A DNA stretch of 64,000 nucleotides from Chryseobacterium formosense. Its GTDB lineage: Bacteria; Bacteroidota; Bacteroidia; Flavobacteriales; Weeksellaceae. Made by a program: the position numbers and the translations under genes. This document shows positions 1-64,000 of this stretch, one piece after another (positions within the stretch are counted from its first letter, which is position 1; each line of letters begins with the position of its first letter). The notes beneath the pieces were generated by a model. It was not told the DNA's origin and did no database searches. It was given only the letters and a program-made list of their open reading frames with translations. The DNA is taken from contig NZ_FPAP01000001.1 of the NCBI RefSeq assembly GCF_900116415.1, forward strand, positions 1,178,001 through 1,242,000, written 5' to 3'.

Positions 1-2976
1 TCTCACAACGGAAAGCCATTTAACACAAAATCACTTATTTCTTTAATTAAACAAGTTAGCGGAAAATATGGTGAGCAACAAGATATTAAAGAGGTAGGGA
101 AATATGGAACCGGATTTTTGACAACCCATACTTTTGGTAGAAAATTTTTTGTTGATTCAGTGTTAGATACAGGCGAATTCTACTTACCAATTAATAAATT
201 TGAAATAGATCGAACTCCCAAAACATGGGAACTATTGAGTGATAATATATCCGAGCAAAAGAAAAAAGTATATGACATATTAAAAAATGAGAGTGCAATA
301 AATATTGACAGATTTTTAACATCTTTTACATACCTACCCCAAACTGCTAAAGAACTTGATTATATAAAAAAATCAAAAACAGATTTGGATGAATACATTC
401 CATTTGTATTTACTATTAATGATAGGCTCGATAAAATAACGGTAATCAGCCAAGATCAGAATGTGTGTACCTACTCTTTCGAAAAAAAGAATAAAGTAGA
501 AACTAGTGAAGATATTTGCTTATACAAAACAGTTGTTCTTAAAAATAATGAGGAAATTTTTATTTATAGTATCATTGACGAACAAGAAGAAATAGAAATC
601 ATTCTACCCATTAACAAGAATCACAAGGTTTTTGAATTTAATGAGCGTATAGCAAGGTTGTTTTTATATTACCCATTAATTGGCTCTGAAGATTTTGGAA
701 TAAATTTTATTATAAATTGTAAAAATTTTCTACCTACTGAACCTAGGGATGGAATACATTTAAATAGCGATAAGGATCAAGTTAAAGACCAAGAGGAAAA
801 AAATAAAGACATTATTGAAAAATGTACTACGTTAATATTTGATTTTTTAAATAGCAATGTAATAGAGGTAGACAATCCTCTTTTATATTCTGCAATTAAC
901 TTTAAAACAAATTCGGACGATTTTCTTTTAAACGAATATTTTCAAAAACTGCAAACAACATGGAATGGCAAGTTCAAATCTCTTCCTTTTGTAAATACCT
1001 TATCTGGTTACAAAACAGTACAAGAGACTGTCTTTTTATCACAAGACTTTTTGGATACTAATTCTGAAATCTTTGATTGCTGCTTTGAATTGCTTTCAAA
1101 ATTTTACAATTTAATTCCACAAAAAGAAAGTATTATCAAATGGAGTAAAAATGTCATCAATTGGAATGATGATCAGATTAAACTTATAACGCACCAAGAT
1201 TTATTGGAAAAAATAAGAGTCTGCAAACTTGATGATTTTAATGCAAAAACTTTAAATCAATATTACTCTTTTTTAATAGATAAAGGATTTTCAGCTTACT
1301 TTAGCTCATTAGAATTAATACCAAATATTGATGGTAAATTTCATAAACTAGGTATTTTACTATTAGCTAAAGATTTAGATAGCAATTTAATTACATTGGG
1401 TAAAACATTAATACCTGATTCTATAAACAAACTTATTCATAAGGAATTTTTGTTCAATTTCAATTTGGAAGAATTCAATCGCAGAAATTTTTCAAATGAT
1501 ATAAAAATTTCATTGGATCAAAAAGATTTATCCAATTTTATTTATTTCTCTAATAATCTCAGTTTGGAACATTATCATTCAGATTTAGTTGAATCAGCCA
1601 ATAAAATTGACAACGATTATTTTATTTCTTTACTAAGATATTGTATGATAGTAAATAATAAAGAATCTTTAAGTAAGCCTAATCAATTAATCAAAAAAAT
1701 ATGTCAGTATTATGGCTTAGAAGATGAATTATCTGAACTTAAACTCTTAAGTGAGGAAAGTGAAAATATTGAATATAGGTCAACTCGTAAAAATCTAATA
1801 AAAATATTCTTTAATCTCGTAGCATTACATAATAATGAATGGGTTCAAAAAAATCAAAAATTATTATTTGACTTTTGCTCGTTAAATGATGATAGTTATA
1901 AAGAAATATATAAGGAAAGCAAAATTTATCCTAATCAATTGTTTGAACTCCATTTGTTAGAAAATTTAAAAAGAGATTTGGGTGTCAAAGAAATCATCAA
2001 AAAGATTTATTTAGATACAACAGGAAAAGACATTAATGAAATTTTAGTTATATCCGACTTTAATGATTTTCTTCCGGAAGCTAATTATATTGACAATAGA
2101 GATTTAACCACGGTAATAGAGAATATAATATTCCAAGAGAATGTTTTTAATATTGATTCTCATACTCATAAAGATATAATCTTAAAGATTATTCCAAAAC
2201 TGACCGATAAAGAATATCAAAACCTTTTTCCGCAATTAGATGATAAAAAAGCAAATATCATGATTTCTGTTGTAACAAAAGAAGAGACTAAGGATGATAT
2301 TTTTGCTATTGTTACTTTAGATAGTGAGAAACTGAAAAAAATTGGAAAATTAATTCAACAGGAAAATTTTGAAGAACTTATCAATAAAGCGGAAAATATA
2401 ATTATTGACGAACAACAGTCTCAATCGAATTTTGCACATAAATATAAGATTGGAACTTATATTGAAAACCAAATAAGAGCCAAACTGGATCAACAACTAA
2501 ACTATAAAATCTTAGTTGACAACCTTGAGTCCAAAAACGAACAAGGAGGTCAGGATATTGTTATTAGATTAAACGGTGAGCCAATCTATTATATTGAAGT
2601 TAAATCGAGATGGGACAAAAGAAATTCTGTAACTATGAGCAAACTTCAATTAGAACGTGCAGCATTAAATTGGGAAAAATATTGTTTATGCTCAGTAGAT
2701 GTAACATATTATGAAGGTAAAAATAATAAATACAATCTTCCAATTGAAGATATTTTACCGTTAGTAAAAATTATTGATAATATCGGAACTAATGTAAAAC
2801 CACTTGTTGAAAATAACATTATAGCAGAAGAAAGAATAGAAGACCAAGTACATTTAACTGATTATCGAGGTGTTATCCCTCAAAATATTATTGAAAAAGG
2901 ACATAGTTTTGAAACATTAGTATTAAATCTGATTACTCACATAAAAACTGCTGAATTTAATGTTGATAGTATATAA
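1..2976 (+). CDS. Sacsin-like GHKL ATPase with C-terminal PD-(D/E)XK nuclease domain (5' partial)
   Basis: The frame is open from base 1, so the start lies outside the window; 991 residues are visible. The beginning holds the end of a GHKL/HSP90-type ATP site: HNGKPF near residue 2 and the lid motif GKYGTGF at about residues 34-40, as in sacsin-like ATPases. The long middle is unassigned and mostly helical in character. Near the C-terminus, D852 (GGQDIVI) and E866-V-K868 (YYIEVKS) fit a PD-(D/E)XK active site of the DUF3883 type often fused to such ATPases. It heads a rightward operon with a cysteine desulfurase 53 bp downstream. I infer an ATP-gated DNA-cleaving defence protein. Family placement is fairly secure; the target is unknown. 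Confidence 0.75.
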   Translation, partial: SHNGKPFNTKSLISLIKQVSGKYGEQQDIKEVGKYGTGFLTTHTFGRKFFVDSVLDTGEFYLPINKFEIDRTPKTWELLSDNISEQKKKVYDILKNESAINIDRFLTSFTYLPQTAKELDYIKKSKTDLDEYIPFVFTINDRLDKITVISQDQNVCTYSFEKKNKVETSEDICLYKTVVLKNNEEIFIYSIIDEQEEIEIILPINKNHKVFEFNERIARLFLYYPLIGSEDFGINFIINCKNFLPTEPRDGIHLNSDKDQVKDQEEKNKDIIEKCTTLIFDFLNSNVIEVDNPLLYSAINFKTNSDDFLLNEYFQKLQTTWNGKFKSLPFVNTLSGYKTVQETVFLSQDFLDTNSEIFDCCFELLSKFYNLIPQKESIIKWSKNVINWNDDQIKLITHQDLLEKIRVCKLDDFNAKTLNQYYSFLIDKGFSAYFSSLELIPNIDGKFHKLGILLLAKDLDSNLITLGKTLIPDSINKLIHKEFLFNFNLEEFNRRNFSNDIKISLDQKDLSNFIYFSNNLSLEHYHSDLVESANKIDNDYFISLLRYCMIVNNKESLSKPNQLIKKICQYYGLEDELSELKLLSEESENIEYRSTRKNLIKIFFNLVALHNNEWVQKNQKLLFDFCSLNDDSYKEIYKESKIYPNQLFELHLLENLKRDLGVKEIIKKIYLDTTGKDINEILVISDFNDFLPEANYIDNRDLTTVIENIIFQENVFNIDSHTHKDIILKIIPKLTDKEYQNLFPQLDDKKANIMISVVTKEETKDDIFAIVTLDSEKLKKIGKLIQQENFEELINKAENIIIDEQQSQSNFAHKYKIGTYIENQIRAKLDQQLNYKILVDNLESKNEQGGQDIVIRLNGEPIYYIEVKSRWDKRNSVTMSKLQLERAALNWEKYCLCSVDVTYYEGKNNKYNLPIEDILPLVKIIDNIGTNVKPLVENNIIAEERIEDQVHLTDYRGVIPQNIIEKGHSFETLVLNLITHIKTAEFNVDSI

Positions 2977-3029
2977 TGAAAAACTAATACACGAAAATAA
3001 GTATATTTGATACTATCAGATTTATTAAA

Positions 3030-4175
3030 ATGCTAATAAATAAAGATTATATATACTTAGATAATGCTGCTACTACAAGAATAGATGATAATGTTCTCAA
3101 AGAAATGATTCCGTTCATGTCCGAGTTTTATGCTAATTCTTCCAGTTCTCATTTAATGGGAAAAAAAGTTAAAAATGAAATAGTGAACGCTAGAGAGCTG
3201 GTTGCTAATTTATTAAATGCAGATGCTAGCGAAATAGTTTTTACTTCTGGTGCTACCGAGTCGATTAATGCAGTACTGAAAGGGATTGTGGCAAATTCAG
3301 ATAAAACCACAAAGCCACAAATTATTACGGTAGCCACAGAACATTCAGCCATTCTCAACACCTGTAAATATCTTGAAGAAATAGGTTTCGAAGTGATTTA
3401 TCTCCCTGTTTTACAATCAGGAATTCTTGACATAGCTAATTTAAAAAATGTGATTTCTGAAAGAACCCTTGTACTTTCAGTTATGCTAGCTAATAACGAA
3501 ACTGGAGTAATTCAAAATATAAAGGAAATCACAAAAATCGCTCATCAGTTTGAAGCTCTTATGATGACAGATGCTACACAAGCAGTAGGTAAGATTCCCG
3601 TTGATGTTAAAGATCTTGATATCGATTTTTTAATATTTTCGGGACATAAATTTCATGCTCCAAAAGGAATTGGAGGATTTTACTACAAGCAAGAAAACAA
3701 ATTCGTACCATTAATTCATGGCGGTGGGCAAGAGAACAATAGACGCAGTGGTACATCAAATACTTCTGGAATTGTTGGAATTGGTAAATGTGCAGAAATT
3801 AGCCTTAATCAATTGGATCAGGACATTGAATATATTAAAAAACTTCGTGATCGATTGGAGCAAGAACTTTTATTAATTGAAGGAACTTTTGTGAATGGGC
3901 ATTCAGCAGAAAGATTACATAATATAACGAATATATGCTTTCCGAACATAGAGGCAGATTTTCTAATCGGTATGTTGAGAAATATTTGTGTTTCAAATGG
4001 CTCAGCTTGTCACTCTGAACTGATAGAGCCATCTCATGTTTTAATAGAAATGGGGCTAAGTAGTGAAGATGCATTTTCAAGTATCCGCTTTAGCCTTAGT
4101 AAGTATAATACTCAAGAAAAAATTGATTACACCATTAGTAAGGTCAAAGAAATTGTAAATAATTTTCAAACATAA
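3030..4175 (+). CDS. Cysteine desulfurase, IscS/DndA-like, inside a defence operon
   Basis: A 381-residue fold-type I PLP enzyme that would take sulfur from L-cysteine and carry it as a persulfide. The N-terminal YLDNAATT motif, FTSGATES near residue 73, the PLP lysine K207 (SGHKFHAPKG), the GGGQENNRRSGT segment and the catalytic cysteine C327 (NGSACHS) are all present. It lies between two GHKL ATPase genes, 53 bp after the first and 30 bp before the second, in one orientation. A housekeeping desulfurase would be expected beside Fe-S assembly genes; none are here. The context suggests a sulfur donor for DNA phosphorothioation, as with DndA or SspA. Its partner PP-loop enzyme is either upstream of the window or the SspD at 18621. 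Confidence 0.9.
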   Translation: MLINKDYIYLDNAATTRIDDNVLKEMIPFMSEFYANSSSSHLMGKKVKNEIVNARELVANLLNADASEIVFTSGATESINAVLKGIVANSDKTTKPQIITVATEHSAILNTCKYLEEIGFEVIYLPVLQSGILDIANLKNVISERTLVLSVMLANNETGVIQNIKEITKIAHQFEALMMTDATQAVGKIPVDVKDLDIDFLIFSGHKFHAPKGIGGFYYKQENKFVPLIHGGGQENNRRSGTSNTSGIVGIGKCAEISLNQLDQDIEYIKKLRDRLEQELLLIEGTFVNGHSAERLHNITNICFPNIEADFLIGMLRNICVSNGSACHSELIEPSHVLIEMGLSSEDAFSSIRFSLSKYNTQEKIDYTISKVKEIVNNFQT

Positions 4176-4205
4176 TACTATCAAAAAAACTCTAACTAAA
4201 ACACC

Positions 4206-6593
4206 ATGAAAGAATTATTTGAACAATTATATTTTAGTGCTACAGAACAAGATGTTGAAAAAACGATACAAGAATCTAAGGATATTTTTAAAAAAGAGAA
4301 TTGGGTTCCAATTGGTGGAAATGATTCGAATTTTAGCATCATTGAAAACCAGCAGTCCAACCCTATCGCGGCTCTAGTAGAGAAGGTTACAAATTCAATT
4401 GATGCAACTCTGATGAAAAAGTGCATTGAGTTGGGAATCGATCCTAAAAGTGTAGACGCACCTAAATCGATGGATGAAGCTTTAGAAAAATTCTTTCCAG
4501 ATAGTAAAAATTGGGATCTTAATACATTCAGAAGAAAACAAGCAGAAGATATACAAATCATTGCCGATGGTCCAACGAGACAAAGCTCAGTTATTATATA
4601 TGATAATGGCGAAGGTCAACATCCTGAAGATTTTGAAAATACTTTTTTATCATTGATGAAAGGGAATAAAAATGAAATTCATTTTGTTCAGGGTAAATAC
4701 AATATGGGAGGTAGTGGTGCTATTGTATTTTGTGGAACAAAAGGATATCAATTGATTGGATCTAAAAAATTTGATGGGACAGGCAAATTTGGATTTACTT
4801 TAGTTAGAGAGCACCCTCTTTCAGAAGCAGAATTAACCACTAAAAAAAATACTTGGTACGAATATCTGAAAATTGATGGAAAAATGCCCCAATTCGATGT
4901 TAGCGATATGGATTTAAAGCTTCTCAATAGAAACTTTACCACAGGTTCAATCATTAAGATGTATTCTTATCAAATGAAGGGCATTTCAGGTTTTGCGCAA
5001 GATTTGAATCAAAACCTAAATGAATTTTTATTTAAACCGGTTCTACCCATATTCACAATTGACACAAAAGAGCGTTATCCTAATAATAAAGTATTGCAAA
5101 CTACCGTGTATGGACTTCAACGACGCCTAGAAGATGAAAAAGATTATGTAGAAGATTGGTTCTCAGAGGATTATGACGATATTGTTTTTGGAAAAATGAA
5201 AGTTACGTGCTATGTTTTTAAACCAAAACAGGAAGGAAAAACAGTCAAAGAAACAAAAGCAGATATTCAAAGACGTTATTTTAAAAATAATATGTCTGTC
5301 TTATTTTCAATGAATGGGCAAGTACACGGTCATTACACATCTGAATTTATTACCAGAAGTTTGAAATACAATTTACTTAAAGATTATTTATTGATTAATG
5401 TAGATTGTTCGAAAATGAAGTATGAGTTTAGAAAAGATCTTTTTATGGCTTCCCGTGATCGTCTAAAGAATGGAGCAAAAGCTGAAGAATTAAGAGATTA
5501 CTTAAAAACAAAACTGACAAAATCCAAACTTGATGAAATAAATAAGCGTAGAAAGGATTCTATTGGACTAGAAAGTGAAGACACCTCTGAGTTAATAAAG
5601 AACTTTGCTAAAAACTTATCCAAAGATAGCGACCTGTTCAAATTGATACAAAACACACTTAAACTTGACGAAAAGACTAGAGACAAACCTGAAAAAACAG
5701 AATCTAATGGTAATAAACCTCAGGAAAAGCAACATAAACCATTTAAGCCTGAACGTTTTCCTAGCTTTTTCAAATTGCAAAGTAAGGCTAATAATCCCAT
5801 CCCTGTACCTGTTGGAGGTGAGAAGACATTAAAATTTGAAACTGATGTCGAGGATCATTATTTTGACAGGACGGATGACCCTGGGGATTTACAAGTTAGT
5901 ATCTTGAAAGTCAAACGTAACGAACCGAATGGTGGTAATCAGCAAGGAAACCAAAAAGAACCAGGAGAATTATTAAATATTATAAAATCGAGTCCTGATA
6001 AAGGAACTATTAAAATAACCTTTAATCCTGATATTGAACTCAGACAAGGTGACGAAATCGAAATTGAGGCTAATTTGAAAGGTGCAGGTTCTGAATCTTT
6101 TCAGGAGATTGTTTTTCTCAAAATTGTTGATCAGCAACAGAAAAAAGAAACAGCACCCAAGGAGGAAGAGGATTTTAGTAATATGGGACTGCCTGAACTA
6201 GTTAAAATTACAAAAGACCAATGGCAAGGTTTGGAGAGCCAAGGTATCGCTATGAATTATGAAACTGTGATGAATCCTGTGGCATCGGGAGATATTCTAG
6301 AAAAAATTTACGTTAACCTAGACAGTAACGTCTTTTTAAACTATCGTAAAAAATTAAAGAATGAGGAACAAATACTAGTTGCTCAGAAAAGATATATCGC
6401 ATCTGTATATTTCCATTCGTTATTTCTATATATGATTACTAAAAAGAAAAATTACAAACTGTCTCAATCATTAGAAAATAATGACGAAGAAATAACTATT
6501 GATGAATACATACGTGATGTATTTGATAGCTATTACTCCGATTTTTTACTGAATTTTGGAATGGAGCAACTAATTGGAAGTTTGGAAGATTAA
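4206..6593 (+). CDS. HSP90-like GHKL ATPase of a defence operon
   Basis: A 795-residue protein. The N-terminus has a GHKL ATP-binding fold: N-box E59, N63 and D66 (EKVTNSIDA), G1 box with D133 (YDNGEGQ), and a glycine-rich lid GKYNMGGSGA near residues 165-175. The middle resembles the second domain of HSP90/MutL-type proteins. Residues about 470-530 are a charged, low-complexity linker rich in K, E, Q and P, followed by a beta-rich region and a helical C-terminus. It has no recognisable nuclease motif. The next gene starts 9 bp downstream, so it is probably co-translated with the ATPase/HNH pair. I infer an ATP-driven clamp or sensor for the module. The exact family name is not known to me. 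Confidence 0.7.
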   Translation: MKELFEQLYFSATEQDVEKTIQESKDIFKKENWVPIGGNDSNFSIIENQQSNPIAALVEKVTNSIDATLMKKCIELGIDPKSVDAPKSMDEALEKFFPDSKNWDLNTFRRKQAEDIQIIADGPTRQSSVIIYDNGEGQHPEDFENTFLSLMKGNKNEIHFVQGKYNMGGSGAIVFCGTKGYQLIGSKKFDGTGKFGFTLVREHPLSEAELTTKKNTWYEYLKIDGKMPQFDVSDMDLKLLNRNFTTGSIIKMYSYQMKGISGFAQDLNQNLNEFLFKPVLPIFTIDTKERYPNNKVLQTTVYGLQRRLEDEKDYVEDWFSEDYDDIVFGKMKVTCYVFKPKQEGKTVKETKADIQRRYFKNNMSVLFSMNGQVHGHYTSEFITRSLKYNLLKDYLLINVDCSKMKYEFRKDLFMASRDRLKNGAKAEELRDYLKTKLTKSKLDEINKRRKDSIGLESEDTSELIKNFAKNLSKDSDLFKLIQNTLKLDEKTRDKPEKTESNGNKPQEKQHKPFKPERFPSFFKLQSKANNPIPVPVGGEKTLKFETDVEDHYFDRTDDPGDLQVSILKVKRNEPNGGNQQGNQKEPGELLNIIKSSPDKGTIKITFNPDIELRQGDEIEIEANLKGAGSESFQEIVFLKIVDQQQKKETAPKEEEDFSNMGLPELVKITKDQWQGLESQGIAMNYETVMNPVASGDILEKIYVNLDSNVFLNYRKKLKNEEQILVAQKRYIASVYFHSLFLYMITKKKNYKLSQSLENNDEEITIDEYIRDVFDSYYSDFLLNFGMEQLIGSLED

Positions 6594-6602
6594 GTTATAG
6601 AT

Positions 6603-8378
6603 ATGGATCAACTATTATTTGTTTGGGTTGAAAAATTTAGAAACATTGAAAATGTTGGATTTAATTTTTCAAATCGATATGAAATTAATTATAAGAAAGG
6701 CGAAAATGAAATAATCGTAAATACAGTCGATGGAGAATCTGTTTTAAAAGAAGATGATGTTAAATTACTTTTTAATGATGAAAAACATTATTTGGAAGAT
6801 TTTTTTCAAATCGAAAATAAAAATAATGTAACTATCTCACAAATATGTGCTTTAATAGGCAAAAATTCATCAGGAAAAAGTAATATAATCGATTTTATTT
6901 TGACTGCTATTAGTATAGGTAGCAGAAATAAGTTACAATCAAATTATATCCTAGTTTTTAAAAAAGATAACGAATTATGTTTTTTCGGCAAAACTAACAA
7001 TAATAATTTGAATACTTCTACCCTAATTTGTTTGAACAAAAATGTACCCAAAATTGAACCTGATAAAAATTGGGTGTCAATGTTTTATTCCAATGTAGCA
7101 GATAATAAAGAGCATATCTTTAATGATAGTTCTGTCTACAACTATTCTTTTAATAAACTAAATGAACTACAATCAAACAAAATCGATTTTGTCAGTTCTA
7201 TTTTCTTTGAAGATACTTGGAAGAGATTAAATACGAAAGACTCGCCTATAAAAAATGTCAGATTTGTTTTTAATCCTATTTCGTTTTTAAGAATCGAAAA
7301 AGCAAATGATCTAGATGAAAGGTTAGCCGGAATCTTAAAAAGATATCGTAAAGCTATATATGAAGAGTCTTCTTCAAATGCAAATCGTTTTTATTATGGT
7401 TTAGTAATTAATTTGCTATGTTTTTTATACGAAAGCAAACTTGACATAAGTCCAATATTGCAGGAAGTTAATTTAGTTGGAAGTGATGGATTTGCTGAAG
7501 CCATTAGAATTCTACATCCCAAAGTAGTTTTGTTCCTTGCAGGAATAAATGAGATGGATTCTGATACATTAAAAAAAGATGAATTTGATTCATATAAAAA
7601 TTTAATTAATCAATTTTCTTTAAAAGATGAAGACGGGAAAGTTGTTGTGTACAATTTAGGTCAGATTGATAACTATAACAATTCCATACTTGTAGACTTT
7701 AATGATGATTTCAAGAAAATATTATTAGATAATCAAATCGCATTTAATAACTCAAGTTTGATTACGCATGATTGGTCACAACTAAGTTCTGGTTTGAAAG
7801 CTTACCTTAATTTGTTTTCTCAGTTATTTGATTTAAGTAGCAAAGTTACTAAACCTAACAATCAAAACATTCTAATATGTATTGACGAAGGTGATTTATA
7901 CCTTCATCCAGAATGGCAAAAAAACTTTTTAAATGACTTGATCTGGTTTCTAGAGCAAATATTTACAAATATCAATATACAATTACTATTAACCTCACAT
8001 TCACCATTTTTAATATCCGATTTACCAAAGGAGAATGTTATACTTTTGGACAAAGACTGTAAGCCTGATAGGCAGTTAAATCAAAGTTCATCTTTTGGTG
8101 CAAATATTCATCAACTGTATAATAAACAATTTTTCTTAATCAATGGTGCAATAGGAGAATTTGCTAGAATTAAAATATCAAATATTTTGTCAGAGTTAAA
8201 ATACGTTAATAAAACAACTCTAGAAAAGTATGAAAAATTGATTTCAATGATCGGAGAGCCTGTATTAAGAATTAGACTGGAGGAAGAACTGCAAAAATAT
8301 GTAAAGATGATAGGGAGAGAAGCTTTAATTGAATGGCATAAGTCACAAATTTTACAATTAAATAAGGAAATTGAATGA
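6603..8378 (+). CDS. ABC/SMC-type AAA ATPase, PtuA-like
   Basis: A 591-residue ATPase of the OLD/Septu PtuA type. The start is FVWVEKFRNIENVGFNF, the usual opening strand of these proteins. Walker A is GKNSSGKSN from G86. A signature-like region HDWSQLSSGLKAYL lies near residue 395. Walker B is LICIDEGDLYLHP with D428 and E429, followed by LLTSHSPFLISD containing the switch histidine. No TOPRIM domain is visible after the ATPase, which argues against OLD and for a partner nuclease in trans. The stop overlaps the start of the HNH gene by 4 bp (ATGA), as in Septu ptuA-ptuB pairs. I infer that it senses the invader and controls the HNH nuclease. Confidence 0.78.
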   Translation: MDQLLFVWVEKFRNIENVGFNFSNRYEINYKKGENEIIVNTVDGESVLKEDDVKLLFNDEKHYLEDFFQIENKNNVTISQICALIGKNSSGKSNIIDFILTAISIGSRNKLQSNYILVFKKDNELCFFGKTNNNNLNTSTLICLNKNVPKIEPDKNWVSMFYSNVADNKEHIFNDSSVYNYSFNKLNELQSNKIDFVSSIFFEDTWKRLNTKDSPIKNVRFVFNPISFLRIEKANDLDERLAGILKRYRKAIYEESSSNANRFYYGLVINLLCFLYESKLDISPILQEVNLVGSDGFAEAIRILHPKVVLFLAGINEMDSDTLKKDEFDSYKNLINQFSLKDEDGKVVVYNLGQIDNYNNSILVDFNDDFKKILLDNQIAFNNSSLITHDWSQLSSGLKAYLNLFSQLFDLSSKVTKPNNQNILICIDEGDLYLHPEWQKNFLNDLIWFLEQIFTNINIQLLLTSHSPFLISDLPKENVILLDKDCKPDRQLNQSSSFGANIHQLYNKQFFLINGAIGEFARIKISNILSELKYVNKTTLEKYEKLISMIGEPVLRIRLEEELQKYVKMIGREALIEWHKSQILQLNKEIE

Positions 8379-9580
8379 TATACTTGGGAGAAATACCGAA
8401 AGAAATATTAGATAAACATTGGGAATATTTCGAAAACTCAATTGGATATAAAAAAATTGAGGAATATAAAAACCAGAATATTTTACCAAGCAAACAAAGA
8501 GCACTATTTCGAATTATTAGTAATCACGAATTACTGAAGAAAATAATTATTGGTAAACCTAGTGAAATAAGGGAATTAATTGACCAATATAATGAGGTAG
8601 TTATTAATAAAGGTATTATTATTTCTAATGAAGTCTTTTCTTTCTATAAGGATTTTATTGTTACTGGTGGATGGAATTCTATATGGTTGAAAATTAATAG
8701 AGAGGCATGGTTATCCCATAAAAAAAACATTAAAGCGAGAATGATTTATTTAGATAAAAGATTTTCTTCAATGGAAATGCTTTATGGACTAGGTAAAAAT
8801 GATAGATTAAATATCGGTGTACTAAAGAGCAGATTTAACAATATTAATAATAATATATCTTCCAATTTAGAATCTTGGAATGATTTACTGAAATCTATTT
8901 TTGATTACTCTAAATTTATCGAAATAAACGATAATTGGAACGCATATAAATATACAACAGATTTAGGCATTACAGTTTGTCCATATTGTAACAGAAATTA
9001 CATTCATACATTAGAAACAGACTCGGGTAGAACACGTGCAGAATTAGATCACTTTTATCCAAAATCTTTGTACCCCTTTCTTTCAATATCAATTTACAAC
9101 TTAATTCCAAGTTGTCATATTTGTAATTCTAATTTAAAAGGTTCGAAGAATTTTTTTGAAGAACAACATATGCATCCTTTTGAAAATTTAAATCAAAGTA
9201 AAATTACATTTAAATTACACTATACAGACTTGAAAATAGAAACTGTCATTCCCAATACCAATCAATTTGAAATTGATTTTGATTTTAGTCCAAGCTTGAA
9301 AAATAGTGAAATGACAATGATTAATAATTCATTAAAAACTTTTAAAACTAAAGAATTGTACAATAATCATAAAGATATTGCGCAAGAGTTAATTTATAAG
9401 GCATATTATTATAATAGGACTAAAATAGAGGAATTGCAATCTATTTTAGGAGATAATTCGGGAATTGATGAGAATTTTATTGAAAGAATTGTATATGGCA
9501 ATTATATTCATGAGAACAATTTTGGTAAGAGACCATTAGCAAAATTTACTGGTGAAATAATATCAAATTTAGAAAATTAG
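8375..9580 (+). CDS. HNH endonuclease, PtuB-like
   Basis: A 401-residue protein with a C-terminal-half HNH nuclease core. It shows C202-P-Y-C205, the catalytic E223-L-D225-H226-F-Y-P, and C247-H-I-C250-N, so one zinc is held by two CxxC pairs around the beta-beta-alpha-metal motif. The N-terminal 190 residues are helical and unassigned. Its start overlaps the stop of the ATPase gene by 4 bp, implying translational coupling and a fixed ratio. In Septu the equivalent PtuB is the DNA-cutting subunit. It is the last gene of the operon. The N-terminal extension is longer than in small PtuB proteins, so a Septu-like rather than canonical Septu call is safer. Confidence 0.78.
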   Translation: MIYLGEIPKEILDKHWEYFENSIGYKKIEEYKNQNILPSKQRALFRIISNHELLKKIIIGKPSEIRELIDQYNEVVINKGIIISNEVFSFYKDFIVTGGWNSIWLKINREAWLSHKKNIKARMIYLDKRFSSMEMLYGLGKNDRLNIGVLKSRFNNINNNISSNLESWNDLLKSIFDYSKFIEINDNWNAYKYTTDLGITVCPYCNRNYIHTLETDSGRTRAELDHFYPKSLYPFLSISIYNLIPSCHICNSNLKGSKNFFEEQHMHPFENLNQSKITFKLHYTDLKIETVIPNTNQFEIDFDFSPSLKNSEMTMINNSLKTFKTKELYNNHKDIAQELIYKAYYYNRTKIEELQSILGDNSGIDENFIERIVYGNYIHENNFGKRPLAKFTGEIISNLEN

Positions 9581-10147
9581 AGTTATTATCTACCTCATCT
9601 GGAAAATGTAGATATAAGGTAGCTTTGATATTTGACAATAAAAAATAGTCTTTTGAGAATTTAATACAATTTTACTTAAATTTATTTAAAAATATTATCA
9701 TTAAAATATTAATATTTTAATGATAATATTAAACTTAATTCGATGGCGTCAAGTAAAATAATGTTTGAGCAGATAATAGAACTGTTAAAAGAATTGTGAA
9801 ATATTTGTTCTGGCGGGATTTATTATTTTTTCATAAAAACCCTGTCCATAAGCCTTATGCTATTCTCTTGTTTTTAGGTCACCGAATAGGCCACTTTTAC
9901 AAACAATGTAGAAAGCGTCGTTTTTACTGGTGCAGAGATATGGCTTTTTTAGTTTAATATAATTATTTTGAAAACTATCTACAGTATCCGAGCTTAATTT
10001 CCTTATTATCAATTATAATAATTTTTTATCCATTAAAAATAAATCCAAAAATGTGGCGGACGAATGTGCTTTGATTTTTTTAACATGAAAAATATTTTAG
10101 ACAACCAATAATTCTACTGAAAAATAAGATTATTTATACCGTAAAGT
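9581..10147. other. Convergent intergenic region after the first defence operon
   Basis: About 570 bp separate two convergent transcription units. It contains a 40-bp perfect palindrome (9691-9730, listed separately) and no credible open frame. A patch at about 9870-9930 is less A+T-rich and may be a remnant of something, but I do not recognise it. Confidence 0.6.
9691..9730. repeat. 40-bp perfect palindrome without spacer
   Basis: The left arm (9691-9710, beginning AATATTATCATT) is the exact reverse complement of the right arm (9711-9730, ending AATGATAATATT). There is no loop base and no mismatch. It consists almost entirely of A and T. It lies 110 bp after the HNH stop in a convergent region, so it may act as a bidirectional terminator hairpin, although the absence of a G+C stem makes it unusual. 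Confidence 0.85.
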
Positions 10148-13100
10148 TTACAGATAAAATTGCTCATCATTTAACTTTTCAATCTTAATCTGATCTTCAG
10201 TTTGTTTTAATTTCTCACTTGCCCAATTCTTAACTTCTTCAAAGTGATGATTCAGCAGTGACTCTAATAGCAATTTTTGTGTTTCGAAATACGGGACTCT
10301 TGATCCAGAAGTACCAAAGGTTCCCATATTGGACGAAAGTTGGCTAAGGAGTTTCTCATTATTTCCAAATTGATCAATAATTGATTGTGAAAAAGGATGC
10401 CATTTTACTGTATTATCGATATTTTGACCCAATGGCATTAAACTAGCAATTCTTTCAGATACTACTTGAGAATTTACTTTGCACCAATTTAGAACATAAT
10501 TATAATATTTAGGATTTAAAAAATCTTTCTTCCTACTTCCTGTAAGGTACCCATTTTTTGTACCAATAAATTGTTGTAAATGAAAAAATGTCAAATAATC
10601 ATTCTGTAATGCATTTCCTATATATTCCCAAACATCTGTAAAATATTTGTCTAATAATACATCTATAACACTATGAATGTATGAGTCAAACGAATAGTCA
10701 AAGTTTCTTTCGGAACAAAATTCTATTATCTGCTCGGTGATTACAACAGCAAATTCCTTGTCATAGCTGGAATTTAAAATTCTAATCGCTACTTGAGACC
10801 AGTGGTATTTTTCGAGACGACCATTTTCAATATTTCCGATTGTCATATTATCTTCAATCAGAAGATTTCTGAAGAAAGATTCGCACTTTTCCCATCTATC
10901 ACCCACACCATAGCAGAACATAAATAAAATGTCTAAAGATGTCCACCTGCCTAATTTACCATATGTAATAATTTTACTGTTAAGTTCTAACATTTCATCA
11001 ACACTTAGATTTTCAAGCGATCTTCCATATTGAAATGTCTGGAATTGATTTATTGAATATCCGTATTTATCAATCAAAATAAAGAGCCTATTTAGTTCTT
11101 CATAAGAAGGCTCAAGATATCGTGTAAGATTAAATACGTGATGTCTTAAATCATTATCTGAAATAAACTCTGCAATAATTTCATCTGACCAAGACCTATT
11201 CGAAGGTATTACAATAATACCCGCCAGTAAATCAATATTCTGATCTTTTACCGGGATCTTTTTTAATGTTCTAATTATTTCTTGCACTGTTTCAAATTTC
11301 ACACTGGCGCCAAGAGCTTTGCCAAAATTATAAGCTTGTCTTTGCTCTCCCTGTAATAAGTCTTCTATATACAATGTCCAATTTAAATTTTGGCTAATAA
11401 CTTTTTCTGCAAATTTTTCAACATTTATTTTTGGTTTATCTATATAATAATCTTCTTCATCTTTTTCATATGGCTCCCATTCAGGCTTCGTCACCCTCAT
11501 AAATAATTCCGTTCGGAAGTCCTTTGGCGTTAGCTCATCTAATAATTCTTTAATTTGATCTTTTATATGATCCGAAAGATATTCTTCGTATGATAAGGTC
11601 ATTTTTAAATTGTTGATAGCTTCAGTCCAAATATTTTTTCTTATCGGCAGAATTTTCCTAATAGAGTCAATTATAAGTTGTGAAGAATCAAATCTTGACA
11701 AACCTCTTATTGATTGAGCTAATATATTTTGTGCAGTAGCAGCAAACTGATTATTTGAAGTAGCAACGTCCGTTAGGATTACAACAATTTTTTTCCAGTA
11801 ATCGAACACCTCTGATCCATCGGGATGGTAATCTTTTAGAGGAGAATTACTGCCTTGCTTCTCTGCGCCGCCCATTCTCATAAAATGATCAGTTTTTAAG
11901 CCTCTTCCTAATGCGTCGATTGCTATCCTGGCATAATCGTCGTCATTTTTTGAAAGACCCCATTTTATAATTTCAAGCCTTTTATCTAAATTGACCTCTG
12001 TGCCAGATAGATATATTTGAAAAAGTTGATTAAACTGATTTGTAGAATTATTTCCCCAAGTTTCATTTTCAGAAACTGCAAAAGAAAATAGAATTTTAGC
12101 AGCTATATTGAATGTTTCTTTTCTGAAGCATAATTTCTCTAAAGCTCCAACTAAATTTCTTCGACTCTTTTCAATAGTAAACAATTCTTCTTTACTCATT
12201 CTTCCAAAAGAGAATTGTAATGCTTCAGCAGTGACTTCCGGATTCACTTCAACTACGTTGCGGAAGAGTTGTGAACCCCATAAAGTATTAAGAACTTCCG
12301 CTGAACCAAAAGGGCCTCTGGCACCCCAAAGATCCTTAACTATTTCTTTAGCTTTGTCTAACTGATTTAAGTCTTTTAATCTATCAACAAATTTTTGCTC
12401 TAGTCCAACTGCCTGTAAATTTTGAACTATATCAACAACTCGATCAGCATCTGTGTACATCAACCATTCTGCAGCTAAATTGACTGCAAGAACAGTTGGT
12501 TTCACTATATAGAATATGCCTTTCTTTTCTATTATATCATCATTAATAAAATTACTGCAAATCTCATTAAATTTTGTCTGTGAAATGTCGCCATCATATA
12601 TTTGAGTTCTAATAAAATTCATTTGCGCTTTTAGTGATTCTGCTAATTCAGTATTGATAACCGCTCTAAAGCTGTCGTCAAGAAAGCCAAATGATGAAAA
12701 TACTGAACAGGCTCTCAAAACTTCATATGCGACGCTATCACCATCATTATGGTATAATAACTTTTCAATAAAATTTTTCAGGGGTATTGTAGTAAGGTCA
12801 AACATACCATCTTTCAAGACAATATCGCAGAATTTTATTGCCATTGCAGGATATCCTTCCGAGATTCCTACTATATGCCGTATATCAGTATCAATACGTT
12901 TATCTCCAATTTTATGTTCAACAATTTCTTGTACTATTTTTTTTTGTTTATCTCGCTCCAGTCTAATTTTTGAATCATCTATCGAAGCATTATCATCGAA
13001 ACCGATTGTTATAATTCTTATATTTCCTTCATCCTTAACTAAGCTCGATAAAACGATATGCCTTTTGCTATCACAGTTGTCAATAACAATAATACCTTCC

Positions 13101-13942
13101 TTTGCATTTTGGTGAGAAATAATAAAATTTTTTAGACCGGTAATATCTTCACCTCCCTCCAAATCATAATATACAACCGAATTTTTCAGATCTGATTCTC
13201 TAAAAGCTTCCAGAACCAATCTGCTTTTACCCAGACCAGAATGTCCGCTTACGCGAATGCATTTCTTATCATTGATCTGCTTTATAAGATCAATATTGTT
13301 ATTTGTATTTTCGTCAGTTTGAAATAAATTATCTTTTGCTTTAGAATGTTTCTCCCATCCTTCCCATATCCTAAAACCAAAAGGTCTAGTCATATTATTA
13401 AAACCCTGAACAAGAGTGACCGTGGATATAAAATTATTTACCCAATCTTTAATATCATTTGCATCATAAACGATTATTTGAAACGTTTGATATTTTTTTT
13501 CTCCAGCAACTTTAATTGCTTCTCGAAATTTAGCTATCCTATCCTCTTTTCCTTTGGTTACAATAGATTGATTTGTAAATAATATGTAGCATCCATTGTT
13601 TTTTACTAATTTTTCTATTTGACCTTTTAATTTCCTTGAAGTAGAATTTCCTTGTATTGGTTCTAATATTTCGTCCATACATTTGGAAGGAGGTAATTTT
13701 GTAGCTTTATTCTGAAATAGTGTGTGTCTGTTCTTCAAAAAATCTGTGAATTTCGGTTCTCCTGTCCATTTTGCAATCGCATCCTCTCCACCATCAGCCA
13801 CTGTAATGTTAAATGGAACAAATGCTTCATAATCCGTTATATTAAACTTAATAAATTCCTGTTTAATCAAACTATGCAAAACCTCAGACAGTTGTATATC
13901 AGTAAGTTGATTAATCTCTTTAATTGTTATTTCATTTATCAT
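10148..13942 (-). CDS. STAND NTPase with N-terminal Mrr-like nuclease domain (Avs-like)
   Basis: A 1264-residue protein read from the ATG at 13942; a TTG one codon earlier is less likely. The N-terminus has a PD-(D/E)XK pattern of the Mrr kind: D50-G-G-E53-D54 followed by Q77-N-K79. A P-loop NTPase domain follows, with Walker A SGHSGLGKS (K239) and a Walker B-like strand GIIVIDNCD near residue 287. The remaining roughly 800 residues are helical and repeat-like, the usual sensor of STAND proteins. The order nuclease, STAND, sensor matches antiviral Avs proteins, which recognise a phage protein and then cut DNA. It is a single-gene unit pointing against both neighbouring operons. The Avs subtype cannot be assigned from sequence reading. 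Confidence 0.75.
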   Translation of the reverse strand: MINEITIKEINQLTDIQLSEVLHSLIKQEFIKFNITDYEAFVPFNITVADGGEDAIAKWTGEPKFTDFLKNRHTLFQNKATKLPPSKCMDEILEPIQGNSTSRKLKGQIEKLVKNNGCYILFTNQSIVTKGKEDRIAKFREAIKVAGEKKYQTFQIIVYDANDIKDWVNNFISTVTLVQGFNNMTRPFGFRIWEGWEKHSKAKDNLFQTDENTNNNIDLIKQINDKKCIRVSGHSGLGKSRLVLEAFRESDLKNSVVYYDLEGGEDITGLKNFIISHQNAKEGIIVIDNCDSKRHIVLSSLVKDEGNIRIITIGFDDNASIDDSKIRLERDKQKKIVQEIVEHKIGDKRIDTDIRHIVGISEGYPAMAIKFCDIVLKDGMFDLTTIPLKNFIEKLLYHNDGDSVAYEVLRACSVFSSFGFLDDSFRAVINTELAESLKAQMNFIRTQIYDGDISQTKFNEICSNFINDDIIEKKGIFYIVKPTVLAVNLAAEWLMYTDADRVVDIVQNLQAVGLEQKFVDRLKDLNQLDKAKEIVKDLWGARGPFGSAEVLNTLWGSQLFRNVVEVNPEVTAEALQFSFGRMSKEELFTIEKSRRNLVGALEKLCFRKETFNIAAKILFSFAVSENETWGNNSTNQFNQLFQIYLSGTEVNLDKRLEIIKWGLSKNDDDYARIAIDALGRGLKTDHFMRMGGAEKQGSNSPLKDYHPDGSEVFDYWKKIVVILTDVATSNNQFAATAQNILAQSIRGLSRFDSSQLIIDSIRKILPIRKNIWTEAINNLKMTLSYEEYLSDHIKDQIKELLDELTPKDFRTELFMRVTKPEWEPYEKDEEDYYIDKPKINVEKFAEKVISQNLNWTLYIEDLLQGEQRQAYNFGKALGASVKFETVQEIIRTLKKIPVKDQNIDLLAGIIVIPSNRSWSDEIIAEFISDNDLRHHVFNLTRYLEPSYEELNRLFILIDKYGYSINQFQTFQYGRSLENLSVDEMLELNSKIITYGKLGRWTSLDILFMFCYGVGDRWEKCESFFRNLLIEDNMTIGNIENGRLEKYHWSQVAIRILNSSYDKEFAVVITEQIIEFCSERNFDYSFDSYIHSVIDVLLDKYFTDVWEYIGNALQNDYLTFFHLQQFIGTKNGYLTGSRKKDFLNPKYYNYVLNWCKVNSQVVSERIASLMPLGQNIDNTVKWHPFSQSIIDQFGNNEKLLSQLSSNMGTFGTSGSRVPYFETQKLLLESLLNHHFEEVKNWASEKLKQTEDQIKIEKLNDEQFYL

Positions 13943-14498
13943 CAAATTTAATTTTCATCATTTTATAAAAAAACTCGTAATGTCAGAAGTAATTCTAAAC
14001 TATGTAAATTTAAGATTTTTACAAATATTTTCCTCCAGTTTCTTAGTAACGACTTCACAAAAAGCTTAATTAAAAAATAAAAAATCACGTATTAATCTGA
14101 TTATAAGCTCGATAAGGATTAATTACAGTCTTTTTTATTATATTCATTCTAGGGAATAACACATTTTTTTAAAGAAACTCACTGATACTGAATAGAATTA
14201 CTAATTGATTAAAGTCGAATAACAAAAAAACTGTTCTACGTAAATTGCTTAACATTCTAAAAATATAAGCTTCCATATTGTATAAAAAACCCGTAATTGT
14301 TTCTCTCTCATTACATCTCTTAAACTTTTAATCACAGCAGTAAATTAAATCTTAAAAGCTAATTCAAATAATGACTAGACATTATTAGCTGTAGGCAAAG
14401 AATTATAGCTCTTCAACAAATCAACTACAGCATTCCAGCAATGCAAAATCCAAAAGATAAATAGCATTCAATAGTAATTTTTTGTTACTTTGTAGTGT
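13943..14498. other. Divergent promoter region between the STAND gene and the ssp operon
   Basis: About 550 bp with no credible gene. It must hold the promoters of both divergent units. On the right edge a -7-like box precedes sspB (14485-14492). On the left edge TAAATTTG directly abuts the STAND ATG on the minus strand; it is too close to place with confidence. Confidence 0.55.
14485..14492 (+). promoter_or_regulatory. Putative -7 box of the ssp operon
   Basis: TTACTTTG differs by one base from the Bacteroidetes TAnnTTTG element and ends 6 bp before the sspB ATG. If used, the transcript would be leaderless or nearly so. No TTTG at the expected -33 distance is visible, so the call is weak. 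Confidence 0.35.
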
Positions 14499-15416
14499 AT
14501 GAAGAAAGAAGAAACTACAACTCTAAAAAAGCTTACTTTTTCTGGTCACGACACGTTTCACTGCAGGCAATTGTGGTTAAAAAAAGGTTATGATTTTATA
14601 AAAAACGGGAAAAAATTCGTTGATGACGATGCTGTGATTACATTGGGCGTTGGAAAAAATATGGTTTCAGCTATTCATTTTTGGATGAAAGCATTTGGCT
14701 TATTGGATAAAAATGGAAATACTACTGATTTTGCTAATTATATTTTTGACAGTGATAATGGCAAGGATCCTTACTTGGAGGACAATGCCACCTTGTGGCT
14801 TCTTCATTATCAACTAATTACACAAAACCTATCATCAACGTATAATTACATTTTCAATGACTTAAGAAAAGAAAGAATTGAATTCACAAAAGACAACTTC
14901 CTTTCATTTATAGAAAGAAAATCTTCAGAAGTTGGCTTTTCTCAATTCAACAAAAAAACCGTAAGTACGGATTTTGATGTTTTTCTCAAAACCTATAACA
15001 GAACTGATGAGCAGGTAAAGGATCGGGAAGATACTTTTTCAGGTCTATTAACTGATCTAAACTTATTACAAGAAGAAAAAAGGAAGCTAGACGACAAACG
15101 GACTGTTACATATTATTCACTTCCGAATACCAACAGAAGTGATATCCCGGAAGAAATAATCTTATACACTATTTTGGATGGTAAGGATTTTCAGAAATCT
15201 ATCAGTTTCAATACTATCAGTCAAGATACTGATCAAGCAGGATTAGTATTTGCTATCGGTAAATCTGCTTTACTTGAAAAAATACAAGGCGTTATCGCAA
15301 ATCCCAAGTACAAAAAATATGGTTTAATATTGAACGACCACGCAGGTATAAAGGAATTGCAATTTTCAACAAAACCTGAAAAGTTTGAGGTTTTAAACAA
15401 TTATTATGGCAACTAA
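14499..15416 (+). CDS. sspB: SspB-like DUF4007 protein of DNA phosphorothioation
   Basis: A 305-residue DUF4007 protein. The diagnostic N-terminal block is FSGHDTFHCRQLWLKKG (residues 14-30), followed by VTLGVGKNMVSAI, which is typical of the family. In characterised SspABCD systems SspB is the DUF4007 protein, a nickase needed for inserting sulfur in one strand. It opens a rightward operon and overlaps the next gene by 11 bp. The combination with an ATPase and a PP-loop sulfurtransferase immediately downstream, and a cysteine desulfurase nearby, supports the assignment. Assigning nickase activity to this copy is by family only. Confidence 0.78.
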   Translation: MKKEETTTLKKLTFSGHDTFHCRQLWLKKGYDFIKNGKKFVDDDAVITLGVGKNMVSAIHFWMKAFGLLDKNGNTTDFANYIFDSDNGKDPYLEDNATLWLLHYQLITQNLSSTYNYIFNDLRKERIEFTKDNFLSFIERKSSEVGFSQFNKKTVSTDFDVFLKTYNRTDEQVKDREDTFSGLLTDLNLLQEEKRKLDDKRTVTYYSLPNTNRSDIPEEIILYTILDGKDFQKSISFNTISQDTDQAGLVFAIGKSALLEKIQGVIANPKYKKYGLILNDHAGIKELQFSTKPEKFEVLNNYYGN

Positions 15417-18400
15417 ATTCACAACATCAATTAATATAATCCGTGATACAAATAGAGAGATAAATTATATCCCGACACCCAATGCTATACGTATTGCTGA
15501 CCAAATAGGTAAAGATTACGAACAAGGATTAAGATCATTTAATATTATTGGCTCATATGGAACCGGAAAAAGTTCATTTCTATGGGCTTTTGAGCAGACC
15601 GTAAAGAAAAATCGAAATTACTTTGGATTAGATTTGATTAAAAATGCCAAGGTTAAGTTTATAAAAATTGTTGGTTCATTTCGTCCAATAAGAGAGGCTC
15701 TTATGGATGCTTTGGATATTGACGCAAAAATGAATTCTCCTGAGAATATATTTACCGAACTATTTAACATTTATCATGACTTGGGAAGCAGTCCCCTATT
15801 GGTTATAGAGATAGATGAATTTGGGAAATTTTTGGAATATGCATCGAAAAACAATCCGGAAAATGAACTATATTTTATACAACAGTTTACAGAATTCCTA
15901 AATAATCCGGATTTAAATATTCTGTTGCTCACAACTGTTCATCAAAATTTTGATGCCTATGCATTGGGGCTTTCTAAATTACAAAGACAGGAATGGGCAA
16001 AGGTGAAGGGAAGATTTAAAGAAATAACTTTCAACGAGCCTATAGAGCAGTTATTATATTTAGCTGCAGAACACCTTGAAGAAAAAGCATCAAGCAATTT
16101 TGAGAATGTAAAGATTGACAATATTTTAAAACTGCTGATAGATTCAAAGGTGTTTACCGTAAATGAAAATTACATTAAAAATATTGCTGAAAAAATTTTC
16201 CCACTCGAAATTTTTTCAGCCTTTCTAATTACAACATCCTTACAGAAATATGGTCAGAATGAGCGATCATTATTCTCTTTTCTGGAGTCAACGGATCACA
16301 CTAGCTTATATCAGCATTACATACTAAATAAGGGACTGTACACAATAGCAGACGTATACGATTATCTTATTTATAATTTTTTTTCATTTATAAACTCAAG
16401 ATATAATCCTGATTTCAGTGGTTGGAAAAATATCAAGTCAACATTGGAACGCGTAGAAAGTTCCTTTGATGAAAACATTGAGGATTATATAAAAGTAGTT
16501 AAGACAATAGGGCTTTTATCATTTAATGCAAAGGCGGGTGCTATCTTAGACTATAATTTTTTCAGTCAATATGCAGAACTTTGTTTATCTATTAAGGATG
16601 CAGGAAAGTTATTAGCAAATCTGGAAAAGAAGAAAATAGTTTTATACCGAAACTATAGCAACAGATATATACTTGCTGATGGTACAGATCTTGACATTGA
16701 AGGAGCTTTATTTGAAGCTGCAAAAAAGATAGAAGAAGAAGTTAAGGACGTAGTAACCTTGCTCAAGAAAAATTATCCCTTAAGTCCTATTCTTGCGAAA
16801 AGGGCTATGTTTGATACTGGTGCACCGAGATTATTTGAGTATGTCATTTCTTCGGAGGCTATTACTCAAAAACCCGTAGGAGAGATAGACGGATTTGTAA
16901 ATCTGATATTTAACGACAGGAATATTCTCCCAGAAATAATCAGTACTTCTAAAGAATGTAAAGAAGCTATTCTTTACTGCTATTACAAAAATTCTGGAGA
17001 TATACAGGAACTTCTTTTTGAAATCGAGAAGACACAAAGAGTAATTGAAGAAAATCAAGATGACAAAGTTGCTATCACTGAATTGCAAAACATTATAGTG
17101 CATCAAAGAAATTTATTGAATTACCGTATTATACATAGTCTATTCATTGCCAACACCCCGGTAATCTGGATATTTGATGGTAGAGAGCACATCCTTCCAA
17201 CGCAAAAAGATTTCAATAAGTTTCTTTCTGAAATTTGTAAAACGGTTTATGACAAGACCCCATATTTTAACAATGAGCTTGTAAACAAGCATAAAATATC
17301 AACATCAATTCATACTGCGAAACGAAATTACTTTAAGGCTCTTGTTCAAAATTGGGATGTTCCACATCTTGGTTTTCCAGAAGATAAGTTTCCTCCTGAA
17401 AAAACTATTTATCTTTCACTACTGGAAAATAATGGTATCAGGCTATACGACAATTCTTTGTCATCCATTATAGAGCCACATAATGAAAATGGGTTCAAAA
17501 ATTTGTGGGACGCTTCTGTAGATTTTATGAATAGTAGTAAAACATCAAAAAGAAGAATTACAGAACTAGCAGATCTATTAAATAATAAACCATTCAAGCT
17601 AAAACAAGGTCTTATCGACTTCTGGATACCAACATTCCTCTTTATAAAAAGAGATGAATATGCTTTATTTGGCAGTAACGGTTACATCCCCTATATTACT
17701 GAAGAAATTTTAGATTTAATTTCCAAAAGGCCTTTTGAGTTTGAAATTAAAGCATTTGCACTTGATGGTGTAAGGGTGGATATTTTTAATAGCTACAGAA
17801 CCATCATAAATCTTCAATCAAAGACCAATATCAGCAATGAATCGTTTATAGAAACAATAAAACCATTTTTAATTTTTTACAAAAAACTGCCACTATATTC
17901 TAAAATTACCACCAGATTATCGAAAGAAGCCATTTCCATAAGAAAAGCGATTTCAGATTCTAAAGATCCGGAAGAAACTTTTTTTGAAGATTTTCCATCT
18001 TCACTGGGATATTCTATAAAGACTCTACAGAACGATAGAACTGCGCTTATACAATACGTTACAAAACTTCAGGACTCCATAAAAGAATTGCGAAATTGCT
18101 ATGATGGATTAATAGACCGCTTCGAAACATTTTTGCAAGATAAGTATTTTAACAATGAGTTTTCATTTGAAGGCTATCAAGAGGCATTTCAAAAGAGATA
18201 TAAAAAACTCCACAGACATTTGCTAGTTCATTCGCAAAAAACCTTTGTTATGAGACTAGATTCCAAAATTGACGTAAGGAATGCCTGGTTAAATGCATTA
18301 GCTCAGGTTCTAGTCGGGAAAACATTGGAAAATTTCAAGGATGAGGATGAATTGATATTGTATGATAAGTTTCAGGAGATGATTTTATCGTTGGACAGTT

Positions 18401-18624
18401 TGAATAAAATATCAGAGACCAAATTTGACGAAAGCAAAGAATATGTACTCGACATAAATATTAATTCTTTTCAGGATGGTCCTATGCAAAAGATAATTCG
18501 TTTGCCAAAAGAAAAGAATCACGAAGTAACGAATCTTGAAAAAAACATCAAGCAGCTATTATCAAAAGATCGACAAACTGATCTGGCAGCGTTGGCATCT
18601 GTTTTAAAACAATTATTAGAATGA
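15406..18624 (+). CDS. sspC: SspC-like large P-loop ATPase
   Basis: A 1072-residue ATPase. Walker A is GSYGTGKSS from G49 (K55), Walker B is VIEIDEFGKF with D137 and E138, and a sensor-like strand NILLLTTVHQNF follows near residue 180. The rest is long and helical without a recognised nuclease motif. In SspABCD systems the protein encoded between SspB and SspD is the ATPase SspC, and size and order agree. It overlaps sspB by 11 bp and sspD by 4 bp. I infer that ATP hydrolysis here coordinates target selection or strand opening during sulfur insertion. Assignment rests mainly on gene order plus the ATPase motifs. Confidence 0.75.
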   Translation: MATKFTTSINIIRDTNREINYIPTPNAIRIADQIGKDYEQGLRSFNIIGSYGTGKSSFLWAFEQTVKKNRNYFGLDLIKNAKVKFIKIVGSFRPIREALMDALDIDAKMNSPENIFTELFNIYHDLGSSPLLVIEIDEFGKFLEYASKNNPENELYFIQQFTEFLNNPDLNILLLTTVHQNFDAYALGLSKLQRQEWAKVKGRFKEITFNEPIEQLLYLAAEHLEEKASSNFENVKIDNILKLLIDSKVFTVNENYIKNIAEKIFPLEIFSAFLITTSLQKYGQNERSLFSFLESTDHTSLYQHYILNKGLYTIADVYDYLIYNFFSFINSRYNPDFSGWKNIKSTLERVESSFDENIEDYIKVVKTIGLLSFNAKAGAILDYNFFSQYAELCLSIKDAGKLLANLEKKKIVLYRNYSNRYILADGTDLDIEGALFEAAKKIEEEVKDVVTLLKKNYPLSPILAKRAMFDTGAPRLFEYVISSEAITQKPVGEIDGFVNLIFNDRNILPEIISTSKECKEAILYCYYKNSGDIQELLFEIEKTQRVIEENQDDKVAITELQNIIVHQRNLLNYRIIHSLFIANTPVIWIFDGREHILPTQKDFNKFLSEICKTVYDKTPYFNNELVNKHKISTSIHTAKRNYFKALVQNWDVPHLGFPEDKFPPEKTIYLSLLENNGIRLYDNSLSSIIEPHNENGFKNLWDASVDFMNSSKTSKRRITELADLLNNKPFKLKQGLIDFWIPTFLFIKRDEYALFGSNGYIPYITEEILDLISKRPFEFEIKAFALDGVRVDIFNSYRTIINLQSKTNISNESFIETIKPFLIFYKKLPLYSKITTRLSKEAISIRKAISDSKDPEETFFEDFPSSLGYSIKTLQNDRTALIQYVTKLQDSIKELRNCYDGLIDRFETFLQDKYFNNEFSFEGYQEAFQKRYKKLHRHLLVHSQKTFVMRLDSKIDVRNAWLNALAQVLVGKTLENFKDEDELILYDKFQEMILSLDSLNKISETKFDESKEYVLDININSFQDGPMQKIIRLPKEKNHEVTNLEKNIKQLLSKDRQTDLAALASVLKQLLE

Positions 18625-19724
18625 AGAAGGTAAGACATTTATTGGGAATCTCAGGCGGTAAAGACAGTGCTGCACTTGCTATCTATATGCAGCAGAATTA
18701 TCCAAATTTAGAAATTGAGTATTATACAACAGACACAGGGAAAGAACTGAAAGAAACGTATGACCTTATTGATAATCTGGAAAATTATTTAGGAAAAAAA
18801 ATAAAACGCCTCAAGAGTTATGAAGGCAGCAACGAGGCACCTTTTGATCATAAATTAAAATCTCTGATGGGTTTCTTGCCTTCTGCACAAAACAGATGGT
18901 GTACGAAATATCTAAAATTAGATCCTTTTGAAAAATTTGTAGGCGATGATCTTGTTATTTCTTATGTCGGTATTCGTGGAGATGAAGACAGAGAAGGTTA
19001 TATCTCAAGAAAATCAAATATCCAATCCATTTTTCCGTTCCGGAAAAATATCTGGAGTGAGGATGTGATGCAGAAATTTTTAAATAATTCTAATTTAGAA
19101 AATCTAATGAATTTCTATTCATCGCTTGATTTAGGTTCAAAAAAAGATAGAATATTAGAAATTGTAAAAACGCCAATTTCACTCGATTTTCAATTATCTC
19201 AAAAATTAAATATCCTATTAGACCTTGGGATTATAGCTTTTAATAATGCTGTTTTCAGTTTCCTGAAAACGACTTCTTATCCTTTAGCGGTTGAAGAAGA
19301 ATTTCCCTTAATCGAAAATAAAGACATTCTTGTAAGAGATGATATTTTTAAGTTGTTACGAGAGAGCAATGTTGGCGTACCAGGCTATTATGAAAAAATT
19401 GACTTTGAAGTGAACGGTCAGATAGGGCAATATGCAAGGAGTCGCTCAGGGTGCTATTTTTGTTTCTATCAACAAAAAATAGAATGGATCTGGCTATATG
19501 AACAACATCCGGATAAGTTCCAACAGGCAATAGATTACGAGAAAGACGGGTACACTTGGATTCAGGATGAAACATTGTCTGATCTTATAAAACCCGCAAG
19601 GATTACACAAATTAAAGAAGAATATTTAAAGCGTTCAAAAAGAAATTCACAACCTCAATCTCCTTATCTTATTGATATACTAGAAGATGCCGAAGGAGAA
19701 GGCTGTGCAAGCTGTTTTATTTAA
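18621..19724 (+). CDS. sspD: SspD/DndC-like PP-loop sulfurtransferase (PAPS reductase family)
   Basis: A 367-residue ATP-pyrophosphatase that would adenylate the DNA phosphate for sulfur exchange. The PP-loop S11-G-G-K-D-S16 is intact, and YYTTDTGKEL matches the conserved second strand. Cysteines C94 (RWCTKY), C278 and C281 (SGCYFCFYQQ) and C362 and C365 (EGCASC) could hold an iron-sulfur cluster, as in DndC. The start overlaps the sspC stop by 4 bp, and the next gene begins 5 bp after its stop. Family assignment is secure; SspD rather than DndC is chosen because SspB and SspC precede it and no DndB, DndD or DndE is present. Confidence 0.85.
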   Translation: MKKVRHLLGISGGKDSAALAIYMQQNYPNLEIEYYTTDTGKELKETYDLIDNLENYLGKKIKRLKSYEGSNEAPFDHKLKSLMGFLPSAQNRWCTKYLKLDPFEKFVGDDLVISYVGIRGDEDREGYISRKSNIQSIFPFRKNIWSEDVMQKFLNNSNLENLMNFYSSLDLGSKKDRILEIVKTPISLDFQLSQKLNILLDLGIIAFNNAVFSFLKTTSYPLAVEEEFPLIENKDILVRDDIFKLLRESNVGVPGYYEKIDFEVNGQIGQYARSRSGCYFCFYQQKIEWIWLYEQHPDKFQQAIDYEKDGYTWIQDETLSDLIKPARITQIKEEYLKRSKRNSQPQSPYLIDILEDAEGEGCASCFI

Positions 19725-19729
19725 AATAT

Positions 19730-21952
19730 ATGAACAAAGAAGACTCAATATACTTTAACGTAGACGCCGGACTGATTGACCGTTTGGGAAGAGAGCTCGT
19801 AGGAAGAGCTGAAACTGCTGTTTCAGAACTTATTAAAAATGCTTATGACGCTGATGCTAAGATGGTCGAAGTTGATTTTATTGACACTCAGGAAAAAGGA
19901 GGAACATTGGTCATTCGTGATGACGGTGTCGGAATGACCTTGGATCAGTTACGAAATGGTTTTATGACTATTTCTTCGACAGACAAGATTCATAACCCCA
20001 AATCACTTCGATACAACAGAAGTAAAGCTGGTAAAAAAGGAATAGGACGTTTTGCAACTCAAAGGCTGGGTGAAAAATTAATAATAATTACGCAAACCCT
20101 CGAATCTGACGACGCTATAAAATTAACAGTCAATTGGGATGACTATAAAATAGACACCGCATTGACCAGTGTTGAAAACAAAATAGAATTCATTCCGAAA
20201 GCACGGAAAGAAGGAACAACACTTATTATAGAAAATTTAAGAGAATCGTGGTCCGAGGCAGATCTTCGCAGGGTTTACAGGTATGTTTCTGATTTGTTGC
20301 AACCCGATTATATCTCAGACAGAAGTAAAGAATTGGGCTTGGCAATAAACTCTGACGAATTCTTTAAAGTAGTTTTCAGACAAATTTCAGATAATCAGCC
20401 AAAAATAATAGCCGATACAAACAAAATGCTTCTCAGCAAGGCTCTAGCTGTAATAGAAGGCTATGTTGACAGTTCACAAGACGGATATTGTATGGTTACA
20501 AGCAATAGTTTGGACCTTAGTGATGATATTATCGCTATTTATAATTCGGAAAAAACACCAAAATTTCACAATCTTGGTGAGGTGCATTTTAAAGTATATT
20601 ATTTTATCTATCAAAGAGAAAAATATTATGCTGATGGTATTTCGAAAACAGAATTATCAAATATTCAAAAAATAGCTAATGAACAAGGTGGAATAAGATT
20701 GTACCGAAATGGTTTCCGCGTCGTTCCTTATGGTGAATCTAATAATGACTGGTTACATATCGATAAGCGATACTATAATGAATCAGGAACCAATGCTCCT
20801 TTTGGTAATCGTAATGTTTTCGGCTTTGTAGAAATTATTGATTCTAACGGTAATCTTTTTGAAGAAACTGCAAGTCGTGAAGGTTTAATAGAAAACTATG
20901 CCTTTCGGGAACTTACTACATTTTTGCACAAAGCTCTGATGGCAGGAAGAGATAGAATTCGATATGCAGTAGAAAAGTTAAAAAAGGAGGTATATCAGAA
21001 TAATCCTTCCTCTACAAATCAAAATGAACCTCCGAAGACAACTTTTGAGAAACTAGAAGATCTGTTTAAAAATGTTGACGACCTTGTTAACAATTCCTCT
21101 TCGGACAAAAGTGTGGCAACACAAAACTTAAAGCAGAGTACTCAAAAAATAGTTAAAGAGTTAAAAGGAGATTTCCAATCTATAATAGACGAGCTGGGGA
21201 TGTTAAGAGTTTTGGCTGGTTTGGGATTGACAATTGGAGAGTTTACTCACGAAGTAGTCCAGTTCACTCCATCAATAATGGGTGATTTAAGTGTTTTAGG
21301 AAATCAGAATCTGAATGATAATGGAATTCAGTCATTGGAAAATCTTAAAAGAACCATACACCTATTCACATCTTACACCTCCTATTTTAATGCAACAGTG
21401 TCCGCTAATGTCAGTCGAGAGCTAAAGCCTCAGGATGTAGAAAAGGTAGTATCACAATTTAGAAAAGTCATTCAGGCAGATTTAGAAAAATTGAATATTG
21501 AATTGGAAATTGAAACATATGGTTACGATCTGGTTTCGCTACCAATGCATTCATCAGAATGGACGTCAATTTTATTCAATTTATATACTAATGCAAAAAA
21601 AGCCATTAGAAGAAAGTCGACTGATGGAAAATTAAAAATTGTAGTAGGAAAAGAAGGAAAATATGTATATTTAGAATTCGCTGACAATGGTGACGGAATC
21701 CCCGTAAATAACAAAGCCAGAATCTTTGATGCTTTTTTTACCACCTCCTCTCCTGTTGGGTTTGATGCTTCTGATGATGAAAAATTAACAGGTACGGGTC
21801 TTGGGCTAAAAATTGTTAAAGACATCATTCAGACGTACGGAGGTTCGATTGACATTATTGACCCAGAAACTGGATATGCAACATGCTTTAAAATTGAATT
21901 ACCATTGGCAACTAATAAACAAAGAGAAGAATATGAACAATACGATGTATAA
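19730..21952 (+). CDS. Double-GHKL ATPase with H-box-like motif, fourth gene of the ssp operon
   Basis: A 740-residue protein with two ATP sites. The N-terminal one is HSP90/MORC-like: N-box E33, N37, D40 (SELIKNAYDADA), G1 box RDDGVGM, then a lysine/glycine lid (KAGKKGIGRFATQ). The C-terminal one is of the histidine-kinase type: N-box NLYTNAKKAI, G1 ADNGDGI and G2 GTGLGL near residue 688. Between them IGEFTHEVVQF carries H507 in an H-box-like setting. No membrane segment is seen, so it is cytoplasmic. It starts 5 bp after sspD and overlaps the receiver-like gene by 20 bp. I infer an ATP-gated sensor kinase acting on the next gene product, tied to phosphorothioation. It is not a known SspE. 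Confidence 0.72.
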   Translation: MNKEDSIYFNVDAGLIDRLGRELVGRAETAVSELIKNAYDADAKMVEVDFIDTQEKGGTLVIRDDGVGMTLDQLRNGFMTISSTDKIHNPKSLRYNRSKAGKKGIGRFATQRLGEKLIIITQTLESDDAIKLTVNWDDYKIDTALTSVENKIEFIPKARKEGTTLIIENLRESWSEADLRRVYRYVSDLLQPDYISDRSKELGLAINSDEFFKVVFRQISDNQPKIIADTNKMLLSKALAVIEGYVDSSQDGYCMVTSNSLDLSDDIIAIYNSEKTPKFHNLGEVHFKVYYFIYQREKYYADGISKTELSNIQKIANEQGGIRLYRNGFRVVPYGESNNDWLHIDKRYYNESGTNAPFGNRNVFGFVEIIDSNGNLFEETASREGLIENYAFRELTTFLHKALMAGRDRIRYAVEKLKKEVYQNNPSSTNQNEPPKTTFEKLEDLFKNVDDLVNNSSSDKSVATQNLKQSTQKIVKELKGDFQSIIDELGMLRVLAGLGLTIGEFTHEVVQFTPSIMGDLSVLGNQNLNDNGIQSLENLKRTIHLFTSYTSYFNATVSANVSRELKPQDVEKVVSQFRKVIQADLEKLNIELEIETYGYDLVSLPMHSSEWTSILFNLYTNAKKAIRRKSTDGKLKIVVGKEGKYVYLEFADNGDGIPVNNKARIFDAFFTTSSPVGFDASDDEKLTGTGLGLKIVKDIIQTYGGSIDIIDPETGYATCFKIELPLATNKQREEYEQYDV

Positions 21953-23069
21953 ATATTTATATATTGACGATACCAGAGAGCGCCTGGAAGAAGGAATGAT
22001 CAATGCATTGCAGGACAATAGCAATATAGAAATCACATTTCGAGGACCCTCTGACTGGGAAACTATTATAGAGTATTTAAAAACAGAACTACCTAAGCAT
22101 AATGGAATCATATTAGACCTTAGATTAAATGATATAGCATACGCGAAAGGAAAATATGCGCAGTATAAAGGAAGCACGGTTGCGCAAGAATTAAGATCAT
22201 TAACTAAAGAAGGACTTTTAAATGATTTTCCAATGATTTTGTTTTCCGGAACCGATAAGTTAGATCATTATCTTGATCCTACAAGCAAAGATCTTTTTGA
22301 TAAAATCGTCGACAAAACTAAAATCGAACAACCTGGATACTTCAATTATGAAGATTTTAAGATAAAGCTTAAATGGTTAGCAGACGGATATAGTTTTTTA
22401 AATGATTTAAAAAATCGTTCTGTCGAGCATATTTTCAAGATGGATGATCTTACGTTTTTTGATCCAAGGTTTATAGATCATTTCAATTCTCTATTGACAA
22501 AACCAATACACATAGTTGCTCATTTTATTATAAAGGAAGTTATAGGGAAACCCTGCTTTCTAATAGATGAAAATTATCTTTCTGCTAGAATGGGAATAGA
22601 TAAGCAATCGGAAGATTGGTCTGCATTTCTTGAAAAAATCTCAGGATGTAAATATACAGGTGCATTCTCAAACTATTTTGATCGCTGGTGGATGCCTGCA
22701 ATAAATAAATTTTGGCAAACAGAAATTTCAACAGAACAAAGCTTAAGAACATTAGGAAGCCCGAAACGTATAGAGCTCTTGATAGAAAAAACTGGATTAC
22801 AGAATTTAAATCCGCTTAGCAAGACTAAAAATGCAAAAAGTGAATCTTTCTGGGTCAGCTGTAAAGCTACTGGTATAAGCATTGATACGGTAGACGGATT
22901 CATATTAGCAGGACAGGAAAATCGTCACCCATGGCAGGAACCAGAATACATATCTTCAGATGAAGCACTACGACCTACAAAAGATTATTCTGTTTCCATT
23001 ACTGAAAGACCAAGATTAGAGAAATTAAAAAATCTTTTAGAAAAAAATGAGCAGCGAATTAGAAAATAA
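21933..23069 (+). CDS. Receiver-domain-like protein with unassigned C-terminal domain
   Basis: A 378-residue protein taken from the ATG at 21933, which overlaps the upstream stop by 20 bp; an ATG at 21945 is also possible. The first 125 residues look like a response-regulator receiver: acidic pair D12-D13 after a hydrophobic strand, candidate phospho-acceptor D62 in GIILDLRL, and S105 in MILFSGTD at the switch position. The remaining 250 residues have no DNA-binding helix-turn-helix that I can see and match nothing I know. Sitting directly behind a kinase-like gene and coupled to it, it is probably the phosphotransfer target, with the C-terminal domain as the output. Confidence 0.65.
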   Translation: MNNTMYKYLYIDDTRERLEEGMINALQDNSNIEITFRGPSDWETIIEYLKTELPKHNGIILDLRLNDIAYAKGKYAQYKGSTVAQELRSLTKEGLLNDFPMILFSGTDKLDHYLDPTSKDLFDKIVDKTKIEQPGYFNYEDFKIKLKWLADGYSFLNDLKNRSVEHIFKMDDLTFFDPRFIDHFNSLLTKPIHIVAHFIIKEVIGKPCFLIDENYLSARMGIDKQSEDWSAFLEKISGCKYTGAFSNYFDRWWMPAINKFWQTEISTEQSLRTLGSPKRIELLIEKTGLQNLNPLSKTKNAKSESFWVSCKATGISIDTVDGFILAGQENRHPWQEPEYISSDEALRPTKDYSVSITERPRLEKLKNLLEKNEQRIRK

Positions 23070-23781
23070 AATCATTGGTTCTGATCTCTGTAAGTTAGCA
23101 GATCTTCTACAACAATATAATCTATGTAGTGATGTTTCTCCATTACAGAATGCAGGTATTCTGTGCCTTCATTCTGCAACAGAGCATTCTTGGGAGTACA
23201 GTATGGCAAAAATGGTTTTCAGAGCGGACGAAGTAGGCGGACGTATTCCTTTGGAGTCTGAAGATTTCTCAGTTTCATTAACAGTAGAAATCCAAGGCAT
23301 AAGTTTAACAGATGAGCTAAAGGATCCTCTTACAAAATTATTTTTTGATATAGAGATTGAGGGAATTCACTCTTTAGATTGTAGAGATTTATATGCATCT
23401 TGGCACTTAGATAGGCATATAGGTAAATCCACTGATGCTAAAACTAAATATTCTCATCCGTTTTATCATTTTACGTTTGGGGGTGATAAGATGGAGTGCA
23501 AGGGAGATATGTTCGGTGGAACTCTAATACTACCATCACCGAGAATTGCATATCCCCCAATGGATGCAATTTTAGGAATTGATTTCATTCTGCAGAACTA
23601 TCTACATAAAGATCAGTTGAATGCAATAATTCAGGATTCAGAATATACAGAAATAATCCGAAGGGCTCAGGAGCGTTTACTAAAACCCTATTTTTCATCT
23701 ATAATGTCCTATTGGGATAAGGCGACCTATACACCAGTCGTCGACTTTAGTTGTAATAAATTATTTCCTTTATTTTATTAA
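23047..23781 (+). CDS. Unknown protein, last gene of the ssp operon
   Basis: A 244-residue protein that I do not recognise. Visible features are an early CLHSATEHSWEYSM segment, a conserved-looking ASWHLDRHIG and HPFYHFTFGG stretch with several histidines around residues 119-148, then a proline-rich turn (PSPRIAYPP) and a helical C-terminus. There is no signal peptide or membrane helix. The start overlaps the receiver-like gene by 23 bp, so it is translationally coupled and almost surely part of the same system. The histidines could bind metal, but no known nuclease pattern is complete. It ends about 70 bp before the convergent desulfurase gene. Confidence 0.7.
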   Translation: MSSELENKIIGSDLCKLADLLQQYNLCSDVSPLQNAGILCLHSATEHSWEYSMAKMVFRADEVGGRIPLESEDFSVSLTVEIQGISLTDELKDPLTKLFFDIEIEGIHSLDCRDLYASWHLDRHIGKSTDAKTKYSHPFYHFTFGGDKMECKGDMFGGTLILPSPRIAYPPMDAILGIDFILQNYLHKDQLNAIIQDSEYTEIIRRAQERLLKPYFSSIMSYWDKATYTPVVDFSCNKLFPLFY

Positions 23782-23851
23782 CATTGTAATACTACTATAC
23801 ATAATATAAATACTTTTTTAGTTTGGAGCTTGACAATTATCTCTGCTTATT

Positions 23852-24994
23852 TTATACGTTGCGCATAAATTGATGTATTCTTTCCATAAAAACAAAGATA
23901 TCTTTGTCAGTGGTGTTCCTCCCCATAGATATACGTATGCTTCCTAATGCATCTTCATTGGACAAACCCATCGTAGAAAGAACGTGCGATGGCTGGACTA
24001 ATCCTGCAGTACACGCTGAACCATTACTTACTGCAATATTTTTATTCATCCCGATGAACAATTCTGTGTCAAAATCAGGAATACAAACATTTACTGTATT
24101 GTATATCCTTTCGGCATTACCACAATTAATGTAGGCATTGTTAATTTTGAGAAGCTGACTTTCTACTGTATTTCTTAGTTGAGTTAATACGCTCTCATTT
24201 TCCTTCATTTCCATTTTAGCTATCTCAAAAGCCTTTTTCAATCCTGCAATTAAAGGTATATTATAAGTTCCGCCTCTCATTCCATTCTCTTGGCCACCAC
24301 CGTGAATCAAAGGCTGTATTTTATTTTGTTTTGTAATAGAACTATTAATATACAGACCTCCAATACCTTTCGGAGCATACATCTTATGACCCGAAAAACA
24401 AAGAATATCAATATTTGACTCTTCAACATCTACCGCTAGTTTACCTACACCCTGCGTTGCATCACATACAAAATATACACCCGATTCCTTTGCAATTTTT
24501 CCTATTTCTTTTATCGGGTGTATAAGACCAGTTTCATTATTAACCCACATAAGGCAAATTAACAAAGTATCCTGTCTAATTGTAGATTTCAGCAATTCTA
24601 AATCTAAACTTCCATCCCTATTAACTGGCAAATAATCGATCTCATAGCCAATACTTTCTAAATATATACAAATTTCTAAAACAGCTTTGTGCTCTGTAGA
24701 ACAGGTAATGATATGTTTTTTATTGTTTCCCGGATTAAGTGCCAATCCTTTTAATGCGAGGTTTAGACCTTCTGTAGCTCCAGAAGTAAAATAGATTTGC
24801 CTCTTTTCTGTTCCAAATGTCTCAGCAATCTCTAGACGTGCTTCATCCAATATAAATTTTGATTTTTTGCTGAAATCATAATTGCTTGAGGCATTTGCAT
24901 AATATTCTTCGAAATATGGCAGCATTTCTTGGATAACCCGTTTATCAACGGGAGTCGTAGCATTATAATCTAGGTAAACTATTCCATCATCCAT
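23852..24994 (-). CDS. sspA: SspA-like cysteine desulfurase
   Basis: A 380-residue PLP-dependent cysteine desulfurase. Motifs include YLDYNATTPVD at the N-terminus, FTSGATEG, the PLP lysine K204 (SGHKMYAPKG), GGGQENGMRGGT and catalytic C328 (NGSACTAG). It is convergent with the six-gene ssp operon and ends 70 bp from it. In SspABCD systems SspA supplies sulfur to SspD, so this is the natural partner even though it has its own promoter. It is a clear paralogue of the desulfurase at 3030-4175, with the same length and motif order but different residues around the cysteine (ACTAG here, ACHSE there). Confidence 0.88.
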   Translation of the reverse strand: MDDGIVYLDYNATTPVDKRVIQEMLPYFEEYYANASSNYDFSKKSKFILDEARLEIAETFGTEKRQIYFTSGATEGLNLALKGLALNPGNNKKHIITCSTEHKAVLEICIYLESIGYEIDYLPVNRDGSLDLELLKSTIRQDTLLICLMWVNNETGLIHPIKEIGKIAKESGVYFVCDATQGVGKLAVDVEESNIDILCFSGHKMYAPKGIGGLYINSSITKQNKIQPLIHGGGQENGMRGGTYNIPLIAGLKKAFEIAKMEMKENESVLTQLRNTVESQLLKINNAYINCGNAERIYNTVNVCIPDFDTELFIGMNKNIAVSNGSACTAGLVQPSHVLSTMGLSNEDALGSIRISMGRNTTDKDIFVFMERIHQFMRNV

Positions 24995-25987
24995 AAACTT
25001 ATCTTAAAGGTTTAAAGGTATTAATATTAGAGGTAAATAAAAAATCTTGTTTTCAAAAGTCTACTTATTAACAGTATGTATTTTAAGTATAGTTAAAATA
25101 TAGGATGAGAACCAAAAGCAATAAAAATAATAAATTCTGGAAGGATTGGAGACGATACAATTATTCATATTAAACGCTGATCGATGGTATCTGGTGGAGA
25201 ACAACACTCGATTTCAGAAACACAAGCTATAAAAAACTCATTCTGATCAACTGGCAAATGCTAGTTGACAAAGACACTAACACGATAACCCAATTTTTAC
25301 ATCAGGGCGTTTATAACGAAGTTCGGGTGAACTCATTTAAATTCTTTGTATTAAGATTTTAATGAACAAACATCCAATCAACGACAGAATTTACTAATTC
25401 AATCTTTCTGTTTTTGAGAGAAAATACACCATTTTCGTATTCGCTTTGGTATTTATTTTCTAATATCTTCAATATTACCAAAGGAAATTCCCTGATCAAC
25501 TTAATAGTTAATGATATATGGGCACAGACTGTTGTTTTCTTTATCATAATTTCAGGATTCATTAATATTTTTCATCCTTTTACCATCAAAAAGTAATAAG
25601 TGAAAAATAGATCATGAGGATCTCTTCTGAAATCTATAAAAATGAGGAGAAGAAAGAGTTTTTGGAGAAGAGAAAAAATAGGTGCAGATGATAAGATATG
25701 AAGAGAACTGAGTTTTATTTAGCTTAATTATTTTAATATCACAAATGAATGTTACGACAAAAGAAAAAAAATAAAAGGTCATCTCAAAAAAGTAAAACCC
25801 AATCAAAAAGATTTGTAGTTGTCAGACAAACATAAGTTTATAGGTAATATCGCGCCAGCCCCCACCAAAATGAAATTATACAGCACTCTTGCTTTGAGGA
25901 TCTCTCCTGAGCTATTTGAGAATAAATCTATGAGGAAGAATGAAAACAATTAAAATTCAATTGGTACAGTCTTCAATTTTAAATTCC

Positions 25988-26050
25988 AGCAACCTTTTTT
26001 CAAAAACATATAAAAGCCAAGCCCGGCAATGTTTTTGAAATGGGGTTGCT
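25988..26050. repeat. Two-part stem inverted repeat
   Basis: An outer 7-bp stem (AGCAACC at 25988, GGTTGCT at 26044) encloses a perfect 12-bp stem (TTTCAAAAACAT at 25998, ATGTTTTTGAAA at 26029), separated by 3-base bulges. The 19-base loop is G+C-richer. There is no T-run of terminator type. Confidence 0.75.
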
Positions 26051-26058
26051 CCATTTTC

Positions 26059-26103
26059 AGCAAAAATGCGTTTCCGGCCCCAGGGAGGAATTGCATTTTT
26101 GCT
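26059..26103. repeat. Second hairpin, 11-bp perfect stem
   Basis: AGCAAAAATGC (26059-26069) pairs with GCATTTTTGCT (26093-26103) around a 23-base G+C-rich loop. It follows the previous hairpin by 8 bp, so the two form a tandem structured block. Confidence 0.75.
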
Positions 26104-26146
26104 GCCCGATTTTCTCAGCCAGTTGATTTTAAAACCCAGACAAAGC

Positions 26147-26176
26147 AACCTGCAAGGTCAATCTTCCTTGCAGGTT
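26147..26176 (-). terminator. Terminator hairpin of the DUF4099/DUF3945 gene
   Basis: AACCTGCAAGG (26147-26157) and CCTTGCAGGTT (26166-26176) form a perfect 11-bp stem with an 8-base loop, 70 bp past the stop of the leftward gene at 26247. Read leftward, T-rich sequence follows a few bases later. Confidence 0.6.
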
Positions 26177-26246
26177 ACTTAAAATTTATATTTAAATTAA
26201 CTTATTCCTTACCTCTAGAACTCCCTACAACATTTTCACGACTCTT

Positions 26247-27527
26247 CTATTTCTTCTTCGGATTCTTAAAAGAAAATACGATTCTCCCTATCGTCTTATC
26301 AAAAATCATATATCCTTGATAGGTCTTTCCTTTTCTGCTCTCCAATCCCTTGATATAAGCCACATCCCCTGCCTTCAACTTATCCATCTGCCATCTTCGA
26401 AGTTTCTTTCCCCTGAAAGCTAAAGGAACTTCCCTTTCAGAATGATGTCCTTCGCTAAAACCAGAACTTCTGAACTTATTCTCAAACAAAAACTCCACCC
26501 ATTGCCTATCGGTATTAAATTGCACCATAGCAGAAAAAAGTTTCCCTTTCTTCGACAACATATTTTCAATACACAAAGATTTCCCATCACGAAGCACCTG
26601 TTTTTGTTCCAAATCCAATCTCACCCCGCAAAGCACATCAGGAATCCTCACAAATTCCACCCACAATGAGATCAGCTCATTGGTCAGCCTGTCCAAACTT
26701 ATCAATGACGGAATTATTTCGCCTGTCACCGCATCAATAAGATCCACCACTCTGCCCATATTTCCGGAATTTAAAAGATTAATCCTATCCTCTTTTGTAA
26801 ACTTGTGACCTTTAAACTTCTTTCTGAAATCCACTTTCTTACAAACCCGATGCACCTTAACGATCAATTCTCCATCATCATCGATCCGCAACTGCAACCG
26901 TGCATCAATCTGACTTACCGTTTCCCCATCTTTAAAAAGTACCGGGATCAACATTGGTGTCTTATATCCCTTTAACAAAGAATCCAACGCACCTATCTCT
27001 TCCAATTTTTCGCTGTCAAGACCCAATTCAGCGATCGTGTCCCACGGAACATCTTCGATCTGATAGCGGTATTGAGAACTACTATTACTAGTAACTGACC
27101 CGTTACTAAACCCCTTCTTCAAAACAGAAGGCTCATTTTCAATGGTTCTCTTATTTCTGATCGCATTGACCGCTTCAATAGACACTTCAACCGCTTTCAG
27201 ATCTTGTCTCTCACCCTCAGATAAACAATCAATGTACTCTTGTAAATCTATAGCTGTATCGTGTGCCTCGAATTCCCTCACTTTAAAAAATGAATATTCA
27301 GAGGGATCTTTCAGCTGATGGTAAAAATCCGAATAGAAGTCCGTAAAAGAATACTCCGCCGAATCGATCCGCATGATTGTATCTACCTTATTACGGTCAG
27401 GCTGAAAGTCTATGAGATTTCCGTTGTGTTCGATGCCCTGTACAATTCCAACGGAATTGTTACTGTGACGAAGTACCAATAAAGTACTCACCTCTGAAAT
27501 TGCCGTGTGATTTCCTATTTTGTTCAT
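26247..27527 (-). CDS. DUF4099/DUF3945 mobile-element protein
   Basis: A 426-residue protein typical of Bacteroidetes conjugative and integrative elements. The N-terminal 140 residues are variable. A DUF4099-like domain follows from about residue 160 (DVPWDTIAELGL, LDSLLKGYKTPML, FTKEDRINLLNSGNMGRVVDL). A DUF3945-like region ends the protein (RGKKLRRWQMDKLKAGD, KGKTYQGYMIFDK, FSFKNPKKK). The molecular role of these domains is not established. It is followed by a hairpin terminator and preceded, 60 bp upstream on the same strand, by a RadC gene, another common passenger of such elements. No relaxase, Tra or integrase gene is in the window, so this is probably a leftover. Confidence 0.72.
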   Translation of the reverse strand: MNKIGNHTAISEVSTLLVLRHSNNSVGIVQGIEHNGNLIDFQPDRNKVDTIMRIDSAEYSFTDFYSDFYHQLKDPSEYSFFKVREFEAHDTAIDLQEYIDCLSEGERQDLKAVEVSIEAVNAIRNKRTIENEPSVLKKGFSNGSVTSNSSSQYRYQIEDVPWDTIAELGLDSEKLEEIGALDSLLKGYKTPMLIPVLFKDGETVSQIDARLQLRIDDDGELIVKVHRVCKKVDFRKKFKGHKFTKEDRINLLNSGNMGRVVDLIDAVTGEIIPSLISLDRLTNELISLWVEFVRIPDVLCGVRLDLEQKQVLRDGKSLCIENMLSKKGKLFSAMVQFNTDRQWVEFLFENKFRSSGFSEGHHSEREVPLAFRGKKLRRWQMDKLKAGDVAYIKGLESRKGKTYQGYMIFDKTIGRIVFSFKNPKKK

Positions 27528-27587
27528 GATCTTGATTTTAAATATTATTTGATTCTATTATTTTTCGATTGCATATTATCTTACAAC

Positions 27588-28031
27588 TCATATCATCCCA
27601 TCATCCGCAAAAGAATAATGAGAATCCGAAGTCAGGATCACATGATCCAGCAACGACATACTCAATATCTTTGCAGCCTCTTTGATCTGTCCCGTCATCT
27701 TAATATCACAACTGGAAGGTTTTAAATTTCCTGAAGGATGATTATGGGAAACAATGATCCCTGAAGCATTACAAAGAAGAGCCGCCTGCATAATAATTCT
27801 CACATCTACCAAAGTGGAAGAAATACCGCATTCTGATATTTTCTTAATTCCTAAAACCTTGTTCGCCTGATTCAGATACAGCGCAAAAAACGATTCCCTG
27901 TAGTCCATTTCCTCCTCATCAAAATGCGCCCTGAAAACATCCACCGCATCTGCTGATGACGATATAGACCTTTCACAATTTCCCTTTCTTGAGTAGCTCA
28001 ATTTAATTTCGTTCACAATATTGAATTTCAT
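27588..28031 (-). CDS. radC: RadC family JAB-domain protein
   Basis: A 147-residue protein of the RadC (DUF2466) family, shorter than chromosomal RadC of about 225 residues because the N-terminal helix-hairpin-helix is absent. The JAMM metal site is complete: SHNHPSGN with downstream SSCD supplies H, H and D. Such short RadC proteins are common on Bacteroidetes mobile elements and phages; their biochemical role is unsettled. It is transcribed leftward, upstream of the DUF4099/DUF3945 gene, and probably in one unit with it. Confidence 0.82.
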   Translation of the reverse strand: MKFNIVNEIKLSYSRKGNCERSISSSADAVDVFRAHFDEEEMDYRESFFALYLNQANKVLGIKKISECGISSTLVDVRIIMQAALLCNASGIIVSHNHPSGNLKPSSCDIKMTGQIKEAAKILSMSLLDHVILTSDSHYSFADDGMI

Positions 28032-28951
28032 AATTTCCTGCTCCGAGTACGGCGGAGACCTGTTATTCCCGCACTTGCATTTAAAAAAAACCTGTAGATT
28101 CTGTAATTGCAGATTGAAGGAAATTTTGACCTTTTTCTATCCTTTATTTGAGCGTATCATCTGATGAAATGAATTATAATTGGATTTGACTAATTGATAT
28201 TTTATAACATCTGACGAATTGTTTTATAAAAGAATCTGATCAAACGATTTGTAAGAATGTGATCAATTGATTTACACCAATGTCTTTCGAGATATTTTAT
28301 ACTAACATCTGATAAGATAATTTTTACCAAGAGAATAATAAGGATCAAAATTTCAATGAACTGCATTTGCATCTTGTGAGGTTTCTGACTTTTTCTATGC
28401 GGATTACCATTCAGGCAGGCACAAGGAAAACTGCAATCAATTCCTTGAAAACAATAAGAAAGAACATTGATGTAAGCCTGAAATATTTTTGCGGAGGTTC
28501 TGGGATCTCCGATACCGGATACCCAAAAAGATTTTTTTCCGCAGTGACCACGGAATATATTTGCTATAGAAAATCAGGTAGCCTCATAGGGAATCATTGT
28601 ATTTGAAATATGATCTGCATTTTGATAAATTCAATAATAAAGAGAAACTTTTGACAGGTCTGTAATATAGAAGGTCTGTTTCGACAGTTGTAAATGCAGG
28701 AGCAAAAATCATTGAGATTCATACTACAAAACCTTGTGTACAATTCTTCGCACGCAATAGAAATACTTCATAATATTATAACCAGAACTTCATCAATAAG
28801 AAAGTTGATATTTAGAAAATCTCAACTTCTTTTTTTGGTGGCATGTTGTATCTTAGCTAAGCTTTTAATTGAGTCAGATTCATTGTTTAGATTTCTTTGA
28901 AATATATTAAAAGCACAGTTTTAAAAAGAATAAAATTTGTAACATTTTTTA
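28032..28951. other. Gene-free region with degenerate tandem repeat
   Basis: About 920 bp upstream of both the leftward RadC unit and the rightward Crp-type gene. It holds a degenerate 25-bp repeat array (28156-28331). Two short open frames at 28367-28606 and 28694-28900 have no recognisable content and are not called. Confidence 0.6.
28156..28331. repeat. Degenerate tandem repeat, period about 25 bp, seven units
   Basis: A core close to ATCTGAT recurs at 28159, 28184, 28209, 28234, 28257, 28280 and 28307, giving spacings of 25, 25, 25, 23, 23 and 27. Each unit continues into an A/T-rich part resembling GATTTTATA. The core in units two, five and six deviates (ATTTGAC, ATGTGAT, ATGTCTT). The array is iteron-like. 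It is too degenerate and short-period for CRISPR. Confidence 0.65.
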
Positions 28952-29515
28952 ATGGAAAACTTCGAAAGATTTATAAAAAAAACCATTAGTATTGATGAAA
29001 CCGAATTGAAAATTGTACTATCGAGATGCAGAAAAAAGTCGGTTCCGAAAGGAAAATTAGTTCTGAAAAAAGGGCAGATTGCCAATCAGTATTTTTTTAT
29101 TATTTCCGGCGGTCTGCGTTTCTTTTATGAAGGCCCGACCAGTGAAAATACAACCTGGGTCGTTTTTAAAAATGAGTTTTTCACAGAAATCTCAAGCCTT
29201 AATCCGCAAAAACCAACCAGGTTTAACATCATTGCGATCGAAGATTCAGAATTGGTTGTCATCGATAAGAAAGATATGGACTTCCTTTATGGTCACGTCC
29301 CTGTTTGGCATGAGTTCGGCAGGAAAATATGGGAGGAAACGACTGTCAGAATGATCGATCAGATTTTGAATTTTCAAACACTCACTGCTGAAGAACGGTA
29401 TCTGGAATTCGTCAATACACCGGAGATCCTGCAAAAAATTCCTGTCAAACAATTGGCAAGCGTCTTAGGCATCACGCCCAATGCTTTGAGCCGAATCCGA
29501 AAAAATATCAAATAA
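28952..29515 (+). CDS. Crp/Fnr-family transcriptional regulator
   Basis: A 187-residue regulator with an N-terminal cyclic-nucleotide-binding-like beta-barrel (VPKGKLVLKKGQIANQYFFIISGGLRFFY) and a C-terminal winged helix whose recognition segment is KQLASVLGITPNALSRIRKN. It is of the short cNMP-binding type common in Flavobacteria and lacks Fnr cysteines, so the ligand is not obvious. It lies directly upstream of the alpha/beta hydrolase and NmrA genes in the same direction, 70 bp away, with a palindrome between them. It may control those genes, but this is inference. Confidence 0.85.
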   Translation: MENFERFIKKTISIDETELKIVLSRCRKKSVPKGKLVLKKGQIANQYFFIISGGLRFFYEGPTSENTTWVVFKNEFFTEISSLNPQKPTRFNIIAIEDSELVVIDKKDMDFLYGHVPVWHEFGRKIWEETTVRMIDQILNFQTLTAEERYLEFVNTPEILQKIPVKQLASVLGITPNALSRIRKNIK

Positions 29516-29522
29516 ATCATTT

Positions 29523-29538
29523 ACTACCAGATGGTAGT
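29523..29538. promoter_or_regulatory. Operator-like palindrome upstream of the hydrolase operon
   Basis: ACTACCAGATGGTAGT has perfect 7-bp arms and a 2-base centre. It starts 8 bp after the Crp-type stop and lies just upstream of the putative -7 box of the hydrolase gene, where it would overlap the -33 region. A dimeric regulator is the expected ligand. Confidence 0.6.
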
Positions 29539-29559
29539 TCTGCCTTCAATAAGACCATT

Positions 29560-29567
29560 TATCTTTG
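29560..29567 (+). promoter_or_regulatory. Putative -7 box of the hydrolase/NmrA operon
   Basis: TATCTTTG fits TAnnTTTG exactly and ends 18 bp before the ATG at 29586. A TTTG at -33 is not clear; the operator-like palindrome occupies that place. Confidence 0.5.
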
Positions 29568-29585
29568 TATCAAAGTAAAATTGAT

Positions 29586-30515
29586 ATGAACGAGAATTCA
29601 AATGACATCTCTGATCAATATTCTGATACAGAATTGATCAAGAATCTCCCAGGCTTTGAAAATAAATATATTACCGTCAATGGTATCAAACTACACTATG
29701 TTGAAAGTGGAACTGGTAAACCATTGATCTGTCTTCCCGGCTGGCCGCAGACCTGGTATTCATTACAACCCGTTGCGATGCAATTGGCAGAAGAATACCG
29801 CGTCATTATTATTGATCTGAGAGGTATGGGAACTTCGGAAAAACCTGAATCGGGTTATGATAAAAAGACAATGGCTACCGATATTCATCAGCTTGTGTTA
29901 CAGTTAGGTCTTGAGAAAGTCAGTTTGATGGGACACGATATTGGCGGAATGGTTGCGATGAGTTTTGCTTTTAACTTCCCGGAATTCACTGAAAAACTGA
30001 TCGTTCTGGATGGCTCACATCCAAGTGAAGGAATGTACCAAATGCCACTTATACCTTCTCCCGGAACTTTCAATGAAAAAATGGACGGCAAAATGCCTTA
30101 TGCGTGGTGGATGGGGTTCAATCAGGTAAAAGGTTTGCCCGAGCAATTGTTGGAAGGCAGATTTCATTTGCTGCAGGACTGGCTTTTTAATTATGTGATG
30201 ATTGACGAAAGCAAAATGACCGAACTTGAAAGAGCGGTTTATGCAGCAGCTTACAATGATAAAGAAAGCATCCGAGCGTCCAACGCGTGGTATCAGACTT
30301 TTCAGCAGGATATTGAGGATTCCAAACATTATCCACAATTGACGATGCCGGTTTTAGGAATTGGAAGCTACATCAGCTACAATTATATGAATTACGGATT
30401 GCCTTTTGTAGCTACTGACCTTCAGGTTGTAGGGATTATGGACAGCGGACATTATTTATTTGAAGAAAAACCAAAGGAAGTGCTTGATATCGTACTACCC
30501 TTTTTAGCATCGTAA
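29586..30515 (+). CDS. Alpha/beta hydrolase with aspartate nucleophile (dehalogenase/epoxide hydrolase type)
   Basis: A 309-residue enzyme from the ATG at 29586. The nucleophile elbow is GHDIGG with D118 in place of serine, which is the pattern of haloalkane and fluoroacetate dehalogenases and epoxide hydrolases. The oxyanion region LPGWPQTWYSW-like segment (CLPGWPQTWYS) with the WPQ turn, the RGMGTSEKP loop and a C-terminal SGHYLFEE supplying the catalytic histidine are present. No signal peptide is visible. The substrate cannot be read from sequence. The NmrA-like gene begins 14 bp after its stop, so the two are one operon. Confidence 0.82.
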   Translation: MNENSNDISDQYSDTELIKNLPGFENKYITVNGIKLHYVESGTGKPLICLPGWPQTWYSLQPVAMQLAEEYRVIIIDLRGMGTSEKPESGYDKKTMATDIHQLVLQLGLEKVSLMGHDIGGMVAMSFAFNFPEFTEKLIVLDGSHPSEGMYQMPLIPSPGTFNEKMDGKMPYAWWMGFNQVKGLPEQLLEGRFHLLQDWLFNYVMIDESKMTELERAVYAAAYNDKESIRASNAWYQTFQQDIEDSKHYPQLTMPVLGIGSYISYNYMNYGLPFVATDLQVVGIMDSGHYLFEEKPKEVLDIVLPFLAS

Positions 30516-30529
30516 AAAAATAAATATTT

Positions 30530-31426
30530 ATGGAAAAAACAATTTTAGTTGCAGGCGCAACAGGCAATTTGGGAAACAGAATTTGCAGAGAATTAGTAAA
30601 ACGTGGCGCTACAGTCAAAGCCATTGTCCGTGAATCAACTGATACAGATAAAATAGAAATTCTTGAAAAAATAGGCGTTGAGGTAAGGATAATCGATTTA
30701 AATGATGTGAATGCCATAGCTGCAAAATGCGCAGATGCCGACTGTGTCATTTCCGCAGTCGCAGGCTTAGGAGATGTTATTATTGATCTTCAGAAAAAGA
30801 TTTTAGACGGCGCTATAAAAGCAGGTGTCCCAAGATTTATCCCTTCCGATTTCTGTACTGATTACAATGATCTGAAGGAAGGTGAAAACAGAAATTTCGA
30901 TTTAAGAAGAACTTTTAAAAAGTACATTGATCAATCGTCTATCCAAGCTACATCTATTTTTAATGGTTGTTTTGCAGATATTTTGAAGTACAACACGCCG
31001 ATTCTTAATTTGAAGGAAAAAAGTATCGGATATTGGGGAGATAAGGCAGATTGGAAATTGGATTTCACAACAATGGATAATACGGCATCCTTCACGGCAG
31101 AAGTTGCTTTGGACGATTCCGCACCAAGAGATCTTCAGATTGCCAGTTTTCAGGTGAGTCCGAATATGATCTTTGAGGATGTGAGACGGATTACCGGACA
31201 GGAATTCAAATTACATCAGATTGAAACGTTGGAAAATTTCGCTGAATACATAAAAAAACAAAGAGCGAAAAATCCGGCTGGTGAAAATGAATTGTACGCA
31301 AAATTTCAACAAGGTCAATATATGTACTCAATGTTTACTACCCACCATAATAATTTGGAAAATAACCGTTACAAAGGAATTTCGTGGACCACGAGTGTTG
31401 ATTATTTAAGAACATTCATAAGATAA
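30530..31426 (+). CDS. NmrA-like NAD(P)-binding oxidoreductase
   Basis: A 298-residue atypical short-chain dehydrogenase. The N-terminal dinucleotide motif is VAGATGNLGNRI (GxxGxxG) and PRFIPSDFCTDY corresponds to the substrate-loop region of isoflavone-reductase-like enzymes; the active-site lysine of that family appears to be in the following helix (RRTFKKYI). It is cytoplasmic. It follows the hydrolase by 14 bp and probably works on the same unknown compound or serves as a redox sensor, as some NmrA proteins do. The family is clear but the reaction is unknown. Confidence 0.8.
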   Translation: MEKTILVAGATGNLGNRICRELVKRGATVKAIVRESTDTDKIEILEKIGVEVRIIDLNDVNAIAAKCADADCVISAVAGLGDVIIDLQKKILDGAIKAGVPRFIPSDFCTDYNDLKEGENRNFDLRRTFKKYIDQSSIQATSIFNGCFADILKYNTPILNLKEKSIGYWGDKADWKLDFTTMDNTASFTAEVALDDSAPRDLQIASFQVSPNMIFEDVRRITGQEFKLHQIETLENFAEYIKKQRAKNPAGENELYAKFQQGQYMYSMFTTHHNNLENNRYKGISWTTSVDYLRTFIR

Positions 31427-31813
31427 AAAATTTCACAATTTGATAAATAATTTTAAAAATGCACCTCCATTTATAAGATTTCGTCAGTGACTCATAGCTT
31501 AAAATTCGGAAACAGCCACGGTTCTTCATTTGGAAATCCAAGAGTCAAGCATTAGCGGTTGGATCATCATTACCAAAGGCGTTTCTTATAATCCCTGGGT
31601 TGGAATTGTTTTTGGAGTTTTGGCATTTGTTATGATTGGATTGGGAAGTTTTTTATAACAATTTAAAAGGAAAAGTTTTAGAGACTAGAGTAATCCTAAA
31701 AAAATTATGTTGCCTTTTGAAATCACTCTGCTCTGGAAACAATAATCAAATCCCGATCTCTGTCGGGATTTTGATGTTTTAAGGAATTGCGAAAAATCGT
31801 TATATTTAGATTT
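31427..31813. other. Intergenic region with a gene remnant
   Basis: Between convergent units. At about 31503-31658 a rightward stop-free stretch without a start ends in a clear membrane helix (NPWVGIVFGVLAFVMIGLG), which looks like the tail of a lost membrane protein. A hairpin at 31748-31771 follows. Confidence 0.45.
31748..31771. terminator. Bidirectional terminator hairpin
   Basis: AAATCCCGA and TCGGGATTT form a 9-bp stem with a 6-base loop, flanked by T-rich sequence on both strands, between convergent genes. Confidence 0.7.
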
Positions 31814-32748
31814 CTAATTAAAAGACTGTCTAAACTCCAACGGCGAAACATTTGTCTTGGTCTTGAAAAGTTTACTGAACGATTGCGAATGTTCAAAACC
31901 CAGTTCATAAGCAATTTCGGAAACAGATAAATTAGTCGTCGATAATTTTTCTTTTGCTTTTTCTATGATCACATTCTGAATGTATTGTTGTGTATTGAAT
32001 CCTGTTAATGAACTCAACATATCACTCAGATAACGTTGAGACAGTTTTAGTCCGTGCTGATGTATTTCACAGATGGCAATCCATTTTTTAGACTATTTCC
32101 TTCTTCAAAATAGTTGTTCAGGAGTTTGTCCAGAGAAGAAATAATATCGTGATTGACTGCTTTCCTCGTCAAAAACTGCCTGTTGTAAAAACGGTTGCTG
32201 TAGTTCAACAGCAATTCTATCTGAGACACCAGAACATCCTGGCTGAAGCTGTCAATATTGTTAGCTAATTCAGCAGCTATTGAAGCAAATAAATTGGCTA
32301 CAACTTCTTTTTCCTTTGCTGATAAAAACAAGGCCTCAGAAACATCGTAAGAAAAAAAACCATATTGATTGATCGTTTTTCCCAATGGATAATTTCTGAT
32401 AAAGTCCGGATGAAAATACAAAGCAATCCCTTCATAGCTTTCTATTTCTTCCGGTGGAAAAACAATTTGTTTTGGCTTCAAAAATGCCAATCCGCCTTCT
32501 TCAAAATCGTAATAGCCCTGTCCGTATTTTATGTTCCCTGTGAAGGTAGGCTTAAAGGAAATCTTATAGAAATCAAGACTTACCTTTTGACCTTTTGGGA
32601 ACATTTCAACCGAAACATTATTGTAATCCACCAACGTGATTAATGGATGCAACGGCGCAGGAAATCCCAAGATACGTACCAGTTGCGATATACTTTTAAT
32701 CTGATTAATGTTAGATTGTTGTTCCATTTCGTTTACGAATTTAATCAA
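31814..32748 (-). pseudogene. AraC-family regulator disrupted by a frameshift
   Basis: The N-terminal ligand-binding part (234 codons, 32748 to 32047) ends in SVKYISTD then a stop. The C-terminal AraC DNA-binding part (32020-31814 and slightly upstream, QRYLSDMLSSLTGFNTQQYI, VSEIAYELGFEHSQSFSKLF) continues in another frame. Homologues read VKYIADQHGL-like at this point, so about seven bases are missing near 32055. The first gene half starts 4 bp inside the SDR gene end, so the regulator was the last gene of the AKR-SDR-AraC unit. The product would bind no DNA. A sequencing error is less likely than for a one-base slip, since the gap is larger. Confidence 0.78.
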
Positions 32749-33482
32749 TTTTGTTTTGACGGACGAATGACGATATCGCCAATTTCAACATCATCCGGCT
32801 GGCTCACTGCATACATCACAGCATTGGCTATGGCAATGGGATCTATTGCAATCTGCTCCATTCCTTTCTGAATCGCTGTTTTCATTTCTTCGTTTTTTAT
32901 GTTGTCCGCAAAATCTGTCTTCACAAATCCGGGCGAAATACCTGTAATACGAATATTTCCGTCTGACTCCTGACGAAACGCCTCTGCAATCGTGCGAACA
33001 GCATTTTTAGTTCCCGCATAAACACCCTGCATCGGGACAATCTTTATTCCTGAAGTTGAAATGATATTAACAATATGTCCCGATTGTTGCTGTTTAAAAA
33101 CAGGAATTGCAGCCGCCATCCCGTACAAAACGCCTTTGAGGTTAATGTCGATCATTTCTTCCCAACCGTCAATATCCAATTCGTCAATGCGACTCAATTG
33201 ACTGACACCTGCATTGTTTACAATGACATCAAATTTTCCGTACTGTTCAACTGCTGTGTTGACCAACCTGAACAGATCGGCTTTATTCTTTACATCAATT
33301 TGAACAAAGGTGGCTTCACCACCTTTGCTTTTAATTTCTTCAACCAATTGTTGCAATTGTTCTATTCGTCTAGCACCCAAAACAACCTTTGCACCATTTT
33401 TTGCTAATTCTTCAGCGATGGCTTTACCCATCCCGCTGCTTGCCCCTGTAATGACTACTACTTTTCCTTTAATATTTTGCAT
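32745..33482 (-). CDS. Short-chain dehydrogenase/reductase (classical SDR)
   Basis: A 245-residue classical SDR. The cofactor motif is TGASSGMGKAIAEEL (TGxxxGxG), NNAG follows at residue about 90, the catalytic serine is in IISTSG and the YxxxK pair is in GVYAGTKNAV. The arginine in VVLGARR after the second strand suggests NADP(H) preference. It lies between an aldo/keto reductase 12 bp upstream and the AraC pseudogene, which overlaps its stop by 4 bp. The substrate is unknown. This trio is a common flavobacterial arrangement of two reductases with their regulator. Confidence 0.88.
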   Translation of the reverse strand: MQNIKGKVVVITGASSGMGKAIAEELAKNGAKVVLGARRIEQLQQLVEEIKSKGGEATFVQIDVKNKADLFRLVNTAVEQYGKFDVIVNNAGVSQLSRIDELDIDGWEEMIDINLKGVLYGMAAAIPVFKQQQSGHIVNIISTSGIKIVPMQGVYAGTKNAVRTIAEAFRQESDGNIRITGISPGFVKTDFADNIKNEEMKTAIQKGMEQIAIDPIAIANAVMYAVSQPDDVEIGDIVIRPSKQN

Positions 33483-33493
33483 TGCTTTTGTTT

Positions 33494-35071
<1,578 letters not shown>

Positions 35072-36415
35072 TTAAAGAACTTTTGCCAATAGAAAGCCAA
35101 TGACCAGCGCCAAAACAAATGCAATGATAATTTTCATATAATCAGTTTTGCTGCCTTGGACTTCCTGATTCAGCCTGATATTTTCCTGCTTAAGAGTTTC
35201 CAGATTAACCTTTAAAGAAGCTGTACTCTCATTGATGGCAGATTGTACATTTTTCTCGTGCAGAACAGCAATCTCCTTTTTATAGCTTTCCATTTCTGCC
35301 TGGCGTTGTTTCTGCTGCTCCTGGAAATTCTTCTGAAGATCTTCCAGTTGTTTGCCTGAAGTCATCTGAAGTTTCTGAAATTCTTCATTTCGGGCTTTCA
35401 ACTGTTCAGCATAGGTCTTGTTATGGGCTTCAGTCTGCTCCTTGTATGTTTTCTGGGCTTCAGTAAATTCTTCATTTTTCTTCTTCAGCTGCTTTTCCAA
35501 AGTTTCTACCTGCTCCGAAAACTGCTTGGTGACATCTTTTTTGACCTCATCGATGAGAAGAGCTCTAGAATTAGATCGTTCGTGGGATAATTTTTCAGCA
35601 ATGGTATGCAATCCTGCTCCATAGTCGTGCGGTAAATGAAAACGCTTGTCGGCCAGCTTATCCAATAACGTCTCATCTACCGTATGACCGATAGCCGTAA
35701 CAGTAACCGGTTTCATTGTTATGAATAATTCGGATAGGCTTAGGTCATTGAAGGTTTCCATACTCTGCCTGTCACCTCCTCCCCTTACCAAGGCAACAAT
35801 GTCATAACCCAGACCTGAAACTTCGTTCAGTTTTGAAATGATCGCTGTCGAAGAGGTAATATTACAGCTGTGATCTGAAATATCAAAATACTTTGAAGAA
35901 ACATCCAATCCTTCGAAAAAATCCTTCTGTACAATCGCATTATTTCCATAAATGTTAGCGACCCTTACCTTTTCATCTTTCAGCATCTTATCCCTGATAA
36001 GGGTTTCAAGGTCTTTTGACCCTGTCTCAAGTTTTTTCTGGATCAGTGCGTACCTTTCCAATTCCTCTTCAGATATCAATTTCTCTTCCTGCTGAACGAT
36101 CTCGTCCACAACAAAACGTAATTCAATCGAAGAATTCTTAATGCTTTTCTCAATAAAGCCTCTGAGTGTGTATACCTCATTATTGGTGATCTTACTCCTT
36201 AGCAACGAAGAAATACGAATCCCTATCGATGTGTGATCACCTTCTGAGAAAAGAAGGTCATAATAGTAGTTCCCGTAGGATTTACCACCACCAAAAGCAT
36301 ACCTGCCTTTCAGATAGATCAGATTGACCGTAGCATTGAGCTTCAGGGCATTGCTGAAGATCCCAATAACTGAGGCTGGTGAATAGATCGGATATGTGAC
36401 TTCTTGATTGTCCAT
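35072..36415 (-). CDS. XseA-like protein with coiled coil and C-terminal membrane anchor
   Basis: A 447-residue protein from the ATG at 36415; upstream Met codons precede no conserved sequence. Residues 1-270 match the large subunit of exodeoxyribonuclease VII: an OB-fold-like start (SPASVIGIFSNAL, LKGRY), then VRGGGDRQSMETF and IGHTVDETLLDKLADKRFHLP, the conserved catalytic-domain blocks. Residues about 290-420 are a long heptad-rich coiled coil full of E, K and Q. The last 21 residues (KIIIAFVLALVIGFLLAKVL) form a membrane helix. The anchor is not part of normal XseA, and no xseB gene is adjacent. It may be a membrane-tethered nuclease for DNA repair or defence. The activity is inferred. 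Confidence 0.72.
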   Translation of the reverse strand: MDNQEVTYPIYSPASVIGIFSNALKLNATVNLIYLKGRYAFGGGKSYGNYYYDLLFSEGDHTSIGIRISSLLRSKITNNEVYTLRGFIEKSIKNSSIELRFVVDEIVQQEEKLISEEELERYALIQKKLETGSKDLETLIRDKMLKDEKVRVANIYGNNAIVQKDFFEGLDVSSKYFDISDHSCNITSSTAIISKLNEVSGLGYDIVALVRGGGDRQSMETFNDLSLSELFITMKPVTVTAIGHTVDETLLDKLADKRFHLPHDYGAGLHTIAEKLSHERSNSRALLIDEVKKDVTKQFSEQVETLEKQLKKKNEEFTEAQKTYKEQTEAHNKTYAEQLKARNEEFQKLQMTSGKQLEDLQKNFQEQQKQRQAEMESYKKEIAVLHEKNVQSAINESTASLKVNLETLKQENIRLNQEVQGSKTDYMKIIIAFVLALVIGFLLAKVL

Positions 36416-36886
36416 GTGATTGACTGTCGTTTTAAAAAAGCATTCCAAAGATATTGCTAATTGAACTAAATAAAACAGCGTTCCTAATAATATCTTGGCG
36501 AAATAAATTTTGAAATAACATATGTCTACATACCAATCCTTAAAAAAGAATATACAATATAACTTCAAATATTTTATTGCAGCAATTAAGATATTATGTT
36601 GCTATAGAAACAAAAAATCCCAAATGATATGGGGATAAAAACTAATAACCATGAAAACCTTTTTACAAGTATTTCCTTTGCAAAATTATGGAAAGTAAAT
36701 GCATTTTAAAATCTTCATTGATGTTAATTGTATTTTAAAAAAGACCTGATTATCTTAATGTTTCTTAAAAAAGCAATCATTTTTATCATCATCAATTAAT
36801 CTCTGATTATCATCATCAAAAATAGATTCAATAACGAGATCAATTATGATTTTTGATGACAAAATCTATTACTGAATGAAAATGAT
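36416..36886. other. Gene-free region upstream of the XseA-like gene
   Basis: About 470 A+T-rich bp. No open frame or strong repeat is seen. It should hold the promoter of the leftward XseA-like gene. Confidence 0.5.
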
Positions 36887-37564
36887 CTATATTAATTTCA
36901 ATAATTCCTCTGCTACCTTTTCAGATGATGCAGGGTTTTGTCCTGTAATCAATCTTCCGTCAACTATAGCATAAGGACTCCAGTCTTCGATCTTACTGTA
37001 CACACCACCATTCTTTTTCAGCATATCTTCAACCAGAAATGGAACAACATCCGTTAACTGTACTGCCTCTTCTTCGGTATTTGTAAATCCCGTGACATTT
37101 TTACCTTTTACCAAATATTCACCGTCTATTTTCACATCCTTCAAAACTCCGGGTGCGTGGCAAACGAATGCTACAGGTTTACCGTTGGTATAAGAATTAA
37201 CAATTAAGTCCTGAGAAACCTTGTCTTCAGCCAGATCCCATAGAGGACCATGTCCACCGGGATAGAATACCGCATCAAAATCTTCACTTTTGACTTCGGA
37301 TAATTTGTGAGTATTTTTTAATTTTTCCTTTAAAACCTCATCATTGTCCATTCTGCGTGTAGCATCAGTCTGAGATGAAGGATCTTCACTTTTAGGATCA
37401 ATTGGAGGCTGACCACCTTTTGGAGATGCCAATGTAACTTCAACTCCTTTATCAGATAGCGCATAATAAGGAGCGGCTAATTCTTCTGTCCAGAATCCGG
37501 TCTTCTGTCCTGTATTTCCTAATTCATCGTGACTCGTAAGCACGAATAAAACTTTTTTGCTCAT
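36887..37564 (-). CDS. DJ-1/PfpI family protein (Hsp31-like)
   Basis: A 225-residue type 1 glutamine amidotransferase-like protein. The nucleophile elbow is AFVCHAPGV with C135 and H136, and PGGHGPLWDL holds the glutamate-side loop; E25-like residues after the first strand are followed by TEELAAPYY. These features fit Hsp31-like glyoxalase III and deglycase-type proteins that detoxify methylglyoxal or act as chaperones. It is a single gene transcribed leftward. A general stress role is likely. The exact activity is not readable from sequence. Confidence 0.85.
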   Translation of the reverse strand: MSKKVLFVLTSHDELGNTGQKTGFWTEELAAPYYALSDKGVEVTLASPKGGQPPIDPKSEDPSSQTDATRRMDNDEVLKEKLKNTHKLSEVKSEDFDAVFYPGGHGPLWDLAEDKVSQDLIVNSYTNGKPVAFVCHAPGVLKDVKIDGEYLVKGKNVTGFTNTEEEAVQLTDVVPFLVEDMLKKNGGVYSKIEDWSPYAIVDGRLITGQNPASSEKVAEELLKLI

Positions 37565-37692
37565 TTTTATATTTATTTAATTACTACAAAGTTGGAAGTA
37601 TCTGTCTTTTAAAAGCATGACCCAAGTCACTATTTTAGTGTGATTGAAATCACACTTTTTAGGACGAAGACAAATGAGAATTATTTTAGTTG

Positions 37693-37905
37693 TCACAGAG
37701 TTCCTTTATTCTGGAATACGCTAAGACCTTCTATCTTGTTATTGATGGTCTTATATACAATCTCAACTGAAAAACTCGACAGCTCATACAATACAAACTT
37801 TAGTCCATCCTTAGAGGTTTCACTGATGATCCTGCCGTCGGCCAAAGCCAATTCGTATTGAGATTGGATGGGTAGATTTTTAAAATCGTAGTACGAAATA
37901 GACAT
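37693..37905 (-). CDS. Small unknown protein (70 residues)
   Basis: A 70-residue protein beginning MSISYYDFKNLPIQ. It has a compact alternating pattern (YELALADGRIISE, KFVLYELSSFSVEIVYKT) that looks like a small beta-rich fold. It has no signal peptide or membrane helix. It lies 32 bp downstream of the alkB stop on the same strand and may be co-transcribed with the repressor/AlkB unit. I do not know its function. The even codon use and clean spacing make it more likely real than chance. Confidence 0.55.
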   Translation of the reverse strand: MSISYYDFKNLPIQSQYELALADGRIISETSKDGLKFVLYELSSFSVEIVYKTINNKIEGLSVFQNKGTL

Positions 37906-37937
37906 ATAACTATTATTTAATTTTATTTTTTATGATA

Positions 37938-38549
37938 TTATAGTTCATTGATCAATCGGAACGTTAGATTAATACGTTCCTTCATGGATATTGTAGATTT
38001 GGCGATCCGATGTTCCCAATGTTCCTGAAGATCACCTTTCATAATAAGGAGTGAACCATTAGGAAGCGGCAGACTGTATTTACTTTGATGATGGACTTTT
38101 TTTCTGAAATCAAAGTTCCTGGTCTGTCCAAGACTGATAGATGCGATTACCGGACGTTTTCCATACCTGCTGGCCTTATCCCTGTGCCAGGCAACGGAAT
38201 CATTATTATCACGGTAGAGGTTTAATAGAACACCATTGAACCGATAACCGAATTCTTTTTCTATTTTTTCTTTTAATGATAATAGCTCAGGAGTCCAAGG
38301 ATTGGTATTTGATACATTATTATCAGCTGATTCATTGTATTTTGAATCGCCATACCAAGCGGTCAAACGTGGTGTTATTACCATTTTATCATACATTTTC
38401 TGAGTACGCTGTTCCCATGGAGCGGTTTTGAGCAGATGGTCTTTTAAACGATCTGCCTCTTCCTCACTCAGGAAATTCTCCTGGTATTCCAAAAGGTCTT
38501 TTGGAAACTTATAAAATTCTTCGGCATCAAATAAACTCAGCTGACCCAT
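37938..38549 (-). CDS. alkB: AlkB-like 2-oxoglutarate/Fe(II) dioxygenase
   Basis: A 203-residue enzyme that reverses alkylation damage in DNA by oxidative demethylation. The iron site is H122-R-D124 (VAWHRDKAS) with H180 (WEHRIAK), and the arginines that bind 2-oxoglutarate are in RINLTFR near the C-terminus. PRLTAWYGD is a conserved substrate-side segment. I chose the ATG at 38549 (MGQLSLFD) because longer frames overlap the upstream regulator and are not AlkB-like. It sits 107 bp behind the LexA-like repressor gene, so it probably belongs to the damage-inducible group. Confidence 0.88.
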   Translation of the reverse strand: MGQLSLFDAEEFYKFPKDLLEYQENFLSEEEADRLKDHLLKTAPWEQRTQKMYDKMVITPRLTAWYGDSKYNESADNNVSNTNPWTPELLSLKEKIEKEFGYRFNGVLLNLYRDNNDSVAWHRDKASRYGKRPVIASISLGQTRNFDFRKKVHHQSKYSLPLPNGSLLIMKGDLQEHWEHRIAKSTISMKERINLTFRLINEL

Positions 38550-38655
38550 TTTGATTTTTTGTGTAAAATATTTATCTTTATCAGATCCCAATTTAATGGG
38601 ATAATTTTTTTTCATCATTTGTGTTTTTAGCTTCCCTCCGGGGAAGTTTTTATTA

Positions 38656-39435
38656 TTAAGGATTGAGTTTAAGAATTCCATTCTCCAGATTGCTGATGCT
38701 TCGCTTGGCTTCTGCCACGAGATTTTTGAGATTGGCCTCATCAGGGAGCGTATGCGGTTTATAATCCTGAGGCAATATCCCTCTTACATATCGCCATACT
38801 TCTACGATATCCTCCAGTGGAATATCGTAAGGTTCGTAAAATGAGTTATCGGCTGATACGGTAGTGAACTTTTTGTTCCTTTTCAAAAATGTCTTGTAGG
38901 TAATGCCTTCAGTGGTAACAAAGATATATTCTTTGTTAGACTTCAGGTCTTCCAGTTTTTCTACGTATTCTCCGATGATGATGGATTGGTCTGCAAAGGG
39001 CGGCATGGAATCACCATCCGCTAAAAAAGCACGGTATTTTCCGTTTTTTAAGAAAGGCAGCTGCATTTTCTGAAGACTTTCAATGAATTCAGGGTCGCTA
39101 AATCCTTTCAAGTAACCCATAGAAGCTTTTTGAGGTACGATCTCAATGAAATTATTTCCTTCCGAATCTACTGCTACAGGAAGCAATATCTTATTTCCGG
39201 GCAGATTGACCATCTTGTCCAATGGATATTTTCTGATATCGACCGTGACCAAAAGGTCGATGCTAATATTATAATATTTGGAGATCCGGACCAATACCTC
39301 AATGGGAGGTTCTGCATTTCCATATTCGTATGAAACATATCTTGATCTTGTAAGAATGAGTTCGTCCGCCAGCTTATGTTGGGTTAGATTTTTTTGACCT
39401 CTCAAAAACACGATGTTATCTGCAAAAATTGACAT
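38656..39435 (-). CDS. LexA/CI-like repressor (HTH plus S24 self-cleavage domain)
   Basis: A 259-residue regulator; an ATG two codons earlier at 39441 is also possible. The N-terminus is an XRE-type helix-turn-helix (NLTQHKLADELILTRSRYVSYE). The C-terminal half is a LexA/UmuD-type S24 domain with the catalytic serine S143 in DGDSMPPF and the lysine K181 in GITYKTFLK. It is divergent from the dinB-dnaE genes, 60 bp away, and a perfect 19-bp palindrome covers its start. I infer that it represses both sides and is inactivated on DNA damage by RecA-stimulated self-cleavage. The cleavage site itself is not obvious. Confidence 0.85.
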   Translation of the reverse strand: MSIFADNIVFLRGQKNLTQHKLADELILTRSRYVSYEYGNAEPPIEVLVRISKYYNISIDLLVTVDIRKYPLDKMVNLPGNKILLPVAVDSEGNNFIEIVPQKASMGYLKGFSDPEFIESLQKMQLPFLKNGKYRAFLADGDSMPPFADQSIIIGEYVEKLEDLKSNKEYIFVTTEGITYKTFLKRNKKFTTVSADNSFYEPYDIPLEDIVEVWRYVRGILPQDYKPHTLPDEANLKNLVAEAKRSISNLENGILKLNP

Positions 39436-39453
39436 TGTCATAATTTATGACAA
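39435..39453. promoter_or_regulatory. Operator palindrome of the mutagenesis cassette
   Basis: TTGTCATAATTTATGACAA is a perfect inverted repeat with 9-bp arms and one central base. It overlaps the start of the LexA-like gene and lies 43 bp before the dinB ATG, so one bound dimer could control both divergent units. Confidence 0.78.
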
Positions 39454-39484
39454 CAAATATACAAATTTTGTTTAAAAACGTGAC

Positions 39485-39492
39485 TAAGTTTG
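39485..39492 (+). promoter_or_regulatory. Putative -7 box of the dinB-dnaE unit
   Basis: TAAGTTTG fits TAnnTTTG exactly and ends 4 bp before the dinB ATG, implying a leaderless or nearly leaderless transcript. A TTTG lies at 39467-39470, but the 14-bp gap is shorter than usual. Confidence 0.45.
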
Positions 39493-39496
39493 CAGA

Positions 39497-40639
39497 ATGG
39501 AAAGAGCAATTGCACATATGGACCTGGACACATTCTTTGTCTCCTGTGAGCGGCTGAAAAACTCCGTCTTGGAGAAACAGCCTGTGATCATTGGAGGTGG
39601 GGACCGTGGTGTGGTGGCATCATGCTCCTATGAGGTTCGGAAATTTGGGGTGCGTTCAGCGATGCCGATAAAAATGGCATTGAGGCTATGCCCTGAGGCA
39701 AAGGTCATCAAAGGAGATATGGAATACTACTCCAATATGTCGCATCTGGTGACCGAGGTCATTCAGGAAAAAGTACCGGTGCTGGAGAAAGCCAGTATTG
39801 ATGAATTTTATCTTGACCTCTCAGGAATGGATCAGTTCTTCGGATGCTTTCAATGGACCAATGAGATCGCAGATGCTGTTCAGAAAAATACAGGTCTGCC
39901 GATCAGCTTTGCCCTTTCCACCAATAAGACGGTATCCAAGATCGGTACCGGAGAATCAAAACCGACAGGCAGACTGGAGGTCAGGGCTCCCAATATCCAG
40001 AATTTTTTAAATCCCCTATCCATCAAAAAGATCCCGATGGTCGGCACCGAAACTTTTAATCTGTTCTCCAGATTGGGCGTTAAAACAATACAAACCCTTA
40101 GTGAGATGCCTGTCGAGGTCCTACATCAACTGATCGGAAAAAATGGGACGGTACTTTGGAGAAAAGCCCACGGCATCGATGATACGCCCGTAGTCCCCTA
40201 TTCGGAACGAAAATCAATATCCACCGAAGATACATTTTCTGAGGATACGATCGATGTTCAACAGATCAAAAGTATACTGTCGGGAATGGTCGAAAAGTTG
40301 GCTTTTCAGCTCAGGCAGGAAAAATGGTTGACCTCTACCGTCACCGTCAAAATCAGGTATTCCAACTTTGACACAGAAACCAAACAGTGCAAAATCCCCT
40401 ATACTTCTTCTGATCATACATTACTCAGGGCAGTGCTTGAATTGTTTCATAAAGTGTATACCCGAAGAATGCGGATCCGTCTGATAGGCATCCGCTTCAC
40501 CGGTCTTGTGCACGGGAGTCATCAGATGGATCTTTTCGAAGATACCGAAGAACTGATCTCCCTTTATCAGACCATGGACAGGATCAAGAACAGATTCGGG
40601 ACTTCCAGCGTCGGAAGGGCATCAGGGTTTTTAAAATAA
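39497..40639 (+). CDS. dinB: Y-family translesion DNA polymerase (DinB/ImuB-like)
   Basis: A 380-residue Y-family polymerase. The catalytic carboxylates are in AHMDLDTFFVSCE (D9) and ASIDEFYLDLS (D102, E103), so it should be active, unlike ImuB proteins that lost them. SFALSTNKTVSKIGTGESKP is the conserved thumb-side helix, and a helix-hairpin-helix (KIPMVGTETFNLFSRLGV) and little-finger domain follow. It is divergent from the LexA-like gene and 20 bp upstream of an error-prone DnaE. The pairing suggests that both copy damaged DNA together. No clear C-terminal clamp-binding peptide was identified. Confidence 0.9.
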   Translation: MERAIAHMDLDTFFVSCERLKNSVLEKQPVIIGGGDRGVVASCSYEVRKFGVRSAMPIKMALRLCPEAKVIKGDMEYYSNMSHLVTEVIQEKVPVLEKASIDEFYLDLSGMDQFFGCFQWTNEIADAVQKNTGLPISFALSTNKTVSKIGTGESKPTGRLEVRAPNIQNFLNPLSIKKIPMVGTETFNLFSRLGVKTIQTLSEMPVEVLHQLIGKNGTVLWRKAHGIDDTPVVPYSERKSISTEDTFSEDTIDVQQIKSILSGMVEKLAFQLRQEKWLTSTVTVKIRYSNFDTETKQCKIPYTSSDHTLLRAVLELFHKVYTRRMRIRLIGIRFTGLVHGSHQMDLFEDTEELISLYQTMDRIKNRFGTSSVGRASGFLK

Positions 40640-40659
40640 ATCAAAATATACCATCTGCT

Positions 40660-43600
40660 ATGTTTCTCAATTGCCATTCTTATCACAGCCTTAGGTACGG
40701 CACCATTTCCATTGAGGATCTGGTACGGAAGGCTGTGGATCTGAATATCAGAACACTGGCCTTGACAGACATCAATACGGTGACCGGAATCTATGATTTT
40801 TATAAGCTCTGTGAGGAGAATCATATCAAGCCTATAGTAGGGGTTGATGTCCGCATTGAGAATGAACAGTATTATATCTGTCTTGCAAAAAATGCTAAAG
40901 GTATTGCGGAGACGAACCGGCTTTTGACAGATCATAACTGTGAAGGAATTGAGATCCCTAAAACGAATCCTTCCCTTGAAAATACTTTTGTCATCTATCC
41001 TTTGGAGAATATTCCTGAGTGTTTATTAGAACATGAGTTCATCGGTATAAGAGAGAATGAATTGAACCTCTTGGTAAGGCCTGGGCTGAAAAAATTGATT
41101 GACAAGATGGTCATTCTCCATCCGGTAACCTTTAATGGGACTGAGGAATATGAGCTGCACAAGATCTTAAGGGCGATCGATGGAAACACTTTGATCAGCA
41201 AGCTCACAGAAAATGACCATTGTCAAAATACAGAGATATTTGTTGATAAGAAAAAGCTTTTAAGTTCTTATAAACTCTATCCCCAGATCATTGAGAACAC
41301 AAAATACCTGGTCAACAGCTGCAGTTTTGATTTTGATTTTTCCACGCCTAAGAACAAGCAGCATTTTACAGATAGCAGGGAAAATGATTTTAAGCTGTTG
41401 AAAGAATTAGCTTATGAAGGTCTCGAAAGAAGATATCCTGACGGTGATGCTGATGCCAAGGCAAGGGTTGAAAAAGAATTGGGTGTTATTGATCAATTGA
41501 ATTTTTGTGGCTACTTTCTGATCACCTGGGACATCATCCAATACAGCAACCGGATGGGATTCATGCACGTCGGACGTGGAAGTGGTGCCAATTCCATTGT
41601 CAGTTACTGTATTGGAATTACAGACATATGCCCTTTGGAACTGGATCTCTATTTTGAAAGATTTCTGAATCTGAACCGAAAGACACCTCCAGATTTTGAC
41701 ATAGACTGGAGCTGGCAGACCCGGGATACCATCCTTGAGTATATCTTCAAAAGATACGGCAAAGACCACGTTGCCTTTTGCGGAACTAATGTGGAATTTA
41801 AGTATAAATCTATATTCAGGGAGGTCGGAAAAGCATTTGGACTTCCTAAAGAGGAGCTTGATATCCTGGCTGGCAAACCGATGGACCAGCATGATGATAA
41901 CTCGGTGTTCAGGGCAGTTCATCATTACGGGAAAATGCTGGAGAAATATCCCAATCAGAGAAGCATGCATTCCTGCGGGATCCTGATCTCAGAGGAACCT
42001 ATCACCCATTATTCTGCATTGGAAATGCCGCCCAAAGGCTTTCCTATCGTGCAGTTTGACATGCATACGGCGGAAGCTATTGGTCTTGAAAAGTTCGATA
42101 TCCTTTCCCAGAGAGGCCTGGGAACGATCAAAGATACGGTCGACCTCATCCGGGAAAAAAGAGGCATCACAGTAGATATCAAGGACACCACCCTGTCGAA
42201 AAATGAGGCCAGGTGCAATGAATTCCTAAGCATAGGCAAAACAATAGGATGCTTTTACATCGAGAGCCCGGCCATGCGCGGATTATTGAGAAGACTGAAA
42301 TGTGAGAACTACAAAGTTCTGGTCGCAGCCTCCTCTATTATCCGTCCGGGTGTGGCACAGAGCGGCATGATGCGGGAATATATCTTCAGGCACAATAATC
42401 CTGATAAGTTTGAGTATTTCCACGAGGTCTTTGAAAAAGAACTCGGGGAAACTTATGGTATCATGGTCTACCAGGAAGACGTGATCAAAATTGCCTTGCA
42501 CTTCGGCGGCCTGTCCGCCCCTGATGGTGATGTTCTCAGAAGAGCAATGAGCGGTAAAGGTCGTTCTCTGTCGGCTCTTCAAAAAGTGAAGGACCATTTC
42601 TTTGAATCGTGTAAGGAATTGGGGCATCCGGAACAATTGTCCAAAGAAGTCTATAGGCAGATCGAATCGTTCGCAGGCTATTCATTTTGCAAGGCGCACT
42701 CGGCTTCGTACGCTGTGGAAAGCTATCAGAGTTTATACCTGAAAGTATACTACCCCATCGAGTTTATGGTCTGCGCCATCAATAACGGTGGCGGATTCTA
42801 CCGAACGGAAGTTTATGTCCACGAGGCTAAGATGTCAGGGGCTACGATCTGTAATCCTTGTGTCAACCTGAGTGAATTACAGACCACGGTCTATGGGACC
42901 GACGTTTATCTGGGATTGATGCATATTGAAAAACTGGAAGGAAGGATCGCACAGATGATCCCGGAAGAAAGGAAAAATAACGGAGATTATACTTCATTGG
43001 AAAATTTTGTAAAAAGGATCCCGATCGGGATTGAAACCTTACAGATACTGATATTCATTGGTGCTTTCCGGTTTACAGGGAAACAAAAACATGAACTGCT
43101 CATAGAGGCCAGGTTTCTGATGGCAGGAAACAGACCTGACAATAGGCAGCTGACTTTACTTGAAGAGCCAAAAAAAGAATATCAGCTGCCTAACATACAA
43201 AGGGATCCGTTTGAAGATGCCTTTGACGAAATCGAGATACTTGGCTTTCCCGTATCTTTCAGTCCATTTGATCTGTTACAGACCAGATATAGGGGAACAG
43301 TTATGGCCAAAGACCTCACGAAATTTCATAAAAGTCAGGTGAAAATGCTGGCCTATCTGATTTCTAGAAAACACGTTCCTACAAAAAGAGGAGCCATGTT
43401 TTTCGGAACCTGGATCGACGCAAAAGGCGACTATTTTGATACGGCACATTTCCCCAACTGCCTGGAAGAATATCCTTTTCAGGGCGGTGGCTGTTATCTC
43501 TTGTTGGGAACGGTCGAAGTTGATTTCCATTTCCCCACAATCACCATTCACAAAATGGCTAAAATGCCGTTCATTCCGGATCCCAGATATTCAATGGATC

Positions 43601-43713
43601 AATATCGATCATTGGAGACAGCAAGGCTATTGCAAGAAGATGTGAGTATGACGCAAAGAAAACCTTATCCGCAGGAACAGGAGATTGGTCTACCAAGGCA
43701 AAGGATGCGATGA
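40660..43713 (+). CDS. dnaE2: Error-prone DNA polymerase III alpha subunit (DnaE2-like)
   Basis: A 1017-residue C-family polymerase, shorter than replicative DnaE of about 1500 residues in this phylum. An N-terminal PHP domain (NCHSYHSLRYG, LALTDINTVTG) is followed by the palm with the catalytic triad D345, D347, D349 (PPDFDIDW) and HVGRGSGANSIVSY. The fingers contain SGKGRSLSAL and CKAHSASYAVESYQS. A C-terminal OB-like domain is present. It follows dinB by 20 bp in the LexA-controlled unit. This combination is the Bacteroidetes counterpart of the ImuB-DnaE2 mutasome: damage-induced lesion bypass and mutagenesis. The PHP metal residues look partly altered. Confidence 0.88.
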   Translation: MFLNCHSYHSLRYGTISIEDLVRKAVDLNIRTLALTDINTVTGIYDFYKLCEENHIKPIVGVDVRIENEQYYICLAKNAKGIAETNRLLTDHNCEGIEIPKTNPSLENTFVIYPLENIPECLLEHEFIGIRENELNLLVRPGLKKLIDKMVILHPVTFNGTEEYELHKILRAIDGNTLISKLTENDHCQNTEIFVDKKKLLSSYKLYPQIIENTKYLVNSCSFDFDFSTPKNKQHFTDSRENDFKLLKELAYEGLERRYPDGDADAKARVEKELGVIDQLNFCGYFLITWDIIQYSNRMGFMHVGRGSGANSIVSYCIGITDICPLELDLYFERFLNLNRKTPPDFDIDWSWQTRDTILEYIFKRYGKDHVAFCGTNVEFKYKSIFREVGKAFGLPKEELDILAGKPMDQHDDNSVFRAVHHYGKMLEKYPNQRSMHSCGILISEEPITHYSALEMPPKGFPIVQFDMHTAEAIGLEKFDILSQRGLGTIKDTVDLIREKRGITVDIKDTTLSKNEARCNEFLSIGKTIGCFYIESPAMRGLLRRLKCENYKVLVAASSIIRPGVAQSGMMREYIFRHNNPDKFEYFHEVFEKELGETYGIMVYQEDVIKIALHFGGLSAPDGDVLRRAMSGKGRSLSALQKVKDHFFESCKELGHPEQLSKEVYRQIESFAGYSFCKAHSASYAVESYQSLYLKVYYPIEFMVCAINNGGGFYRTEVYVHEAKMSGATICNPCVNLSELQTTVYGTDVYLGLMHIEKLEGRIAQMIPEERKNNGDYTSLENFVKRIPIGIETLQILIFIGAFRFTGKQKHELLIEARFLMAGNRPDNRQLTLLEEPKKEYQLPNIQRDPFEDAFDEIEILGFPVSFSPFDLLQTRYRGTVMAKDLTKFHKSQVKMLAYLISRKHVPTKRGAMFFGTWIDAKGDYFDTAHFPNCLEEYPFQGGGCYLLLGTVEVDFHFPTITIHKMAKMPFIPDPRYSMDQYRSLETARLLQEDVSMTQRKPYPQEQEIGLPRQRMR

Positions 43714-44347
43714 TAATTATTTAAAGGATAAACAATCAGGATAAACAATGGTAATAACATACTTATATCATTCTACAATTGAGATGCTTAATTTTGATTT
43801 GTAATTGAAATTAAATATGAGTGGATGACAATGTGTACATTAATTAAATATACAGGTTATGGGAATTAGACCATGTCCAAAAAGTTGCGGAATCTCTAAG
43901 TAAGTTAGATCAGCATCAGAGAGACAATAAATAACAACTATACCGACTTAAACGAATTGACAAAAGCTTTGGATATGAAATATGGCATAGTGCTGCAAAA
44001 CATTTTCAACAATGCCATTAGCCTTTCTAAAGTTACAATAATATTTTTAAAACTAACCCTTCATTTTTATAGAGACTTCCACAGCCCTCATTGCATCTTA
44101 AGTAAACTTTGAGCCGTCTTTGTAAAGAGAAATAAATTTATAACTTGTAATTAAACGATTTTCTGCATTTTAAAAGCAAAACTTTTACTTTGGCTTAACA
44201 CAACTTTTTTTATACACTTAAAAGTTTCTTAAGAGCATGTTTTCACTAAAGTTTAGCTAACACATAATATAAATAAAATGCAGATCACTTTATGCCTGCA
44301 TTTTATTTATAGAATTATTGGAAGAAATTAGTAAGTACTTAAGAAGG
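43714..44347. other. Gene-free region downstream of dnaE2
   Basis: About 630 A+T-rich bp between convergent units. There is no credible gene; a fragment near 43880-44040 may be decayed coding sequence that I cannot name. A strong hairpin (44269-44310) lies at the right end. Confidence 0.55.
44269..44310. terminator. Long perfect hairpin near the end of the leftward NAD(P)-binding gene
   Basis: ATAAATAAAATGCAG (44269-44283) and CTGCATTTTATTTAT (44296-44310) form a perfect 15-bp stem with a 12-base loop. It lies 38 bp past the leftward gene end and has T-rich arms, so it can act as a terminator on either strand. Confidence 0.7.
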
Positions 44348-45100
44348 CTAACCTTTCATTATAGCAAGCGCCCAATCCTCAAAAAGGATTGTACCAGGAC
44401 TGAATTGACCAGCCGGAACAAGTAGTGAAGGAGGAACAACAAAATGCATATACTTATTTTCATTGTCTGAGATCACTTTTTTATCCTGACCTGTAATTTC
44501 AATGTATTTAGACACAAAATCCTCCATTTTTCCACGTCTTGGTCCCGCAATTTCAATAGTGCCATTTTTAGGTGCTTCCAAGGAAAATTGTACGATGAAA
44601 TCAGCAACATCTTCAAGAGCGATAGGCTGATAGTCCAGATCAGAAACAAAAACCTCATCCCCTTCTCCCTGCACCTGTATGATTGCTTCCACATGCTGAT
44701 GAAATTGTGTTGACCTAATTATCGTATAAGGTATTCCGGAGTTTTTAATGGTGTCCTCCTGAAGTTTCTTTGCCCTCAGATAACCAATTTCCAATGCATC
44801 ATCTGTTCCTACAATCGATAGGACGATATGATGTTTTACAGTAGTATTCAATTCTGCTTTGACAAGATTTTTTCCTGCAGTTTCAAAAAATCGAAGTGCA
44901 TTTTCTTCATCTGGGGAAGATGAGTTTGACAGATCTACTACTATTTCGGTTCCGTACAACGCTTCCTTGAGCCCTTCACCAGTGAGGACATCCACACCTT
45001 GTGATGGCGAGCCAATTACTACTTTATGACCAAGTTTTTCCAATTTGTTAGTTACAAGCCTCCCTGTCAGACCTGTACCTCCTACTACTAAAATTTTCAT
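44348..45100 (-). CDS. NAD(P)-binding atypical SDR/NmrA-like protein
   Basis: A 250-residue protein of the NAD(P)H-binding SDR group. The cofactor loop is VVGGTGLTGRLVTNKL (GGTGxxGR), and DLSNSSSPDEENALRFFE and YTIIRSTQFHQHVEAI are typical later blocks. It lacks an obvious YxxxK catalytic pair, as usual for this group. A SnoaL-like gene, now frameshifted, lies 30 bp upstream on the same strand and an AraC regulator beyond that. I infer a small regulated detoxification or redox unit. The substrate is unknown. Confidence 0.82.
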   Translation of the reverse strand: MKILVVGGTGLTGRLVTNKLEKLGHKVVIGSPSQGVDVLTGEGLKEALYGTEIVVDLSNSSSPDEENALRFFETAGKNLVKAELNTTVKHHIVLSIVGTDDALEIGYLRAKKLQEDTIKNSGIPYTIIRSTQFHQHVEAIIQVQGEGDEVFVSDLDYQPIALEDVADFIVQFSLEAPKNGTIEIAGPRRGKMEDFVSKYIEITGQDKKVISDNENKYMHFVVPPSLLVPAGQFSPGTILFEDWALAIMKG

Positions 45101-45129
45101 ATCTGATTTATTTAATATTGTAAAGTTTT

Positions 45130-45554
45130 TTAAAATAAGCTGCGCACTTGAACACCAAAGGGATTTTCAAACCAATATCTCCAATATCCATCGGTTCCTC
45201 TTTTAGCATAATCATTAGATGTTCCTCGCATACATATTTTTTCGCCATTATTCGCAATACCTGCTATACTCCAGTCCAAGATTAGTGATGCTAGATTACC
45301 ATCTACATGGACATTTTTTGTTGTAATTTTGATTGGCAAACCGAATTTAAAGAAGCAGTCCAATTCTTGCGCAATCTCCAGTTTCCTCTCCGAGGCTCGC
45401 CATTGTCATTGATAAAGATTGCATCCTCCTCATAGAAACGAAGCATAGTCTCAGTGTTGAAAGAGTTCATATGAGCAAGAAAAGAATCGACAATTCCCTC
45501 GGGAGTTTTTGACAATGAGAATACTGAGCTTTCAACAAAATTCTGTCCAATCAT
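45130..45554 (-). pseudogene. SnoaL/NTF2-like protein gene with a one-base frameshift
   Basis: Two frames join into one NTF2-like fold of about 140 residues. The first part runs from MIGQNFVESS to FINDNGEPRRG; the second continues KLEIAQELDCFFKFGLPI to WRYWFENPFGVQ. Adding one A to the AAA run at about 45382-45384 (TTT on the plus strand) restores a continuous frame. The protein type is a ketosteroid-isomerase-like domain common beside SDR genes. A sequencing or assembly error in a short homopolymer is possible; otherwise the gene is dead. Confidence 0.72.
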
Positions 45555-45675
45555 AAGACTTAAATTTTCTTTAGAAGTAATTTTTTTGTCTTACAAAATT
45601 GATCAATTGGCATATGTAACGCCACTCACAAATTAAGGTAAAAGGTGGACAAAAGAAGGAAAAATATTACTGATC

Positions 45676-46542
45676 TTATATGTGGTCCAATTTTTTACCG
45701 TATTTCTTCCGATATTCACCTGGCGAGAAACCAGCCTTTTTACTGAACAGTCTGATGAAATATTTTGTATCTTGATATCCCAGTTGATAGGAAATTTCCT
45801 GTATGCTTACCTCCGTATAATAAAGCAATCTTTTTGCTTCGCTCATCACTTCCTTCTGAATCAGCTCGGAAGCAGATAATCCAGTCACTTTTTTTACAGT
45901 ATCACTAAGATGAGCAACAGTAATACTAAGCTTTTCAGCATATTCAAATGGGCGCTTTATAGTTCGGAAATGTAATTTTACAAGATTTCTGAATTCCTTA
46001 CTGATATTGATCGAACGTAGACTCAAATTTTCCGATTTAATCAATGATTTATGCTCGTAACATAGTATAGCCTGTTCCATGAGCGCTGAAAGCAAGGGTT
46101 CTTCAACTTGCCTGTAAACACCATCATTCAGGTCTTGTAACTTGATTATGGAATCAAGGATTGTTCTAAACCATTCACGCTCATCATTAGAGAGAGCAAT
46201 AAGCAGGGTTTCCTCTAACAAGTTATCTAAACCTGTCTGCGCCGATATACTGATATGATGGCTTTCAAAAGACAGATAATACCCGTTTGTGCCAAAAATA
46301 TTAAGAATCTGATGAACCTGTCCGGGAGGAGAGACAAAAAGTGTTCCTGCCGGCATTGTCAAATGCTTAAAATCAAATATAACTTCAAACTGGCCGGCTT
46401 CAATCAACATGCAGGTATAGTGATCATGCCTGTGGGGATCAAACGCTTTCATAATACCGGGTGTGGATTGATCCCAAGCACCAATAGCAATTCCACTGTT
46501 GAAATCCATTTTATTTAATGTAATTAAATCGTTTTTAGACAT
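45676..46542 (-). CDS. AraC-family transcriptional regulator
   Basis: A 288-residue regulator. The N-terminal cupin-like part has HRHDHYTCMLIEAGQFEV and PAGTLFVSPPGQVHQI. The C-terminal part has the two AraC helix-turn-helices, YAEKLSITVAHLSDTVKKVTG and VSIQEISYQLGYQDTKYFIRLF, ending with FSPGEYRKKYG. It precedes the SnoaL-like and NAD(P)-binding genes on the same strand and is divergent from the truncated old-yellow-enzyme gene. It probably regulates one or both sides, as is common for this arrangement. Confidence 0.88.
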   Translation of the reverse strand: MSKNDLITLNKMDFNSGIAIGAWDQSTPGIMKAFDPHRHDHYTCMLIEAGQFEVIFDFKHLTMPAGTLFVSPPGQVHQILNIFGTNGYYLSFESHHISISAQTGLDNLLEETLLIALSNDEREWFRTILDSIIKLQDLNDGVYRQVEEPLLSALMEQAILCYEHKSLIKSENLSLRSINISKEFRNLVKLHFRTIKRPFEYAEKLSITVAHLSDTVKKVTGLSASELIQKEVMSEAKRLLYYTEVSIQEISYQLGYQDTKYFIRLFSKKAGFSPGEYRKKYGKKLDHI

Positions 46543-46744
46543 CGGAACTTCTTTGTACTTCTAATTTAGTTTTTCTTTATTAATAGTGTACAATAATCAA
46601 AAAAAAAAAATTAAAAAAGCTAATATATAGTGAAAATTAAAAAAAACATCCATCATATCATTAGAATCATCCATTTTTAGCGATTAGCTAAAAGACCAAA
46701 TTTGCAACAGATAAAATTGATACATAAAACCAAAAATTATAAAA

Positions 46745-47149
46745 ATGTCTGTTTCTGATTTATTTAAACCTCTTACATTTCTACACGGCTCCCCAATGCG
46801 AAACCGTTTTATGATGGCTCCGTTAACCAGTCAGCAAAGTGATTTTGATGGTACAGCTTCAAAATACGACCAATTCTGGATGGAACAATTGACACAAGGT
46901 GGTTACGGATTGATTCAAACCAGTGATTCAACAGTTGAAGCCGGAGCAATTGCATTTGAGCGGCAGTTGGGAATCCATAGTGATAAACACTTACCTGGAT
47001 TGACAAAAATGGCTACGGCAATTCGTGAAGGAGGTGCATTATCCGCAGTACAACTTCATCACGCCGGTCATCGAGCTGTTCCGTCGTTGGGAGGAATTCC
47101 GGCTCCTGCATCCAGCAAAACATTAAAGGATACTCGGATATTAATTTAG
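46745..47149 (+). pseudogene. Truncated old-yellow-enzyme-type alkene reductase
   Basis: The 134 residues match the first third of an FMN-dependent NADH:flavin oxidoreductase: FKPLTFLHGSPMRNRFMMAPLTSQQSD, GGYGLIQTSDSTVEAGAIAF, and AVQLHHAGHRA with the conserved histidine. After PAPASSKTLKD the homology stops and an unrelated tail of four residues leads to a stop. A complete enzyme has about 350 residues, so substrate and FMN phosphate binding parts are missing. The break lies near 47130, where toxin/immunity-like debris begins. It is probably the left scar of a rearrangement. Confidence 0.8.
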
Positions 47150-47475
47150 ATAACCTGCTAAAATTAATACAAGATTGATATAATGAAAATATTAGTACAG
47201 TTATCATGATATTTTATGTCTTTTTAAACAAAATTGTGGTTTTGAGTAAATCCAGTTAAATTTTAAGAATCGATTAAGTGATGGTATCAAATTGATAGTG
47301 TGTATGTCCTTGATATGCCACAACCTACATAGAGACCATGATTAATACCTGTCCCTGTCGTTTCACGCAGTGTAGGGAAAAACTTTTATTCTCAGTACTT
47401 GTGCTAACTGCTCCACCAAAAATGTATGATGCAAACGAATCTGAACTACTACCCCCAAATCAATTCGGAAACTAA
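47150..47475. other. Debris after the truncated reductase
   Basis: About 330 bp with no intact gene. On the minus strand, short stretches such as SSSDSFASYIFGGAV and GTGINHGLYVGCG read like fragments of a secreted or polymorphic-toxin-type protein in shifting frames. I cannot name the parent gene. Confidence 0.4.
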
Positions 47476-47501
47476 TAAGTCCTATTTAATTTAAAGAACT
47501 G
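47476..47501. repeat. 26-bp direct repeat, copy 1
   Basis: TAAGTCCTATTTAATTTAAA followed by GAACTG is identical to 48402-48427, 926 bp apart. Both copies lie at the end of an immunity-like gene and run into a terminator hairpin. Confidence 0.85.
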
Positions 47502-47530
47502 TCATTCATTTGAATGGCAGTTCTTTTTTT
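47495..47530. terminator. Terminator hairpin behind the first immunity-like gene
   Basis: AGAACTGTCATTCA (47495) pairs with TGAATGGCAGTTCT (47511) through one G-T wobble, followed by a T-run. It is at the end of the leftward 47529-47876 gene and is homologous to the hairpin at 48419-48452. Confidence 0.7.
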
Positions 47531-47876
47531 ATGGTTTGTTTTTTAAATTTTTATAAAAATTGTAATTTCCTGACCTATCTTGTCGATAAACATCATATAC
47601 ATCAGAATTTTTTCGTTTGTAAATTGAATCTCCAATTTTCATGTCGTTTTTTTCTGGAGCATAAATCCAAAATGTATAATTAAAATTATCATCTCCAACA
47701 AATTTACAAACTTTGGAATTTTCAAATTTTTGATTCGATTTAATTTGTTCAATGATACCATTGAGCTCTGAATTGTAAAACTTATTTTGCTTTTTTAAAT
47801 TCCAAAAAAACACGAATAATATACCTGCAGAAACAATTATAATAACGATAGTTATGTGCACTTTGTTTAATTTCAT
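47529..47876 (-). CDS. Small membrane-anchored protein, possible immunity protein
   Basis: A 115-residue protein with an N-terminal membrane helix (VHITIVIIIVSAGILFVFFW) and an extracytoplasmic part. The C-terminus MKIGDSIYKRKNSDVYDVYRQDRSGNYNFYKNLKNKP-like segment is nearly the same as in the 48454-48807 protein, while the centre has diverged. Two paralogues behind two copies of a toxin-tip-like sequence, each with the same terminator, is the usual layout of polymorphic toxin immunity arrays. The function is inferred from that layout only. Confidence 0.6.
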   Translation of the reverse strand: MKLNKVHITIVIIIVSAGILFVFFWNLKKQNKFYNSELNGIIEQIKSNQKFENSKVCKFVGDDNFNYTFWIYAPEKNDMKIGDSIYKRKNSDVYDVYRQDRSGNYNFYKNLKNKP

Positions 47877-47879
47877 AAT

Positions 47880-48150
47880 ATTTTTTTCTAGCTCTATAAT
47901 ATTAAGATCCCTCTCTGGTCACTGCATCCGTGTAATCAGTTACTATCGTTTTACCATTAATCCAACATCAATTCTTGTATTAGATAGCAATACACCTACT
48001 CTGATTGACCGTTTTGCTACAGCAACGACTCCAACTAATCGAGTAACCATCTTCCTGATACTGGATACTTATTTGGATTTGGGTCAAAAGAAAGTCAAAC
48101 TTTACCTACCCCTCTACTCCCCCAATTAAGACTTTACGTTTAAAAGTACT
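47880..48150 (-). pseudogene. Degenerate copy of the tip-like sequence at 48807-49276
   Basis: Nucleotide similarity to 48830-49110 is obvious over about 250 bp (for example shared CTTGTATTAGATA and GGATCAAAAGAAA-like blocks), but the reading frame is broken by stops and small indels. It lies just upstream of the 47529-47876 gene on the same strand, mirroring the intact pair at 48454-49276. Confidence 0.6.
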
Positions 48151-48209
48151 ACTGAAAAAGGATAAACCTCGTTCTCCACTGAACTGATATCTTGTAGATA
48201 AATCTCATA

Positions 48210-48392
48210 TTATCCAGAATTTTTTGGTTTGTAAATGGAATAACCAACTTTTAAATTTTCTTTATTTTCACCACCGACATAGATTACACATAAATGATTA
48301 AAACTATCCACTCCTTCAAATTTCACTTCAATATAGCCTTCACCTTTTCCTTCATGTCTAAAAGAATCAACTTTTCCGTTTAGTTTGGTCAC
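48210..48392 (-). pseudogene. Truncated immunity-like gene copy
   Basis: Sixty codons match residues 33-92 of the 48454-48807 protein (KLNGKVDSFRHEGKGEGYIEVKFEG, FNHLCVIYVGGENKENLKVG). The membrane helix at the start and the final 25 residues are missing. The left-out start coincides with the 26-bp direct repeat at 48402, which suggests recombination at that repeat. Confidence 0.65.
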
Positions 48393-48401
48393 ATACGCTT
48401 T

Positions 48402-48427
48402 TAAGTCCTATTTAATTTAAAGAACTG
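48402..48427. repeat. 26-bp direct repeat, copy 2
   Basis: Identical to 47476-47501. It marks the junction between the truncated immunity-like copy and the next terminator. Confidence 0.85.
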
Positions 48428-48452
48428 CCACTCAAATGAGTGGCAGTTCTTT
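48419..48452. terminator. Terminator hairpin behind the second immunity-like gene
   Basis: AAAGAACTGCCACTCA (48419-48434) and TGAGTGGCAGTTCTTT (48437-48452) form a perfect 16-bp stem with a 2-base centre and A/T-rich flanks, directly at the end of the leftward 48454-48807 gene. Confidence 0.78.
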
Positions 48453-48453
48453 T

Positions 48454-48807
48454 TTATGGTTTGTTTTTTAAAGTTTTATAAAAGTTATAATTCCCTGAAC
48501 TATCTTTTCGATAAATTTCATATTCTTCCGAATTTTTTGCTTTGTAAATTGAGTCACCAATTTTTAAACTTTCTTTATTTTCACCACCTATATAGATAAC
48601 ACATAAATGATTAAAGCTTTCCTCTCCCTCAAATTTCACTTCAATATAGCCTTCACCTTTTCCTACATATCTAAAAGACTCAACTTTTCCGCTTAGTTCT
48701 GTTACATACGATTTCCTTGATAGATTATTTTTAATAATAAAGAAAACGATGACAACACTTAAGATAAATACACAAAAAATGATTAAATTTCTTTTATTTA
48801 GTTCCAT
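48454..48807 (-). CDS. Small membrane-anchored protein, possible immunity protein (paralogue)
   Basis: A 117-residue protein with an N-terminal membrane helix (NLIIFCVFILSVVIVFFII) and a soluble part exposed outside the cytoplasm. Its last 37 residues are nearly identical to those of the 47529-47876 protein; the centre (GKGEGYIEVKFEGEESF) matches the truncated copy at 48210. Its start codon touches the end of the tip-like sequence at 48807, which suits a toxin-then-immunity order. The role is inferred from layout. No named immunity family is recognised. Confidence 0.62.
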   Translation of the reverse strand: MELNKRNLIIFCVFILSVVIVFFIIKNNLSRKSYVTELSGKVESFRYVGKGEGYIEVKFEGEESFNHLCVIYIGGENKESLKIGDSIYKAKNSEEYEIYRKDSSGNYNFYKTLKNKP

Positions 48808-49276
48808 TAATAAGATCCTTTTCCAGTTACAGCACCCGTATAATCAGCCACTCTTATCTTTCCATCAAAACCAACACCTACTCTTGTATTAGATAATGTC
48901 ACCCCAACTCCGACAGAGCCTTTAGCACCTGCTGCAACCCCAACAGAACGAGTAATCCATCGATCACCAACAAAAGGATTCTTTGGATCAAAAGAAACAG
49001 ATACACTACCAGTAAAGCCTACAATATCAACTAAAGAGCCATTAACGTACGCTTCTGTTCCAACGACGGAATTTAAATTCATATCAGAAACTTTGCCAGT
49101 AAATGTACTACTAAAAAATGAAAGATTACCTTCACCTCCCGCTCCGAGAGCAGCACCAATACTTAAAGTATTTCCGGATCAAAATAAATCCCCGCATCTT
49201 TTCCTCTTGTAATTATTTCAAGGCCCATACTTGTTCCAATTTCGACTCCTCCACCAACTTGAACTTGCAACTATTT
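48807..49276 (-). pseudogene. Tip of a large secreted or toxin-like protein, cut by an IS element
   Basis: The last part (91 codons from 49082) is glycine-rich and strand-forming (SVGVGVTLSNTRVGVGFDGK). The same frame extends upstream through GNTLSIGAALGAGGEGNLSFF. Before that, a one-base slip near 49175 moves to another frame reading GGGVEIGTSMGLEIITRGKDAG. The IS3-type element begins at 49277 and removes everything upstream. So the tail survives without its parent protein. A second decayed copy is at 47880-48150. A polymorphic-toxin C-terminus is the best guess. Confidence 0.5.
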
Positions 49277-49299
49277 TTGAGACAAAATTTATATACTCT

Positions 49300-50151
49300 T
49301 TATGCTACATTTTTAGATTGATTAGACATTAAATTTTGATACTCTTTTATGGTTAAATTTCCTAAAGCCGAATGCCTTCTGTGAGTGTTGTAAAATGTTT
49401 CTATATATTCAAACACATAGTTTTTAGCATGATCTCTAGTTTCATATTTATTTTGATAGACAAGTTCGGTTTTCAGAGTTTTGAAAAAGCTCTCAGCTAC
49501 AGCATTGTCATAACAATTTCCTTTTCCGCTCATGCTTCGAGTAATGTTTTTTCCGACTATTGATGTAAATTCTGTACACGCATATTGTATCCCTCTATCT
49601 GAATGGAAAATCAAGCTATCATGATCCTGTAAAGGACGATGGAGCCTTGCCATTTTCAAGGCAGCAATACTGGTGTCCTGAGCCTTCATCGTCTCACTTA
49701 ATGACCAGCCGATAACCTTTCTGTCAAACAAATCAATGACTGTAGTAAGATACTACCAACCCTGACCTGTGCGGATATACGTAATATCAGACACCCAGAC
49801 CTCTTTACTGCTTGTAACCTGAAAATTTTGATTCAAATAATTTTCAGCAACAGGGTATCGATGGGATGAGTTGGTAGTTTTCTTAAATTTTTTCTTTACA
49901 ATACTTCTCAGGTTGCGTTCTCTCATTAGTCTGGTCACCAAAGGACGTGAAGCTCTCATTCCTTTTGCTTCCAGTTCTCGGGCAATACGAGGGCTTCCAT
50001 ATCTCCCACGGCTCCAATGATAAATACTAAAGATTTCTGCTGATAAAATGGCTCTTCTTTCTGATTGCTTACTCGGTTTTCTTTTCTTCCAATGATAAAA
50101 ACTGCTCCTGCTTAGCTTTAATACTTCGCACATCTTCCCGACAGGAAACAC
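49300..50151 (-). pseudogene. IS3-family transposase OrfB interrupted by an amber codon
   Basis: An rve/DDE integrase core in two pieces of one frame. The first piece (132 codons) has a helix-turn-helix-like start (MCEVLKLSRSSFYHW) and the first aspartate in VSDITYIRTGQGW. An in-frame TAG at 49753-49755 follows. The rest continues in frame, YLTTVIDLFDRKVIGWS, with the second aspartate in HSDRGIQY and the glutamate in AVAESFFKTLK. Family members have leucine here, so a single T-to-A change (TTG to TAG) explains the stop. Confidence 0.85.
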
Positions 50152-50180
50152 ATCAGCGTGTTCTTTGATAAATTTATATC

Positions 50181-50471
50181 TTACCCGTCTCTCTTGGAGA
50201 AGATGCCTACGGCCTTTTTTAAGATATCACGTTCAAGCTTTGTTTCTTCTAGTTCTTTGCGAAGTCTCAATAACTCTTCCCTTATTGGATCAGAGGATAT
50301 TTGTTTTTCCTTGCTAAGTTTACCTTCTTTGTGAAGTTTTCGCCAATTAACGAGACTTTCTTTACAGATCCCCAATTCTTCAGCTACCGAGGATACATTG
50401 CCTCGCTGCTCACTTAAAGATACTGCTTGGATCTTGAACTCTAAACTGTAATTTTTTCTGATCTTTTTCAT
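50181..50471 (-). CDS. IS3-family transposase OrfA
   Basis: A 96-residue protein with a helix-turn-helix (IQAVSLSEQRGNVSSVAEEL, then KESLVNWRKL) and a C-terminal leucine-zipper-like segment (EELLRLRKELEETKLERDILKKA). It binds the terminal repeats in this family. The orfB frame lies one base back relative to this one, so a fusion OrfAB would need -1 slippage near the end. I saw no classical A6G slip site. With orfB broken, it may act only as a repressor of related elements. Confidence 0.85.
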   Translation of the reverse strand: MKKIRKNYSLEFKIQAVSLSEQRGNVSSVAEELGICKESLVNWRKLHKEGKLSKEKQISSDPIREELLRLRKELEETKLERDILKKAVGIFSKRDG

Positions 50472-50568
50472 ACTCTTAAAGATAAAGAGTATAAAAATTG
50501 TGTCCTAACAAAGTTAGCAACTCCAGATATATGTGTCAAGAAAAATAGAATCAATTATGATGTCCGGA

Positions 50569-52017
50569 TCAATCAATATTTCCTCCCAAAGCTTTAAACA
50601 ACAGAACATTATTCCTCGTATTCTCATGCTGGAATCTTAACAGATCCAATTCTGCCTGAAGCTTGCTTTTTTGGGCATTGATCAATTCAAAATAATTGGC
50701 ATAGCCCGTAATGTACAGATCGTTGGAAACCTCAATTCCTTTGTCAAGAAACCTTACCTCTTCTTCTTTCAAATCCAGTACGCGATGAAATATTTTGGTC
50801 TGCTTCAAAATAGACTGAAGTTCATTGAAAGCTGTTGTTACACTTTTCTGATAATTCAAAAATGCAATTTCCTGTTTGCTGTCGGCAATATTGAACTCGT
50901 ATTTCAACTGTCCTTTATTAAAAACAGGAACCATAAGACCACCCAAAAGCTGTCCTGCCAAAGAAGCCGGTTTAAAAATAGTTTCAGCCGAAAAAGAATT
51001 CAATCCAAAGGTGGCACCCAGATCGATTCTGGGATAAAATGAGGCCCTCGCTGCTTTTGCATCAGCGTGTGAAGCCTGCAAAGAATAATAGTTGGAAAAC
51101 ACATCCGGTCTGGAATGAATGACTGCATCCACATTGATGTTTTTATTCAAGATCTCATAATTTGTAGGCAGAAGTGTTGAACTTCTTTCTATATTATTAC
51201 CATACACTCCAGTAATGGTAGCAATGGCCTGCTGTAAAGTAACTATTTCCAATTTGATATGTTCGATTTCCGCCAACCAATTGTTGTTTTGCGCTTTAAA
51301 TTGCTGAACAGCTAATTCTGTTGCTTTACCTACTTCACGTTGTGCTTTGATGATCTCAAAAGCTTTCTTCTGCAAATTGTAATTATCCTGGTAGATTTTC
51401 AGACGTTTGTCCAAAGCGATAAGATCATAATACAGATTAGCGATATCGGTAAACAGATCAATTTGAATCAGTTTCAAACCTTCTTCCGAAGCCAGGAATT
51501 TATTCTGTGCAGAAAGCTTTTTGTTTTTCAGCTTTCCCCAGGCATCGATTTCCCAGCTGCTTCTTGCACCCATCCAGTAATTCGGTGTGAAATCCGTATT
51601 GATCTTCTGTTGTTCGGTGATGTTTGAAGAAAGATTGGTATCATAGTTCCCTACGCCCTCCATCGTATATTTCCCATAACGGTCGCCCGAGATAGTTGCC
51701 CCGACATCCAGGGACGGAAGCAGCTCTGTCTTTGAGCGTTTCAGAAAACTGTTGGCCATTTCCACACGTTGCTGAGCAATTTTAAAATCCGGATTGGCCT
51801 GTTTTACTTGCTCGAAAAGTTTGAGAAGATTCTGGTCTGTAAAGTAGGTCTTCAGATCAATTCCGGTAAAGTCTCCGCTGGTTGCGATGGTTTCCGAGTT
51901 TTGTAATTCAGGCGTTTCTTTTACTTCTTTTATGGCGGTTACTTTTGGGACGGCGCAAGACGTTAATGCCAATGCGGCTGTACTCAAGACTGCAAATTTT
52001 AATTTATTTGGTTTCAT
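50569..52017 (-). CDS. RND efflux outer-membrane lipoprotein (TolC/NodT family)
   Basis: A 482-residue outer-membrane channel subunit from the ATG at 52017, chosen because it directly precedes a lipoprotein signal (KLKFAVLSTAALALTSCAVP) with the lipobox cysteine. Two long helical repeats of the TolC type follow, each with the alternating helix and strand pattern (YWMGARSSWEIDAWGKLKNK and SFYPRIDLGATFGLNSF). It overlaps the RND pump gene by 14 bp and ends the leftward operon. With the pump and adaptor it would form a three-part drug or toxic compound exporter across both membranes. Confidence 0.9.
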   Translation of the reverse strand: MKPNKLKFAVLSTAALALTSCAVPKVTAIKEVKETPELQNSETIATSGDFTGIDLKTYFTDQNLLKLFEQVKQANPDFKIAQQRVEMANSFLKRSKTELLPSLDVGATISGDRYGKYTMEGVGNYDTNLSSNITEQQKINTDFTPNYWMGARSSWEIDAWGKLKNKKLSAQNKFLASEEGLKLIQIDLFTDIANLYYDLIALDKRLKIYQDNYNLQKKAFEIIKAQREVGKATELAVQQFKAQNNNWLAEIEHIKLEIVTLQQAIATITGVYGNNIERSSTLLPTNYEILNKNINVDAVIHSRPDVFSNYYSLQASHADAKAARASFYPRIDLGATFGLNSFSAETIFKPASLAGQLLGGLMVPVFNKGQLKYEFNIADSKQEIAFLNYQKSVTTAFNELQSILKQTKIFHRVLDLKEEEVRFLDKGIEVSNDLYITGYANYFELINAQKSKLQAELDLLRFQHENTRNNVLLFKALGGNID

Positions 52018-55000
52018 TCTTCTTTCTGTTTTCAAGGGTTGCGAAAAAAATATATAATCCCGGAATGATCACCAGTCCAAAAACGGTCCCGATCAGCATT
52101 CCTCCAGCCGCTGCCGTTCCGATCGAACGGTTTCCGATGGCTCCCGCACCGGAAGCGACACACAGCGGAATCAAACCTGCAATAAATGCAAAGGATGTCA
52201 TCAGGATCGGGCGGAGACGCTGTTTTGCACCTTCAATTGCTGCAGGGATAATAGCATTGCCTTCTTTATGACTGGCAACAGCAAATTCTACAATCAGGAT
52301 GGCATTTTTAGCCAGCAATCCAATCAACATAACCAGGGCGACCTGAGCGTAAATATTGTTATCCAATCCGCAGACCAGCAACGCTATGTAAGAACCGAAA
52401 ATTCCAGTTGGTAAACTCAGTAAAACCGACATTGGTAAAAGGAAACTTTCATATTGTGCAGACAATAAAAGATACACAAAAACCAGACAGACAATAAAGA
52501 TATAAATGGTCTGATTACCCGATAAAATCTCTTCCCTTGTCATTCCCGACCATTCGATTTCAAAACCTTTCGGAAGACTTTGTTCAGCAACTTTTTCAAC
52601 AGCAGCAATGGCATCCCCGGAACTGTATCCCTCAGAAGGTTCCCCGTTAATCATTGCAGACATATACATATTGTAACGGGTCAGAACCTCCGGTCCATAA
52701 ACTCTTTCTATCGTTATGAATGTGGAGAAAGGAACCAATTCGCCTTTGTCATTTTTTAAGTATAAATTCAGGATGCTTTCAGGAGTTTCACGGTATTCCG
52801 GACTTGCCTGAACCATTACTTTGTACATCTGCCTGAATCGGATGAAATTGGTGGCATAATAAGAGCCTAACATCGTCTGCAAAGTTGACATCGCATTATC
52901 CACAGAGATTCCCTTCTTGGCCGCCATATCATAATCGATATTGACCATGTACTGCGGAAAAGTGGCATCAAAATTTGTGAAGCTGTTTTTCAGTTCGGGT
53001 GCTTCATTCAGTTTTTTGACAAAATCTTTGGTGATCTTATCCATATTTTCGATACTTCCGCCTGTCCTGTCGAGAAGCCGAAGTTCAAAACCACTCGTAT
53101 TACCAAATCCTGGAACGGTAGGTGGTGCAAAGACTTCAATTTCGGCATCGGAGATTCCTTTTGTTTTTTCAGTAAGTTCTTTAATAAAATCTTCAACAGA
53201 CTTATTTCTTTCTTTCCAGTCTCTGAGATTGATCATCGCCATACCATATGATGAGCCTGCTATTTCCGTCACTACACTGTAACCCGCCAAAGTCGTTACA
53301 TTTTCTATCCCATCGATTTTTTTGGCAATCGCTGTAATTTCATCCAGGACTTTTTCCGTTCGTTCAACAGTCGCACCTTGAGGAGTTGTAACGCTCACAT
53401 AGGCCATTCCCTGGTCTTCCATAGGGATAAAACCGGACGGTAGAAATTTCGAAGTCAATCCGATCAGGAAAACAAATAAGAACAGGAGTCCAAAAGTTAC
53501 CATCGTTCTGGTTGCAAATTTTGATAAGATGTTCACATATCCGCTGGTTACTTTTTCTAGTAAAATATTGAATTTATTGAAGAATTTATCACTAAAACTT
53601 TTCTTTCTATCGTGATTATGAGGTTTTAAAATTAAAGCACATAAAGCCGGAGTCAATGTTAATGCATTGATACCGGAAATCACAATACTTATCGCCAGCG
53701 TTAAGGAAAACTGCCTATAGAACACGCCGACCGGACCATCCAGAAATGCCACCGGAATAAACACCGCCGACATGACCAACGTAATTGCCACAACTGCTCC
53801 TGCGATTTCTTTTGTCGCAATAACCGTAGCCTGATAAGGCGGAAAACCTTCTTCCATTTTAACATGGACTGCCTCGACAACGACAATCGCATTATCAACA
53901 ACAATTCCGATGGCTAACACCAATGCAAAAAGCGTTAATAAATTCACAGAGAAATCAAGCATATCCATAAAGGCAAATGTTCCGACCAATGCGACAGGAA
54001 CCGCCAGAACAGGAATCAGTGTAGAACGCCAATCCTGAAGGAAAATAAATACGACAATAGCTACCAGAATAAAGGCTTCCAATAAAGTATGTAAGACCGC
54101 ACTGATAGAAGCATCAAGGAATCTCGAAACGTCATACGCCATATTGTAATCCATTCCCGGAGGGAACGAATTGACTTTCAGTTCAGCCATTTTATCTTTT
54201 ACACTCTGGATAACCTCCGAAGCGTTTGAACCTGGTCTCTGCTTTAACATGATCGATGCAGAAGGCCTGCCGTCGGTTTTTGAAACCATTCCATACGTCA
54301 TTGCCCCGAATTCTACTTTGGCAATATCTTTCAGTTTTAAGATCGTTCCTTCATCATCGGATCTGACCGGAATCTCTTCATACTGTTTAGGCTCAAAAAA
54401 TTTACCTTTATATTTTACTACATATTGTAGCTGACCCGCTTTTTTACCGGAAGATTCGCCCACTTTTCCAGGAGCTGCTGAAACATTCTGTTTCTGAAGG
54501 GAATTCACCACCTCATCCGCCGAAATATTGTATGCTGCCATTTTCTGAGGGTCTAGCCAGACCCGCATCGAATATTCTTTCTGCCCCATAATTTCGGCTC
54601 GGCCTACCCCATCCAGACGTTTCAGCTCCTGAAGCACATTGATATCGGTGAAGTTGTAGATAAACTGTTCGTCCTGGCTGGGATCCGTACTGGTGATGTT
54701 GAGATACATCAACATACTGTTTACCTCTTTTTCCGTAGTCACTCCTGCGCGGATTACTTCTTCGGGCAATTCATCGAGAATTGTTGTCACCCTGTTCTGA
54801 ACATTGACTGCCGCCAGATCGGGATCTATTCCCACCTCGAAGAAGACCTGGATCAACGTCAAACCGTCATTGGAAGTCACGGTTGACATATAGGTCATTC
54901 CCGGAACGCCATTGATGGCACGTTCTAAAGGCAGTGCGACTGCATCTGCAGAAACTTCTGCATTCGCTCCGGTATATTTAGCCGTCACCGTTACCGAAGG

Positions 55001-55120
55001 CGGAACGATATCTGGAAATTGGGTGATCGGCATCTTCATTAAGGCCATAATTCCTACCAAAACAAAGACAATGGAAATCACTAACGAAAGAACCTTTCGC
55101 TTTATAAACATTTCTACCAT
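52004..55120 (-). CDS. RND multidrug efflux pump, HAE1 (AcrB) type
   Basis: A 1038-residue inner-membrane proton-driven pump. It starts with the cytoplasmic segment MVEMFIKRKVLSLVISI and shows the expected 12 membrane helices with two large periplasmic loops. In helix 4 it has LVLAIGIVVDNAIVVVEAVH, with the two adjacent aspartate positions of proton relay reduced to GIVVDNA as in AcrB. Repeated PPSVTVTAKYTGANAEV and PQGATVERTEK porter motifs are present. It lies 18 bp downstream of the adaptor gene and overlaps the outer-membrane gene. AcrB-like lipophilic drug specificity is more likely than metal export, since no methionine metal relay is obvious. Confidence 0.93.
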   Translation of the reverse strand: MVEMFIKRKVLSLVISIVFVLVGIMALMKMPITQFPDIVPPSVTVTAKYTGANAEVSADAVALPLERAINGVPGMTYMSTVTSNDGLTLIQVFFEVGIDPDLAAVNVQNRVTTILDELPEEVIRAGVTTEKEVNSMLMYLNITSTDPSQDEQFIYNFTDINVLQELKRLDGVGRAEIMGQKEYSMRVWLDPQKMAAYNISADEVVNSLQKQNVSAAPGKVGESSGKKAGQLQYVVKYKGKFFEPKQYEEIPVRSDDEGTILKLKDIAKVEFGAMTYGMVSKTDGRPSASIMLKQRPGSNASEVIQSVKDKMAELKVNSFPPGMDYNMAYDVSRFLDASISAVLHTLLEAFILVAIVVFIFLQDWRSTLIPVLAVPVALVGTFAFMDMLDFSVNLLTLFALVLAIGIVVDNAIVVVEAVHVKMEEGFPPYQATVIATKEIAGAVVAITLVMSAVFIPVAFLDGPVGVFYRQFSLTLAISIVISGINALTLTPALCALILKPHNHDRKKSFSDKFFNKFNILLEKVTSGYVNILSKFATRTMVTFGLLFLFVFLIGLTSKFLPSGFIPMEDQGMAYVSVTTPQGATVERTEKVLDEITAIAKKIDGIENVTTLAGYSVVTEIAGSSYGMAMINLRDWKERNKSVEDFIKELTEKTKGISDAEIEVFAPPTVPGFGNTSGFELRLLDRTGGSIENMDKITKDFVKKLNEAPELKNSFTNFDATFPQYMVNIDYDMAAKKGISVDNAMSTLQTMLGSYYATNFIRFRQMYKVMVQASPEYRETPESILNLYLKNDKGELVPFSTFITIERVYGPEVLTRYNMYMSAMINGEPSEGYSSGDAIAAVEKVAEQSLPKGFEIEWSGMTREEILSGNQTIYIFIVCLVFVYLLLSAQYESFLLPMSVLLSLPTGIFGSYIALLVCGLDNNIYAQVALVMLIGLLAKNAILIVEFAVASHKEGNAIIPAAIEGAKQRLRPILMTSFAFIAGLIPLCVASGAGAIGNRSIGTAAAGGMLIGTVFGLVIIPGLYIFFATLENRKKNETK

Positions 55121-55137
55121 GATTGATTATTTAAGAA

Positions 55138-56226
55138 TTAAAGTCTGTTTTTGATTGTGATCTCATCACCGTCCTTCAGCGACTGGGTGCCTTCGTAAAT
55201 AATCAGGTCGCCTTTTTTGAGACCGCTTTCCACGAGGTAAGAATCTTTTAAAGCCGTTCCGACCTCAATGTTGGTCATTTTCACTTTGTTGTTCTTATCC
55301 ACCTTGAAAATATAGGTTTTATCCTGAATGGAAAATGTTGCTTTCTGAGGAATCATCATGGCATTATTCTGAACTTCCGAAATAGAAAGTTTACCCGAAG
55401 TACCATGTTTGATCAAATGGTTTGGATTGGGAAACAAGACCTTGTAACGAATAGAACCCGTTGCCCTGTCTATTTCACTTTCAGCCGACTTCAAAGTACC
55501 GCTAAATTGATAAGCCGCACCATTAGGCAATGTCAATTCGATTTTCTGGTGTTTTCCCAATTTGTCATGAGCCAACAATTCAAAATACTGATTTTCCGGA
55601 ATGGAAAAATAGGCATACACTTCATCGAGCTGCGACAACGTGGTGAGCAATGTTCCATTCGTTACCAGACTTCCATCTTTATGCGGAATCATATCAAGAA
55701 CACCGTCGAAAGGAGCCGTAATGGTTGAAAAATCGATCTTTTGCAACACCGCTTTTCTTTCGGCATCTGCAAATGCATATTTTGCCTGTGCGGACGAAAG
55801 CTTGGCCTTAACCAGCTGCAATTCATTATCCGCAACGAATTTTTTGTCGTGCAGACTTTGGACCTGCTTCAGCTCCACCTCTGCAATATGGACATCAGCA
55901 AGAGTTTGTTTCAGACTTGCAGTTGCCTTCAGCAATTCTACCTGAAGCTCAGCATCGTTGATCTTAAATAGTGCCTGACCCTTCTTTACAAACTGACCCT
56001 CGTTGACGTAGATCTTCTGAATGATTCCATTGAGTCGTGAGCGTATCTCAACATTTCTTTTGGCCTGAATGTCTGTCACGAACTGATTGGTTACCAAAGT
56101 ATCTTTTTGTTTTACGACATATACAGGAACTTCTTTACTTTCTTTATTTTTATTCTGGTGGCCTTCGCCACATGACCATGTGCATATCAATGCAAGACTG
56201 CACCATATGAGACTTTTTGTTTCCAT
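55138..56226 (-). CDS. RND efflux periplasmic adaptor (membrane fusion lipoprotein)
   Basis: A 362-residue adaptor from the ATG at 56226, placed before a lipoprotein signal (LIWCSLALICTWSCGEG) with a lipobox cysteine. A barrel-sandwich domain follows (IRSRLNGIIQKIYVNEGQFVKKGQALFKI), then a helical hairpin of about 70 residues, the second half of the lipoyl fold (TITAPFDGVLDM) and beta-barrel and membrane-proximal domains. It links the pump to the outer-membrane channel. It is the first gene of the efflux operon, and no regulator gene is adjacent. Confidence 0.92.
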   Translation of the reverse strand: METKSLIWCSLALICTWSCGEGHQNKNKESKEVPVYVVKQKDTLVTNQFVTDIQAKRNVEIRSRLNGIIQKIYVNEGQFVKKGQALFKINDAELQVELLKATASLKQTLADVHIAEVELKQVQSLHDKKFVADNELQLVKAKLSSAQAKYAFADAERKAVLQKIDFSTITAPFDGVLDMIPHKDGSLVTNGTLLTTLSQLDEVYAYFSIPENQYFELLAHDKLGKHQKIELTLPNGAAYQFSGTLKSAESEIDRATGSIRYKVLFPNPNHLIKHGTSGKLSISEVQNNAMMIPQKATFSIQDKTYIFKVDKNNKVKMTNIEVGTALKDSYLVESGLKKGDLIIYEGTQSLKDGDEITIKNRL

Positions 56227-56276
56227 TGAAAATTTTTGATTACTAAACTTGATTAAAAAATGACATTTAGTAATTT

Positions 56277-56609
56277 TCAGAAAAGCTGCAGTAAATGCAG
56301 ATAAGATGTAAAGAAACAATAAATAGGTTTAGAAGAAACAGCGGAAAAAACCTCGCAGATTTCAACAAATAGATTTATACGACTTTCATAATCTCCATCA
56401 ACATCTGCGGAACTTAAAAATTTAGAAAAATTCTTACCGCAAACGGGAACCGCTTTTACATTTTTATAAGATTTTGCATAAACATTAAATCCTTTTTGAG
56501 CAGAATGTTGAGTCGTCAAAATATTCGCAATAGACATTTTAGTCCATTTCGAATTAAATAGGGTAAAAATGGTAAGGATGTATATAAATACGGATGACCT
56601 AAATAGCAT
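56277..56609 (-). CDS. Possible small protein upstream of the efflux operon
   Basis: A 110-codon open frame on the operon strand. It contains two cysteines around residues 57 and 80 and a hydrophobic start. I recognise no domain. It is the only substantial frame between 56227 and 56797, so it may be a short gene of the unit, but the evidence is weak and it could be chance. Confidence 0.3.
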   Translation of the reverse strand: MLFRSSVFIYILTIFTLFNSKWTKMSIANILTTQHSAQKGFNVYAKSYKNVKAVPVCGKNFSKFLSSADVDGDYESRINLFVEICEVFSAVSSKPIYCFFTSYLHLLQLF

Positions 56610-56797
56610 TATCTACAGAAAAATTTGAAAATCCCACTATATAAACTGTTGTCAAACAAAGATAAACCGTTTAATTTTTAATCTTTTTTTAATTAATGTT
56701 AAAACTTTATTAAAAATTACAAATATTAGTTAAAAACGGATTATGTGATGTCAACTAATCTTGGTTTTCAGTATCTAGATTTTTATGATCTGTCCAT

Positions 56798-58534
56798 TTA
56801 GAGTATAAGCCGTACACCGCCCAATTCGTCCACTCTGTAGCTGAACTTTTCTCCAGGACTACTAATGAACATGAAATTTTTGGGAATATTCCATTTATGG
56901 CTCAGATCTTCTACCAGTTCCGGAGTAAATTCACCCACCAGAGTGATATATTCCATGTCGACCTCAGGATAGGCACGGTCCAAAGTGTCAAAATCAGTGA
57001 GGAACTTCGTATCAGGTTGCTGTTGTTCTTTTAAGACCGTAACGATCTTCATCTTATTTGTCACCTCATTTTCGTGCAGGTACATCATAACCTTATTAAG
57101 GGTTGCTATGTCATCACCTTTGGAGAAGAAAACAAAGTCCTGCTCATAAAGTTTTTTCAAGCTGCGGTGTAGAACTCTCTGTCTGGTAACGGTATACCTC
57201 TTGTAGTTTTTTGAAACTGACTGGAGGAGATTTACAATAAAGTGCATGATATCTTTCCTCATCAGCATTGCCAGAATAATAAGTACCGACGGAATAAAAT
57301 ACTGTAGAAATGTCACGAGATATCTCGGTTTGGTCATCACATTGCCATACAACGCTATAAGTATGGCAAAAAGAGCGATCAAAACAAATCCCGGTTTTGC
57401 ATATTCCGGACGTGGCAATCTTGATCTTCTGAGTTTAAGAAGGATATTCCCTAATGCAAATGATGCCATAACGGTCAGGAAAGACAGGGCATAAACAGCG
57501 GCCAGTGGTGCCAATTGTCCTCTGGTCACCAATAGCACGGAAAGACATAACAGAAAGAAAAGGATCAGGATCCTGTAGGTACTGCCCCGTTTATTTTCCT
57601 TTAGAAAGTAATTAGGCAATATCCTGTCTAGTGTCATTCTCTTTATAAGACCATTGACGCCTACAAATGAAGTCAGTACCGCACCACTAAGAACAGAGAC
57701 CGCATTGATCGAAATGATCATAGCCAGCCATTTTCCGCCGGTCAATGTACCGATATAACTTAAAAATGAATTTTGGTGGGACTCTACTGCCGATATAGGG
57801 ATGATGCATATCACAAGAAATGCAATCAGCGGATTTAGGACAGATACCGCTATCCACATATTTCTCAAGGTCTTGACAAAGACACCTCGCTCCTGCTCCT
57901 CCACAAAATTTGAAGAGCTTTCAAATCCTGAAATTCCAAGCATCGCAGCGGAAAATCCAAAGAAAATAGCAGTTAAGATACTTCCATTTCTGGCCGGAAG
58001 ATGGAAATTGTCAATCAATATTGAGAATCCATGCTGCCAGACAAAGAAAAAGCAGGAAACAATCAACAGTCCCATTGTTGCAAGATGGAATATAAAAATG
58101 ACTAGGGCAACCACCGCACTTTCAGAAATCCCCAAAATAGTAAGCCCTAAAAATATGAGCAATAGCACGAATGTCGCTATGTTCACATTGAAATATGGCA
58201 AAATATGATGTAAGTAGTGCATCGCCTCGCTTGAGGAGATCACAGCCGTTGCCATGTAAGATAAGATGGTAAGACACGCTGCGACTGACGCATTGCTTTT
58301 CGTGGTAGTATTTAACAGGACGTTATATGCACCACCATTGAGGGGGAGGGCTCCGACCACCTCACCATAGATCTTTCTGAATAAAAATAGTACGACTGCC
58401 ACCATCAGGAGAGCGACCCATGCATACTGACCTGCCGCTACAATTGCCAAGGCCGAAACATACAGACAAGATGACGTTATATCATTGCCGCAGATCGCAG
58501 TGGCATACCATTCACTAAGCTTTTTTGTTGACAT
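56798..58534 (-). CDS. APC-superfamily amino acid permease-like transporter with C-terminal soluble domain
   Basis: A 578-residue transporter. The first about 430 residues have 12 membrane helices of the APC fold with the ligand-loop motif GNDITSSCLYVSAL in helix 1 and FFGFSAAMLGISGFESSSNFVEEQ in the sixth. The last about 130 residues are soluble and alternate strands and helices (VTVLKEQQQPDTKF, MEYITLVGEFTPELVEDL), a USP-like arrangement seen in some APC transporters. It is a monocistronic leftward gene. The substrate, probably an amino acid or polyamine, is not readable. It is divergent from nhaA. Confidence 0.85.
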   Translation of the reverse strand: MSTKKLSEWYATAICGNDITSSCLYVSALAIVAAGQYAWVALLMVAVVLFLFRKIYGEVVGALPLNGGAYNVLLNTTTKSNASVAACLTILSYMATAVISSSEAMHYLHHILPYFNVNIATFVLLLIFLGLTILGISESAVVALVIFIFHLATMGLLIVSCFFFVWQHGFSILIDNFHLPARNGSILTAIFFGFSAAMLGISGFESSSNFVEEQERGVFVKTLRNMWIAVSVLNPLIAFLVICIIPISAVESHQNSFLSYIGTLTGGKWLAMIISINAVSVLSGAVLTSFVGVNGLIKRMTLDRILPNYFLKENKRGSTYRILILFFLLCLSVLLVTRGQLAPLAAVYALSFLTVMASFALGNILLKLRRSRLPRPEYAKPGFVLIALFAILIALYGNVMTKPRYLVTFLQYFIPSVLIILAMLMRKDIMHFIVNLLQSVSKNYKRYTVTRQRVLHRSLKKLYEQDFVFFSKGDDIATLNKVMMYLHENEVTNKMKIVTVLKEQQQPDTKFLTDFDTLDRAYPEVDMEYITLVGEFTPELVEDLSHKWNIPKNFMFISSPGEKFSYRVDELGGVRLIL

Positions 58535-58729
58535 CTCTTTATTTTAATAGATTAAAGGTCCATAATATTAAACAAATTAATTTTAAAACCATAATTGTTT
58601 TAAAAAAAATTAATTTTAAAATGACAATACAATATGGGCTTGAGAAACGGTTACTAAATTATTTGAGATGATCCATAACTGGTCAGGATAACTTTTCTAA
58701 AGTCCTTATGTTTTTAACTCCAGTATTCA

Positions 58730-58737
58730 TAAATTTG
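58730..58737 (+). promoter_or_regulatory. Putative -7 box of nhaA
   Basis: TAAATTTG fits TAnnTTTG exactly and ends 20 bp before the nhaA ATG. The -33 region is poor (TTATG where TTTG is expected). Confidence 0.45.
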
Positions 58738-58757
58738 TCATCATTATCTTATTAACT

Positions 58758-60101
58758 ATGACAAACAACTATCCCACTAAGCCAATTGACAAAATTACGC
58801 AGCCAGTCCAGCGATTTATCCAACAGGAAAAATCCGGAGGATTGCTTTTGGGCATTAGTGTCATTATTGCTCTTATTCTGGCTAACACATCCTTATCCGA
58901 TGGCTATCATCATTTTTTGGAGCAAACCCTTGGCTTCAGATGGAATGGGGAAAGCTTTTTTGATTTCACCATTCACCACTGGATCAACGACGGATTGATG
59001 TCGGTTTTCTTTTTTGTTGTAGGACTTGAACTTAAACGGGAGATCATCGGCGGGGAACTATCAAATCCAAGAAAAGCATTATTACCAATTATTGCGGCTA
59101 TTGGCGGAATGGTCATGCCTGCGGTGATCTTCTTGATGCTTAATCCCTCCGGAGAAATGCATAAGGGATGGGGAATCCCTATGGCGACGGATATAGCTTT
59201 TGCCTTAGGCGTTCTTTTTTTATTGGGAAAAAAAATTCCGCTCTCCCTAAAGGTCTTTCTTACAGCGTTGGCCATCGTTGACGATCTGGGCGCGGTATTG
59301 GTGATCGCATTTTTTTACACATCCGACATCGAATTGACGTCTTTATCGATCGGCCTTCTGATACTTGGAATAATGTACCTGGGGAATAAGATGGGTGTGA
59401 GATCCATATTTTTCTTTGCGTTACTTGGTATCGTTGGTGTATGGACCTGTTTTGTGATTTCCGGTGTCCATGCAACCATAGCTGCCGTGCTGGCAGCTTT
59501 TACCATTCCTGCAGATGTGAAGATCAAAGAAAACCTTTTTATTGCCAAGATCAGCAGCTATCTGGACAGGTTTAAAAATTTAGACCCTACGGAGAACACA
59601 CCGACATTGACCAATGACCAGCTGCATATTCTGGAAAAGATCAATGAGGCGACAAATGCCGCCACTCCTCCTCTTCAGATATTGGAACACGCAATGCATC
59701 CCGTTGTAACTTTCGTTATCATACCGATCTTTGCAATAGCCAATGCCGGAGTTTCCCTCAATATTGACCCTAACAGCCTTTTTGATACAAATATTGCGCT
59801 TGGTGTGGCCTTAGGCCTACTTATAGGAAAAGTTGTAGGTGTCGTAGGCTTCACTGCTGTTTTTATAAAACTAAAAATTGCGGAGTTGCCTGCCGGGATG
59901 AATATCCGTAATTTGCTGGGTGTCGGTTTTCTGGCATCAATAGGCTTTACAATGTCATTGTTTGTGACTTCGCTGGCCTTCTCTCACGAGGAATACCAGA
60001 CCCAGGCAAAGATCGGCATATTTGCAGCTTCGCTTATTGGAGGTGTAATAGGGTATATAATCCTCAATAAAGATTCTAAACCGACTCAAACCGATGAATA
60101 A
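58758..60101 (+). CDS. nhaA: Na+/H+ antiporter NhaA
   Basis: A 447-residue inner-membrane antiporter that exchanges internal Na+ for external protons and so supports salt and alkali tolerance. FFFVVGLELKREIIGGEL and ATDIAFALGVLFLLGKKIP are NhaA hallmarks, and ALAIVDDLGAVLVIAFFY holds the paired ion-binding aspartates D175 and D176. GFTMSLFVTSLAF near the C-terminus is the conserved helix 11 region. It overlaps the DUF389 gene by 8 bp, so the two are co-translated. The length is slightly above the 390 of E. coli NhaA, mainly from loop residues 290-320. Confidence 0.93.
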   Translation: MTNNYPTKPIDKITQPVQRFIQQEKSGGLLLGISVIIALILANTSLSDGYHHFLEQTLGFRWNGESFFDFTIHHWINDGLMSVFFFVVGLELKREIIGGELSNPRKALLPIIAAIGGMVMPAVIFLMLNPSGEMHKGWGIPMATDIAFALGVLFLLGKKIPLSLKVFLTALAIVDDLGAVLVIAFFYTSDIELTSLSIGLLILGIMYLGNKMGVRSIFFFALLGIVGVWTCFVISGVHATIAAVLAAFTIPADVKIKENLFIAKISSYLDRFKNLDPTENTPTLTNDQLHILEKINEATNAATPPLQILEHAMHPVVTFVIIPIFAIANAGVSLNIDPNSLFDTNIALGVALGLLIGKVVGVVGFTAVFIKLKIAELPAGMNIRNLLGVGFLASIGFTMSLFVTSLAFSHEEYQTQAKIGIFAASLIGGVIGYIILNKDSKPTQTDE

Positions 60102-61380
60102 TATCTTTAATTTTATTAATCTTCACAATGGTGAGGAGAAAAAGGATAAGGTATTGGAAAATGTCACGTCCAACATCTCATTCAGAGGTTCCAACCTCTG
60201 GATCCTGGCCTGTGCGATCATCATCGCATCAATCGGCCTTAACGTCAATTCCACTGCGGTCATTATTGGGGCTATGCTTATCTCTCCATTAATGGGTCCA
60301 ATCGTAGGTGCTGGATTCGCACTTGGGACCTATAATTTTCCTCTGCTCAAGAAATCTTTTAAGAATCTTATCATCGCAACGGTAGTAAGCTTATTGGTTT
60401 CTGGATTTTATTTTTACATAAGTCCCTTCAAGGATGTACAGTCGGAACTTTTGGCGCGGACAGCCCCTAACATTTACGATGTTCTGATCGCCTTTTTTGG
60501 GGGATTGGTAGGTGTCATAGCCATAACAAGGGTAGAAAAAGGAAATCCTATTCCGGGTGTTGCCATTGCAACGGCATTGATGCCTCCCCTGTGTACGGCC
60601 GGGTTTGGTCTTGCTACTTTTAATTTTTCTTATTTCATCGGCGCATTCTATCTTTACAGCATCAATTGCTTTTTTATATGCATTGCTACTTTTCTTGTCG
60701 TGAAATATCTGCATTATCCTTCCTCTATTGTCGACAACAAATATGAAAAAAGGATCAGATACAGCATATCGTTGTTAATACTGGTAATGATCGTTCCCAG
60801 CTCGTATCTGGCCTACAACCTTTATAATGAAAAGAAATTCACGAAGACCGCAGAACTTTTCCTCCAAAAAGAATTTGAAAAGAATGGATACACATTGATC
60901 TATAAAAAGATAAATTACAACGCCAATCCTAAAACCATCGACGTTGCATTCCTTAATAAAAAATTCACTGCCGAAGAGATCAAGTATTACAACAAGATGC
61001 TGTCTGATAACGGGCTTTCAAATACAAAGATCAACATCAGGCAAAACAATTCCGATCTGAAATCAGAGATACTGAGTGAGATCAACAAAAACAATACAAA
61101 CCTATCAGAGAAGGACATCGCCTTATCAAGCCTGCGGTCAGAACTGGATAATTATAAAGTTTCAGACTCCACATTGGGGAAAGAGATACAAATCCTATAC
61201 CCAGATATGTCCGGCGTTTCCTATGGAAAGATAGCCCAATATCCCGAAACGGACAGTGCCAGGCTCCAATTTGTGATGATCTACTCGGGAAAGAAAGTGA
61301 ATGAATTACAGCTCAAAAGCTGGCTTGAAAAAAGGCTGAATGAGAAAAATGTCAAACTTTTAAACAATTCTGAAAACTAG
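60094..61380 (+). CDS. DUF389 membrane protein
   Basis: A 428-residue protein of the DUF389 family. The conserved block is IASIGLNVNSTAVIIGAMLISPLMGPIVGAGFALGT, and AITRVEKGNPIPGVAIATALMPPLCTAGFG follows; about six membrane helices lie in the first 250 residues. The C-terminal third is soluble and helical. The biochemical role is not established for the family. Its start overlaps nhaA by 8 bp, which suggests a role in the same ion-stress response. A strong terminator follows its stop. Confidence 0.88.
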   Translation: MNNIFNFINLHNGEEKKDKVLENVTSNISFRGSNLWILACAIIIASIGLNVNSTAVIIGAMLISPLMGPIVGAGFALGTYNFPLLKKSFKNLIIATVVSLLVSGFYFYISPFKDVQSELLARTAPNIYDVLIAFFGGLVGVIAITRVEKGNPIPGVAIATALMPPLCTAGFGLATFNFSYFIGAFYLYSINCFFICIATFLVVKYLHYPSSIVDNKYEKRIRYSISLLILVMIVPSSYLAYNLYNEKKFTKTAELFLQKEFEKNGYTLIYKKINYNANPKTIDVAFLNKKFTAEEIKYYNKMLSDNGLSNTKINIRQNNSDLKSEILSEINKNNTNLSEKDIALSSLRSELDNYKVSDSTLGKEIQILYPDMSGVSYGKIAQYPETDSARLQFVMIYSGKKVNELQLKSWLEKRLNEKNVKLLNNSEN

Positions 61381-61395
61381 ATTGAAATACACTTC

Positions 61396-61430
61396 AAAAA
61401 TGCCATTCCAATTTTTGGAATGGCATTTTT
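61396..61430. terminator. Bidirectional terminator between DUF389 and DapB-like genes
   Basis: AAAAATGCCATTCCA and TGGAATGGCATTTTT form a perfect 15-bp stem with a 5-base loop, ending in a T-run on both strands. It lies between convergent genes. Confidence 0.88.
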
Positions 61431-61444
61431 CCAACTGATAGATT

Positions 61445-62215
61445 TTAAGATAACATATCTGGAGTCTGAGCGAAAAAGTAAGGTCGCAGGATGTCTTCAA
61501 AATTATACAATCCTTTCAGTTTGCTTTTAAGGTTCTCAGCGACAAACAATGCACCACTTCCAAATGCTTCTCGTGATATGGATTCGTGGACAAGTCGAAC
61601 GGTCTGGTAGGGAAAACCAAAGATAACTTCGTGTTTTCCAACGATACCGCCAGCCCTGACAGAGTTGATGCTTTCTGTCTCTATATCCAAAGTTTCCGCA
61701 ATTTTCACTGCTGTTCCCGACACGCCGGATTTAGCTTTGAAGTGTTCCTCGACCACCTCTATATCAACACCAGGCGCTATATTTTTTAACAGCGATGCCG
61801 CAAACAAAAGGTAGTTGACGCCTAATGTGATATTAGGCGACCAAAACACCACAGTGTCAGTTGCAAGTTCTTTCAGAACTTTGATCTCATTTTCTCCGTA
61901 GTGCGAAATGGCTGAGATGATCTTGATCTTTTTACGGGCTGCGAATTTGCCATAAAGATGGATGCTTTCTTCGGTGGAAAAATCAATAACAAAGTCTACA
62001 GGATGATCCTCAAGTAATGTTTCAATGTCCGTGCTGCTTTGAGAATAGATCATTGCATCATCCGATGCTGAGATCCCAAGAATATCTTTTGCAGAAAGCT
62101 TATTCAGCGTATCAGTTTTCTTCAGAACCCACTCCAATGAAAAATTCTTGTGCTGAAGAATAACATTTGCTACCGCTTTACCTGCCTTCCCAAATCCTAA
62201 TAATCCTATTTTCAT
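61445..62215 (-). CDS. DapB-like dihydrodipicolinate reductase paralogue with altered active site
   Basis: A 256-residue protein from the ATG at 62215, where the nucleotide-binding motif IGLLGFGKAGKAVANVI begins at once. The DapB C-terminal signature in enzymes of lysine synthesis is HHxxKxDAPSGTA; here it reads EEHFKAKSGVSGTA, so the first histidine and the DAP residues are replaced. SPNITLGVNYLLFAASLL is the usual stretch before it. The fold is therefore DapB, but normal catalysis is doubtful. No other lysine genes are adjacent. It is more likely a paralogue with another substrate. I infer a soluble NAD(P)-dependent enzyme. Confidence 0.75.
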   Translation of the reverse strand: MKIGLLGFGKAGKAVANVILQHKNFSLEWVLKKTDTLNKLSAKDILGISASDDAMIYSQSSTDIETLLEDHPVDFVIDFSTEESIHLYGKFAARKKIKIISAISHYGENEIKVLKELATDTVVFWSPNITLGVNYLLFAASLLKNIAPGVDIEVVEEHFKAKSGVSGTAVKIAETLDIETESINSVRAGGIVGKHEVIFGFPYQTVRLVHESISREAFGSGALFVAENLKSKLKGLYNFEDILRPYFFAQTPDMLS

Positions 62216-62520
62216 AATTACAATTTTTATATTTTTTAATTGATGATTTCGAATAATTGACCGTAGTAATATACAAAAAAAAGAAAGATCGATTTCTACC
62301 ATACTTTTAGGTATAGATCTTATTGATTTTACAGAGATAGAGGTGGCAATGCCATATAGTATCTATTTGACTACTATGCAATAAATTAAATAGGAATTAT
62401 CTTCGAGGCTAAGCGGCTTTTTTAAAATCGTTCCTGGTCTTGACATTATTCATAGCATCTTCATAGATCTCAACGAGAGTTAGTATGATTTAATTGTACT
62501 TTGCGACTATCATACTGATG
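62216..62520. other. Gene-free region
   Basis: About 300 bp between two leftward genes. I see no intact gene or clear hairpin in it. Confidence 0.5.
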
Positions 62521-63747
62521 CTATTCTTCTTTGTTAAGATATTCCATCACAGGGGTTGCGGTAAGACCGTGAATCAGTATTGAGGAAAGGATGGTTAAAG
62601 AAACAATAGCCCACATTTCATCTTGGTTGTCAAAATCAAATTTACTGAAAGCAAATGCAAGATAGAATATTGAGCCCATCCCGCGGATGCCAAAAAATCC
62701 GATTGCCAACCTTTGTCTGTTTTTCATTTTTGAGGAACTCAATGCCAACCAGCCAAATAAAGGCCTTACTATTAGCAGGAAAATCACCGAAAACCCAACC
62801 ATTTTCCACGTTATTGGTTCTAGGATACCCATTGCTAAGGCTCCTCCGAAAATAATCAGTAGCAGGCAGACTAGCAGCCTTTCTATCTGATCGGTAAAAG
62901 AATGAAGTGTATCATGATACTGATGATCTTTCTCAAAATGCCTTAGTGTGATTGCACAGATAAAAACTGCAATAAACCCATAACCATGGACAATTTCTGT
63001 TATACCATATACCAGTAAAGTAGCTGCAACTGCCACCAGACCATCTCTGGTTCTTAGTATCTCATATTTTTTGGAAACTCTGAATAACAAAATGCCAATA
63101 CCTTTGCCTGATAGAAATCCGATCACAATACCGGCAATTATTCGGTAGATAACATCAAGAGCAAACCACTCTAAAAAGCTGCTTTCTTTGCCTGTGAACA
63201 TAAGACCAATAGTAATGGCAAGCCAGGTAAATGGGAAAGCGACTCCGTCATTGAGTCCAGCCTCTGACGTTAGCGCAAATTTGGTCTCTGATTTCATTCC
63301 CTCATTTGGAGGTCCCACCTGTACATCCGATGCGAGAACAGGATCCGTTGGAGCAAGAACAGCACCAAGAAGTACTGCCGACGCAAGACCTAAACCTAAA
63401 AAATAATAGCCCATTACCGCTGCTGCTGCAATACACAATAACATGGTAAAACTTACAAGTTTCAACGGGGATGACCAGGTTTTAAAAGAAAATTTCCGGT
63501 CGATCTTGATCCCAGTACCCATAAGCGAAATAATAACAATCAACTCGGTTAAATGAAGCGTCAGGTTTTCATTTTTTTGAGGCATTGGGTTTGGCAGAAG
63601 ATCAGGAGCCAGGAGATAAAGTGCAAACCCTGTTGCTACATAAAAAATAGAGTACGAGATGCCAGTTTTTTTTGAAATTTTAGGCATCCATGCCACACTA
63701 AAAATGGCAGCGCCGAGTATTACTAAAATAATCAGATATTGATCCAT
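62521..63747 (-). CDS. Cation/proton antiporter (CPA family, NhaP-like)
   Basis: A 408-residue membrane protein with about 12 helices. The core has LGAVLAPTDPVLASDVQVG, the conserved TDP motif of one discontinuous helix, and LTSEAGLNDGVAFPFTW with the ND ion-binding pair. These are diagnostic for CPA1/NhaP-type Na+(K+)/H+ exchangers. There is no C-terminal regulatory (TrkA-N or RCK) domain. It adds to NhaA in the same 5 kb, so this stretch looks specialised for cation and pH homeostasis. It is monocistronic in the window. Confidence 0.9.
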   Translation of the reverse strand: MDQYLIILVILGAAIFSVAWMPKISKKTGISYSIFYVATGFALYLLAPDLLPNPMPQKNENLTLHLTELIVIISLMGTGIKIDRKFSFKTWSSPLKLVSFTMLLCIAAAAVMGYYFLGLGLASAVLLGAVLAPTDPVLASDVQVGPPNEGMKSETKFALTSEAGLNDGVAFPFTWLAITIGLMFTGKESSFLEWFALDVIYRIIAGIVIGFLSGKGIGILLFRVSKKYEILRTRDGLVAVAATLLVYGITEIVHGYGFIAVFICAITLRHFEKDHQYHDTLHSFTDQIERLLVCLLLIIFGGALAMGILEPITWKMVGFSVIFLLIVRPLFGWLALSSSKMKNRQRLAIGFFGIRGMGSIFYLAFAFSKFDFDNQDEMWAIVSLTILSSILIHGLTATPVMEYLNKEE

Positions 63748-64000
63748 AGAGTACGTAAATTTATTATTGCTAAAAAGTATTTTTTGAATTGCTATAATAT
63801 TCAGTACGTTTAGGCGAAGCTGTAATACTCAAGCGGCTTGAGGTGAAAATATCAAATATCCCGCCACGGCTTATTTGCTGTTCTTGTTTTACGGTAATAT
63901 TGAACCCGTAATCTTTTTAAGAAGTAACCGCTCTTAAATTATCTTTTTTCAGAACGCATCTCCACTATCAAAAAACGTTAAGTAGTTATCAAATATACAG
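63748..64000. other. Right end of the window
   Basis: About 250 bp upstream of the leftward antiporter gene. No gene or strong structure is recognised before the window ends. Confidence 0.5.

Follow-up and report, generated by a model that had tools for sequence, protein, structure and literature searches.

A double-GHKL histidine kinase, a receiver-like protein and E3 as a possible sensing and interference arm of an SspABCD DNA-marking system

The 64,000-nucleotide stretch of Chryseobacterium formosense DNA analysed here, referred to as the window, holds the genes of an Ssp DNA phosphorothioation system, namely sspB, sspC, sspD and a cysteine desulfurase gene. The first three lie in this order upstream of a gene for a histidine kinase with two GHKL ATP sites, and the kinase gene is followed by those of a receiver-like protein and of a third protein, E3 (Table 1). 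Read from the ATG at 21933, the receiver gene shares 20 bases with the kinase gene; an alternative ATG lies at 21945. Promoter-like sites occur near expectation (56 against 50.0 ± 7.4 in shuffles), and so do terminator-like sites (8 against 5.6 ± 2.1). The alignment of short-form relatives with the window SspD breaks at around residues 160–230, suggesting an insertion.

Table 1 Genes and features of the kinase locus, in window positions
Feature	Position	Strand	Evidence or remark
sspB (DUF4007)	14499..15416	+	PADLOC SspB E 2e-106; Pfam DUF4007
sspC ATPase	15406..18624	+	PADLOC SspC 1405 bits
sspD, PAPS-reductase-like, long form	18621..19724	+	PADLOC SspD E 1e-91
Double-GHKL histidine kinase (P0001)	19730..21952	+	Single ORF, 740 aa
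N-terminal GHKL ATP site, HATPase_c_3, residues 28-140, MORC/Hsp90/MutL-like, Glu33	19811..20149	+	Pfam E 4e-22
DHp-like helical hairpin, residues 461-561	21110..21412	+	Fold model; profile alignment to solved kinases
Codon CAC of H507, predicted phospho-accepting histidine	21248..21250	+	His in 76/76
C-terminal kinase-type GHKL ATP site, HATPase_c, residues 612-727	21563..21910	+	Pfam E 1.6e-26
Response-regulator-like protein (P0002), 378 aa	21933..23069	+	Profile E 4e-4 to solved response regulators
Codon of D62, predicted phospho-acceptor	22116..22118	+	Asp in 65/65
E3 (P0003), 244 aa, no known family	23047..23781	+	Third gene of cassette
Cysteine desulfurase, sspA/dndA-like, convergent with operon	23852..24994	-	PADLOC SspA E 2e-144, DndA E 6e-144

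The Ssp systems described in the available text of PMC8092258 are SspABCD-SspE and SspABCD-SspFGH. The window shares their sspBCD marking genes and cysteine desulfurase, but its effector slot holds the kinase, the receiver and E3, and searches for SspE in the genome were negative. Among the seven proteins of the window locus, PADLOC has no match for SspE, SspF, SspG or SspH. An SspE encoded elsewhere in the genome was rejected, as neither GmrSD_N nor one PADLOC SspE model matches there, while the same searches are positive in 8 and 6 of 14 control genomes, respectively. A PbeA-like effector was likewise not found in this genome, in a search without a positive control. According to PMC8092258, 2,211 of 2,678 sspBCD sets are without sspE and sspFGH, and undiscovered restriction partners were suggested.

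In the GHKL superfamily, a box with Glu is diagnostic of the ATPase type and a box with Asn of the kinase type. The N-terminal site of the kinase reads E33-xxx-N37, D64-x-G66-x-G68 and G101-x-KGIGRF, and the C-terminal site reads N617-xxx-N621, D652-x-G654-x-G656 and G688-x-G690-x-G692. Given the Pfam E-values in Table 1, neither ATP domain is a chance match, and chance or mis-drawn domains are excluded by these E-values, conservation and fold. We aligned 76 kinase sequences, 61 of them at ≥30% identity and 15 more distant; the set comprises P0001 and 75 of 80 kinase ORFs and omits L031 (a plasmid record), L040 (nearly a copy of L039) and the three additional GHKL proteins that L109 and L112 contain. 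E33, N37, N617, N621, G654, G690 and G692 are each present in all 76 sequences, as is H507, while D652 and F666 are present in 74, so that the N, G1, F and G2 boxes are all represented. At the neighboring E508, 69 of the 76 sequences have Glu and 3 have Asp. The kinase has eight histidines; for the seven besides H507, conservation ranges from 1 to 61 of the 76 sequences. The initial annotation had proposed an HSP90/MORC-like N-terminal site and a histidine-kinase-like C-terminal site with H507 of the motif IGEFTHEV between them; the reading agrees with both domain matches and with the codon, and neither loss of H507 among homologues nor lack of kinase-type residues in the second site, which would have spoken against it, was seen.

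Double-GHKL proteins are common, with widespread full-length relatives: 1,297 plasmid records match the kinase, and 66 of them span ≥80% of its length at a single site. No relative of P0001 turned up in viral contigs, where the scan yielded two pattern matches.

The predicted structure of the kinase has a mean pLDDT of 84.4 and a pTM of 0.64, the latter leaving the relative placement of its domains uncertain. The model, which the initial annotation had called for, places H507 in a helix (residues 461–524) that is followed by a second helix (530–561) and then by the catalytic domain, forming a DHp-like hairpin; confidence around H507 is moderate, with block means of pLDDT 54–84 over residues 491–530. 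Foldseek finds Hsp90, SMCHD1, MORC3, MORC2 and MutL and also ZraS, HK853 and CckA, each as a partial match with a TM-score of about 0.2 by model length and up to 0.61 by target. VIA-align superposes residues ~494–728 on DHp-CA modules, with Z 20.3 over 239 residues at 5.2 Å for 4gcz and Z 19.7 over 148 residues at 2.0 Å for 9jfj. Positions 493–740 of the kinase family profile match ZraS with E 1e-33, and the H507 column falls on the H-box histidine of ZraS and likewise on those of HK853 and 3a0r, presumably ThkA. These H-box histidines are the phosphorylated residues of the three kinases. P0001 thus carries its H-box histidine within a DHp hairpin, as two-component sensor kinases do, and the signalling half is well supported, with sequence and predicted structure in agreement. 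Like ZraS, HK853 and other HisKA-type kinases, P0001 combines a DHp hairpin with a catalytic domain; unlike them, it has a second GHKL ATPase module in the usual position of the sensor domain. This N-terminal part (residues 10–410) has a GHKL site with the catalytic Glu and an S5-like domain, as in MORC and paraMORC proteins, and superposes on TRAP1 (4ipe) with Z 18.9 over 246 residues at 9.7 Å. The idea of the initial annotation that a DNA-clamping ATPase signals through phosphorylation therefore stands in its signalling half; DNA clamping is suggested by the fold similarity of the N-terminal module to the Hsp90, MORC, SMCHD1 and MutL modules, and may or may not apply here.

A paraMORC-type DNA remodeller or clamp would not need phosphate transfer, and the kinase half could be a structural relic in which the DHp-CA module only dimerises. 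The N-terminal ATPase site and S5-like domain are intact, and a BbrUII/HgiDII-type restriction enzyme model matches this part of the protein. In such a relic we would not expect both halves of a phosphotransfer pair to be conserved, and yet H507, N617, N621, G654, G690 and G692 are kept in 76/76 kinases and D62 in 65/65 receivers; we regard a relic as very unlikely.

The combination of ATPase and kinase, which the initial annotation had implied to be new, was published in 2021: Bellieny-Rabelo et al. (PMC8011034, available text) describe proteins with HATPase_c_3, HEF_HK and HATPase_c domains, a receiver partner and a link to restriction-modification. P0001 has the HEF_HK layout, in which HATPase_c_3 and HATPase_c flank a His followed by Glu or Asp, and shares with the HEF_HK/Response_reg_2 pair a soluble arrangement of HATPase_c_3, a DHp-like region and HATPase_c, a nearby receiver gene and a link to DNA modification. 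The partners differ, as the window-type kinases stand with ssp genes or an Eco57I-type adenine methylase and a conserved E3 follows; six terms for Ssp and phosphorothioation are absent from the available main text of PMC8011034. The HEF_HK model PF19191 has no match at E 0.1 for P0001 or for the kinases of L035, L045 and L103, nor anywhere in the own genome, and reaches E 0.008, below the cut-off, for a distant relative (L033). Response_reg_2 (PF19192) has no match for P0002 at E 0.1 and is unlisted for the 65 receivers. Plain HEF_HK membership is ruled out by these two unmatched families, and the window kinase is, as judged from its sequence, a divergent relative of the published HEF_HK kinases. 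The paraMORC families defined by Iyer, Abhiman and Aravind in 2008 (PMC2292703, available text) share with the window kinase an N-terminal GHKL domain with an S5-like module and restriction-modification neighbourhoods; in place of the nuclease domain of paraMORC3, the window kinase has a histidine kinase core at its C-terminus. The architecture is thus known, and what is new is the compact kinase-receiver-E3 cassette and E3 itself; the initial annotation mentioned neither the Ssp operon nor the third gene. No description of this cassette was found in the literature searched, which subscription papers mostly fall outside. It is absent from the phosphorothioation and BREX systems in the available text of PMC10853773 and PMC12839542, and PMC7824862 contains both cREC and GHKL.

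P0002 consists of a receiver domain and a C-terminal part without a known family. The receiver family profile aligns its acidic pair and D62 with those of solved response regulators, over the receiver part only (Table 1). In an alignment of 65 receivers (P0002 and 64 of the 66 listed, L031 and the short L059 being omitted) D62 is invariant, D13 is kept in 64, S/T105 in 63 and K128 in 60, and D12 is Asp in 56 and Glu in the remainder. The family thus has the acidic pair, phospho-Asp, Ser/Thr and Lys of response regulators. P0002 alone has no Pfam match, iREC and Response_reg each match 3/65 members, and most other single-member Pfam and PADLOC matches were set aside as chance. From the conserved residues, we infer that the kinase autophosphorylates on H507 and that the phosphate is transferred to the receiver Asp.

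A two-component relay would usually suggest regulation, and this is the main rival to the reading that we favour: the kinase would sense the state of DNA or ATP, the receiver would control the marking genes and E3 would be an accessory. The conserved phospho-residues of kinase and receiver fit such a role. The available texts of PMC7464106, which speculates that kinases beside SspE regulate its expression, and of PMC8011034, which speculates on signalling cascades controlling restriction-modification systems, point the same way. Against it, no HTH or other DNA-binding output domain was recognised among the 16 Pfam families listed for the 65 receivers, although an output fold may have been missed, and the strict three-gene set with E3 is left unexplained. 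Since SspE was not found, the marking genes would also have no known restriction partner under this rival. We therefore consider a purely regulatory system rather unlikely.

E3 has no Pfam family, and its 64 listed members give single weak Pfam and PADLOC matches, which we dismissed as chance because they are scattered over single members. Its model is confident (pLDDT 91.7), and no significant fold match was found by Foldseek in the PDB (best E 0.56) or in BFVD (best E 0.1), with VIA-align reaching Z ≤3.7. The most conserved positions over 66 members are P138 (66), H141, R166 and P171 (65 each), D122 and P165 (64 each) and H120 (63). The E3 alignment comprises P0003 and 63 of the 64 listed members, with L031 omitted; the truncated E3 of L050 falls under the length limit of the E3 list. 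Neither a recognised nuclease motif nor a recurrent toxin family was matched, and E3 has no match in phage records. A search of 395 genomes from the phylum with the E3 profile, scoring up to 7 candidates per genome, was positive in 3, and the kinase was nearby in all three; in one of them (G148), the window-type receiver was undetected by tblastn. In a class-level sample of 395 genomes, the receiver protein is present in 2.

E3 is a candidate effector, and its target could be the cell. In such an abortive infection, phage attack or loss of the mark would set off the relay, and E3 would act as a toxin on the cell and not on invading DNA. A small protein with conserved His, Asp and Arg and no known fold would suit this role, as would the sporadic, defence-gene-like occurrence of the receiver (2/395 genomes). 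The lack of a recurrent toxin family or a significant fold match speaks against it, and the exclusive pairing of the cassette with one marking module, described below, fits interference with unmarked DNA equally well. We consider abortive infection improbable.

The genome scan with the kinase found at least 515 relatives. We examined 82 loci, that is, the best 80 of these at least 515, the window and a Hymenobacter plasmid (L031), and in this set the kinase-receiver-E3 cassette is present in 66. The intergenic gaps do not exceed 13 and 21 bases in any of the 66. Because the 82 loci were chosen through the kinase, they alone cannot show how often E3 stands by itself. Within the same set, 51 cassettes stand with a methylase cluster, 11 with ssp genes (the window included) and 4 with neither, and none with both; the marking partners are mutually exclusive in the loci examined. 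The methylase partner is named by its gene cluster, of which two cassette-linked members were scanned with Pfam and gave N6_Mtase and Eco57I; for one cassette-linked methylase the top-scoring PADLOC model is a type II methyltransferase, and the partner in L031 is annotated as an N-6 DNA methylase. The four cassettes without a marking module among the adjacent ORFs examined count against an interference arm. Among the 16 loci without a cassette, one has a receiver gene at a contig end, two have a methylase only, 12 have neither and in one, L097, sspD stands with a truncated kinase; several of the 16 are cut at contig ends, and others are distant (24–28% identity).

Several cassettes have further genes of interest nearby. 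Two of the four partnerless cassettes have another gene immediately upstream, encoding an HNH protein in L057 and a DndB-like protein in L091. In L083, a DruA-like (Druantia) protein (8387-9673, minus strand) lies directly 5' of the cassette, which has no obvious marking module. AbiEi-like genes, assigned by Pfam in L055 and by the same cluster in L059, L071 and L099, lie upstream of methylase-linked or truncated cassettes, and 3 of these 4 loci also have AbiEii-cluster genes. PbeA/PbeC-like cluster genes are found near the cassette in L036, L038, L041, L044, L050, L068 and L088, of which the last has a PbeA-like gene only; ssp genes are present in 6 of the 7. The Pbe identity comes from PADLOC scans of the L038 proteins, PbeC being the weaker, and from clustering for the other loci.

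A tree of 61 kinases at ≥30% identity and three outgroup rows was calculated by a quick method that used no mixture model, and 8 of these kinases carry no group label. All 10 Ssp-linked kinases in the tree fall into one clade (SH-aLRT 99), together with four kinases without a visible marking partner, the latter counting against an interference arm. The methylase-linked kinases are outside this clade and basal, with the outgroup join flagged for long branches, so a single exchange of partner suffices. Pairwise distances correlate at 0.90 between kinase and receiver, 0.84 between receiver and E3 and 0.78 between kinase and E3 (n = 66), compared to 0.59 between kinase and methylase (n = 49), 0.53 between kinase and SspD (n = 11) and –0.04 between kinase and SspC (n = 10); these values are inflated by relatedness and come from subsets that differ between pairs. 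By this measure, the cassette genes seem to travel together more tightly than with their marking partner.

Of 395 genomes from the phylum, 21 have SspD at E 1e-30 or better. For the 20 Ssp loci besides the window, flanks of up to ~10 kb per side were examined, some of them cut by contig ends. The window-type cassette is optional, being present in 2 of the 21 sampled Ssp loci, the window and L162; the latter is apparently on the same contig (238,309 bases) as L041. A second double-GHKL sub-family, nearer to an Acinetobacter protein and outside the kinase tree, occurs in 3 of the 21. A PbeA-like helicase is present in 6 of the 20 loci and is another candidate effector, which counts against an interference arm; L162 has both this helicase and the cassette. 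One further Ssp locus (L155) has a short GHKL match.

Next to sspD, the Acinetobacter locus L130 encodes a receiver-like protein of 646 aa and an intact double-GHKL kinase of 779 aa. This kinase agrees at each of the 19 residues checked and is only distantly related to the window type (24.5% identity to a window-type kinase over a 680-column alignment). The Acinetobacter Ssp locus thus resembles the window in that Ssp genes adjoin a kinase and a receiver gene, and differs from it in its distant kinase sub-family and its 646-aa receiver-like protein. The kinase gene lies in separate frames in L125 (14749-17090) and is intact in L130 (14749-17088); for both records it is missing from the gene table, which is incomplete. 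A tblastn search of L125 found neither a window-type receiver nor E3. In the literature, kinases adjoin SspE in 211 Acinetobacter strains (PMC7464106, 2020, available text), and sspE is absent beside 5,518 of 5,530 Acinetobacter Ssp sets (PMC12421847, 2025, available text). The latter study notes other restriction endonuclease genes and a two-component system in the region and suggests a new Ssp variant. The gene pair meant in both papers is probably the L130-type pair; the available text of neither mentions two GHKL sites. Double-GHKL kinases probably joined Ssp systems at least twice.

Weighing these results, we propose that a soluble sensor kinase opens a three-gene cassette serving a DNA-marking system, in this case SspABCD, as its arm for sensing and interference, and give this reading a probability a little under one half (about 0.47). 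In this mechanism the N-terminal GHKL-S5 module, going by its fold, would close on DNA in an ATP-dependent, MORC/MutL-like manner and read the mark. The long helix would relay closure or hydrolysis to the DHp hairpin, where H507 would be phosphorylated by the C-terminal domain. The phosphate would then move to D62 of the neighboring receiver, a step to which the conserved residues and the coupling of the genes point. The phosphorylated receiver may work with or on E3, which would perform or license interference with unmarked DNA. A more far-reaching form, which we regard as possible but tentative, is that the His-Asp relay reads DNA marks in general and has direct interference through E3, a new effector family, as its output, with one cassette type serving both N6-methyladenine and backbone phosphorothioate.

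The cassette is a concrete candidate for the restriction partner of some of the sspBCD sets that have neither sspE nor sspFGH. If the proposed mechanism is true, the recognition of DNA marks would be coupled directly to a two-component relay, and E3 would represent a new effector family. On the kinase tree, the apparent one-step exchange of methylase and phosphorothioation partners would offer a clean way to study one sensor with two marks.

Two further regions of the window are of note. A separate operon-like run on the plus strand (118-9580) encodes a 952-aa NOV_C protein, a 381-aa ORF, a 795-aa HATPase_c_3 protein, a 591-aa AAA_21 ATPase and a 401-aa protein without an assigned family, and may be a further defence system that includes a GHKL protein. 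On the minus strand next to the ssp operon (26247-27527) is a gene for a DUF4099/DUF3945/Toprim_Crpt protein, which we take to suggest a mobile element.
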